Shown here piece by piece: positions 1 through 64,000 of a DNA stretch of 64,000 nucleotides. The stretch is from Bugulina stolonifera (taxonomy: Eukaryota > Bryozoa > Gymnolaemata > Cheilostomatida > Bugulidae). The DNA is taken from positions 2,604,001-2,668,000 of the forward strand of contig OW285191.1 of assembly GCA_935421135.1 (NCBI GenBank), given 5' to 3'. Under the pieces are notes generated by a model, which was given only the letters and a program-made list of their open reading frames with translations, had not been told where the DNA came from and did no database searches. The number at the start of each line of letters is the position of its first letter. Position 1 is the first letter of the stretch. The translations under genes and the position numbers were made by a program.

Positions 1-751
1 AGAGCTGAGAGAACATTCCAGCATCTTCTCCACGAGGAGGCACTTCCTGTGCCCCGAATGTTTGATATGAGGCGTTATTAGTGCCGGTGATAAGAGCTTC
101 CCTTTCCTCGCCATCAGCTTGAACACTAGAGTGAGATGTGTGCGAGTACTGGATGCCGGAGGGAATGAGGGCGGAGACTAGGAAGACATGTGACACAGCA
201 GCCACTCCGTATAACAGTACTACAGTTGAGTGGTAGCTGGTCGTATCATCTGACACCCAGTATGACTCCAATGATTTAGCAAACACTGCCAAACACAGCA
301 CATATACTAGTATCACGAGTACCGGCCCTCTCTTGTACATGGGAAATCTATAACGACCCGTGAAAAACATTAGCCCGAGCACCAACCATGATGCTGTAGT
401 TATAAATGTGGTTATATAATATAACACACTGCCTATTTGATTAGCACCCTCAAACTCATCCGTTTTGATGAGGGACAGAGCTAAAGTAGAGCAAGCTATG
501 AAGACAGAGCTCCATGCCCTTAGCAGAGTAATGTAGTGGATAGCAGAGGTAGGGGAAGTACGATCATGCTTGTAGCCACAGAAGTTGAAGACGTAAGTGA
601 TAGAGACGAGAAAGAGGAGAATAGATACCGCCCCCTGAAGTATCATCTGCAGACAAGGTGAAAGGTCACCATTAGTTACAGCAGTCACGTTAAACATACA
701 AGTAGATGATACATTATGGTTGCAGCCACAGAACTCCTCCCAGTGTACCAT
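1..751 (-). CDS. N-terminal exon of a polytopic membrane protein, possibly ABCC-type transporter TMD0 (partial)
   Basis: The reverse strand is open from an ATG at 751 to the window edge (250 codons, no stop). A splice acceptor-like tract lies just upstream at about 768, so this is probably the first coding exon. The N-terminus has a Cys-rich stretch (EEFCGCNHNVSS) with two N-glycosylation sequons (NVSS, NVTA). About five hydrophobic segments follow (ILLFLVSITYVF, SSVFIACSTLALSL, TTASWLVLGLMFF, VLVILVYVLCLAVFA, AAVSHVFLVSAL), then a hydrophilic acidic tail. A short extracellular Cys-containing N-terminus plus five helices is the layout of TMD0 in long ABCC/MRP transporters, and the LSPCLQ segment resembles the corresponding Cys-Gln position in MRP1. 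No ATP-binding cassette is inside the window, so the family call is inference. Another five-helix membrane protein is possible. Confidence 0.5.
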   Translation of the reverse strand, partial: MVHWEEFCGCNHNVSSTCMFNVTAVTNGDLSPCLQMILQGAVSILLFLVSITYVFNFCGYKHDRTSPTSAIHYITLLRAWSSVFIACSTLALSLIKTDEFEGANQIGSVLYYITTFITTASWLVLGLMFFTGRYRFPMYKRGPVLVILVYVLCLAVFAKSLESYWVSDDTTSYHSTVVLLYGVAAVSHVFLVSALIPSGIQYSHTSHSSVQADGEEREALITGTNNASYQTFGAQEVPPRGEDAGMFSQL

Positions 752-1269
752 CCTACCGCCAACAGCTCTGTAAAGATAGTGGGTGTATGTTAGTACATTA
801 ATAACAGCATGCTAGTCACATAATTTTAATCCTCCTCTTACTTGTCAAGATTCTCCAAGAAAACTAAAATATTACGTATTTGAAGTTGGTTAGGAGAGGA
901 ATACCCGATGATGAACTGAAGGTGCCTTTCGAGTTGTACAACAATGGAATATAGATTATTCTTTGGTACTATTTAAGGAAATATTTCTATTTTGCTAATT
1001 CTGATTCTAATAATTAAAATATACATCAGGAAGCCAACAAAAAATAAAGAAAATTATACCAGAATAATTATGACAGTGCTATATAATAAAAATATATGAT
1101 ACAAATGTGAGGTTGAAAAATAAATGTCTTTGTATAGAGCCACCCTATATGCCAGCTAACGTACATTATCCATAGCAGCATATGCTATCTGGACCAATGA
1201 CCAGGGTGCTTTAATCGACGCACCATAGAAATTCATGTCCTCTTAACGCCTCTTATTAGTCATGCATTT

Positions 1270-1408
1270 GTACTAGTTACTAAATGAGATCAGTACTAGT
1301 ACTAGTTACTAAATGAGATCAGTACTAGTACTAGTTACTAAATGAGATCAGTACTAGTACTAGTTACTAAATGAGATCAGTACTAGTACTAGTTACTAAA
1401 TGAGATCA
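1270..1408. repeat. 29-bp tandem repeat, about 4.7 copies
   Basis: Near-identical units beginning CTAGTTACTAAATGAGATCA repeat every 29 bp. Each unit contains direct ACTAGT/AGTACT palindromes. Confidence 0.9.
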
Positions 1409-4339
1409 TAGCGGTTTTGGCCATTTTTTATATATATGATGTATATATAAATGCATATATAATGTGATAATTTCCTTGCTAAAAGTACATGATGTATTGA
1501 TAGATTAAACAGTATTAAAATATACTTTACTGTTCATGTGTGGATTTATAAATGTTTGATCCAAAGTGCAGCTCAATTTGTTGGTGTTTTTTAAAATAAC
1601 ACACAACCTTCACTGTCACTAAGTCTGAGTAATGTGTCTACGAATGATTTGGTGCTAGTGTAGTCTGTTGACCTTCTTCACACACCTGAGGTGACTTTGG
1701 TTTGGCAGTTTTGTAATTTTGGTTTGAACTACTGAGCTTGAAAACTTATAGCTTATATCCAATAGAAAAGCCAGATAATTTATAAATATATACATTAATG
1801 CATTGTAAGCTTATAGTTATATGGATGTTACATACATTTAGATAACAAAACAATAAAACAATACTAAAATATAATCATTACTATTACTATAGATATAGTT
1901 ACTACATGTACACGTATATTAACTTTTCTCACTTTCATTCATTTAGCACAGTACAATATACAACAAACCAAAGCTGAAGTAGTGTGCCAGTATAACCAAG
2001 AAAATTACACCAGTCTACTTCGACTTCATCTTTACATAACGCCACAAATTCTAGCAAAAAAAGTCTAAAATCTTTCATTCTTGAAAGTAGGTTTATCAAC
2101 AAAACACAATCTGGTTATATTTTAAAGGACAGCTTTATTTATTTATCACAACCCAACTAAAATCTTAATATTCGTTGCTTTGAATAACTGTAGATAACAT
2201 ATAGACTACCAACAACGGCTACACCCACTAGACATCAAATCAATAAATGACTTTATGACCGATTGCACACCCTCTTATATTAACAAAATCTTATCTAACA
2301 AAAACCATCTTTTTTAGCAGAATAATTTTAATACCTTCTCTAAATCATTCAGTACAAAATAAAAAAATTATCCCCTAAGATACCTAACTGCTTGTAAATA
2401 TTAAAATCTAGCAGTTTTTTGCATATTTTATGATATATTTTAAAAACCTATAATACTATAATATGATTGTTACATTTTAATTTTATCACCTCATGATAGA
2501 GAAATGAAACAAATCTAAACCTAAATACATTACCATATTAATACGTTATTAACAGTCTACTTATGGAGAGAGAACATGTGAACTAAAATAGGCAACGACT
2601 TTATTCAAAAGGCTACAAATTTTTATACATTAACATTTTATTTGATTGGAATAACTCTCACTAACACTGATACTGGTACTTTTTGCCGCTAATTTTGTCA
2701 AACTCCATTACCAACCACTTTTGACTTAACCCCACAGTAAGTAGTAAACAAAAGGTTTTGGATGATTAGTTTACGATGTGGAACAGTTCAAAGAGAAACT
2801 CCCTAATTCTGTTACCACTTGACCTTATGCATAAGCAAATGCATACAAAAGACAAACATGAGTATTTACCTCAGTAGAGGCTTGGCATCCACAGCCTCTA
2901 CTTTTGACATTATTGGGCTAGGGTATAAAGTTGCTACAGCATATTGCCGTTTAGAATATTTAATGGCAAGAAACTCGTGTGGCATATCTTTTGGTTAGTA
3001 TTGAAGTGGATTCTTATCTGGCTGCTGTTCTAGTGATTACTGTTACTAACTCTCTGTCCCCTACAATACCGCCATAGGCTCTTGATAGAGTATGTTGTTG
3101 TTCTTTATTCTAGAAACTCCTGACCAGCAGACGCGGACAATGGTTGTTTTCTTCTATCTCCCAAACACTGAATCTCTAACTAATTTCACACCTCAGTTAT
3201 AATCATCCTTTCAGCACCCTCACTCAGTTTGAGTTTGGTTCTTGGTTGTACAAATTACAGTAGAAACGGGCAGAAAAGTTGACCAAATAGTTTGTACGTG
3301 AGCAGAGAATTTACAATACATACAACGCCTACAAGACATTTTATGCACCAGCGCCTTTTTCCTAATTACTTTACCTCAGACTTCTTTTTAGCCTGAGTCT
3401 TACTTATATTATTAATCAACCTCTTGACCTCGATTGGTAAGCATCTTTCATATATATGACGCACATTTTTACATTATGCTCGGTTGCTTGCTGACTGTTA
3501 ATAAAGAGTGTCCCACTCTTGACCTGCAATCTTCTACTGTTTCTGCTAACAGTTAGTAAAAAATATCTAATGGACTTGGGCTCTGAGTACAGTCATAGGA
3601 CTTCTCCAGGACTACAAATACCACTTAATGTTTCACCATGATAGGCCCCATTCTTGCTACCTTGAGTGGAGGCGTCGGACCCGTTGGACGCGTGCCCCAC
3701 ATAGCCTAGTACTGGACTGTGCCCACGCAGGCTAGTTGGAACTTTGTCTTGGATAACGCTCCTTCCCTGTTGCTAGTGGGCCTCTCCCTACACCTTAGAG
3801 CGAGTACAGCAGTTGTTCTCCACCTCGCATGTTTAGCAGGAACAAAAAATACTAAGCTAGTGTCAGCCAGGTTGGCCTTACTCGCACTCCTCGGTGCTCT
3901 GGCAGTCGAAAAACGCTATTCGTTGATTGTTACATGTTCTCTAAGTAGCCTTACATAAGCATGTTCATTATTACATGATTATGTGTTAACTTGCACACAT
4001 TGCAGTGTGAATTATGCTTTTCCTTCGGTTATCCTCTTTTTGGTACCTTTTGTTACCCTACATGCTATTAGGTGTTACTACATGCCTTGATCACTACATT
4101 GCCTATTTTAAATGTGCATTGATAAATAGCCTTGTTGTTCGGATAATTGACAATGCCTTTTCATAGTTATAACCTAAGCCCATTTTGTAGTTCTTGCAAC
4201 CAAGAACCATTTTGGCCCGAGATCGACCTTTTGTACATATTAACCTTTTGGCCTTAGTTTAGAACTGATTTTCATATATATGGAGCACAATTCCGTATGT
4301 TTACTTCAGATTTTTACTTAGTTCTGCCTAACTAGGTGT

Positions 4340-4440
4340 TGGTGTTGGTGGCCGAGTGGTCTAGCGCTAGTCACTCTGGTCTTGCAGCAATGACGCAAGT
4401 TATCTGCAAGGGTCCGAGTCCCACCAATGTCCTGGAGGTT
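4340..4440 (+). repeat. tRNA-derived SINE-like head
   Basis: A box A-like TGGCCGAGTGG (4349-4359) and a box B-like GGTCCGAGTCC (4411-4421) sit about 50 bp apart, as in Leu/Ser-type tRNAs. The T stem pairs at only three positions and the acceptor stem does not close properly, so a functional tRNA is unlikely. A tRNA-derived SINE or tRNA pseudogene fits better. Its tail and 3' limit are not resolved. Confidence 0.4.
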
Positions 4441-5477
4441 TTCATCCTGAAGAAGGCTTTCTCTCTGTGCCATCTCGAACTATAATAATATCCAGCTCTA
4501 GAAGCCGTGGTTGCCCCACGACTGGCTCTGCTCTTGGGCAGCCACATTAACGAATTGTGTTTGGCGCCATGGATATTATATTACTATTAGCTAGGAGTTG
4601 CACCCATACAACTGGATCTTGCATGACTTGGACCTCGACGGTTTCCTGGGGCCATCACACATTCGTCAACATCAACATCAACATGTGTTGTGCTGCTCAA
4701 TTGGACTCGCCCCTAGCTTATCCTTAGCCAGCCGGTTTCCACCCTCTCCCATGTGACTTTGTCCGGCTGTGCATCGGCCACCCAGCTAGACACAACAATA
4801 CAAAATAAATGAAGGATCATTTGCAGCCCTAGTTGATAGTGATTCAACACAAGCTGAGAAAGAATTATGGAAAGCAACCTTATGTCTTTAACATGCTTGT
4901 AAAGCACTCTACAAAAATATCAAAAATAAAAAAATATATTTATGTATATATATACATTTAATTTAACTTCAAATATTTTTTGTTAATTTAATAAAACAAT
5001 AGCCTGCATACGCAGCAAAATAATAATAATAATAATAATAATACAGTTCGCAGTGGGCTAATTGTTCCGGAAACCCTTTAAAGTGGTATAATCACAGTAG
5101 CTGCTAAAGGTGCAAAACAATTGGCCAATCGCAACCAATGAGTGCATGCATCTGTCTTGCTCAGTTCATTGGTTCCATAGAGGAGATAACTCTATGATTG
5201 GTTCTTTCAAAACAGATAGTGCGCAGATTTAACGTCCGGTTACTGGTCGCTGTTTATTTTCTTTCAAATCTCTAATGAATTTCGTTTCTCTTTTTCTGTA
5301 TTTAGGACTCAGACATTGTAGTTTTTATCAGGGTGCACAAGAAAGACATTAGCTAGTCGAACTGATATCACGCTACAAGTGAACTTTCTAAACAACTGCA
5401 GTGATGACATTCTTCTAACCAACTCTAACAGTAACTCACTAACTCAGTTAGTAACTGCAACTCGACTTCAAGTTCAA

Positions 5478-8400
5478 ATGATGATTGGTATGCATTCGAT
5501 TCCTCTCCTCAGGATAAATAAAAATTAAACCTGTCTCTTCATTTAGTTTTAATTTATGGGGTCATTGGTTCTGAATGCAAGCAAGCTATTATGATTATCG
5601 TTGAAGCCCATGTTCAATGCTCCTGCCGGTTTGTAGCAGTGTTGAGTGCAGATAATCAATTTTCTATAAAAATAATTGAGAAATAATGGCTGATAATTTT
5701 AATAATGCAATATCAAATATGATGTTCATATTTATTCATATACACTACAGTCATTAAGTGTACATGTATTTTTATTAATTATATTTATATTTTATTACTG
5801 AAATACACTGTTGTAGAAATAAATAAAGACCATGCCATGTATTATTTATAATTATGTGTTTTTCAGCCAGTAATACAAAGCTGATACAAGATGAAGATGG
5901 TTGGTCTCCTCCTGATGTCACACCGGACTCTTACACTTTCTCTGTTTCCACATCTGGGTAGTTATTGATCATAGTGGTGCAGCATATAGTTATACCCTTA
6001 TACAGGCTACATGTAGGCTATATGTGAATGATGTTTTCATTTGGCAACTGTTTCTAAACAACAATAGGTTAACTACATAAGACATTTGAATATTTATGCA
6101 CAACCAGTAATTACGTAAGGTATAGGTAACCTGTAAAAGCCAACGGCGATGGCAGTTTTTGCGGTCAGGCTCAATCCAACACCACAATACAACGAGAGTG
6201 ATTTGATTGTCTATGCCAAATTTTTAATGGCGGTTTGAGGAAATCAACTCACATTTTGACTGTACTATTTATAATTACTTCTATGTACTCGACTTACAGA
6301 TTGCCTGAGAACCCGTTACTAATGCCTACCATAGGCAATGGGCACATAGCTACCGTGATATACAGAGACAGGCTGTTCATGAACGGTTTGTATAATGGAG
6401 AAGGTAAGAGAAGTCATAGAGCCGCTATCCCAGCGTACAACCGTATGAGGGTGTCTTCTCTCTCTGGTCAACTCTCTGATGTCTATAGTCTGAACTGTGT
6501 TACCGGTACATTCACTCACACACAGTGCAGCGAGAAGGTTACAGTGGTACATACAGTGTATGCTCATAAGACTATACCAGGGCTACTGGTTAATCAGATA
6601 CACTTGGAGAGAGATAGGAGTAGCAAGGAGGAGATCAGCATACAGTTAGACTGTGGTACTGACTTTATCTCTCCCGATCTCACCATGCACACCACATCTA
6701 CTGATACAGAAACCGATAATTCGTGAGTTGAGTTGATTTTGTCACTATGCTGTACATTTGTTGCTGTTCAAGTGTTATATTCTGGTACCCTTAGATAATG
6801 TGTTTAGTTCACCATTTAACAGCTACATTGATAGGTAGCTTATAGGTTGATACAGTGTTAGTAATACTACATGCAACTCTACTATAATATACTTTACTTT
6901 GACGCTCCTAGCTCTGGTCCCGTCCAATCATATGTCGGTACAATAAATGAGAAAGAAGTCAAGGACTTCCAGAATCAGATCACCTCTGTTTACATACTTA
7001 TGGACCAGCTTCTAGAAGTTGTGACTTTGGCGTCAGAGGAGCAGACAACCGAGTTCACGTTCCTTATGTCAGTTGGAGACACAGAAGAGCTGTCTAAATC
7101 ATGTTATGACATAGGTATGTGCTCTCTACCTGACTTTTATGATGTGTGGATGTACTATCTAACACTTTCTAGTATAGATAGACCTGTTCACTGTCTATTC
7201 CCTAACCTGTATAGAATACATTTCATTGGTATGGTGCTTTTTAGGCAAACAAATGCTCACTGAAGGTTGTCTTAGCTCTACCCACACTAATGGATGGATC
7301 AACCAATGGCAGACAGCTAGAATAGACATCTGGAGTGAAGATCTGCTAATTAGACAGATTGTCTATGGCAGTCAGTACTACTTGATGTCTTCACTACCTT
7401 CTCTTCTGTACCACAAATCTTGTTCACCAGGAGAGTTCTTTGGTTTGAGTCCAGAGAGTTTGGCCTACGGAGACATGTCTGAAGATGTGAGTGATACTAG
7501 TAGTGGTGGTAGTAGTAATGATAGTGGTTGTTTTGGTGGCATTGGTGGTGGTGGTGGTGGTAGTAGTTGCAGTAGTAGTAGTAGCAGTTGCAGTAGTAGT
7601 ACTAGCAGTAGTGGTAGTAGTAGTAGTAGTAGTAGTAGTAGTGATAGTATTAGGGGTAGTAAGCTGTAGTATCAGACCAACAGGTTCAGCTGTTGTAGGT
7701 CTGTTTACCTACAAGCCTCTCAGCTTTTCTATGGTGAGCAAGACTACATAATCATAATTTCACCAAAGTTTGAGCGGCAGTGGTATTAATAGTAGTGATA
7801 ATATAGTATTAGTAGCCGTTACAGCTATTAATATAGTTGCCGGTGTTGTGCAATATTATTTAGTCAATATGTGGCAAGAGTATACACAGTACAGAGATGG
7901 TACATAGAACAGTTGGCGGTGGTAATACACAATCATTCTAGCACTGCACATACCTTTGGAAAATAGCTGGACATGATTGTACTGACTCACTGTTGTCCTT
8001 ACCAGTGTGATTCAGCAGACCTCAATAATGGGCCCACACATGTACAGGTATGGTCACTCGTGTACAGGTGTGGTCACTCGTGTACGTGTGTGGTCACTCG
8101 TGTACATGTGTGGTCACTCGTGTACATGTGTGGTCACTCGTGTACATGTGTGGTCACTCGAGTACATGTGTGGTCACTCGAGTACAGGTGTGGTCACTTG
8201 TATTCAGGTGTGGTTGATTTCAAGACTATATCTCATACTTGTCTCTACGGTTAGCCTGTTTTCTCTAGGACTATCTAGGACATGTGTTCTGGGACCAGGA
8301 GACGTGGATGTACCCACCCATTCTGCTTCTATATCCCGAGCTAGCCACACACATGCTATCTGCTAGGCTGCGAGTGCTCAGCCAGGCTCTTCAGAATGCT

Positions 8401-11400
8401 AAAGACAATCAGTTAAAAGGTGCAAAGTTTCCCTGGGAGCAGGGAGTCACAGGTAATACACTCTACTGTAGGTCATAGTGTACTATAATGTAATACAAAT
8501 TTAGTATACTGTGACTGTGATGTGTACTGTGATGTAACAATGTACTGTGATGTAATAGTATACATTGTCAGCTGGGATGTAATAGTATACATTGTCAACT
8601 GTGATGTAATAGTATGCATAGTGTACTGTGATGTAATAGTATACATTGTCAACTGTGATGTAATAGTATACATTGTCAACTGGGATGTAATAGTATACAT
8701 TGTCAGCTGGGATGTAATAGTATACATTGTCAACTGTGATGTAATAGTATGCATAGTGTACTGTGATGTAATAGTATACATTGTCAACTGTGATGTAATA
8801 GTATGCATAGTGTACTGTGATGTAATAGTATACATTGTCAACTGGGATGTAATAGTATGCATAGTGTACTGTGATGTAATAGTATACATTGTCAACTGGG
8901 ATGTAATAGTATACATTGTCAACTGTGATGTAATAGTATACATTGTCAACTGGGATGTAATAGTATACATTGTCAGCTGGGATGTAATAGTATGCATAGT
9001 GTACTGTGATGTAATAGTATACATTGTCAACTGGGATGTAATAGTATACATTGTCAACTGTGATGTAATAGTATGCATAGTGTACTGTGATGTAATAGTA
9101 TACATTGTCAACTGGGATGTAATAGTATACATTGTCAACTGTGATGTAATAGTATACATTGTCAACTGGGATGTAATAGTATACATTGTCAACTGGGATG
9201 TAATAGTATACATTGTCAGCTGGGATGTAATAGTATGCATAGTGTACTGTGATGTAATAGTATACATTGTCAGCTGGGATGTAACGATCGACTGTGATGT
9301 AATAGTGTGCTTTGAGGTCACACTGTACTATGATGTCATCATACAGGTGTTCCTGTATCCCCATCAGATGACTGTGAAAAGTACGAGTTGCATATAAATG
9401 CTGACATAGCCTTAGGCATTCGACAATATGCATACGCTACTGGGACGGTATCCCAGGACTACCTACAGCTAGCAGTAGAGTTGGCCGAGTTCTGGAAATC
9501 TAGACTTAGTTGGATTGAAACCAAGAAGATGTTTGGAATTAATGGTTGGATACTGTATATGCATGCATATATAAATAGTTTATTTATTTCTCTCTCAGTA
9601 GCTACGATCTGTGTTACTAACCTTATGAGCCATGCTTAGTGTACTCTGTACCATATTTACCAAGTAAAACACACAATGTCCTTTAACTTGATGTACATTA
9701 CACATACATGTATAACACAATGGTACTGATATACGTAGCACATACCACTATTATGTACATTGTATATAATATTTATTATGCATCTCGACATTGTTACAAT
9801 AAACAAATCTGTAAATCTGTAGGAGTTATGCCCCCTGATGAGTTCAATTATCCAGTTGATAACTCCGCCTACACAAACGTCGCAGCAGACCTTGCTATGA
9901 AGCTACCGGCTGATCTGAAGGATTTCGACTCCTCTACCAGTTCTGGGAGCAGTGAGAAGAGGATGGATACAGGCAGGAGGTAGGGTGATCTTCTTTCCCT
10001 AAGCTAGATTCATGTACTGCAGGATGTTCTGTATTAGTCAATGGTTTATACATCCTTGTTCGGCTGTCAACCTTGACCAGTGTCTACTGTAATGGCAGCA
10101 GTGGTTAGCTCAATAGAATAATTATGTTGTCTCGTTTACTGTGCAGTAAGCAGTATCCTAATACTATCTCTTCTAAACCAGTATTTAGCTCTACTCCTTT
10201 TACTTATAGATATAATGAGGATGTAGAGGTCTATGTACCATTTGATGAGCAGCTACAGTACCATCCTGAGTTTGATGGATATTCTATCAGCGGTAAGCGC
10301 AAGTCAGTAATGTGCTGGGATAAGTTCTATCGTTATGTAAATTATATAGTATTATCTTGTGCTGGTATTTGTACTCGATTAACATAATATGTTACGATAT
10401 CCACAACTGTGCTGTAAATTATATAATATATAATTTATATCATTATCTGTGGTAATTCTCAAAGGTGATTATACTGTCGGTTTTGTTTGATGCATGAAAA
10501 TACATATTATGTTCAGTTGACTCAAAGCAGTGAAGTAATAATATAATTGCTATGGTGTTTCTCTCTCCTAACTATTGTAATGGGGAGGATAATTCCCAAG
10601 TACTAAGTGATGTTGTATTACTTCAAGCCATTATTATTTGTACTGTGAGTTCCACTATTATCATCTATGTTTATAACAAACTGTTTACAGGGTCCTATGT
10701 GACCTCTAGACTGTTTACAGGGTCCTATGTGACCTCTAGACTGTTTACAGGGTCCTATGTGACCTCTAGACTGTTTACAGGGTCCTGTGTGACCTCTAGA
10801 CTGTTTACAGGGTCCTGTGTGACCTCTAGACTGTTTACAGGGTCCTATGTGACCTCTAGACTGTTTACAGGGTCCTATGTGACCTCTAGACTGTTTACAG
10901 GGTCCTATGTGACCTCTAGACTGTTTACATGGTCCTATGTGACCTCTAGACTGTTTACAGGGTCCTATGTGACCTCTAGACTTTTTACAGGGTCCTATGT
11001 GACCTCTAGACTGTTTACAGGGTCCTATGTGACCTCTAGACTGTTTACAGGGTCCTATGTGACCTCTAGACTGTTTACAGGGTCCTATGTGACCTCTAGA
11101 CTGTTTACAGGGCCCTGTGTGACCTCTAGACTGTTTACAGGGTCCTGTGTGACCTCTAGACTGTTTACAGGGCCCTGTGTGACCTCTAGACTGTTTACAG
11201 GGTCCTGTGTGACCTCTAGACTGTTTACAGGGCCCTATGTGACCTCTAGACTGTTTACAGGGTCCTGTGTGACCTCTAGACTGTTTACAGGGCCCTGTGT
11301 GACCTCTAGACTGTTTACAGGGTCCTGTGTGACCTCTAGACTGTTTTCAGGGTCCTGTGTGACCTCTAGACTGTTTACAGGGTCCTATGTGACCTCTAGA

Positions 11401-14133
11401 CTGTTTACAGGGTCCTATGTGACCTCTAGACTGTTTACAGGGTCCTATGTGACCTCTAGACTGTTTACAGGGTCCTGTGTGACCTCTAGACTGTTTTCAG
11501 GGTCCTATGTGATCTCTAGACTGTTTACAGGGTCCTGTGGGACCTCTAGACTGTTTACAGGGTCCTATGTGACCTCTAGACTGTTTACAGGGTCCTATGT
11601 GACCTCTAGACTGTTCTGTTCAGTCATGTGTCTTTGTCTGACTTAGTTTCTATTACCTACTAACTTTAGTCCATCTCATACTGACTGATTTAGTAGGGTG
11701 TATCAATAGGTTAGAGATGGTGTGTGTGTAGAGTCATACAGCCCATACCTGACTTATCTTATAATATACACCTAATAGTTATCAGAGAAGGTTCATCAGC
11801 AGCCTCGGTTAATCCTGTGGTGAAGGTGATTCCTTATGCTCTACACAACGCGCCTTCATAACTATCACATCCATGCCGTGGATAGTGTTTCATTCGGAAA
11901 GTATTACTGATACTGGACCAGGGGTTCCCAACCTTTTTTAGCCTAAGTACCCCTTAACAGTCACGTAGCAAACAATGTACCCCTTTGTAGCAAACAATGT
12001 TCCCCTCTGTAAAACTGTGTTTAACAAAGGATACATTTGGTTTAATTTGATTAATATTACATAAAATTATATACTTTATCAAAATGTGTCACTTAAACAT
12101 AAATAAATGCAGTATGGAAAGAAATTTTTGTTTATCAATTATATAATGATGACAACGCAATATGCATGTAACTTTCATCAATTGTAGTGTTTTATGGCTT
12201 TCACACTGGTTTAGCTCAATTTTATTTACATCAGCAAGCCATCTGATGTTCAGTTCAGTAAAAGATAATGATAATTCATAATTGATAATCTGTAACTGAA
12301 AATCACTGTCAAAAATGTATTAAGTTGATAAATCGTTTTGTACCCCCTAGATCTCCAAAATGTACCCCTAGGGGTACATGTACCCCAGGTTGGGAACCCT
12401 GTACTAGACAAAGCATGACCTCTTATTCCTACTATTGTCAAAACTTACTTATACCGAATAGAATGTACATTTGTATGTTCTGTTTGGACTGTACAGTGTA
12501 TGTGTACGTGTATATTACTGTGTCCTTATTGGGCTGTACAGTGTAAGTGTACATGTATATTACTGTGTCCTTATTGGACTGTACAGTGTATGTGTACATG
12601 TATATTACTGTGTCCTTATTGGACTGTACAGTGTATGTGTACATGTATATTACTATTACAAACTATCCTCTCTTATGTAGATCCACATAGTAATGTAGTG
12701 AAGCAAGCTGATGTAGTGCTCATTGGATATCCGCTCTGTATGGAAACTAGTAAATCTGTACGCAAGAATGACCTTGAACTCTATGAGAAGGTTACAACTC
12801 GCAATGGACCTGCAATGACCTGGAGCATGTTCTGCGTCGGCCATCTTGAACTTGATCAAACTGACGAGGCGTCTGAGATGTTTGACAGACAACTTCTACA
12901 GGCCACGCCTCCCTTTAGGGTAATAAATGCTGTGTATATATTATTTAGGTTATGTTTCAGTAGTACCGGTATGTTTCAGTAGTACCGGTATGTTTCAGTA
13001 GTACCGGTATGTTTCAGTAGTACCGGTATGTTTCAGTAGTACCGGTATGTTTCAGTAGTACCGGTATGTTTCAGTAGTACCGGTATGTTTCAGTAGTACC
13101 GGTATGTTTCAGTAGTACCGGTATGTTTTTAGTTAAAGTGTATTAATTTGAAGGGCGCCTGACCTGCATGTGTATACAGCCTAGCATACTGTAGGCCATA
13201 AAAAACAAAGCAGTAGTTTAGTAACCTGCGTACTGATGTTCAGAATACGTATATATAATAGGCTTAGTATAGTACTGATATGGTATCCCTATCTTGTCTG
13301 CAAGCTTTACTACAATAATAATACCCTAATTATAGTTATTCTGGTTTCGGAGCTGTGTCTCTCTATTTATGTCTCTTGATTCTTCCCATTGATGTTAGGC
13401 ATGGAGTGAGTACCCAGATGGTAAAGGAGCTATCAACTTCATTACTGGTATGGGCGGGTTCCTGCAGTCCCTACTCGTTGGATATTTAGGAATCAGGCTA
13501 CAGGCATCTAGTATGACAGTAAGGCCACATTTACACAGTGGATGGAATCGGCTGAAGGTCACAGGTGAGTCATGTACTTACATTATATATATTAGTAGTT
13601 CTCCTTAGCAATGCTCTTGTTCCTCTTTTCTCTAAAGAATACATTGGTATTTGAGGAAATATGTTAACAGCATACAAATGGTAACTGTGCCAGCGGATTT
13701 GTAAAATTTACCTCTTTCTACGTGTTCTCTGGAAATAGACATAGACATTCTGAATAGACAACCAATCATAATAGAGGTAGTAGGATGGCAACAGCTAGGC
13801 ACAATCAAGGTAACAACCATTGATTAAAATGTTTTCTATAATTTACATGAGTGACTCATACTGAGTGGTCATATACTTGTCTCTCAATCCTTATACTCAA
13901 TATGGTGGTGTCTATACACTGTCTGCTTGTATTATGTAGGTGTGAGCTATAGAGGAGGTAGATTTAATATAGACGTGAACAAACAGACAGAGATGGCAGG
14001 GTCCACACCTAAGGTACTCACTTCTATAGTACAGACTAGCACTGCTAACAAACACTATGATATTACTCAGGACAGTGACACTGAGATTCCTACCTTCACT
14101 GTTGAAGAGCGAAAAGGCTGCTCAGTTTTATAG
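5478..14133 (+). CDS. PGGHG: Protein-glucosylgalactosylhydroxylysine glucosidase (GH65), 12 exons
   Basis: Joined exons: 5478-5487, 5867-5957, 6300-6722, 6912-7114, 7245-7486, 8269-8452, 9368-9544, 9823-9979, 10210-10292, 12681-12919, 13399-13564, 13940-14133. All introns are GT-AG and all phases match, giving 722 residues against 737 in the human enzyme. The family (ATHL1/PGGHG) removes glucose from glucosyl-galactosyl-hydroxylysine of collagen. Diagnostic blocks are in family order: LPENPLLMPTIGNG, GHVFWDQETWMYPP, YHPEFDGY, VVKQADVVLIGYP, GPAMTWSMF and INFITGMGGFLQ. Candidate acidic catalytic residues are D332 (FWDQ), E450 (PPDEF) and E607 (AWSEYPDG), placed by alignment from memory with the three carboxylates reported for the human enzyme. 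Exon 1 (only ATG ATG ATT G) is the weakest call. Exon 8 ends in a Ser-rich insertion relative to human. Introns carry minisatellites and a hAT-type insertion. Confidence 0.9.
7488..7662 (+). repeat. AGT/GGT trinucleotide microsatellite in PGGHG intron 5
   Basis: An imperfect run of AGT, GGT and GCA triplets starts directly after the donor of exon 5. It stays open as Ser-rich or Val-rich frames, which are artefacts of the repeat. Confidence 0.9.
8038..8218 (+). repeat. 20-bp minisatellite in PGGHG intron 5
   Basis: About nine copies of a unit like GTGTACATGTGTGGTCACTC. It lies just upstream of the exon 6 acceptor. Confidence 0.9.
8515..9300 (+). repeat. 27-bp two-type minisatellite in PGGHG intron 6
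   Basis: About 28 units of 27 bp share GATGTAATAGTAT followed by one of two tails: type A ACATTGTCAACTGG (or AGCTGG / AACTGT) and type B GCATAGTGTACTGT. As 27 is a multiple of three, frames on both strands stay open for about 280-310 codons. These are not genes. Confidence 0.95.
10680..11615 (+). repeat. 30-bp minisatellite in PGGHG intron 9, about 31 copies
   Basis: The unit CTGTTTACAGGGTCCTATGT plus GACCTCTAGA repeats with few substitutions (TATG/TGTG, GGTCC/GGCCC). The long open frame with the decapeptide LFTGSYVTSR is created by the 30-bp period. No splice junction connects it in phase to exon 9 or 10. Confidence 0.95.
11919..12401. mobile_element. Short non-autonomous hAT-type transposon in PGGHG intron 9
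   Basis: The 483-bp element starts CAGGGGTTCCCAACCT and ends with its inverse AGGTTGGGAACCCTG. It is flanked by 8-bp direct repeats TACTGGAC (11911-11918) and TACTAGAC (12402-12409), one mismatch apart. CAGGGGTTCCCAACC-like ends and 8-bp duplications are typical of hAT (Charlie-like) elements. Subterminal TGTACCCCT motifs recur near both ends. It has no coding capacity. Confidence 0.85.
12478..12655 (+). repeat. 45-bp tandem repeat in PGGHG intron 9
   Basis: Four copies of a unit containing TTGGACTGTACAGTGTATGT and TGTACATGTATATTACTG end just before the exon 10 acceptor at 12680. Confidence 0.9.
12953..13126 (+). repeat. 19-bp minisatellite in PGGHG intron 10
   Basis: Nine nearly perfect copies of GTTTCAGTAGTACCGGTAT. 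Confidence 0.95.
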
Positions 14134-15095
14134 TGCTCTATGTGTATGTAGCCTTGTATACATGGTTGAGCATACTGCCCCCAAAAAGTCAATTATGCTC
14201 CCATTTTCCAGAGGAATTGTTTTCTATAACGTGAAGTAGTAGTGCTCATTAGAAGACACGCTTTCACCATTGGAATTTATGTAGCTATCATATAGTAGTA
14301 TAGTATAATTTCTTCTATTGAAGTTTATGTATGTGGTATAGTATAGTACATGCATATACTACATGTATATAGTATAGTGTATAGCATACAACATGCATAT
14401 GCTATATACAAGTTAAATCTTGCAGTTATCTAGATAAACTACAAGTCAAATTTTAACTCAATCATTTTCCTTGTTTAGCTAATTTCTATAGAATTATTAG
14501 AGAGTAGCCCTAGTCTCTTGGTTAGAGCTTGAGACTTTCATGTGTAGTGTTAGGAAGGGCATCCAGCCTTAAAATTAGGAAAAATTCTGATCTCTTCAGA
14601 TCTTAGCTTTCCTACCTGGGAATAATTATGGGAAATGAAACCTATTGAGTTTTTTTTTGTACAGTTATTGTCCTATTATTCAGGTTTTGGTAAAACATTG
14701 CTGCCAAACGTTCAAATTTCTGAGCAAAGTATCACCATTTTACTTTGAAATCTGCTATAATTATGATTGGTCGTTTCTATTCAATATTTTGGGATATTCC
14801 AATATAATAGACATGAACTTCATTAAATCACAGTTCAAGCTACAACGACCCTGACAAACAAATTCCTGTTCTAAAATTTTTCCACTTATATTTTGAGCTC
14901 AGGATGGCTTATCAGGGGTGTAACCACCTACCCTTCACTAAATAAGTATTGTAGGCTTTAATAATGCGAGGGGCACAACTCCTATTTTCACTGTTTACAT
15001 GTATACAATGAACATAAAGCAGTGCATAAATTGATTGAACTACTACTAAAATATTTTATGAGTATCATTTTTACTTATTTCCAATAGTCACAGTG
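14134..15095. other. Intergenic, no gene seen
   Basis: AT-rich sequence downstream of PGGHG with short TATA/TACATG repeats near 14330-14410. A block near 14550 (GGAAGGGCATCCAGCC) resembles a motif common in retroposon tails, but no element boundaries are visible. Confidence 0.4.
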
Positions 15096-15880
15096 TCAAT
15101 ATTTAATTGGCCAGCCTTTGTTCTGCAACACCAACTGACATCGTTTTGGCATCGTCATGACCATTTTTTCGAGCTCTTCCCCAGTTACTAGTGGTGCCAA
15201 GAGTTGATTATGGCTTCAATCAATTTCCTTTTAGTCTTGGGCTTCCTTTTATTAGTTAGTATACTCATCCTCTGCCATAAGCTTACAATGGGATTTAATT
15301 AAGCCTGGGCTTTGAGGAGGCCTATTGATGCAAGTGACACCGTTGGCTCGATGCCACTCCGCTACCTTCTTTGCACGATGGCATGGTGCATTGTCATCTT
15401 GGAACTTCCATGGTCGTGTAGGAAGAAGTTCCTGCTTCGAAGTATTAATGTACTTTTACCCATTCATCATACCTTTACAGACAGAGAGGCTGCCAACTCC
15501 GTGAGCAGACATGCAGCCCCACACCATAACAGATGTGGGGTGTCTAATTGTGGGATTGATGCAAAAGGGCTTGAATTCTTCACCTGGCATTCTTACATAT
15601 GCATTCCCTGGGTGGTTGTTTACTGTAAAATTTGACTCGTCAGAAAATATCACATTCTTCCACATCTCTGGAGTTCCGATTAACATGCTCACATGCCCAT
15701 GAAAGACGGAGTTTGAGCTGACATTTTGTTAAAAGTGGCTTCTTTCCTAGCTTTGCACCCTCTCAATCCAGCAACATTAAGTCTCTTTCTTACAGTGGAT
15801 GATGATTCTGTCCATTCCCTGACAAGTTCAGGGCTTGTCTTGTGTCGATCTTTCAAGGATAGTCTAACTAGCATCTTATC
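15096..15880 (-). pseudogene. Tc1/mariner transposase relic
   Basis: Reverse-strand pieces in several frames follow Tc1 transposase order. A helix-turn-helix-like part has DRHKTSPELV and STVRKRLNVAGLRG (15700-15870). Then come the VIFSDESNF block with the second catalytic Asp, and VMVWGCMSAHGVGSL (15456-15660). FQDDNAPCHRAKKVAEWH and INRPPQSPGL follow (near 15320-15420), and the C-terminal tail ends KGWPIKY and a stop at 15096. Frame changes occur near 15690, 15455 and after the SPGL motif, and stops interrupt the distal part, so it is inactive. No clear terminal inverted repeats were found. Confidence 0.8.
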
Positions 15881-15884
15881 ATCC

Positions 15885-16330
15885 CATAAAGGGCTTTAGC
15901 GTTTTTGCATTGTTAACAAAGTTATTATGGGACAATCACTGCTGAAAGCGGTTTCTACTCATAACGCTTTCGATCGGCTCATATGATGTTTCTAACTCCC
16001 AATACTGGTGAACGCTGTTCATTTTTACTAGGCCCATATGAAAGAACATTCTCACCATTTGCTATTTCTTTTGCAATGGTGTTCATTGATTTAGCACTTT
16101 TTGCATTCTATAAAGGCTTGTGTTGTCTGCTATGTTTTCAGTCATACAATCCGTATAGAAAGAGTTGAAATACTGGAGCGGTGTTCTAGCTGCCATGTCA
16201 GCAGATGGTGTAAGCTCGGCACCAAGAAAGAGTGTATCTGGTGCTTTGTAACTCTTCTTTTTCCATTTACATTGCCGGACAGGGGTAGCCTTGATGTTGG
16301 CAGTTGATGTTGATGGCAAGAGATGGCTAA
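15885..16330 (-). pseudogene. piggyBac-type transposase relic, N-terminal half
   Basis: The reverse strand reads ARTPLQYFNSFYTDCM near 16170-16220, the start of the piggyBac DDE domain. Further on, in shifted frames, it reads MGLVKMNSVHQYW and VMSRNRFQQ (near 15930-16030), which match the family's conserved MGLVKLP..YW and VMSRNRF blocks. The match stops at about 15890, where the Tc1 relic begins, so one element may have inserted into the other. Two Glu/Pro/Lys-rich stretches containing EPAEQP (about 16490-16560 and 16760-16950) look like duplicated N-terminal leaders. Confidence 0.6.
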
Positions 16331-17341
16331 TGGCTCATCATCGGTAATTCGTAATGGCTCGGTGGGCTTTGTCTTCCTCCTCTGCTGTGCATGACTTAGT
16401 CATGCTATCCAACTTTTTTAACTGGTTTCTCTATTTGCCTTTTTGCTTTTTTGTTTCTTTTTTGAGGGAGTTTCGCCAAAAGTTCGTTTCCGGCACCCAA
16501 ATGGCTGTTCTGCTGGTTCTGGGATCACCGAGTTACTTGGCGCCGGCTCCAAGTTAGCCGCTTCATCTATGTTGGTGGAACAGTTGGTCAATGTGGCGGT
16601 CTTCTAATGCGTCCTGAGGTAGGGGTGACTGCTTATTGTGGAAGTATTAATGTCGAAGTGAATGTCATACAATGCATTTTCATTTGCCCGCAGGGCAGTG
16701 GTGAATTGATAGTCATCAACCTTATGCACGCGTTAATCAAACTGTCTAACTAACTCTTTAATTTGATCGTCAATTGGTTTCTGGTTGCCTTTTTTGTCTT
16801 TTTTCGTTTTTTTGTTGGGAGAGTTTCTTCAGTAGTCTGGCTCCCAGAGGGCTGCTCTGCTGGTTCAGGATCTGGGTTTGAATGGCTTGGCTCCGGCCCC
16901 AAGTTTATTGTGCCATCAATTTTACTTTCTGAACTACAATTAGAATAATAATATTGTAACTTGACCTGCTATTATTGCATTGCACCAACAAGTTGGTAAT
17001 AGACATAGCTAGTAACTTGATAAGTTGGGCCTAGACAATTCAATAATGGGAGTACATGTAACTGCAATTTGACAGACCATCAAAACAATGATCATTGAAA
17101 CTGTCTTTTAGTCCTTTATGGACAGGCTTTCATAATATTCTAGTTTGCACATAAGTTTGGATGGTGCCAGGTCAATCATGGATAAAATATCAGTTTTTTT
17201 CCTTGTCCGCCATGCTAATGTGTATGCTGCCTTTGCTATCTGCCACGTAGCTAATATGATGAACTTTTATTATTCTTTTGAAGGTATCTTTTTAACACCA
17301 TCTGATGACTTATTTCTATTATCCTGTATGGTCGTTTAGCC

Positions 17342-17650
17342 CTAGCTCTGCCAATGCAGCTGATGTAGTCTGATGGAAATGCAATCTTTACTTTTAAAGA
17401 ACTTGTGCTCCACCTTCCTTACTATTTTGGCACTTGTGAGAAATGAAGCAATAGCTGTGCAGACAATCCTGTTTCTGTTTTGCCCACCACAGGGATCACT
17501 ATAGAGGACCACCGTGGAATACTTTCCATTCATGTCCACGCCTTCAAGATATTTAATTAAGCAGCTAGAGATGTCATTGACATTCTGCCTCGTCCATGTA
17601 AAGCATGTGGCTTCACCAGTTGGCAACTGGAAACGTTAAGCTTACACTTA
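17342..17650 (-). pseudogene. Fragment of SDxCGGQNRN-family transposase-like protein
   Basis: The frame contains FTWTRQNVNDISSCLIKYL and VVLYSDPCGGQNRNR, matching the same region of the intact-looking copy at 24670-26262. The conserved GHSxMECDSxHS block is missing. A frame change leads into PSDYISCIGRA, equivalent to PSDYVAAMKRAR of the other copy. It is therefore an internally deleted, frameshifted relic. Sequence on either side (to about 18260) may hold further decayed parts. Confidence 0.7.
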
Positions 17651-18299
17651 TAGTAGGAACTTCCAGCAGAGAGCTTTGAAGCGGTCATGACCTGCTGCAT
17701 CTTAGTGATTTGCATCCACTCTGCAGCTGTGCTGGGTGAAATTGGCTCTTTAATGCATCACAAACAGCCCTACAGGATTCCGTTATAATGAATGAATTGA
17801 GAGGGAGGCAACAGATGTGCACCAGTCATAGTGCAGTGAAGTTGAACTATTCCCACAGGCCAAATACCTCAGTGTCATCATCAATGTTCCTCGAATTTTA
17901 GGAACTGTGCAGTTGAGTGTCGGGTCTCTGTATCAATAGACCTACCGGGAATAAAATATGATTAAACTGAGGTAAATTTCCATCGGATTGATCACTGTGC
18001 TGATTTCAAAGGGTTTGTCAACACGGCAGTAATCATTTCAGTTTTAAATGGAACTCTTTTTGTTGGTTAACCGTTAGATTAAATGCATCATAAAGTGGGT
18101 GCACAGCTTTTCATTGCAAGTCCGTGCTTGGGGCTGGCAATGACAAGACCTTGTTCTTTTTAAGTTAGCTAGCAGCTTTTCCAAGAATGGCTTCACTGCT
18201 TTCAAGAAAGCTTTGTAATTTGACTTTGTCAACAAACAATTTTGACTGCTGTACATCCTTTTACTTTTGTAAAGTTTATTATGGAGGCTCTCAGCGATT

Positions 18300-21200
18300 T
18301 CTTTCCAGTTGGAAGATCTGAATATAGCAGGTGTTATGGATATTGAATTGGCATCATAGCTATGAAAACATGAGAAGACAACATGTACACCTAAAGTAGA
18401 AAAGTAAGCAAGCCAGGCTGCTAAGTGTGCAATGACTTGTTACCAGTTTACCTAAAATGAGTTAGCACGACCCTTAAGATTTGAAATTCTGCTCCACTTT
18501 CCCATCGAAGAACTTGATAGCTGTTGGGTGTGCTCTGTACCAGATCCCTGGCCCTCTTTCCAAAAATTCCACATTACGACTCGGGTGAGTCAAACTTGCC
18601 GTGTGCTCCTTGGAAAAGTGCTGTGTCTGATTATGGTATTTCCCCCTATATATACAGATACCAAAACCTTGGATATAGCAGAGCTTACCAGAGCTTTCTC
18701 CACCGCATGAGCTTGTTCAGAGTAGTCACACGTGTTCTGCGTCTTTTGTCATTGGATGGCGAAAGAAAGAATTGGTTATGATATTGCTGACCTTTCGGTT
18801 GGATGTGTTCATTGTTATCTGCCTGCAGTAAGATATAGGTTCTATTATCTTAAATCTACACTAGTGCTATGATTTTAATTGATATTATTATTGAAATTAT
18901 CTGCTGGATTCTTTGTGGATAAAAAAGTCCATTATGCATTATATATTCACATTTGTCCATAGTTTGTGATGATACAGGCTTACCTTATTTTATTTTTGTG
19001 GTGTTCAGCTTGTTCTGCCACTTTTGATTGACCATTTACTAGCCTCAGCATTTCTGACAGGTGAACCAGGTATGAAAGGGCATACCAAACCGAGCTTTCT
19101 CAGTGTTTGCCCTAGAAGAGGTCCCACCACTTTTACAGAGGGAGAAAAAACCTCGGGCAAACACTCAACTCTAGTTGTATGCCCTAAGGATCAACTTTGG
19201 GCTCCTTTTAGATTCATCAGAGTATGCAATTCTCTGTAGCTCAAACAGTGCCATTAGCATACTATATGTCTTTGCAATTTGCAATGCCCTCATGCTTCTG
19301 GAGTAGAGTTTCAGCCTGCAATCAGTCCCTTTCATCTCTCTGTTGTTGACTACAACTGCAGGACGATCATTATAGTGAAGCATATTGGGTGTATTACAAT
19401 GGTTCACAATACTGTGAGGAATCCTCATCTGGCTTATAAATAATTATTAGCAGGCACAGCTGTGTGGCTGAGCAGAGATGTATGCTGCCCAGTACTGAAT
19501 CAAGTTGGTTGTTCATTTGTTTAGACTTCAAATTCTGAATATGCCTAAATTGAACATCAATCAAGGCTCAACTTTTCTTCTAGTAGTGGTTTCTGTCTTA
19601 GACCATCTACAATAAGTCTAGATCACTATGTACCATACGCATATATAGTGTAAGGGCATGGCCTGATTCACTACTTTATGTGCACGGTGCAGTAAAGGAG
19701 CAGTTCGAAAATGTCAAATCCACACAAGGACACTTAAAATTATAACCGATTAGCAAATTTAGAATAGTACATATGGAACAATAATTGACTCGCCTACGTT
19801 ATGTTATTGCTTTTATTTACTGAAGGGGTGGGGGAGCTCTTGTACTCGTCATCTGAGCAGTAAGTTAGCCTGTTATTTGGAAACCAAACCATGAATAGGT
19901 AATGACTGGCACCTGAATACAGTAAAAGGAAGTTTAGGGTATTGGAATGTTAATATTAAGAAATAAGCCCGAATGCAGCAAACAAATATTGACATGACAG
20001 GTCTTCAACCTGTGTGTAAATAACACCAAGAAGAAGGTGGGGACCAAATAACTAAATAAGATGTTTTTCCTCTTTAAAATTGAAGTGGAGTTCTCGTGTT
20101 TGTTCTATTACAGCTAGCCCCCAGCTTAATCAATTAATCAAATTAATTACCGTGAGTGCTTCACGGAGTTGCTGAGCCTGGGTTATGATACATCAACTAG
20201 GCATAGTAACTATGCCATTGCACAACATTGGATGTACAATGTAGGATGCATTACAAGACCCACACTAGGCCTATATATAAATCTACCAGTAGATAGTGTA
20301 AATTACCAGCAATATTTGAATGATCATGCCAGATAGCCATTTGCCTTGTATATAGTAGTTGCAGGAATCTTGCTTTGTTTGTGGGAGAGTCATCAGGATC
20401 CAGACCAGTTTCCCCTAATGACAATTATACATTATATAGGTATATTATTTTAAACTTTCGCAGTTTAGGCCTATATTAATATACAATGTACATAAACTTG
20501 CATTCATTGGGGTATTCACACATGTAAGCAAGGTTGTCCAAGAACTTACCATGGTCTGACAGAGAGGTATATCAAGCTTCCCCAGCAGTCTTAGGCTTTC
20601 CATTCTTTTTAAATGATCTGTTCTGATACTTTTTAAATTGAACTTTTGTCCCGAAACTTCTTCGAGTTGGGTTTTTCCTAAGATTTGAGTATAATTTCAG
20701 TAACTGCACATGTAGGCTTGCGTCAAAGGTTCTAGAAGGAATAATGTCACTCAATGGTGATAGCATGTCACTTCTGCAGCCCAGTTACATCGTCCAGCAG
20801 ATTCAGGCGTTTGAGGTTGAGAGCAGTTAGTGTCATTATGAAACAATCCAATTTTCTTTTACAAGAATCCTACTTCCTGAGATGGAGTGACACAACATCT
20901 TTACTTCCACTATATTATTTGGGTTAGGTGTCTGCTAGCTGGTCATACAAACTATTGTCATATTGCGGTCCACATTGAAATGATATTAGCTCTACACTTA
21001 CAAACTATTATCATGAAATAGTGATCAATTCTTGTGGTATTAAAACGGACTTTCCTGTCACCCAGTGTTAAGATCCTTGCACTCAATATTAGATTCACCA
21101 CAGTAATTCAGTGCAATTATTTTTAAAAGACAAAAAGACAATGTATTTACTCGTAGAACTTACCAGGGAACCATCCTCCCTTAACTTTCATTACTTCGTA

Positions 21201-22320
21201 TTGGATTGGTACCACCATCTCACCAATATCTATTTCCCGTTACCTATCATCTCTTCTTTTCTTGCTGTAACTCTGAAGCTGATGTGGTTCTTTGGGCATT
21301 TAGATTGATGTGGTTATAATTCATTCACCCTATTTTGGCTTTTCTATTTGTGTGTATTTCATAGCCAATGGTTTGGGCAATACACTTTAACACCTGTAAT
21401 ACAAAAAAAAGTAGTATAAAACATTATAATAGCTCAGGCTACAGCCTGAATGCCGAAAAACATCAAATTAAGTTTATATTCTAATCTGGAGATATATGTA
21501 GTTGAGAAAGATGTAGTGAGAATCTGTGTATCTTTACAATATAGTAGGTGCAATATGTACATGTAATATGTACACAAGTACATGTACTAGTAATCATGCA
21601 TAAATGGAAGAGCCTAGTGTTGCATGAGTCACATTAATGGTCATTGTTGGCGAAATGGGGCCAAAACCATTCATGCCATTGTAAAAAATACTTTGATTCT
21701 GAAATGTAGGATCTGTATAGTGATATATCCTTGTTAGTGAGAATGAAAAACTTTATCATGAGTTAAATACTTTAGAAAATTCTGGAACTCAATATTTAAG
21801 CAGATTTTCATATTCCTAAGCCAAAAGGTTGATATGGACAGTGTATGGTGTATTATTGATAATAACAAAATACAAACGAATATGAATGACATAAATATGT
21901 GGTGAGTACATACAGTGCAATTCCACCAGTTTATACATTGATACATGACGGCAGAGAGTGTATTATGGTCATATTCTATACTGTAGCTCTTTCTATATCA
22001 TCGTCCTGGTTGTCAGTATTGTCCAAGTGAAGTTTGTCACAAAATGTCGATGCTGCACGAATGACAATGTGCTGCCGCAGTGCTCTCACATCTGCAAGTT
22101 TGGCTGCTATGATGGGCACGAGTCCATATTTCTAAGGCTGACTTGTACTCTCACTGTGACAAAATCTGTTCCATCTGCCTTCATATCGCTTGTAAGAGGG
22201 TGTTCAACATACACCTACATGTATCTTCAATGGGCTAACGATGTCAGTGTGTTTGATAAGATCCACCATATTCACCCAGTGGAACTCCCACTTTTCTTCG
22301 CTCTTTCAGTGGGTCTAAAA
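18300..22320. other. Intergenic, old repeat debris likely, no gene seen
   Basis: Only short open frames occur, none with a recognisable domain or splice phasing. The presence of transposase fragments at both ends suggests decayed copies of the same element family in between. Confidence 0.35.
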
Positions 22321-22322
22321 TC

Positions 22323-22514
22323 TCAGTCACATGGCATTCTGCTATGCCTAGGGTTTACTCTGGTACTGTACATGTAGGCGAGTAGATATCTGTTCTTGTT
22401 TTGAGCAAAGCAGTTATCTGTGAAGATTTTCAATGTTTTCTGGAAAAGATGCAATATAATGATCAATGCAGGATATGACATCGATGGGTACCTTTCCAAC
22501 AAAATGCTCTGCAT
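22323..22514 (-). pseudogene. Fragment related to the SDxCGGQNRN family
   Basis: A 63-codon frame contains KIFTDNCFAQNKNRYLL, a diverged form of the LYSDxCGGQNRNK signature. Downstream frames are interrupted by stops. It is probably a second, more divergent lineage of the family than the copies at 17.4 and 25.3 kb. Confidence 0.5.
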
Positions 22515-24069
22515 GGAGGTACATAGTAGTTGTTATACATTTAGATAAACAGAACTAGCATCAGGCTGCATGAATCAAGAAGAACAAGTTTAAGATTACA
22601 AATTCCAACTTTATTCGGACTCGCACAATGAACCCTGGTTTGCAAGTCAAGTCTCAAATAACTGGCAAGCATTAGTTATGTCTACTTTGTTGACCACTGC
22701 TGGTTTAGCTAAAGTTCCTTGTTGAGGAAGTTATGCCATGGTTAACACTACCAAGCTGAATGAACAAATTGGTTTTGTTATATCGGACCATAACTGCACA
22801 GCATGTGTGCCAGGTGCTAAATGTATCAAGAACAAGTTTTAAGTGAGTCCAAATGGCATAAGGATCATGTCTATGGCTGGGTGATCTGGCTCCTTTGTAG
22901 AGATGTACATTGACTATTTTTTCCAGCATTTGCAGTGTGTTCATCCAGGTTTTTTTCAGTTGCTTGATTGACTGGTACCTATTATTAGGGTTATAGACGT
23001 TTAACAAATCAGCTGAAAATTTCTTCATTTGTTTTCTTTTTCATTCTGCATTCCGACCAACTTGTAGGAATAACTGATAAAAAGGAAAATTGTAACATGT
23101 ATTTAAAATTAGATGAAACTTACTAATATTACTTGTGTTACACACAAAGACACATGCATGTATTTACAATAAGTAGTCCTGTCTTACCTGATGGATACTT
23201 ATAATAATGTGGAACATAATTACCAGTTCTGTTTCAGGTTTATCTTCTTTGTGTCACAAGCCTCACAGTTTTCTTTTATACAATGTTTAAATAGTCGAAA
23301 TGGGACTTTATAATCTCCACTAAAGATGGGGAGATGGGTCGTGGGAATACTGGACCAATTTTGAGTTTTGATGCTAGTGATGGTGTGTGCACATTCCATC
23401 AAACTATCTGTGTCAGATAAGAATCTCTCCGCATGCGATCAAGGATGATCTTCCTCGTCATGCAGAGTTTTTGATAAGTGCACGTGCATACGTTCATCAT
23501 TTACCCGAGTCTGTAAGCATGTTGTTGCACGTGCTCTCTTATTCAAAATCCTACTTTTTATTTTCTTTCTTCATAAATATATGAAATCTTAGTTGATGCT
23601 TCCCCTTTGTTTGTCTTGTAATACCTAAAAATAACATTAAAATTGTTTCATTTTTATACTACATATTTACAATTTACATACAAACAAAGTTTTTATACAT
23701 CTCTACATATTTTAAATCAACTCACCAATCTCTTCTCCACTTGCAGATACTTCTTTGAAGATATCTTCGTCTTTCTTAGTTAATAATCTCCCACCATTAA
23801 GATTAAGATTAGCCTGGTAAAGAAAAAATGAAAATAAAAGTGAATAAAATGTTTGAGAAAGTTAATGAAGAAAGATTAGAAAACATAATAGAGACAGTAG
23901 AGAGTAATGTATACAGCTATATATTCAAAACGGTAGGGTAAAAACATTCACTTGAGCTACTACTTCCCCATTTCGTTTGATTGAAACAATTGTTTCACTC
24001 TTTTCATTATTGCAATAAGCCTAAAATTAAAACACAACAATAAGTCTAAAATTAGAAGATAAAATTGTG

Positions 24070-27000
24070 GGTTTAGTGCGAAATTGTGATAAGTCCCCAT
24101 TAGTTGATATTGAGTTATGGCCATTTTAGTGTATATTTTATTATTGTAAAGCTCTGTTGCTACCTAACTTCACAATTTTTTCACAGTGTACTTCTCATGC
24201 CATGCTGCAACTCCTCCTCACCAAATTCTTTTCAGCATATAGTAGCTAGCGCTGCCAGAAAATGACTTATAACAATTTTGCGCTAAACTGTAATCTGTGT
24301 GATATTGTTATAACTCCACTTGTAACAATTTTGCTCTCATTTCTTTACTGATCAATATAATGTACATAAAAGCTAAACAGACTGATTATAAATCAAATAT
24401 ATCAAACATACATCCATATTTGCATTAGCTATACACCGTGTTCAGCAAAGAGGTAGATAAGTTTGCCAGTTTTGTCCATAGTAGCAGTTATAACAATTTC
24501 GCTCTCAACAGTTTTGGTTGTGTTAAGTTGTAGTATTGACAGTAAAATAACTAAATCAAGTATATAAATATATAATGTTTGTAGCTGAATGTAGGCATAT
24601 TATGTAAGTGAAGTGCAGACCTACAGTCCTGGTCTGCTTGTAGCTAGTGCAATGCACTTATTGTCAACTTTAGTCTATGTCACTGCCGTTGTCCTCGGCG
24701 TTACACACTGGTATACTATTATAGTACACACGGGCCAGTGACTGAGATGAGAAATGTGGCACCATTGAGAGTAGATCCTGCTTCTTTCTTAACTTGATGC
24801 CCCGTGGAGTGAGGTATGCCTGCTCCACTACACCCAAGTCGACTGGAGATCCTCTTTTCCTGTATGCTTTGCGAGTTAGCTCGCCACCAATCTCCTCGCT
24901 CCACTCAATGATACAATCCCCTCCTCTCTGTGCTCTGTACACAATGTGGTGTATTCTTATGATCCCATTAAATGCAGTATGTGGAATTGCTCTGTGATTG
25001 AGTTTGGCATAGTCTTTAAAGTCAGTGTGGCATATCTCATGCACTTTATACGGCACCCCAGTCTTTCTCGCTCTCTTCATGGCTGCAACATAATCAGAGG
25101 GAAGCTCAATCTCCTGATTCTCCACTTCACTTTCTATTGTGCTGTGCATGGAATCACACTCCATGTGACTGTGGCCACTCTCGAAGTATTTCTGAGATAC
25201 TTTGGCAATGTTTTGAGCAGTTTGTGGAAATGAAAGAATTGCTGTAATAATTATTTTGTTCCTGTTCTGTCCTCCACATGTGTCGCTATAAAGGATTATT
25301 TCAGAATACTCTCCGCTGGCATCAATTTTTTCTAAGTACATTACAACTGCTGTCGCAATGTCATTAGCACCTCGGCAAGCTTCTGATTCTGTCCAGTAAT
25401 AGCAATGGCCCTTTTTAGTCTGTAGCTCATAAAATGTTAGGTTGTAAGTGTTGAGCTTTCTTTTATAATATGAGCTAGCAGCAAAAATGCGTGGAACTGT
25501 CAAAACTTGCTGCAGATCGAAAGCTACTGCCAACTTGCCATCTTGTACTTCTTTATCTGCCTCCTTTGCCGAGTAGGCCTGGTTTCTTCTTTTCAAATGG
25601 TCTCCATGCTCAGCTAATTGTTCAGAGGTTGGAGTTCCTAATTGCTTAAAGGTGTCACATGAATCACACTGATCCTTTGACGGCTTATGGAAGCCAAGAT
25701 TGAATTCTGTCAAAAAGATCTTTCGGTATATGTTTTCCTTCGCGATGTTCGTTTGCTTCTCATCTCGGTATAGGCGCCACATTTTCCTAATGTTTAGATG
25801 AGACTCCAGATATTTCCGTTTAGTAGTCTTCCGACAGTAGTGACTCTCGACTTGTGGAAAACTTCTAATGTGGTTTACAACAGATTCATGGACACAGTCC
25901 GTTGTTTTGTTGTGTGCTTTCCGAGGGCTAGGCTGCTTACGAATACCATTATTCGTGAGTCGAAGCTTATAGTGAACCATGTTGCTTGATATGCTTAGTG
26001 TGTTGAGGAAGAATTTTTGGCAAACAGGTAGTCTGTGCATGCCAACAGTAAAGAAATATTTGATGGTATCACCTCTATTTCTTGTTGCTCCCACTTTTGC
26101 ACTGATCTTCTCAACCCTTTGAGTGTGTCCAACAATGAAGGACTGTCGCGTTTTCTTGTCCGATGTAGTTGACCAAAATGATTCAAGCAGGTTTTGGCGC
26201 TGCTCTTGAGATATATCATTACACTTGCCTTGTTTGCATGGACTACACCGGGGCCCTAGCATTCTTTTTTCATATACATCTCCATTTTTCTTCGTACCAT
26301 TGTTATAGCATTTTGCTTGCTTATTTCGTTTCCATGTTTCTGCTTTAATCGGACGTTTTCGTGTCGTATTGTTGGTAGCAGAATGTCACTGTTTCATCAC
26401 CAGTGGGATTTGTTGGTGTTGATGAAATAGCAGGGGCTACAATGGTCTCCTCAGGATTTAGTTCAATTGAGGGAGGCATATCTCCGTTAACAGGTGTGAA
26501 TAAGTTATCACAATTGTGCTCAGCCCTAACAGTTGTAACGTTTTCATCATCACTGCTTGATGAATCGCTGCTGGTTAGATCATTTGGATCAACATGGGAG
26601 TCTTTGTCAGAGTCATCACTAAGGTCTACATGGGATTCGTTTGATGCATCATTTCCTGGAACATAAAAATATGGGTACCAACAACACATGAACAGGGAAA
26701 AATATTGGGCTGTTTCATCATCAGATTTGATATCTGGGTAAAAAATATTCCATTTCTATAAAGATCAATGGTTATGGTGTAGTTCACTTTTATGCTTAAT
26801 AATTCATTTGAATATAAAGTGTTGATAAGTAGAGCATCAATTTTGTTTATAAGCTGGCAAAATTACATAACAGGCATGTAATTTAATAAATTATTATTAT
26901 AGCATAGCCATAAAATACTAGCCCTTGGCTCCCAATTGCTAACTTCCTTGGCCATTGAACAGCAGAAAATACATGCAGAAGGACTAGGAAATACACTAAC

Positions 27001-27825
27001 ACTGCATGATGTTAGCTATAACATCCATACAAGATAGACAACAGCCAGCATAGTGAATAAATTGGTAGAAAAATACAACTCACCAATGTCATTAACCACC
27101 TCACTTTCATCATAAACAACTGCCAGTCTTCTTCTTGCCCTACCACTTCTTTTCATATTTCCCTCCATTTTGACAGGATGTGAATGACACAAGGTAATCT
27201 TTTTCTGATTGGTCAGATGTTCAGTGAGGAGTGTAAAAAACACCAGCACATGCTTTCTCTATTGCTATAGTTTATGTATAACTAATCAAGTTTTGTGCTC
27301 AGTAATAGAGACTAGAGATACTGTTTATTACTGAATCATGTAGCCTATTATTTATTCAGTGTAAGTAACTTGTGACATTCTATTAATGAGTAGCTTCCCT
27401 GACAATACAGTATTAGTTAGTAGTAACAATTAGTATTATGGTATTAATACTTAATGTTTAGAGCAAAGTTTGTGACAATCCTATTGTTGTTATAACAATT
27501 ATGCTCTGAATGTGTTAATGTTATGTAAAAACTATGCTCAGAGCAAAATTAATATGATTTGAGTTATAACAATTTGGCACTCAACATAGGTTATCAACAA
27601 TGAAATATTGCTAAGCATGAAATTGTTGTAAGTTGAGTTATAACAATATGGCACTAAATGACAACCCACTTATAACAAACTGGTAGTGAAAATGAGCCCC
27701 AAAATATGAAAAAATGGCATTCAAAACTTATTTAAGGCATGGAAAATAATTATAATATTTACCATGGTGGACCATATAGCTCAGTTTTTGAGAAAAGTTG
27801 ACTTATCACAATTTTGCACTGAACC
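24070..27825 (-). mobile_element. DNA transposon carrying the SDxCGGQNRN protein
   Basis: Inverted ends GGTTTAGTGCGAAATTGTGA (24070 onward) and the complement of GACTTATCACAATTTTGCAC plus TGAACC (27800-27825) match at 24 of 26 positions. They enclose the three coding blocks of the protein below. Copies of TTATAACAATTTTGC-like motifs cluster inside both ends (24270-24500 and 27480-27680). No target duplication is obvious, so the exact limits are provisional. Superfamily assignment is not made; family members I recall are annotated variously or as Sola-like. Confidence 0.6.
24670..27168 (-). CDS. Transposase-like protein, SDxCGGQNRN family, probably two or three exons
   Basis: Exon 1 starts at ATG 27168 (basic KRSGRARRRL, then YDESEVVND) and ends at a GTGAGT donor near 27084. 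Exon 2 begins after TTCCAG near 26660 in matching phase and is Asp/Ser-rich. The main block runs to the stop at 24670: a basic WKRNKQAK stretch, RCSPCKQGKC, DQCDSCDTFK, FDLQQV, CYYWTESEACRGANDIA, IILYSDTCGGQNRNK, then GHSHMECDSMHSTIE. The Asp of FDLQQ, the Asp of SDTCGG and the acidic/His residues of the last block are candidate DDE-type catalytic residues, which is inference. The acidic exon and the main block are in different frames near 26345-26395, so a further small intron or a frameshift is needed. The main block can be read upstream of its first ATG (26262). Confidence 0.65.
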
Positions 27826-29272
27826 AACGAAATGTACAAGAAGTGTAAAAATAGTGTTTGGTTGATGGTAGGCCTATATATAGAAAAAAGTACTATAGAA
27901 AAAAAAAGGTATGTAAATAAGTTAGTACTATATAAAAAATATGGAGAGTGCGCTTGACACCCTTACTCTGAGGTGAGCTCTCTTGTTTACGTTCTACTAG
28001 CTCACTCCTACAACCAGAGGCGATACACCTCAGTGCATGACTATGGTAGAAATATGCTTTAGCTCCTTATAGATCTATTAGACATTCTCCATTGAGATAA
28101 GTCTCAGGCAACTCTTTATTGTCTGACACGGATGTTGATGCAGTGCACGGAGAGGGTGAGGACTGTGGTGGTGGTGGTGGTGGTAGAGAATGACATCTAG
28201 GTGATTGGGGCGGTGTAGTGGTGGAGAGTGATGGAGATGGTGAAGAGTGGTTGAGTGCCGGGTTTATATTATTTAGTATTGGAGTAGGTGAGGTGGATAG
28301 TGGGGGAGGAGAGTCGTTATAACAAATGCAGAAGTTAACTCACCTTCAAATCATGCTGGAATGGTTAATTCATGGACAAAGACAATGGCATTCAGGAATT
28401 GAAGTCACTATGGGGACCACTGGGCGACTCTAGACTTGCATCTTTACAAGGTATCAGTCATCAACTACTGGTGTTTAGTTAAGTTCTCAGTAGAATAGGA
28501 CTAAGTAGCATCCCAAGACCAACATGTTAGTGTATCTAAAATTATTTCAGCAATAAATGGTGGTAGGTAGTGGTGCTCTACTCATGTGACTTATCTTAAT
28601 CAAGTAGAAAAAATGTATACTTGCTTTTGTGAGTTCCCAGCATATGTTATTGATTAATCTGTGCATCAACTTTTGATAATTTGCTTGAGTGCTTGATAGA
28701 ATAGGAATAGATAGCATCTCAAAGATCATCGTACTACTGTAGATTTGTACCTTTGGAGGAAAAGTATAGACTATCAATCCACATACATAAAGTTACATGT
28801 TTATCACATTTGCATGTCAAAGTTTTGTCACAGAGCTATTAACTGTTGGTTTTGAGAGGCAGTATTAGTGATGGTGGGCTATGGATCTCATGATGACGAA
28901 TTTTTCTTTCAATCACACTGTGGACACTATCCACATCCTGAATATTGCGTGTCCAGGCTCACAGAACCACTGCTTGATTGTGGCTATGTCAGGGTGATTT
29001 TGCAAAAAAGCTTGCAAAGCTAGCGACATCAGACTGTTAGGTTTTGAGGTAAGCGGCTATCTGACCACAATACCAAATGAGTTGATTTTTAATGTTCGGC
29101 ATGAATTCTTTCAAGGAGCATTTTTACTGAACTTGTAATGTCATTGTCAGATCTACTAGCTAAAGACTCGTACTGTAGTATCTGTGCACCCTGGGTGAGG
29201 GCTAGACACCATTGAATACACAGGGCTTCAATAATATAATAAAAGTAGTAAGTATTGTCACATAATCTCAGT
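27826..29272. other. Intergenic, no gene seen
   Basis: Contains a GTGGTG-rich patch (28160-28320) and AT-rich sequence. No coding exon is supported. Confidence 0.4.
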
Positions 29273-30832
29273 TCACTTGGTGCATTGTGCGGCTTGTAAG
29301 TGGCAGTCTCTTTCGGCCCGGAGGCGTTTGGTCTCCTGTCTTAGGTTGCGTCTCAACTTTCTGGGAATACGTTTCTTTTGTCCCTTGAAGTGGGTCAACT
29401 GCTCATCTATCTTCCGGACATAGCGTAAGTGCAACTTCCGGGTCTTCCGCTCTCTAGATCCTCGACTGCGACTCATAAACTTGACTTGTAGGAAATCCTC
29501 TAGAGGGTCCCTACCATGAACCTCCTGCACCTTCAGTGCGGACTGTGTCAAGGTTGTCCACTGGCGTAGGGGTGTAATGGATCTGTTGTGAGCGTCTGGT
29601 AGAAGAGGGCTAGAATCCATCTCCTCTTCTGGTACATGAGGGGGAGTACTGACACTCCGTACTGTCTGTGGGCTTGGAGCAACTAGCAGTCCAGGCTCAT
29701 CATCCACAGGGGAAGCTGGAACGGTGTTTACTGAGGGACTGGATGCGTCAGGTGAGTTAAGTTCAACGGCAGGGTTCCTTAATGAGTTCTCAGTAGAGTC
29801 CTCGGAAGGGGGCACCTGGGCTGGTGTGATCACCTTCCTCTTTCGGCCGGTTTTAGTAATTGTCAGAGTAGGCAGTTCCTCTAGATCCTGTCCTCGCCGC
29901 TTCCTCAACTCAGCCATAGAGGGAATAGATGGTGCTACTGTGTCTACTTGGGAATAAACTTTGCTGGGTCCCATCATGCAGGGAATGGTCCATCGGCCAG
30001 CTGGCCACTTTAGTACCTTCCTGAAACCAGCAAAGTGGGTAGCGTCTACCTCATAGATTAGAGTGTTTCCGCAGTTTTGTTTGCTAGGTGGATATGGTTG
30101 TACACTAGCGTATCCACAGCGGCAGTAGCACATAACAAAGTGCTGCCCTACATGCACTTTTACCCGTCTCTCGGTGCCGGGAAACTGGCAGATAGCGCAA
30201 ACACTGTCCTGCCGGGTACCGAGAATGCTGGCGGTGATGTAAGTTAGCGTCTCCTGGCTCACCCACTGGGTTCTCTCGTCTCCCGACGACTGCAGGTCCA
30301 GCCTCTCCAGGTTGACCCTTACATGTCTGGTGTTGTCAGCCTGACTCCCTACAACAGTGCAAGCCCTTGAAGAGAGGCAGTACGAGTCGAAGTCTTCTGC
30401 ACTCCCCAATGCAGACGACACCAGATCCTGGCCGACTGTGCCCCCCAACACAGCCGACATTGAACTGGTGCCGATGTCAGACTCGACCGGTACGACCTTC
30501 GCCTTCGTAGGAGTCTCGAGACCCGTGTGTAAATCATCAGTGTCTAGCAGCAGTAGTGCAGCTTCCAAGTCGAATTCCTCACCTGAAGTGTCTATTGGAT
30601 GCCCGATCGGCTGACTCGGGATACGAGAAGGAGACGACGGCGAGTAGTAGAACTGCTTGTCACTTGGCTGTAGTTGCTGGCTGCGTGTTGCTTGGCTGCT
30701 GGCTGACTGATTACTGATGATTCTGTGAAGATTTGGTGCCCTTATATATGGTTGAGCTGCCTGGGAACTTGAGTCACCTGGTGTCCTGTTACTAGAAGTG
30801 GACAATGGTTTGTTGGACTGGTGGTTCTGCAT
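29273..30832 (-). CDS. Unrecognised 519-residue single-exon protein with Cys/His cluster and basic tail
   Basis: The first in-frame ATG is at 30832 (MQNHQSNKPL) and the frame runs uninterrupted to 29273. I recognise no family. The N-terminal third is Ser/Gln/Pro-rich, followed by an acidic EEFDLEAALLLLD stretch. The centre has a compact Cys/His cluster (CAICQFPG, HVGQHFVMCYCRCGY, KQNC) that could bind zinc. The C-terminal third is Pro/Ser-rich and ends in a very basic segment (SRGSRERKTRKLHLRYVRK and KKRIPRKLRRNLRQ), suggesting nuclear or nucleic-acid binding. A TATA-like TATATAAGG lies about 105 bp upstream of the ATG in a block repeated at 48.1 kb. A mobile-element protein is a reasonable inference; a host nuclear factor is the alternative. 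Confidence 0.6.
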   Translation of the reverse strand: MQNHQSNKPLSTSSNRTPGDSSSQAAQPYIRAPNLHRIISNQSASSQATRSQQLQPSDKQFYYSPSSPSRIPSQPIGHPIDTSGEEFDLEAALLLLDTDDLHTGLETPTKAKVVPVESDIGTSSMSAVLGGTVGQDLVSSALGSAEDFDSYCLSSRACTVVGSQADNTRHVRVNLERLDLQSSGDERTQWVSQETLTYITASILGTRQDSVCAICQFPGTERRVKVHVGQHFVMCYCRCGYASVQPYPPSKQNCGNTLIYEVDATHFAGFRKVLKWPAGRWTIPCMMGPSKVYSQVDTVAPSIPSMAELRKRRGQDLEELPTLTITKTGRKRKVITPAQVPPSEDSTENSLRNPAVELNSPDASSPSVNTVPASPVDDEPGLLVAPSPQTVRSVSTPPHVPEEEMDSSPLLPDAHNRSITPLRQWTTLTQSALKVQEVHGRDPLEDFLQVKFMSRSRGSRERKTRKLHLRYVRKIDEQLTHFKGQKKRIPRKLRRNLRQETKRLRAERDCHLQAAQCTK

Positions 30833-30929
30833 CCCTTTGTGTCTGGCCACCTTATCAACCGTTTTTAATTTAGTGCTGACCACAAGTTTGTCTGGCAAGC
30901 CACTTGATAGGCTTATTTTCGTGGGAATT

Positions 30930-31078
30930 ATGTAACTGCCTTATATACATAACAAACTTCCGGCCAAAAGAGCCCGACATGGTATCGGCTCCGGAACTGA
31001 TGCAACAACATGGAAGGTTCCGCCCGACGTCGGCCATATAAAAGGTCGGCCTTGGCACAAAATGTGCTTACAATAAGG
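30930..31078 (-). promoter_or_regulatory. TATA-containing promoter block, repeated at 48.1 kb
   Basis: On the reverse strand the block reads ATTGTAAGCACATTTTGTGC, then GC-rich GGCCGACC motifs, TTTTGGCCGGAA and TATATAAGG (30938-30947), with the 519-residue frame downstream. The same order of motifs occurs on the + strand at 48104-48262. This could be a promoter or the U3 part of a long terminal repeat. Confidence 0.5.
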
Positions 31079-32218
31079 AGAAACGTGTCATATATAATTA
31101 TGAGCTTAATCTATAAGGTCGGCCATGAAGTTACTATATAAAACGGCAAAAAGACTAACAATTTACAATCAAGCGAGAGTAGACAATTACTAAATATGTA
31201 TATAAATGTGGGAAAAACCAAGTTGCAATAGAAGCAGTGTAATGGGACAGTATAAAAATGAATACATGAGTCTAAGAAGATACAATAAAGTGTCATGTAT
31301 GGATAAGATTATAATTATGTGATATTGTCAGCTATGATAATGTTAAGTACAATAGGAGTACAGTTCGTTTCCAGGCAGGCTGTTTCACCACAATATATAT
31401 AAAAAGAAACTGCCTTGATTGCTACCGTTTTACAAATCGTGAATTATATAATAGGTATATGATACTAGATGAGAGGTAATTGCTAATAATATGTATATGT
31501 CCCCAACAATGTCAACCACCTAATTTCATGTATAACTACATTTAATTGAAACAAGAATAAAGTGGCCCACCTCAAGTATGAGAATTTTATTATATAATGT
31601 GGCCCACTCTGAAAAAATCTTTGGCCTGCCCTGCTGTATAATTACCGTTATTTTGATGGAATTACTTGCCTTGTATTCTTTTTAGGAAGTTTACTGAAAA
31701 TTGTAACTCCAATACACCAATCTATGCTGTTGTCCAAGTGCTTGTCTGTAGGATACTAAATACACTGTTTGCTTGCATCTTTGATGGCCTGTCAAGGTTC
31801 ACACTATTTTGATTGATTACGCTTTGTTAATTTCTATGGGGAATGTTACTTCCATCACATGGTCTCAACTCCATTGTACATATCTATGCAATGCTGTATT
31901 AGACTGTTTTGTAATGAAACCAGCAGTTGAGATATTACAATGTAGCTTGATTAGCTATAAATTATTACTGCCACTTATACTAATGGTTTGACTGGCCCAA
32001 AATTGCATACCTACTGTAACCATACTTTGCTTGAGTTTACTTTTAGACTCTCAGATCTGGACCACTGAAGCCTCTGTACCTTCTCTGCTAGCTTCTTAGT
32101 CTGCAATATTGGTTGACACAGGTTGACTGATATAATATTGTAGACGTCACAAGTTCCTGATCTAGGGTCTATATTATAATTTCCACAAATAGGCCCCATA
32201 AAATGGTGAGTGTACCAT

Positions 32219-32320
32219 GCACAAATGAACATGCTACCATCCTGTCATACTTGATATGAACATGCTACCATCCTGTCATACTTGATATGAACATGCTACC
32301 ATCCTGTCATACTTGATATA
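32219..32320 (+). repeat. 31-bp triplicate
   Basis: Three copies of a unit starting TGAACATGCTACCATCCTGT. Confidence 0.9.
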
Positions 32321-32427
32321 TCATCTGAATGTTGGATGCTGGAACCACACATGACACTTGAATATGTACGCTGTACATGTGCTACCACTTCGTCATTGTT
32401 ATATAACTCAAACCTCTCTTATTTTAC

Positions 32428-32942
32428 ATGTCTGCTGCCGATGGAACACTTGTCTGCTGCCGATGGAACACTTGTCTGCTGCCGAGGGAACACTTGTCTG
32501 CTGCCGATAGAACACTGTCTGCTGCCGATGGAACGCTTGTCTGCTGCCGATGGAACACTTGTCTGCTGCCGATGGAACACTTGTCTGCTGCCGATGGAAC
32601 ACTTGTCTGCTGCCGATGGAACACTTGTCTGCTGCCGATGGAACACTTGTCTGCTGCCGATGGAACACTTGTCTGCTGCCGATGGAACACTTGTCTGCTG
32701 CCGATAGAACACTTGTCTGCTGCCGATAGAACACTTGTCTGCTGCCGATGGAACACTTGTCTGCTGCCGATGGAACACTTGTCTGCTGCCGATGGAACAC
32801 TTGTCTGCTGCCGATAGAACACTTGTCTGCTGCCGATAGAACACTTGTCTGCTGCCGATGGAACACTTGTCTGCTGCCGATGGAACACTTGTCTGCTGCC
32901 GATAGAACACTTGTCTGCTGCCGATGGAACACTGTCTGCTGC
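32428..32942 (+). repeat. 22-bp minisatellite, about 23 copies
   Basis: The unit TGTCTGCTGCCGATGGAACACT has GATAGAAC and GAGGGAAC variants and two 20-bp units. The overlapping open frames on both strands come only from the repeat. Confidence 0.95.
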
Positions 32943-33613
32943 AGCTTCATATTGACCGCTTCAAATCAGCTCAGCTGTTCTGGATTCTGAAACTTTGTGG
33001 AAACTTTGCTTCTAGATGCAAGTAGTCACAACTCCACTGGATTACATGACATAGACTGTAGCCTTCTTACTATGACTTCACCTTGCTCTTGTACTAGTTT
33101 TTAACTTTTACTTTTCAATTGTTGTACACCTTTGTTTTCTTTTTATTCTTATGTTGTATTTTTACAACAGATTCTTGGTTGGGAGAGAATAGTGATATCT
33201 TACAATATCACGAACGACATTATAATTATGGACATACACTACAAAAACAAAAAAACAGTAAAAGCTAGAAGACAGACTCCATAAATTTAAATACATTTTA
33301 GCATTCAATAAAACATGTCTATAACACTAACTACTATTGTTGTGTTATGTGATGTAATGTATGATGTACATGTAAGTGTAAGGTTAGGCATCCTGTATAT
33401 TATACCTTTAAAAGATATCAATGATTCTACATGTACATACACTGTATAACATTATAGGACAATCATTCACACTATCGTCTAACTTTGAGATGTAATAAAT
33501 GTAGCCTAAAGTACATGATGTGAAATATGCCACATTTGGAGTTGTAGAGTAGTAATATTCCTTTGGGCAACTTGAATCATCATCAAAAATACTTATCTAT
33601 AGTTACATTATAG

Positions 33614-33773
33614 GACTGAATTTCACACAACGGAATTAGATGCAGGAAGCTATGATGTATGTACATGTAGTTGTCCTATCCTGAGAGAAGACAACTACAT
33701 TGTACAGGGAACCTTTGGAAACCAGGAAACATTATGTGACGCTAGTAACTCAGTTAGAGATGGTACATACTGA
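33614..33773 (+). CDS. Candidate orphan terminal exon, Cys-rich
   Basis: After a TTACATTATAG acceptor the frame reads TEFHTTELDAGSYDVCTCSC, then a PILREDNYIVQG segment and a stop at 33773. The CxCxCP....Y.VxG pattern loosely resembles netrin-type (NTR) modules. No upstream partner exon was found on this strand, so it could be the end of an unplaced host gene or a relic. Confidence 0.3.
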
Positions 33774-36312
33774 ACTCAGAGAGTATCCATAATTAATACT
33801 GAGTCAGTATGGTCATACTGTTCTTGCTCAGTCAGGGGTATGTATCCCTCTGAGTGCAGCTTTGCAATACTGTATAATTACATGTACAGCAAATATCCAT
33901 GTGGGTTTTAGGATTCAACTGTTTGTCCCTAAAAACTTTACCAACTTTTACACATTTGCATGTAATGTTAGAACTCCAACAGTACAGTTGCTACTCAGTA
34001 AATTATTTATAGCTTTGTGTCCTATCATTATAAAGGATGAGCAGAAGACTAATGGTATGGTGTACAGTGTAACCAAGGAGACAAGACAATTACTCCCAAT
34101 TTCAAGAATACTGCTCAATAGCACAGTGTACTATTTCTTGTCACCGACAATTGTACTCCAACACAGGTTTCAGTAAAAACTGATGCGATATATACACTCA
34201 ATTCAGCACTTGTTTGAGGTAGCTTTGTGAATACACGCACGGCACATTATTATTTTAGTCTTGCCAGGAATGTCTTTTAGTAAAAATATGTGTGATAATG
34301 AATAGACTGTATGAACACCAATGTTGTGATTCTCTGGCATGATAATATAAAGCAATATAGCAATCATTTTGGTACATACAATGTGAAATGTTAGTATATG
34401 CATCATTATATTCTTTCTCTTTTAGTAATTTTTCTCATTGTGTTGTATATTTATATCATTTAGAAAGACTTCTATATTTGCAACCTATACATTCTAGCTC
34501 TATCTCAAAACTGAATCTTACATGTAAATAGCTTTCAACAGGTAAGCTTTCTAGCTATACAAGGGAAGACAACTTAATACATTAATAATACAACAATTGT
34601 ACATGTATTTCTCATTCAAGTTCTTGGCTCACATTATTTTGTCTTCCTATGTTGGATCTATAAACAAAGTATGCGTGATGTCGCCACACCAATCAGCTGC
34701 AAACACTCCGCCAGTTTTCTTACACCTACATGACTATTAGGTGCATTTCAAAGATTTCATATGCAACAAGCAAGTGCAGGGGTACTGTGTACCCCTGCAC
34801 TTGCTAAATAAATAATAATAATAATACAACTGCAGAAGGGCACCAGAGGTGTATACTAATTATTTTGGATGTATTGAGTTAAATAGTTGGGTAAATGTAT
34901 CATATTATTTAGTAGTTAAAGTTATCAGATTTGTAGTTCTTCCAGAGGCATGTTCTGCATCAACACTGGCATCCGGAATTATTTACTGGAGTGTAGTAAC
35001 TCCTGCAGGTACCGTGTCTTCCTGTATAATATAGTATTATAGAATATTAGAAAGGAGCCATAGTATGTATACATCATGTAATATAATAATACAACTATAA
35101 TGCTGAAATGTACAATGTAATTTTTATGCAGAGGTTAACTTATGCCAATATTGTGAGCGGATGCAAGGTAGGTAGGTGGGTAGGTAGGTAGGTAGGTAGG
35201 TAGGTAGGTAGGTAGGTAGGTAGGTAGGTAGGTAGGTAGGTAGGTAGGTAGGTAGGTAGGTAGGTAGGTAGGTAGGTAGGTAGGTAGGTAGGTAGGTAGG
35301 TAGGTAGGTAGGTAGGTAGGCAGGCCTACATGTACATGTAAACGTACATAGTGTTCAAAAGTTACATGTACGTTGCTTAGTCTTGAGTACTATCAGCAGT
35401 AATCACCAACCTGACCAGATAGTAGAATGGGAGAGCTGCAGCCAATCTATTGGGTTATACACAGCTAGTTGGTAGTCTGGTACTTTAGCGTTGGATGGGT
35501 AGAGGGCTTGTAGACTGCAAAGTATTGAACAGAATATCGTAATAACAACGAGAGTAACTCAGGGCCAGGATCTTATAAAATGTAGTGAGCTGTAGAATAG
35601 TACGTAGGAACTAAGCTGCATGTAAATGTGCAAGATTAGAATCCAATTGAAGACTCCAAGCTACATAAAAATGGCACTCTCTGCATGTATAATATGGTCC
35701 CACAGATTTCATAAAAATAGCAAACCTAATCTAACAAATGCAACAGATCTTGCTGCCAGTTCAATGGGAATACTCTGCATGAATACAGTTGTATACTGTG
35801 TGACTGTATAAGATACTGCTAATGTGCAATTTTACTATTGTAACGAAGACCGACCAACTAGAAGCAGATTTTGTATATAAGTAGTGATATTTTTATGCTA
35901 CATCAGTTGTTATCTGGAGTTCCATACAGTCACATCTAGATATTTTCTATATATAAGAACCGGAGTTATCTCTTTTAAACTAGTAAACTCCTAGCCTAGG
36001 TCCCTCGGGACCGAAAGCCAGAGCAGCTAGGGTGGCATCGTACATATGGCCACATAAGTAGTAACGAGGAACACTTAGAGCTACGGGTTTCAATTAGCAT
36101 AGAAACTTGGGCTAACTCTTAGTCATTGTTACTCAGTATATGGAACAACTAATGCATGGTAGATAGGCTACTCTCGACCCTTAGTGTAGTGCGTTTATAA
36201 TATCTGACTTATCTGCAGCAATGCTCAATACACTGAACGTCACTAAACGAGCAAAGAATGACGACTCCTAGTTAGCATTGACTCGATGGAAAACCAGGCA
36301 GATAGTTGGTGT
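33774..36312. other. Intergenic left of the Polinton
   Basis: AT-rich sequence with a long GGTA microsatellite. TATA-like and GC-rich segments near 35940-36060 could be part of a decayed retroelement, but no boundaries are clear. Confidence 0.35.
35165..35321 (+). repeat. (GGTA)n microsatellite
   Basis: About 39 uninterrupted GGTA units, with one GGTG near the start. Confidence 0.97.
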
Positions 36313-36318
36313 ATTATA
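36313..36318. repeat. Left 6-bp target site duplication (ATTATA)
   Basis: Identical to 46982-46987 and directly adjacent to the AG end of the element. Confidence 0.9.
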
Positions 36319-36643
36319 AGTAGTATAGTCAGTGCACTTCTAGACAGACACGCACTCATTGACCCCTGTTTTCAACCAATCACAAGCCGGTATTTCCGAT
36401 TTCAACCAATCACAGAAGAGCACAAAAATTTTGCACACGACCTTGCCAAGGTCACCCCAAAATCCCCCCTTCTGATTGGTCGAAAAAACATTTGCACACT
36501 TGACCCCGAACCCGGCCACGACCCCTTCCCTCCCTCCTTCCCGCCCTCCTCCCCCTCCCCCACCTCCCACTCCTCCCCCACTCCCCGCCACCGCCCTCGT
36601 CCCCTCCGCGCCACCGCCGTCGCCGCCGCCACCGCCGCCCTCA

Positions 36644-36681
<38 letters not shown>

Positions 36682-37004
36682 CTCACCACCGCCGCCGCCA
36701 CCGCCGCCACAACCGCCACCACCGCCGCCACCGCCGCCACCACCACCGCCGCCGCCGCCGCCACCGCCGCCGCCGCCATCACCGTCATCACCGCCACCCC
36801 TCCTCCACCGCCGCCCACCCTCCCCCCGCAACCCCCACTCACCCGAACGACCGATCGTTTGAGGCGGTCAAGCCGCGTCCGCCCACGTTGCGTGCGGCGC
36901 CGACCGTACACGTGGAGGCGACGCCGGTGCCCCGTATCCACCGGGCCAAGCGACTAGGCAGCGGCCCGCCGCCCATTCCGAGTTCCACTGGGGTGGGACT
37001 ATAA
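36319..37004 (+). repeat. Polinton left terminal inverted repeat (686 bp)
   Basis: Matches the complement of 46287-46981 almost throughout. The outer part has three CCAAT/ATTGG boxes (CAACCAATCAC twice, CTGATTGG once). The middle is an almost pure CCG/CCA/CCC tract (36520-36840) on this strand. The inner part has a unique GC-rich block and ends at a TATA box. The Pro-rich, Ala-rich and Gly-rich frames here are low-complexity artefacts. Confidence 0.95.
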
Positions 37005-37007
37005 AAG
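37000..37007 (+). promoter_or_regulatory. TATA box at inner edge of left TIR
   Basis: TATAAAAG lies 54 bp upstream of the first gene's ATG. It straddles the point where left and right TIR sequences diverge (TATAAAAG versus TATAATGT). Confidence 0.6.
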
Positions 37008-37060
37008 ATAAGTTTGACTGATGATAGTATTAATACAAAGAAGACTTAGTCATAGCAAAC

Positions 37061-38392
37061 ATGTCTTTTCTCACCAAAGGAGCGGCGGGGAGATATGTAC
37101 TTTTAAAGGAAGTCCTCCCGAAGTCTGTATGGGATTATATGATCAAAAGTAATATCGAAGAAACGAATAGTCCATGGATGTGGTATTGGGTTGACAGACT
37201 CGCTCATAATTCCTTAGTGGTAGAGCTTGCCATCTATTTTAGAACACTTTCACTCTCTATGAATATCCCTTTTAAGATAGGAGAGGAAAAGTTGAGGAAA
37301 ATGGCACTTTGTTATGAAGACTTAACAGGAGCTAGGTCAAGATTTTCATCTATGGTAGAAACAAAAAACGCATCCGTTTCTTCTCCCTTACTCCTTCTTA
37401 GGAATGCGGAGTTGTCAACCTGGTGTAGAGTGGAGGTTGAGAAGATTATTGAAGATAGAAACTGGGATGAAACTGGTGTGGGAGCGGAGGCCACTTTTAA
37501 CACTCACTTCTTACTATATCTGGATAATGAACCTGGTGGGGAAGGTTCAAAGAATGAACTCTATCATAGAGTATTGAACATATTAAAGGATGGGGCAAGA
37601 AGATGTCGTTTTGAGGATGGGAAGGAGAAATCGCGAGCGAAGAGGAGTTACAATGAAGAAAGCATCCCTGGTTTAATTCTTAGTAGAGGTAATACGCTAT
37701 ATGCAGGGCGATTGTTTGGAGAACTAGATCCATCCAAAAATGGGTTAGAGGTGATAAGAAGCCCTTCACCAGGAGATGCTAGATTAGAGGTGAGAGAGAC
37801 TTCTACAGGAGAGACTAACCAGGTTATGATAGAAGAGGTTGAAATGTGTGACATTGGAGAACTAGATTCATCCAAAAACGGGTTAGAGGAGATAAGAAGC
37901 CCTTCACCAGGAGAAGCTAGGGTGGAAGTGAGAGAGACTTCTACAGGAGAGAATAAGCAGATTATGATAGAAGAGCAAACTCATGTAGAAACTAAAGAAG
38001 AGGTTGAAATGTGTGACAAAAGGGAACAAGAGATTAGAAAGATAGAACAAGAATTGGCACTAAAGAAAGTGGAATTGGCAGGAGCACTGGGGTGGAAAGA
38101 AGCACTAGAGATGCAACAGAGAATTGATGCAAGAAAAGAGAGAAGAACAAATCGCATTGCCTTCTTAGAAAAAAAGTTAACAGAGGAAAGAATGGAAAAA
38201 GAGAGGTTAATGATGGAAATCGAGCGTTTGCAAAAAGAAGAAGAAGAAGAAGAAAAAATGGATAGTGTATCAATTATTGATCACATAATTCCCCACCTGG
38301 CTAACAAACTAGATGATAATGATGCAAAAGCAGAAGGGGAAGATAGTAAACTGCCACAGTGGGTTCCAACAGGAGAAAGTAATGATGAATAA
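37061..38392 (+). CDS. Polinton protein of unknown function with internal duplication and coiled coil (443 aa)
   Basis: The first gene of the element, behind a TATA box. I recognise no family. Residues 1-200 look globular (WMWYWVDRL, CYEDLTGARSRF). Residues about 220-300 contain a two-copy duplication of roughly 40 residues (GELDPSKNGLEVIRSPSPG and GELDSSKNGLEEIRSPSPGE, each followed by a REtSTGE..q.MIEE pattern). Residues about 310-405 are charged and predicted coiled coil, rich in Glu/Lys. The acidic tail ends QWVPTGESNDE. It occupies a position where a replication gene might be expected, but no polymerase, helicase or primase motif is visible. Confidence 0.8.
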   Translation: MSFLTKGAAGRYVLLKEVLPKSVWDYMIKSNIEETNSPWMWYWVDRLAHNSLVVELAIYFRTLSLSMNIPFKIGEEKLRKMALCYEDLTGARSRFSSMVETKNASVSSPLLLLRNAELSTWCRVEVEKIIEDRNWDETGVGAEATFNTHFLLYLDNEPGGEGSKNELYHRVLNILKDGARRCRFEDGKEKSRAKRSYNEESIPGLILSRGNTLYAGRLFGELDPSKNGLEVIRSPSPGDARLEVRETSTGETNQVMIEEVEMCDIGELDSSKNGLEEIRSPSPGEARVEVRETSTGENKQIMIEEQTHVETKEEVEMCDKREQEIRKIEQELALKKVELAGALGWKEALEMQQRIDARKERRTNRIAFLEKKLTEERMEKERLMMEIERLQKEEEEEEKMDSVSIIDHIIPHLANKLDDNDAKAEGEDSKLPQWVPTGESNDE

Positions 38393-38432
38393 AAGTGTAT
38401 AGATTCCAATCGTTCTCTCAAACAAGGGCAAG

Positions 38433-38840
38433 ATGTCAAAGCAAGAGGTAGTATGTAGAAATGAGAATTATGAAGATGTGGCTGATGGTCTCTTAGATGA
38501 AGTAGTAGCTATCTCTGCTGAAGAGGGAAGGGAGCAAATAGGAGAGAGAAGCAACAAAAGAAAGAAGTTCACATTCTACATAATCATAATACTATTTATA
38601 CTTTCTTGCTCATCTTTATCACCATCAGTTTACACATATCTAAGTGATAGGGAACCACCCAATGGCAAAGACAAAGGAGTACTTAAGCAAGGACACTTTT
38701 TAAAAACAAACACAACTCTATTAGCTACTCAACTGGATCAGCATGCGTCCACACCAAGAAATCGATCTTCGCTTGCAGAGTCCCTTCACAGCTCTAGTCT
38801 GTGGTCCAACAGGGAGTGGAAAAACGGAACTACTATTTAG
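38433..38840 (+). CDS. Small single-pass membrane protein of the Polinton (135 aa)
   Basis: Starts 41 bases after the previous stop. An acidic N-terminal part is followed by a basic NKRKK and one strong membrane segment (FTFYIIIILFILSC, about residues 48-61), giving a likely N-in topology. The C-terminal part is Ser/Asn-rich with NTT and NRS sequons. Its last 98 bases overlap the ATPase gene in another frame. No family is recognised. A TCTCAAA motif precedes its ATG, as for the minor capsid gene. Confidence 0.6.
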   Translation: MSKQEVVCRNENYEDVADGLLDEVVAISAEEGREQIGERSNKRKKFTFYIIIILFILSCSSLSPSVYTYLSDREPPNGKDKGVLKQGHFLKTNTTLLATQLDQHASTPRNRSSLAESLHSSSLWSNREWKNGTTI

Positions 38841-39402
38841 TCTTATTAGGAGAGTTGATGAAATTGCTTCACCCACTCCTGTTGAAATCATTTACTGCTA
38901 TGGAGTTTGGCAACGCCGCTTTGAGGATTACAAGGATAAAGTAAGGTTTCATTCAGGACTCATTGATGTAGAAATGGATATAGAGCGTGATGGGAAGAAT
39001 CGCTGGCTCATCATTGATGACTTGATGGGTGAAGTCGGGGGGAAAGAGACTACTAATGCAATCTTTACAAAGTTCAGTCACCACCTGAACATAAGCGTCT
39101 TTTTCTTACTACAGAACCTTTTCCCGAAAGATAATAGAACAGTGTCAATAAACTCGCAGTACTTTTTCTTGTTCAAGAACCCCAGAGACGGAATGTCTGT
39201 TACCAATCTTGCAAAGCAGGCTTTTCCTCAGAGTACAAGAGCTGTTCAAGAAGCTTTTAGTGATGCTACACGTAAGCCACACTCTTTTCTATTCTTGAAT
39301 CTTCGCCAGGAAACCCCGGAGTGGGCTAGACTGATCGGTAATTTTGCTTCTGAGCACTCTCCCATGACTGTATATATCCCGAATACCCTGGAATATAAGT
39401 AG
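38743..39402 (+). CDS. FtsK/HerA-type genome-packaging ATPase (219 aa)
   Basis: The A32-like packaging ATPase of Polintons and related viruses, which would pump DNA into the capsid. Walker A is GPTGSGKT at residues 21-28, and a Walker B-like RWLIIDDLM lies near residues 86-94. FFLLQNLF and YFFLFKNPRDG follow, as in the family's sensor region. The length is typical. The start at MRPHQEIDL lies inside the preceding membrane-protein gene, and its product starts just before the P-loop as in relatives. Its stop overlaps a TATA-like sequence for the next gene. Confidence 0.93.
   Translation: MRPHQEIDLRLQSPFTALVCGPTGSGKTELLFSLIRRVDEIASPTPVEIIYCYGVWQRRFEDYKDKVRFHSGLIDVEMDIERDGKNRWLIIDDLMGEVGGKETTNAIFTKFSHHLNISVFFLLQNLFPKDNRTVSINSQYFFLFKNPRDGMSVTNLAKQAFPQSTRAVQEAFSDATRKPHSFLFLNLRQETPEWARLIGNFASEHSPMTVYIPNTLEYK
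39394..39399 (+). promoter_or_regulatory. TATA-like element before the glycine-tail gene
   Basis: TATAAG overlaps the end of the ATPase gene and lies about 70 bp before the next ATG at 39468. A CTCTCTCC stretch lies between. Confidence 0.4.
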
Positions 39403-39467
39403 CATTCACATCTCCACTCTCTCCATAAACTGTCTTGGACTCGAAGAGAGCGCATCCATCATCAAGC

Positions 39468-39833
39468 ATGAGATACATTAATTCACCCGAGTATTCTCCA
39501 AGGTTGAGGAGGAATGCCTTGAGTATATATGCACTGACGAAAGCATCTGCAACCATCAGAGATTCAACCATTGCTGAGGCTAACAAAGACCTTATACTCG
39601 CTCTTGTTGAGTGTGCTAGAAATGTATTATTAGGTAATGTTCATCTAACTACCGCTCAGTTGAACTCTCTACGTCGACATAGAAGGGCCATTGAGGATCT
39701 CACCAACTCTCGTACTAGTGTGAGGCAGAAAAAGTTAATCCTACAACGTGGCGGATTTTTAGGTCTTCTTTTGAAGCCATTGGCAAGTTTACTCGGAGGT
39801 GTGCTTGGCGGATTAGGCGGTGGACGAAGGTGA
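39468..39833 (+). CDS. Conserved small Polinton protein with basic core and Gly-rich hydrophobic tail (121 aa)
   Basis: The first ATG gives MRYINSPEYS. An Arg-rich region (LRRHRRAIEDL, VRQKKLILQ) is followed by RGGFLGLLLKPLASLLGG and a short Gly/Arg end. From memory, proteins with this LRxHRRAL...QRGGFL...G-zipper pattern recur next to capsid genes in animal Polintons. The amphipathic Gly-rich tail suggests membrane interaction or a minor virion component, analogous to small core or membrane-lytic proteins of adenoviruses. That role is inference. Confidence 0.75.
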   Translation: MRYINSPEYSPRLRRNALSIYALTKASATIRDSTIAEANKDLILALVECARNVLLGNVHLTTAQLNSLRRHRRAIEDLTNSRTSVRQKKLILQRGGFLGLLLKPLASLLGGVLGGLGGGRR

Positions 39834-39834
39834 A

Positions 39835-40404
39835 ATGAGTCTCAAGTTTTCTAAAAAGTATCTTCTTATGGATAAACATACATATGAATCAATGAATAGT
39901 AGAAACAACAAAAAAGAAGGAGAGCATCTACCCTCACTCTCTACAAATGGGGATCTACTCCTGGCAGAAAAAAGCAGAAAAGATGTAATATCTAACCTCA
40001 AAAACTCTGATACAGACATCTACTCTCAGCTAGAGCAACATGCTCATAAAATGAATAAGTTCCTAAAAGAGTTGGAGAGATCACGCCATCCGCAGCAAGA
40101 GTTGTATAATACATTAGAGGGAATTAACACTAGGTTTAATGAAATGCATACATGGAGACAAAGAGAAGAAGAAGCACAAGAGCGAGGGCGAGAGAAAAAA
40201 AGAGATGATGAAAAGAGGCGAAGTGGCTCAAGGTCACCACTACCACACCCATATAGGAGAGAAACAAAACCAGAGAGGTCAGAAGCTGGCGCACGTTGGA
40301 GTGGGAAGGGTGAAAATAGAAGTCCTATCAAAACTAGGTCTAGGCGAAAGCTTCCTAAAACCCCTCTTGCAAGCAATAGTAAAACAGAAAGATGGATGAT
40401 ATAG
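39835..40404 (+). CDS. Basic Polinton protein with coiled-coil-like middle (189 aa)
   Basis: The ATG at 39835 follows the previous stop (39831-39833) by one base and gives MSLKFSKKYLLMDKHTYESM. The middle (SQLEQHAHKMNKFLKELE) is probably helical. The last 80 residues are strongly basic with RS/SP motifs (REKKRDDEKRRSGSRSP, RSRRKLPKTP), suggesting nucleic-acid binding. Its end overlaps the integrase start by 13 bases. A similar protein commonly sits at this position in animal Polintons, but its function is not known to me. Confidence 0.75.
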   Translation: MSLKFSKKYLLMDKHTYESMNSRNNKKEGEHLPSLSTNGDLLLAEKSRKDVISNLKNSDTDIYSQLEQHAHKMNKFLKELERSRHPQQELYNTLEGINTRFNEMHTWRQREEEAQERGREKKRDDEKRRSGSRSPLPHPYRRETKPERSEAGARWSGKGENRSPIKTRSRRKLPKTPLASNSKTERWMI

Positions 40405-41462
40405 ATGAAGGTCTACGTGATATTTACTTCTCCCCTCCTCAACCACCATCTTTTGGAGGAAAGAGAAAGTTAGTTTTAGCTTCTCCTCCTGGTATTAATG
40501 AGAATGATGTTGAGAAGTGGTTGAGAAGTCAAGACGCATACACTCTTCATCGCCCGATTAGAATGAAGTTTACAAGGAGAAAAACGTTTGTGAGTGGGAT
40601 TGGTGAACAACTCCAGGCAGATCTCGTGGATGTGCGTGCGCACAAGGACTCAAATGATGGAGTAACATTTTTGCTCACCTGCATAGATGCCTTCTCACGG
40701 AAAGCATGGGTCTTTCCTCTTCATTCCAAGTCTGGTCTGGAAGTGTCCAATGCACTCATCTCTCTATTCGAAAATGAAAGCTTTAGACAAATACAAACTG
40801 ATAAAGGTAAGGAGTTCCTAAACAGAAGGGTGAGTGAAGTGCTAAAGAAGTACGGAGTTAGCCATTTCACCTCTGAGAATGAGATCATCAAGGCTGCTCT
40901 TGTTGAACGCTTTAATAGAACATTGAGAGGGAAAATTCATCGTCTACTCACTTATAGAGGGGATGGACGCTACTTAGAAGATGTAGAAGACCTAGTCCAA
41001 GGATATAACAACAGTTTTAATAGGTCAATTGGAATGAAACCTATTGAGGTTGATTACGATAATCAAGAAGAGGTTTGGGTTCGGTTAAATGAGTTCTCAC
41101 CTAAACGATGGTTAAAGAAAACAAGAGTAAAATACTCACCAGGTGATCATGTTCGGATTTCGATGGCTCGTAGTAGTTTTGAGCGAGGGTTCACACCAAA
41201 CTGGTCAACCGAGATATTCACCATAAAAGCAGTCAAGGCACATACCTCACCTCCTGTCTATACACTGGAAGACCTAAACAAAGAAGGAGTAGATGGAACA
41301 TTCTATGCACAAGAATTGCAACATGTTAACCTACCTGAAATCTTTAGAGTTGAGAAAGTCATACGTAAACGGAGAAGGAGAGGAAAAGAAGAGAGTTTCG
41401 TGAAATGGAGTGGTTATCCCTCTTCATTTAATAGTTGGATAGATTCTAGTCAGTTTGTGTAA
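40392..41462 (+). CDS. Retroviral-type integrase with C-terminal chromodomain (356 aa)
   Basis: An rve-family DDE integrase that would insert the linear element and make the 6-bp duplication. Catalytic residues are D77 (QADLVDV), D137 (QTDKGKEF) and E172 (ALVERFNRTLRG). An SH3-like DNA-binding part follows (YSPGDHVRIS, WSTEIFTIKAV), then a chromodomain at about 317-356 (FRVEKVIRK, VKWSGYPSSFNSWI) that may guide integration to modified chromatin. All catalytic residues are intact. The start overlaps the upstream gene, and the N-terminal zinc-finger region is not obvious. Confidence 0.96.
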   Translation: MDDIDEGLRDIYFSPPQPPSFGGKRKLVLASPPGINENDVEKWLRSQDAYTLHRPIRMKFTRRKTFVSGIGEQLQADLVDVRAHKDSNDGVTFLLTCIDAFSRKAWVFPLHSKSGLEVSNALISLFENESFRQIQTDKGKEFLNRRVSEVLKKYGVSHFTSENEIIKAALVERFNRTLRGKIHRLLTYRGDGRYLEDVEDLVQGYNNSFNRSIGMKPIEVDYDNQEEVWVRLNEFSPKRWLKKTRVKYSPGDHVRISMARSSFERGFTPNWSTEIFTIKAVKAHTSPPVYTLEDLNKEGVDGTFYAQELQHVNLPEIFRVEKVIRKRRRRGKEESFVKWSGYPSSFNSWIDSSQFV

Positions 41463-41474
41463 GATCAAAGGTAG

Positions 41475-41480
41475 TATAAA
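41475..41480 (+). promoter_or_regulatory. TATA box of the minor capsid gene
   Basis: TATAAA lies 42 bp upstream of the ATG at 41517, just after the integrase stop. CTCTCAAAG directly precedes the ATG. Confidence 0.55.
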
Positions 41481-41516
41481 TTCGATATGTAAGTTCAGTT
41501 TTGCTCACTCTCAAAG

Positions 41517-42263
41517 ATGGCCTTCAATGTCACACTTACCTCAAATGTACGCATCGGTGGGAGTGATACAAACACCAATGCTCACTTCATTACGAAGCTA
41601 GCCAAGACATTGAAGCTTCACTCATCACAGTGGGAGGTTGGGTTACTTGACATTCAGTACCCTGCATCCTGGAGAAATGTGGAAGATGGCTATGTAGTGG
41701 TTACGAATACAAAAGATGGAGTCAAACGAAAATGTGAAATCAGGAGTGGAAGGTATGCTTCCATGGGTGAACTTTTGAGTGAGATCAATAGAATACTAAT
41801 AAACTACGACTTAGAAAAAGTAGTGAGCTTTTACTATGATAGTCTACGGAATGAAACCTTCCTCATGTTGAGAGAACAGGAACACTCTGTCATGATGTCA
41901 CGTGATGTTGCGTGGGTGTTGGGATTCGAACCTGATGTAGAATATGCTGCGGAAATCAACAGGAGTCAAAACCCTCCAGACATCAATGCTGGTTTCACAT
42001 CCCTCTATGTCTACTCCTCCGTAGTCTCACCAAGACATGTTGGAGATAGTCTAGTCCCCCTACTTCGCACAGTTCCTATAACAGAGAGTGAAAGAAATAG
42101 CACCGTTTTCTTTGAGTTTTCGAATGTTCAATACTCTCCAGTGTCTAATACAAGCACAGACCTCATCGAGGTAGATATAAGACGTGATGATGGAGAAAGG
42201 GTCTCATTTCGCAGTGGAAAGGTTGTGCTGACGGTTCGTTTCAGACCGCGTGGAGAGAAATAA
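41517..42263 (+). CDS. Penton-like minor capsid protein (248 aa)
   Basis: Matches the Polinton minor capsid (single jelly-roll, penton-like) pattern. It has an N-terminal FNVTLTSN strand, WEVGLLDIQYPASW near residues 39-52, and a central YASMGELLSEIN helix. VAWVLGFEP follows, and the C-terminal half ends in VVLTVRFRPRG. The length of about 250 residues is usual. It would fill the capsid vertices next to the major capsid trimers. The start is chosen for the TATA box and the CTCTCAAAG leader. Confidence 0.9.
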   Translation: MAFNVTLTSNVRIGGSDTNTNAHFITKLAKTLKLHSSQWEVGLLDIQYPASWRNVEDGYVVVTNTKDGVKRKCEIRSGRYASMGELLSEINRILINYDLEKVVSFYYDSLRNETFLMLREQEHSVMMSRDVAWVLGFEPDVEYAAEINRSQNPPDINAGFTSLYVYSSVVSPRHVGDSLVPLLRTVPITESERNSTVFFEFSNVQYSPVSNTSTDLIEVDIRRDDGERVSFRSGKVVLTVRFRPRGEK

Positions 42264-42264
42264 C

Positions 42265-42675
42265 ATGGCCCCTCGCATAGTTCCATATTTTCCTGATGAG
42301 TCAGGTGAGATGTATGAAGACTATTATGCAAACCAGGTGGGAGAGGGAATGAGTGTGTACAGGGGAAAACCTATTATGACGGGTAATGGGATCGGCTCAC
42401 TCTTTTCTGGACTGGCCCGAGGGGTCCTTCCCATGCTAAAGAATGGTGCCAAAACTATTGGGAAAAAGCTATTGACTACTGGAGCTTCGGTTCTGGGAGA
42501 TGTAATCAAGGGAGAGAACTTCAAATCCTCTGCAGCAAAACGTTTTCGTGAAGCTGGTGGGGATCTTCTAGGTGATGTAGAAGATGAATTACGTGAACCA
42601 CCTGCCAAACGTGCACGAGTTAGTCAAAAGTCTACAAAGAAAAAGCGTAAAGGAAGAAAAACAGTTTTTGACTAA
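42265..42675 (+). CDS. Conserved Polinton virion-type protein with basic tail (136 aa)
   Basis: The ATG (MAPRIVPYFPD) is one base after the penton stop, so the two genes are tightly coupled. The core GNGIGSLFSGLARGVLPMLK, followed by KTIGKKLLTTGASVLGDVI, is a Gly-rich amphipathic helical pattern that recurs in proteins encoded beside Polinton capsid genes. The tail KKKRKGRKTVFD is strongly basic. A minor core or membrane-active capsid component is likely but is inference from context. Confidence 0.8.
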   Translation: MAPRIVPYFPDESGEMYEDYYANQVGEGMSVYRGKPIMTGNGIGSLFSGLARGVLPMLKNGAKTIGKKLLTTGASVLGDVIKGENFKSSAAKRFREAGGDLLGDVEDELREPPAKRARVSQKSTKKKRKGRKTVFD

Positions 42676-42687
42676 ATGAAAGATAAA

Positions 42688-42695
42688 TATATAAT
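42688..42695 (+). promoter_or_regulatory. TATA-like element of the major capsid gene
   Basis: TATATAAT lies 86 bp before the MCP ATG, in a ~105-bp gap. CTCTCACA lies near the ATG. Confidence 0.5.
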
Positions 42696-42780
42696 CCACA
42701 CCTAGACTCACCACTCCCCACTCTTAGACAAGCGACTGTAGGAGCAAGTACTAGATGGAACAACTCTCACACTATCGAAC

Positions 42781-44127
42781 ATGTCCGTCACACATCGAGC
42801 CATCTCTCTCTCCAAGGTTTCTGAAGACTCTCCAGACACGGTTGACTCCAGTTTTGACTTATTTGCCACTCCGCCAACTCATACTAGCGTGCTCAGAGGT
42901 GAGTGGGTACCTTTGGCTCCTGTTACGGACTCCCCTGATGGCACTATTGAATTTAACATCCCGCCCGCAGACGAACTCTACACAGATCTATCAAGGTCTT
43001 ACTTACACACCACAGTAAAGGTGAGCAAGGCTGATGGAAGCGTACTACCTGCGGAAGAACAACTAAAGGTTGTTCCAGGGGACAATTTTATGCACAGTCT
43101 CTTTTCTTCTGCCACTGTTCAACTGGCTGGGCAAGATGTTGAGTATGAACCAAACTATGGACATAGAGCTTATGTCGAGAATCTCCTAAACTATGGTAAA
43201 GATGCTAAGAGCACATATATGAAAGTTGGGAGTGGGTGGATGGAGGATGAAGGAACTGGAGAAGACTATGATGGTATACCCCCCGAAGTGGTTGAAAAAA
43301 GAAAGAAACTTATAGCCACAAGTAAAGAGATGAGCTTCTATGGGAGACCTAGGTTGAGTATGTTTTCTCAAGGAAGACTTATTCCACCAGGAGTTCGCTC
43401 TCGCCTCACTCTACAACGTGCTATTCCACAAATGGCCCTCTTAGCAGAAACAGACAACCCTGCAGGAGGGGCGAAGATTTCTATAACTAAGACAGAATTG
43501 TGGATTCGACGTGTACAAGCCAATCCGGCCTTACAAAAAGCACAAATGGATGTTTGGGTTGTGCAACAAGAGTCTATAAAACTACCAATTGACCGAATAA
43601 AAACTCATTTCCATGTCATCCCTGCTGGACACCAGTCAGTGAGAGTAAACTTTGATCAAGCGGGACAGAAGCCAAACAGAGTCTTTGTCGGACTAGTCAA
43701 CCATACTGCAAAGAGTGGAACGTATAAGCAAAATCCCTTCAAATTTGGACATAACAATCTAAGTTCATTAGAACTACTAATTGATGGAACACCGGTGACC
43801 CGAAGATATGAACCAAACTTTGCAAGTGGAAAGTTTGCTCGTGAATTCATGAATTTGTTCACTGTCACAAATACATCCGATGCTGACACAGGGAATGAGA
43901 TCTCCCCTAGCAAATACAAGTCCTGCGCTGCTCTCTACGCCTTTGACATTTCAGGAGATTTGTGTGATGACAACTTTCACTTGTTATCAAATGGGAGTCT
44001 ATCTATTAATCTAGCATTTGCTAATCAAACTCAAAATACACTTGGACTGTTTGTATACGAAGAAAAAGATGACATTATCTACTTGAATGCAAATCACGAA
44101 GTATCTATGGTAGCCGGGATGATGTAA
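42781..44127 (+). CDS. Major capsid protein, double jelly-roll (448 aa)
   Basis: The pattern fits Polinton/adintovirus-type double jelly-roll capsid proteins. An N-terminal FDLFATPPTHTSV segment precedes FNIPPADELYTDLSRSYL. VVPGDNFMHSLFSSATVQL and YVENLLNYGKDAK follow. The second half has PIDRIKTHFHVIPAGHQS and the C-terminal NLAFANQTQNTLGLFVY strand before NHEVSM. The length is in the family range and the frame is intact. Trimers of this protein would form the icosahedral shell. Position downstream of the penton gene and upstream of the protease is the usual arrangement. Confidence 0.94.
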   Translation: MSVTHRAISLSKVSEDSPDTVDSSFDLFATPPTHTSVLRGEWVPLAPVTDSPDGTIEFNIPPADELYTDLSRSYLHTTVKVSKADGSVLPAEEQLKVVPGDNFMHSLFSSATVQLAGQDVEYEPNYGHRAYVENLLNYGKDAKSTYMKVGSGWMEDEGTGEDYDGIPPEVVEKRKKLIATSKEMSFYGRPRLSMFSQGRLIPPGVRSRLTLQRAIPQMALLAETDNPAGGAKISITKTELWIRRVQANPALQKAQMDVWVVQQESIKLPIDRIKTHFHVIPAGHQSVRVNFDQAGQKPNRVFVGLVNHTAKSGTYKQNPFKFGHNNLSSLELLIDGTPVTRRYEPNFASGKFAREFMNLFTVTNTSDADTGNEISPSKYKSCAALYAFDISGDLCDDNFHLLSNGSLSINLAFANQTQNTLGLFVYEEKDDIIYLNANHEVSMVAGMM

Positions 44128-44132
44128 AAAGA

Positions 44133-44660
44133 ATGGATACATTCTCAATCTCGAATATTCTATCTGATGATAAACTCTCATCAACCTCCTTTAGAGGGGT
44201 TATGCCAAGGGATCACTTCTTAGACTCCTTCTCCCCATCTGGATCTTTTGTTTTCAACACTCAAACAAGTGAGAAAAGTGGCGAGCATTGGATCTCTGTT
44301 TTTTCGAATGGAAAAGAAATAGAGTATTTCGACTCCTATGGTCTCCCCCCTTCTATTTATCCTGATGTGGGTAAGATGTTACAACAATGGGGAATACCAA
44401 TAGTATGGAATGGAGAGTGTCTACAAGAAGAGAGTACTAACGTGTGTGGAGACTACTGCATCTTGTTCTGTCTCCTTCGAGCTCGAGGGTGGAGTATGGA
44501 GGGAATAATTACACGGCTAAGCAGAGTAGAAGGAAGAGTTCGAGATCATTCTATAAGAGCTCTATTACAACGTTTATACTATAATAAAAGAAATAATACT
44601 TTCCCACTCACAACGCATGTAAACAATATTATGCTTTTTTCACCTTTTCACTTTGACTAG
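44133..44660 (+). CDS. Adenain-like maturation cysteine protease (175 aa)
   Basis: Ulp1/adenain-fold protease that would cleave virion precursors. The triad is visible: H52 (GEHWISV), D67 (EYFDSYG) and C105 (CGDYC), with the oxyanion Gln at Q98. The start is five bases after the MCP stop. The length is slightly short for the family, with the last 15-20 residues low in complexity. A 61-codon hydrophobic T-rich frame overlaps the end (44653-44838); I do not call it. AATAAA at 44821 could be a polyadenylation signal for this gene block. Confidence 0.93.
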   Translation: MDTFSISNILSDDKLSSTSFRGVMPRDHFLDSFSPSGSFVFNTQTSEKSGEHWISVFSNGKEIEYFDSYGLPPSIYPDVGKMLQQWGIPIVWNGECLQEESTNVCGDYCILFCLLRARGWSMEGIITRLSRVEGRVRDHSIRALLQRLYYNKRNNTFPLTTHVNNIMLFSPFHFD

Positions 44661-44872
44661 AGAGAAATACTTCACCTTACTTATAATTCGTTTTTATACT
44701 ACTATAACTAAAAAAAAGAGACCAATAGTTTTTATCTTACCTGCATTCTTTTTTTTTCTTTGCTTTTTAGATTTCTGCTTGATTCTTGATTCTTTTATTT
44801 TTTCTCTATTTATCTTCGTAATAAAACAATACTACTGAAGAAAGCTGCATCTTTTCTATCTTGGAATAATAC

Positions 44873-45133
44873 TCATCCATGGGTTGTTGTGGTCTCGCCC
44901 CTATCCGAGGCCCGCTCCGGGGAGGACGGAGAGTCCACCATGTTAGAAAGATCCTTTCGGGCAGGACTCCCCACTCCTATTATTTTCCCCTTCTTCCGTG
45001 CCTCTTTTAACGCATCCACCTCTTCTTTCCTCTTCTGACTGCACTCTTCTTCCTCAATAATTCCATCCATTTGTGAGTCCGTTAAGCCCGCAAAACACTC
45101 TTCTTGGTTTTGTACTATGTTGTCAGTATCCAT
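44873..45133 (-). CDS. Small acidic Polinton protein on the opposite strand (86 aa)
   Basis: The only substantial - strand frame. It starts at ATG 45133 (MDTDNIVQNQEECF) and has a TATA box at 45215-45222. It is rich in Glu/Lys (IIEEEECSQKRKEEVDALKE), then KKGKIIGVG and SPSSPERASDRG. It is convergent with the capsid/protease block. No family is recognised; a regulatory protein would be a guess. The promoter position supports expression. Confidence 0.55.
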   Translation of the reverse strand: MDTDNIVQNQEECFAGLTDSQMDGIIEEEECSQKRKEEVDALKEARKKGKIIGVGSPARKDLSNMVDSPSSPERASDRGETTTTHG

Positions 45134-45214
45134 CGATAATGTACTATTGTAGTAGTGTAGCTGTACAGTAGTGATGTGGTGAACTTTGAATGCTGAGACT
45201 GTGATCCCACTCTC

Positions 45215-45222
45215 CCTTTATA
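45215..45222 (-). promoter_or_regulatory. TATA box for the - strand small protein
   Basis: The complement reads TATAAAGG, about 82 bp upstream of the ATG at 45133 and between it and the palindromic array. Confidence 0.55.
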
Positions 45223-45273
45223 CAACTGCTCATTTCTTGACTCCTCCCTTTTTTTATCCAATCCCAATGTGAC

Positions 45274-45990
45274 CCGATGTGAATCCGAAGCCTTCCGATG
45301 CATCCCGATGTGATTCCGAAGCTTCCCGATGCATCCCGATGTGAAACCGAAGCTTCCCGATGCATCCCGATGTGATTCCGAAGCTTCCCGATGCATCCCG
45401 ATGTGATTCCGAAGCTTCCCGATGCATCCCGATGTGATTCCGAAGCTTCCCGATGCATCCCGATGTGAATCCGAAGCTTCCCGATGCATCCCGATGTGAT
45501 TCCGAAGCTTCCCGATGCATCCCGATGTGATTCCGAAGCTTCCCGATGCATCCCGATGTGATTCCGAAGCTTCCCGATGCATCCCGATGTGATTCCGAAG
45601 CTTCCCGATGCATCCCGATGCATCCCGATGTGAATTGACACATCGGGATGCATCGGGAAGCTTCGGAATCACATCGGGATGCATCGGGATGCATCGGGAA
45701 GCTTCGGAATCACATCGGGATGCATCGGGAAGCTTCGGATTCACATCGGGATGCATCGGGAAGCTTCGGAATCACATCGGGATGCATCGGCAAGCTTCGG
45801 ATTCACATCGGGATGCATCGGGAGGCTTCGGATTCACATCGGGGTGCATCGGGAGGCTTCGGATTCACATCGGGGTGCATCGGGAGGCTTCGGATTCACA
45901 TCGGGGTGCATCGGGAGGCTTCGGATTCACATCGGGGTGCATCGGGAGGCTTCGGATTCACATCGGGAGGCTTCGGATTCACATCGGGGT
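45274..45990. repeat. Head-to-head 31-bp minisatellite palindrome
   Basis: About 11-12 units containing GATGTGATTCCGAAGCTTCC run in one orientation (45274-45632). At 45633-45638 (AATTGA) the array flips, and about 11-12 units run as the reverse complement (to 45990). The inner arm units are nearly identical, and the right arm drifts (GGGGTGCAT, GGAGGC) toward its outer end. The result is an inverted repeat of about 350 bp per arm. Open frames here are repeat artefacts. Confidence 0.95.
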
Positions 45991-46019
45991 GGGGAAATGG
46001 TTAGACTCCGCCCACTGAA

Positions 46020-46130
46020 TACTACTATTTAAGGTATAAGTTTCTCACTCTAGCAGTATGAACAATCAGCCTCTAGTCAACAGAGTGAGAGTAAACAGAG
46101 ACAGCTACCTACTAGTCAGTGCCTGATCAG
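46020..46130 (+). promoter_or_regulatory. Possible + strand promoter and short leader before right TIR
   Basis: TATTTAAGGTATAAG near 46026 is followed by CTCACTCT and a 22-codon frame at 46058-46126 (MNNQPLVNRVRV...). No larger frame follows before the TIR, so a non-coding or spliced transcript is conceivable. Confidence 0.25.
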
Positions 46131-46286
46131 AGATGTCAACAAGTAGAACATAAGGTTAGTGTTAAATGGAGTAATTGGCAGCAATTGTGAAGTGTTTATT
46201 GTATAAAATGCTATCAAGCTAAAAAATAACTCACACCCTACTACTATATATTTTTATAGGGAGGCTAAACAATTTAATATATTACA

Positions 46287-46981
46287 TTATAGTCCCACCC
46301 CAGTGGAACTCGGAATGGGCGGCGGGCCGCTGCCTAGTCGCTTGGCCCGGTGGATACGGGGCACCGGCGTCGCCTCCACGTGTACGGTCGGCGCCGCACG
46401 CAACGTGGGCGGACGCGGCTTGACCGCCTCAAACGATCGGTCGTTCGGGTGAGTGGGGGTTGCGGGGGGAGGGTGGGCGGCGGTGGAGGAGGGGTGGCGG
46501 TGATGACGGTGATGGCGGCGGCGGCGGTGGCGGCGGCGGCGGCGGCGGCGGCGGTGGTGGTGGCGGCGGTGGCGGCGGTGGTGGCGGTGGCGGTTGTGGC
46601 GGCGGTGGCGGCGGCGGCGGTGAGGGCGGTGGTGGCGGCGGCGACGGCGGCGGTGAGGGCGGCGGTGGCGGCGGCGGCGACGGCGGTGGCGCGGAGGGGA
46701 CGAGGGCGGTGGCGGGGAGTGGGGGAGGAGTGGGAGGTGGGGGAGGGGGAGGAGGGCGGGAAGGAGGGAGGGAAGGGGTCGTGGCCGGGTTCGGGGTCAA
46801 GTGTGCAAATGTTTTTTCGACCAATCAGAAGGGGGGATTTTGGGGTGACCTTGGCAAGGTCGTGTGCAAAATTTTTGTGCTCTTCTGTGATTGGTTGAAA
46901 TCGGAAATACCGGCTTGTGATTGGTTGAAAACAGGGGTCAATGAGTGCGTGTCTGTCTAGAAGTGCACTGACTATACTACT
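46287..46981 (-). repeat. Polinton right terminal inverted repeat (695 bp)
   Basis: The inverse of 36319-37004. It is 9 bp longer, apparently from triplet gains in the GGC/GGT tract. The G-rich tract is on the + strand here. Confidence 0.95.
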
Positions 46982-46987
46982 ATTATA
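46982..46987. repeat. Right 6-bp target site duplication (ATTATA)
   Basis: Matches the left copy exactly. Confidence 0.9.
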
Positions 46988-47041
46988 GCTAGTCATTGTA
47001 TTTACAGCAAAAGTGTAACACTGACTATAATACTCCACTAC

Positions 47042-47206
47042 TCACGACTGGTTTGTTTGTTCGGTTTTTCTGCAGCAGTCGATCTGAGCTTTCTTTCTCA
47101 ACTGGTTGGCCAGCTCTGTGTAGGTGGGCACTACAGCTGGACATGTGGAGAAGTCATTGGTCAGTGTCACGAGAGATGTTCCGTTACTAGTTACTACCAC
47201 TGGGCA
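47042..47206 (-). CDS. Candidate orphan terminal exon
   Basis: After a CACACCCAG acceptor the reverse strand reads CPVVVTSNGTSLVTLTNDFS and CPAVVPTYTELANQLRKKA, ending at a stop at 47042 (54 codons). Composition is protein-like and free of repeats, but no upstream exon was identified. The Polinton inserted only 55 bp beyond its stop. Confidence 0.3.
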   Translation of the reverse strand, partial: CPVVVTSNGTSLVTLTNDFSTCPAVVPTYTELANQLRKKAQIDCCRKTEQTNQS

Positions 47207-47449
47207 CTGGGTGTGGAGAGATAGGACAATTCTATCACATTCGCCATTTCTGCCTATGATTTGACCTGCTGGTACATTTTACTAGCTTATAACCTACACA
47301 GAATATTATCTGGTGATCACACTTAAATCAAGTATGGTACACGGTGGTCTCCATTTTAATCACTAGTTAGTACAGATTCGACAACCTCTCAGTGACTAAA
47401 ACTAGCACAAGTGTGCTGAACCAGATACATGTACATGGGCACTCATGAG

Positions 47450-49152
47450 CAGAGTTGGGTTCAAGTCGGACTTCAAGTCAACAAGTCAAGTCATTACTAA
47501 AACTTTGGGGGCAAGTCAAGTTGAAGTCAAATCAGTGCTGCCTCAAGTCAAGTCAGCCGTCATGTATGTCACAAGTCAAGTGGAAGTCGACTTGTCTATT
47601 TGCAAGTCGAAATGCAAGTCAAGTGGGAGACAACTTCAAAGATTTTACACTTTCTAAACAATCACATTTTGTTCTTTTAGTAGACATATCAATAATTTAT
47701 ATGAAAAACCATGCCAGGGTGTAGCTGGGCATGTATGTTATACGATTAAGGCAACTAGTCGATATATTTGATAATATTGGCACGGCGGCTGAAAATGGTC
47801 ATGTACTATTGTGGTGTTCCAGCATACCTGTCCAGCCTCTCATGGACAGCCACACATATAACTAACTCTACATACCCCAGCTATTAGGCATGAATTTATT
47901 ACATACTGATTATATACCTATCATTGTCAATAACTGTCTAGCTAATGTGCTTTATTATTCTTATTCAACCAATCATGTATCTGCCTTTGTTTACTGTTAT
48001 ATTACTGTTGCTGCAAGTGCATTTCCATTCTAAGTCTTTTGCCTATTGTAATTCATGGTCGACGTTTTGGACCTTCCTGATATTAATACATAATCCCTTT
48101 CTCATGATTGTAAGCACTTTTGTGCATGGCGGACCCTTTTATGGTCGGGCCTCGGGCACTTTTCAGCCATCTTGTTATGCAATTTCCGGGGACGATACCT
48201 TATTGTACAGCCCGACCGCCTGTCGGCCTTTTTTGCCGGAAATACAATCATATAAAAGCCAGCATACTTTCTATGATAAATCAGTAGTTGATTGCGCTCT
48301 AAATAAAGCAACATCTCCTAACTCAACCTCCAGAGTCTTACTCTTGCAAGCAGGCAGCTCCAGCCTTGGTCCCCTGAACCTTTAGCGCCCGAGCTCATCC
48401 TCATACTCGTATAAGACTCTTACTACGCTCCTATGGAGTCTAAACTATCAGACCTACGTCAACCCTTGACTCGTTAATGAGTCTAAGCATCGGCCTACGT
48501 CCTCTACAATACCTATAAGAGCTTACATAACTGTTCACTTTTTATGCACTACCAAGCACTTCCCACACTCGTACTAATATCGGCATGTGAAATCCTAAGT
48601 ACAAAACATTACAGTATTATATATTAGTATACATTGATACAGTGTTACATAGCATATAAACAGCACACAGTACAGAGTATCCACTGGCCAGTCCTATAAC
48701 TCCAATCTACATATTGTAGTAATTAACAAATTATTGCACTGTACATGAACATTTTATTTGTATACATACACTAGTCATGTACTCGTCGTGACCATACACT
48801 GTGTAGTCTCACGTATACATACAGCCTACATGCTACATCTGATATGTATCCTCATAGCTAACCTTGATATACTCTAAATGCTGCTAGTACACTGATGAGG
48901 TAAAAATAATAAATAGGTAGACAATTGAGATTTTTTTTCCATGTTGGCTATACACTGTACAAATTTTTTATCCTCCATATTGACTTGGCAGAATCCATAT
49001 CAAAGTCACAAGTCATTCGTGTGACCAAGTCAAGTCACATTGATGTGCAAGTCAAAGTCAAGTCAAGTCAACATGTTGGCAAGTCCAAGTCAAGTCGATT
49101 TGTGACTTGACTTGGTAAGTCAAGTCAAATCTATGACTTGGACCCAGATCTG
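47450..49152. mobile_element. hAT-type transposon, 1.7 kb, apparently non-coding
   Basis: Ends are CAGAGTTGGGTTCAAGTC and the inverse GACTTGGACCCAGATCTG, flanked by 8-bp direct repeats CTCATGAG (47442-47449) and CTCATAAG (49153-49160). CAAGTCAAGTC/GACTTGACTTG motifs fill the first and last 150-200 bp. No transposase is visible. The middle contains a TATA-bearing block similar to the one at 31.0 kb, probably a nested insertion. Confidence 0.85.
48104..48262 (+). repeat. Promoter/LTR-like block related to 30930-31078
   Basis: Reads ATTGTAAGCACTTTTGTGC, then GGACCCTTTTATGGTCGGGC, GTCGGCCTTTTTTGCCGGAA and CATATAAAAGCC, in the same order as the block upstream of the 519-residue gene. AATAAA follows at about 48300. 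It may be part of a solo LTR nested in the hAT element. Terminal duplications were not resolved. Confidence 0.5.
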
Positions 49153-50330
49153 CTCATAAGTTGTTGATAATAGATCAAAGTTGTCTTCTCTCAATTTGAA
49201 AGCGATCAGTTTAAGAGAGGACAACTTCTAATATGGTTGTTCTCAGGCTTACTTACCACAAGATAAGACCAACCAGATTGCTGATGCTACCAACAGATCA
49301 CTTCTGTACATTATGATCTCCGACCAGCAGAGTGATTGCCGCTTATTTATTTATTATTATTCACTACTTATAACTGTGCATAGACAAGTCCAACAATATT
49401 AATTAAATTATGCCAGCTATGATAAACATGAAAATAATGTTGGGCAATCATATTGTTTTAGTATAAGGTTGTGTATGGGATATTGAATATCAAGCCTGCA
49501 CTCAATTTGGTTCTTTATTTTGGTTTTATTACATAGGAAAGATAACTAGAATAATTATAACAATATGTAGTATATAAAGACAAAATCTTCATTGTACGAG
49601 AACAAAAATAGGTGTACAGAAAATATAAAACCCTGTATGGAGATATCTATGTGTACATGACAATATAAGAATACAACAGTAGTCAATGGTAGACAGTGTT
49701 ATCATAAAAATAATATATTATATTTATTGTTATTATAGAAATACGATAGCATCGAGTATAATATAGACTATAGAACCAGAAGAGACTTGTTAAAGAGGAT
49801 GGGGTGTATGAGTTCCTTCCATTACTTCAAGCAACAGATAGAACAGAACAAAGTCTAAATACATAACAATCGATTGACTACTAATAAAACTACTACATTC
49901 CATAAAGATTAGGTAATACATAAATACTTATAATATTTAGTCTAAATTCTATAAACAAAACACATGATAAGAGACTAGAGAGCTGGCTGGTTGAAGGAAG
50001 CTCTTGTATTGCCGACCTAGTATAAAATATAGGCCACACCCACAGCAGCACCATCGCTGATCAGCCCACATGGGCTCACAAGGATCAGATCACACCCACT
50101 ATAGCCTAAGTCATACCCACTGCACCTCAAGTCACATGGTTTGTACAAGATCAACAATGACAACAGGCCACAAGGGTAAAACTATTTTAATACCATCAGT
50201 GCACACTAGATAGTGTAAAAGACATAACTTCAAGTACTTGTTTGACAACACAGTAGGGTAAGAGAGTGAGATGTATATTAGATATGAGATATTACTGACA
50301 GCTATTACCTAGTATCCACTTGGGTCAGTG

Positions 50331-63954
<13,624 letters not shown>

Positions 63955-64000
63955 CTGCAAATGTACACAGACTAGGAATTGTTCTACACTGGTGAAACCA

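Follow-up and report, generated by a model that had tools for sequence, protein, structure and literature searches.

The window analysed here, a 64,000-nucleotide stretch of the Bugulina stolonifera genome (contig OW285191.1), holds an integrated Polinton of 10,663 bp (36319-46981; element A) that carries an integrase and candidate virion genes and no recognizable DNA polymerase B (PolB). We see about an even chance that A belongs to a PolB-less lineage that was amplified to ~200 places and is replicated by a PolB supplied in trans, with a companion element, B, as its passenger. Polintons are called self-synthesizing in that they bring their own PolB; among the families for which copies were counted here, the one far ahead in number has none, and PolB-bearing places are few. 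The lineage is a directly testable case of a replicase, rather than a capsid, as the shared good, and the A/B pair, with the same ends on both members, is a concrete case for passenger gain or genome splitting in virus-like elements.

As originally predicted, A is flanked by a perfect 6-bp target site duplication (TSD; ATTATA) and ends in near-identical terminal inverted repeats (TIRs), ~690 bp long, and long TIRs with a 6-bp TSD are a Polinton/Maverick feature. The termini read AGTAGTATAGTC, of which AGTAGTATA is the shorter shared form. The two TIRs align with 0 mismatches outside a block of CCN triplets (~36560-36830 in the left TIR), and TATAAAAG lies at the inner edge of the left TIR, at position 37000. 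The coding part consists of ten plus-strand open reading frames (ORFs) from 37061 to 44660, adjacent or slightly overlapping and in Maverick order (Table 1). In 300 mononucleotide shuffles of this interval the longest open run averages 100 codons and never exceeds 187. Of the ten frames, six surpass that maximum (443, 219, 194, 356, 248, and 448 aa) and the remaining four fall below it (135, 132, 141, and 175 aa).

Table 1. Features of element A and its flanks, in window coordinates.
Feature	Start	End	Strand	Remarks
Left TSD	36313	36318	.	ATTATA, perfect
Left TIR	36319	37004 (approximate)	+	starts AGTAGTATAGTC
ORF1	37061	38392	+	443 aa, orphan
135-aa ORF	38433	38840	+	single hydrophobic stretch, putative membrane protein
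Packaging ATPase	38743	39402	+	FtsK/A32 type; Pox_A32 1.3e-6 (firm)
132-aa ORF	39435	39833	+	Maverick PZ place by position, relative to excerpts of PMC8097293; start TTG, first ATG ~39468
194-aa ORF	39820	40404	+	orphan; start GTG, first ATG ~39835
Integrase	40392	41462	+	rve 2e-11, C-terminal chromodomain (Chromo) 1.2e-6 (firm)
Penton (minor capsid) candidate	41517	42263	+	position only
PW-like minor virion protein candidate	42250	42675	+	position only; start GTG, first ATG ~42265
Major capsid protein candidate	42781	44127	+	448 aa; presumably adintovirus-like
Maturation protease	44133	44660	+	adenain/Ulp1 type, weak matches
86-aa ORF	44873	45133	-	TATAAAGG upstream at 45222
Two inverted 31-bp repeat arrays	45262	45990	.	
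Promoter-like stretch (putative) and 22-aa ORF	46022	46126	+	TATTTAAGG type
Right TIR	46287 (approximate)	46981	-	
Right TSD	46982	46987	.	perfect copy of left

The full capsid set of the original prediction is secure for the ATPase and the integrase that accompany it; the protease gives weak matches (Peptidase_C5, E 0.097; ASFV S273R, E 0.047), and the capsid and penton proteins are named by gene order and resemblance. We take the major capsid candidate to be of an adintovirus-like family, and this protein and the penton, PW, and PZ candidates are presumed to be such from gene order and resemblance. The major capsid and penton candidates have no usable match in Pfam or the PDB, where the capsid profile finds one chance-level match only (E 0.095), and the PW and PZ candidates have no usable match in Pfam. 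Besides itself, the major capsid candidate has seven relatives, at 24-49% identity. No relative was confirmed in viral contigs queried with the capsid protein, alignments A1 and A2, the integrase, and relatives P0007 and P0008, or in bacterial and archaeal contigs queried with capsid alignment A1, and phage records gave 0 matches.

The absence of PolB holds up. A six-frame Pfam search of 36319-46981, with stops read as X, finds none, while as a control the same library detects DNA_pol_B_2 (PF03175) at 1.2e-27 in a different Polinton elsewhere in the genome. This profile gives a marginal score (28-29 bits) for a second PolB type, that of the family-P Polintons, so the size of the frames also matters: no frame of A without an assignment is longer than the 443 aa of ORF1. 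The six-frame search likewise finds no PolB with the OTU-like domain of the adintovirus definition and no alternative replicase (S1H, S3H, PolA, or AEP), of which a very divergent one could be represented by ORF1. This frame adjoins the TIR, whose edge carries a TATA box, and contains an internal tandem duplication of ~46 aa and a charged C-terminal part. It has 0 homologs at E ≤ 10 (one search scored the best 8000 candidates by shared words) and nothing over the cut-off in Pfam, and could be a replication protein of a new kind.

The right gap, earlier put at ~1.1 kb, is a stretch of ~1.6 kb after the last gene (44661-46286) that holds the 86-aa frame and the two arrays. The 9-bp array core CACATCGGG occurs 12 times per orientation in A (12 + 12) and 28-63 times in each of six B loci tested, with 0 occurrences in the remaining ~53 kb of the window and 0 in 18 kb at one of the ~15-kb Polintons described below. 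A 22-aa ORF at 46058-46126 has no gene behind it.

Copies of A are abundant. In whole-genome searches (234.95 Mb), the A protease probe hits 201 places and the exact 43-nt TIR end occurs 543 times, against 0 for a reversed control pattern. Contigs C1 and C2 contain 46 TIR pairs, of which 23 are A (with capsid), 22 are B, and one is unassigned, and PF03175 has no match inside any of them; five of its 11 matches in the genome lie on C4, C7, and C10, outside this comparison. Two A copies have left arms that are ~3.7 and ~6.1 kb longer by hand sums (C1:33834401-33848125 and C1:26262243-26279407), and outside these two arms no PolB-bearing sibling sharing the A TIR was seen on C1 and C2. The coding regions of A in the window and of four other copies are near-identical (~0.1-0.3% substitutions, hand sums); capsid proteins are identical in 94 of 94 cases, a figure that is biased, since these 94 scored highest among 269 candidates. 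The genome holds many copies that keep this gene order and have no detected PolB, and the preference for a stable lineage over a deletion is upheld as regards the lineage, while borrowing in trans, the other half of that proposal, is no more than plausible. An assembly artefact was considered and is unlikely, since the 6-bp TSD is perfect in 14 of 14 elements tested out of 16 (A in the window, four other A, and nine B).

Taken together, the A coding frames evolve under purifying selection. With the ten frames pooled and short overlaps counted twice, five copies selected because their TIR ends are perfect show 20 synonymous and 20 nonsynonymous polymorphisms, where 78% nonsynonymous is expected under neutrality (p 9e-5; dN/dS ~0.28); single genes have too few changes for separate tests. 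Among the four copies chosen by their TIRs, a stop interrupts ORF1 in one and the capsid gene in another.

Element B occupies 149 or 140 places, by two probes that disagree, and shares with A both the TIRs and the 9-bp core of its array. The outer TIR is 100% identical over 242 bp in the best 40 of 800 candidates, A and B ends included. No capsid, integrase, or polymerase was found in B. Apart from a fragment resembling ankyrin, it shows a ~467-aa repetitive frame and one of 93 aa, and neither of these two frames has a PDB match. No replicase domain was detected in six frames of one locus outside the array, three frames of a second, or one frame/strand of a third, and the ORF1 part of A did not align in the tested loci among 11 B loci. 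The B frames give no sign of purifying selection (22 synonymous and 56 nonsynonymous polymorphisms, p 0.21; three frames, 11 loci), in a test where the alignment of three of the 11 loci covers just half of the 467-aa frame, and where the frames may be no real genes. Non-autonomous DNA transposons with captured sequence resemble B in having mobile-element ends around unrelated sequence, but the presumed mobilising partner of B, element A, itself has no polymerase.

PolB is present elsewhere in the genome. A ~15-kb PolB-bearing Polinton family occupies six places and has TIRs of ~817 bp, and its end, placed where alignments stop, reads AGTAGTATA, the same nine terminal bases as A. Six of these nine are the common (AGT)2 motif, the most frequent end of vertebrate Mavericks in excerpts of PMC8097293. 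The match in ends that the original prediction looked for thus extends to nine bases, and blastn finds no similarity between the two elements past them. The integrases are 27% and the ATPases 29% identical, and the A capsid profile does not detect the capsid candidate of the ~15-kb element, so cross-use of these proteins is not obvious. Among the family-P relatives of the A capsid, a same-strand PolB match lies upstream in two of seven places, at distances of 5.5 and 9.6 kb. PF03175 is silent near the other five and near all seven family-Q capsid places (95 of 268 candidates scored), which proves nothing given its marginal score for the family-P PolB. Thirteen matches to PF00136-type PolB, in three clusters (C1 ~24.1 Mb, C6 ~12.3 Mb, and C7 ~6.25 Mb), were read as exons of host polymerase genes and set aside.

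Several known systems share features with A. According to excerpts of the descriptions, Mavericks/Polintons of vertebrates and other animals have the same ATP-(PM)-PZ and INT-minor capsid-PW-major capsid-PRO order, an rve integrase, (AGT)2 ends, TIRs of hundreds of bp, and a 6-bp TSD (PMC8097293, PMC4028283). The genes of A lie on one coding strand, as in the Xenopus tropicalis element, while A differs from the vertebrate Mavericks of that account in having no pPolB and in its 10.66 kb, compared to 12.7-24.6 kb for intact elements (PMC8097293). High copy number is already on record there: one genome has as many as 287 degraded elements, and a different one has 38 intact copies (PMC8097293). 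Adintoviruses, as excerpted, share the integrase with a C-terminal chromodomain, but their definition demands a PolB with an N-terminal OTU-like domain, absent in A (PMC11071296). Polinton-like viruses and Tlr, in the portions of the sources at hand, bear capsids without a canonical pPolB, and Tlr retains an rve integrase, both as in A; however, they have a replication protein of a different kind (S1H, S3H, PolA or AEP fusions, helicases), and no such protein was found in A (PMC11071308, PMC4028283, PMC12747079). Virophages, in the excerpt of PMC11071308, also have their own capsid and depend on another element, but encode the replication proteins (pPolB or PolA-S3H) that A is missing.

In the reading we prefer, the A lineage would have lost or replaced its own PolB and still amplified recently to about 200 places. 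The integrase would insert linear DNA with AGTAGTATA ends, and linear A would be copied by protein-primed PolB from low-copy PolB-bearing Polintons, one candidate donor family of which starts with the same nine bases. The capsid and ATPase of A would package it, and B would be moved by A proteins. A wider formulation, which we hold only tentatively, has A self-sufficient for capsid and integration and polymerase-less, copied either by a pPolB shared via the AGTAGTATA termini or, through an iteron array that A and B have in common, by ORF1 as a new replication protein, with B as the second segment of a two-component system.

It is rather unlikely that PolB has been replaced by a novel replication protein encoded in ORF1 or a different orphan ORF, perhaps an initiator that would bind to the CACATCGGG array and bring in host polymerases. 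The position of ORF1 at the TIR end, beside the TATA box, would suit this role, and the two PolB matches of family P fall upstream of the capsid gene, on the side where A has ORF1. The array core, common to A and the six tested B loci and absent elsewhere in the window, would suit it too, as would the folding of the inverted arrays, far better than that of 20 shuffles, although any inverted arrays are expected to fold so. Yet ORF1 resembles nothing in the searches run and is interrupted by a stop in one of five A copies, the array sits between divergent promoter-like sites and could equally be an enhancer, and the tested B loci, having no ORF1 part, would need ORF1 in trans. A bipartite virus, in which A would be the segment giving capsid and integrase and B the one giving something both need, is improbable. 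Such a second segment with shared ends is seen in B, along with the same array core, perfect TSDs in both elements, and similar numbers (201 versus 149 or 140; 23 versus 22 pairs on C1 and C2), but a conserved, needed product is not seen in its three frames across 11 loci, nor is a replicase domain in the frames searched.

More improbable still is that A arose by internal deletion from a longer Polinton that has PolB between the same ends, and then spread passively in the manner of a non-autonomous transposon. The promoter-like stretch and ATG at the right end could be the scar of such a deletion, and the two long left arms are in keeping with it; against this, PF03175, even if marginal for one PolB type, has no match in any of the 46 TIR pairs on C1 and C2, and purifying selection on the A frames during the spread is unexpected of a passive derivative. 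Least probable is that no linear replication occurs, and that the integrase excises and reinserts A and B while host replication or repair raises their numbers. Integrase and shared ends could in principle suffice for mobilisation, but the constraint on the A frames, mostly morphogenesis genes, across the ~200-place burst suggests a virion step.

The left and right TIRs within an element differ in a median of 17.5 columns, compared to 27.5 between elements, and the closest TIR is the own partner in three of 16 cases; own TIRs are only slightly more alike than foreign ones, and panhandle-type homogenisation within elements was not supported. The many segment types suggested by size classes were reduced by the probes to A, B, and the one unassigned pair (C1:17537468-17546033). 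The 300 bases read from this pair match the right array region of A in reverse (80% over 333 columns, 97% over 96), and it is probably a derived A.

The capsid-bearing Polinton of the window, here called A, represents a lineage in which no PolB is recognizable. Its frames are constrained as a set, it has amplified recently and inserted with 6-bp duplications, and it shares its ends with B, a companion kind of different interior. As originally predicted, the window copy is integrated: ATTATA is duplicated on either side, and the TIRs (~690 bp, starting AGTAGTATAGTC) have zero mismatches outside a block of CCN triplets. Six of its ten frames are longer than 187 codons, the maximum among the longest open runs (mean 100) in 300 mononucleotide shuffles of the block that the frames fill. 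The proposal of a full capsid, ATPase, protease and integrase set held for two genes with clear Pfam matches, the packaging ATPase (A32 type, 1.3e-6) and the integrase (rve, 2e-11, with a chromodomain at 1.2e-6); the protease candidate has weak profile matches. The capsid candidate has seven relatives at 24-49% identity and no usable match in Pfam or the PDB, so the capsid, penton, PW and PZ of A are named from gene order and from a presumed resemblance. This order follows that of vertebrate Mavericks: ATP and PZ, followed by INT, minor capsid, PW, major capsid and protease (PMC8097293). PolB, which had been thought missing, is absent from all six frames of the element by Pfam; the same library detects PolB at 1.2e-27 in another Polinton of the host genome.

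Whole-genome searches covered an assembly of 27 contigs and 234,951,659 bases, in which the window is C5:2604001-2668000. There are 543 exact occurrences (268 + 275) of the 43-nt TIR end and 0 of its reversed control pattern. A 40-nt probe for the A protease (≤2 mismatches) finds 201 places (117 + 84) and two B probes find 149 and 140. Sorting of TIR pairs by kind, over all of contigs C1 and C2, gave 46 pairs, of which 23 belong to A and 22 to B, with one left unassigned. The A pairs mostly measure 10.55-10.89 kb (15 of 23), and the rest span 8.8-17.2 kb. Some probe places lie outside exact TIR pairs: for A, C1 has four and C2 two; for B, C1 has two and C2 one or two. A perfect 6-bp duplication was found in all 14 elements with flanks compared (five A, nine B), drawn from 16 retrieved with both ends. 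The DNA_pol_B_2 profile PF03175 has 11 matches genome-wide; the six on C1 and C2, at five loci, all lie outside the TIR pairs, and the other five are on C4, C7 and C10, the comparison with TIR pairs covering C1 and C2. A genome search with the TIR had been suggested as a test of a lineage, and these counts bear the lineage out.

Two A copies have left arms longer by ~3.7 and ~6.1 kb (C1:33834401-33848125 and C1:26262243-26279407); PF03175 has no match in either copy, and the extra arms could hold something important. The sole pair on C1 and C2 that neither kind of probe matches, C1:17537468-17546033, contains 300 bases (L060) that match the array region of A in reverse, so it probably represents a third kind or a derivative of A.

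The coding sequence of four other A copies, chosen by TIR and not by protein, differs from the window copy by ~0.1-0.3% substitutions. These five copies together carry 20 synonymous and 20 nonsynonymous polymorphisms, against a neutral expectation of 78% nonsynonymous (p = 9e-5, dN/dS ~0.28). Three frames in eleven B loci carry 22 and 56, respectively (p = 0.21), and the contrast between A and B gives p = 0.026. Of these five A copies, one has a stop in ORF1 and another a stop in the capsid gene. Capsid proteins are identical in 94 of 94 among the best scored of 269 candidates, which is not a fair sample.

The eleven B loci fetched, nine with flanks (L039-L047) plus L056 and L057, combine the TIRs of A with a different interior. 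One frame is ankyrin-like (PF00023, 7.4e-6; the PDB matches are ankyrin chains), and a 93-aa frame and a repetitive ~467-aa frame have no PDB match. Neither a capsid nor an integrase nor a polymerase was detected by Pfam in L044 (six frames, outside the array), L056 (three frames) or L039 (one frame per strand), and A proteins had no tblastn match in L044, L046 or L056.

In the most likely reading, a PolB from another family would copy A by protein priming from the AGTAGT ends, A's own particle would package it, and B would travel with it. In the main rival reading, ORF1, an orphan frame of 443 aa and the longest unassigned one in the window element, encodes a new kind of replication protein; its place next to the left TIR, at whose edge there is a TATA box, speaks for this. 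As to a PolB supplied by another family, one group in the host genome is a ~15-kb Polinton with a 1,380-aa PolB, an ATPase, an integrase and its own presumed capsid. Matching ends of this Polinton occur at six places, its TIRs measure ~817 bp, and its integrase and ATPase are 27% and 29% identical to those of A. Its end, placed where alignments stop, starts AGTAGTATA, nine bases identical to those of A, before diverging; six of the nine are the (AGT)2 motif, the commonest end motif of vertebrate Mavericks (PMC8097293). The second group comprises 1,415-aa frames scoring 28-29 bits with PF03175. They lie upstream, at distances of 5.5 and 9.6 kb, of two genes of capsid family P, a set of relatives of A's capsid with seven genes among the matches listed; the host genome thus has PolB near relatives of A's capsid, at few places. 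Capsids of a further related family, Q, 45-46% identical to the capsid relative P0007, occur at seven places on C2, C3 and C9 among the matches listed. PF03175, a marginal profile for such PolBs, has no match near these seven places, and family Q is possibly also PolB-less.

Searches of the open-access literature (PMC8097293, PMC11071308, PMC11071296, PMC4028283, PMC12220804, PMC12747079, PMC2646287) yielded no family of animal Polintons that combines a capsid, an integrase and high copy number with the lack of any replicase, which is weak evidence since most subscription journals fall outside the search. According to these papers, PLVs often lack pPolB and have other replication proteins (PMC11071308, PMC12747079), and certain genomes with adenovirus-class virion proteins are without recognizable PolB and integrase (PMC11071296), whereas A does have an integrase. 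Copy numbers in the hundreds have precedents: they are described for Mavericks, where most copies are degraded (PMC8097293), and also for PLVs of cryptophytes (PMC12220804, PMC12747079).

The inverted arrays in the right part of A fold much better than 20 shuffled versions, which is expected of any inverted arrays. Their core, CACATCGGG, occurs 12 times per orientation in A, and the six B loci tested have 28-63 occurrences each, all in a single orientation. It is absent from the rest of the window (~53 kb) and from the 18 kb searched at one of the ~15-kb Polintons. The promoter-like stretch and its short ATG frame have no gene after them and could be a deletion scar or mark a non-coding transcript.

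Features of element A and of the surrounding window
Feature	Position	Strand
Element A, window copy, 10,663 bp	36319-46981	
Ten frames of A	37061-44660	+
Frame of 86 aa	within 44661-46286	-
Two inverted 31-bp arrays	45262-45990	
Promoter-like stretch, rightward, then only a 22-aa frame	46022-46126	
Weak glycosyl hydrolase 65 match (5.6e-5, under curated cut-off)	12419-12982	+
Frame of 571 aa with DUF7869 (7.9e-7)	24670-26385	-
Open frame of 555 aa, zero Pfam matches at E<=0.01	29273-30940	-
Minisatellite-like arrays, seen as repetitive frames, and AGGT array	8473-9436, 10534-11646, 32291-32965, 35166-35324	

Tandem repeats are abundant in the host DNA that flanks A in the window. The glycosyl hydrolase 65 match marks a probable host exon, presumably of an animal collagen-glucosidase gene, and the DUF7869 frame is reminiscent of transposon-derived genes.
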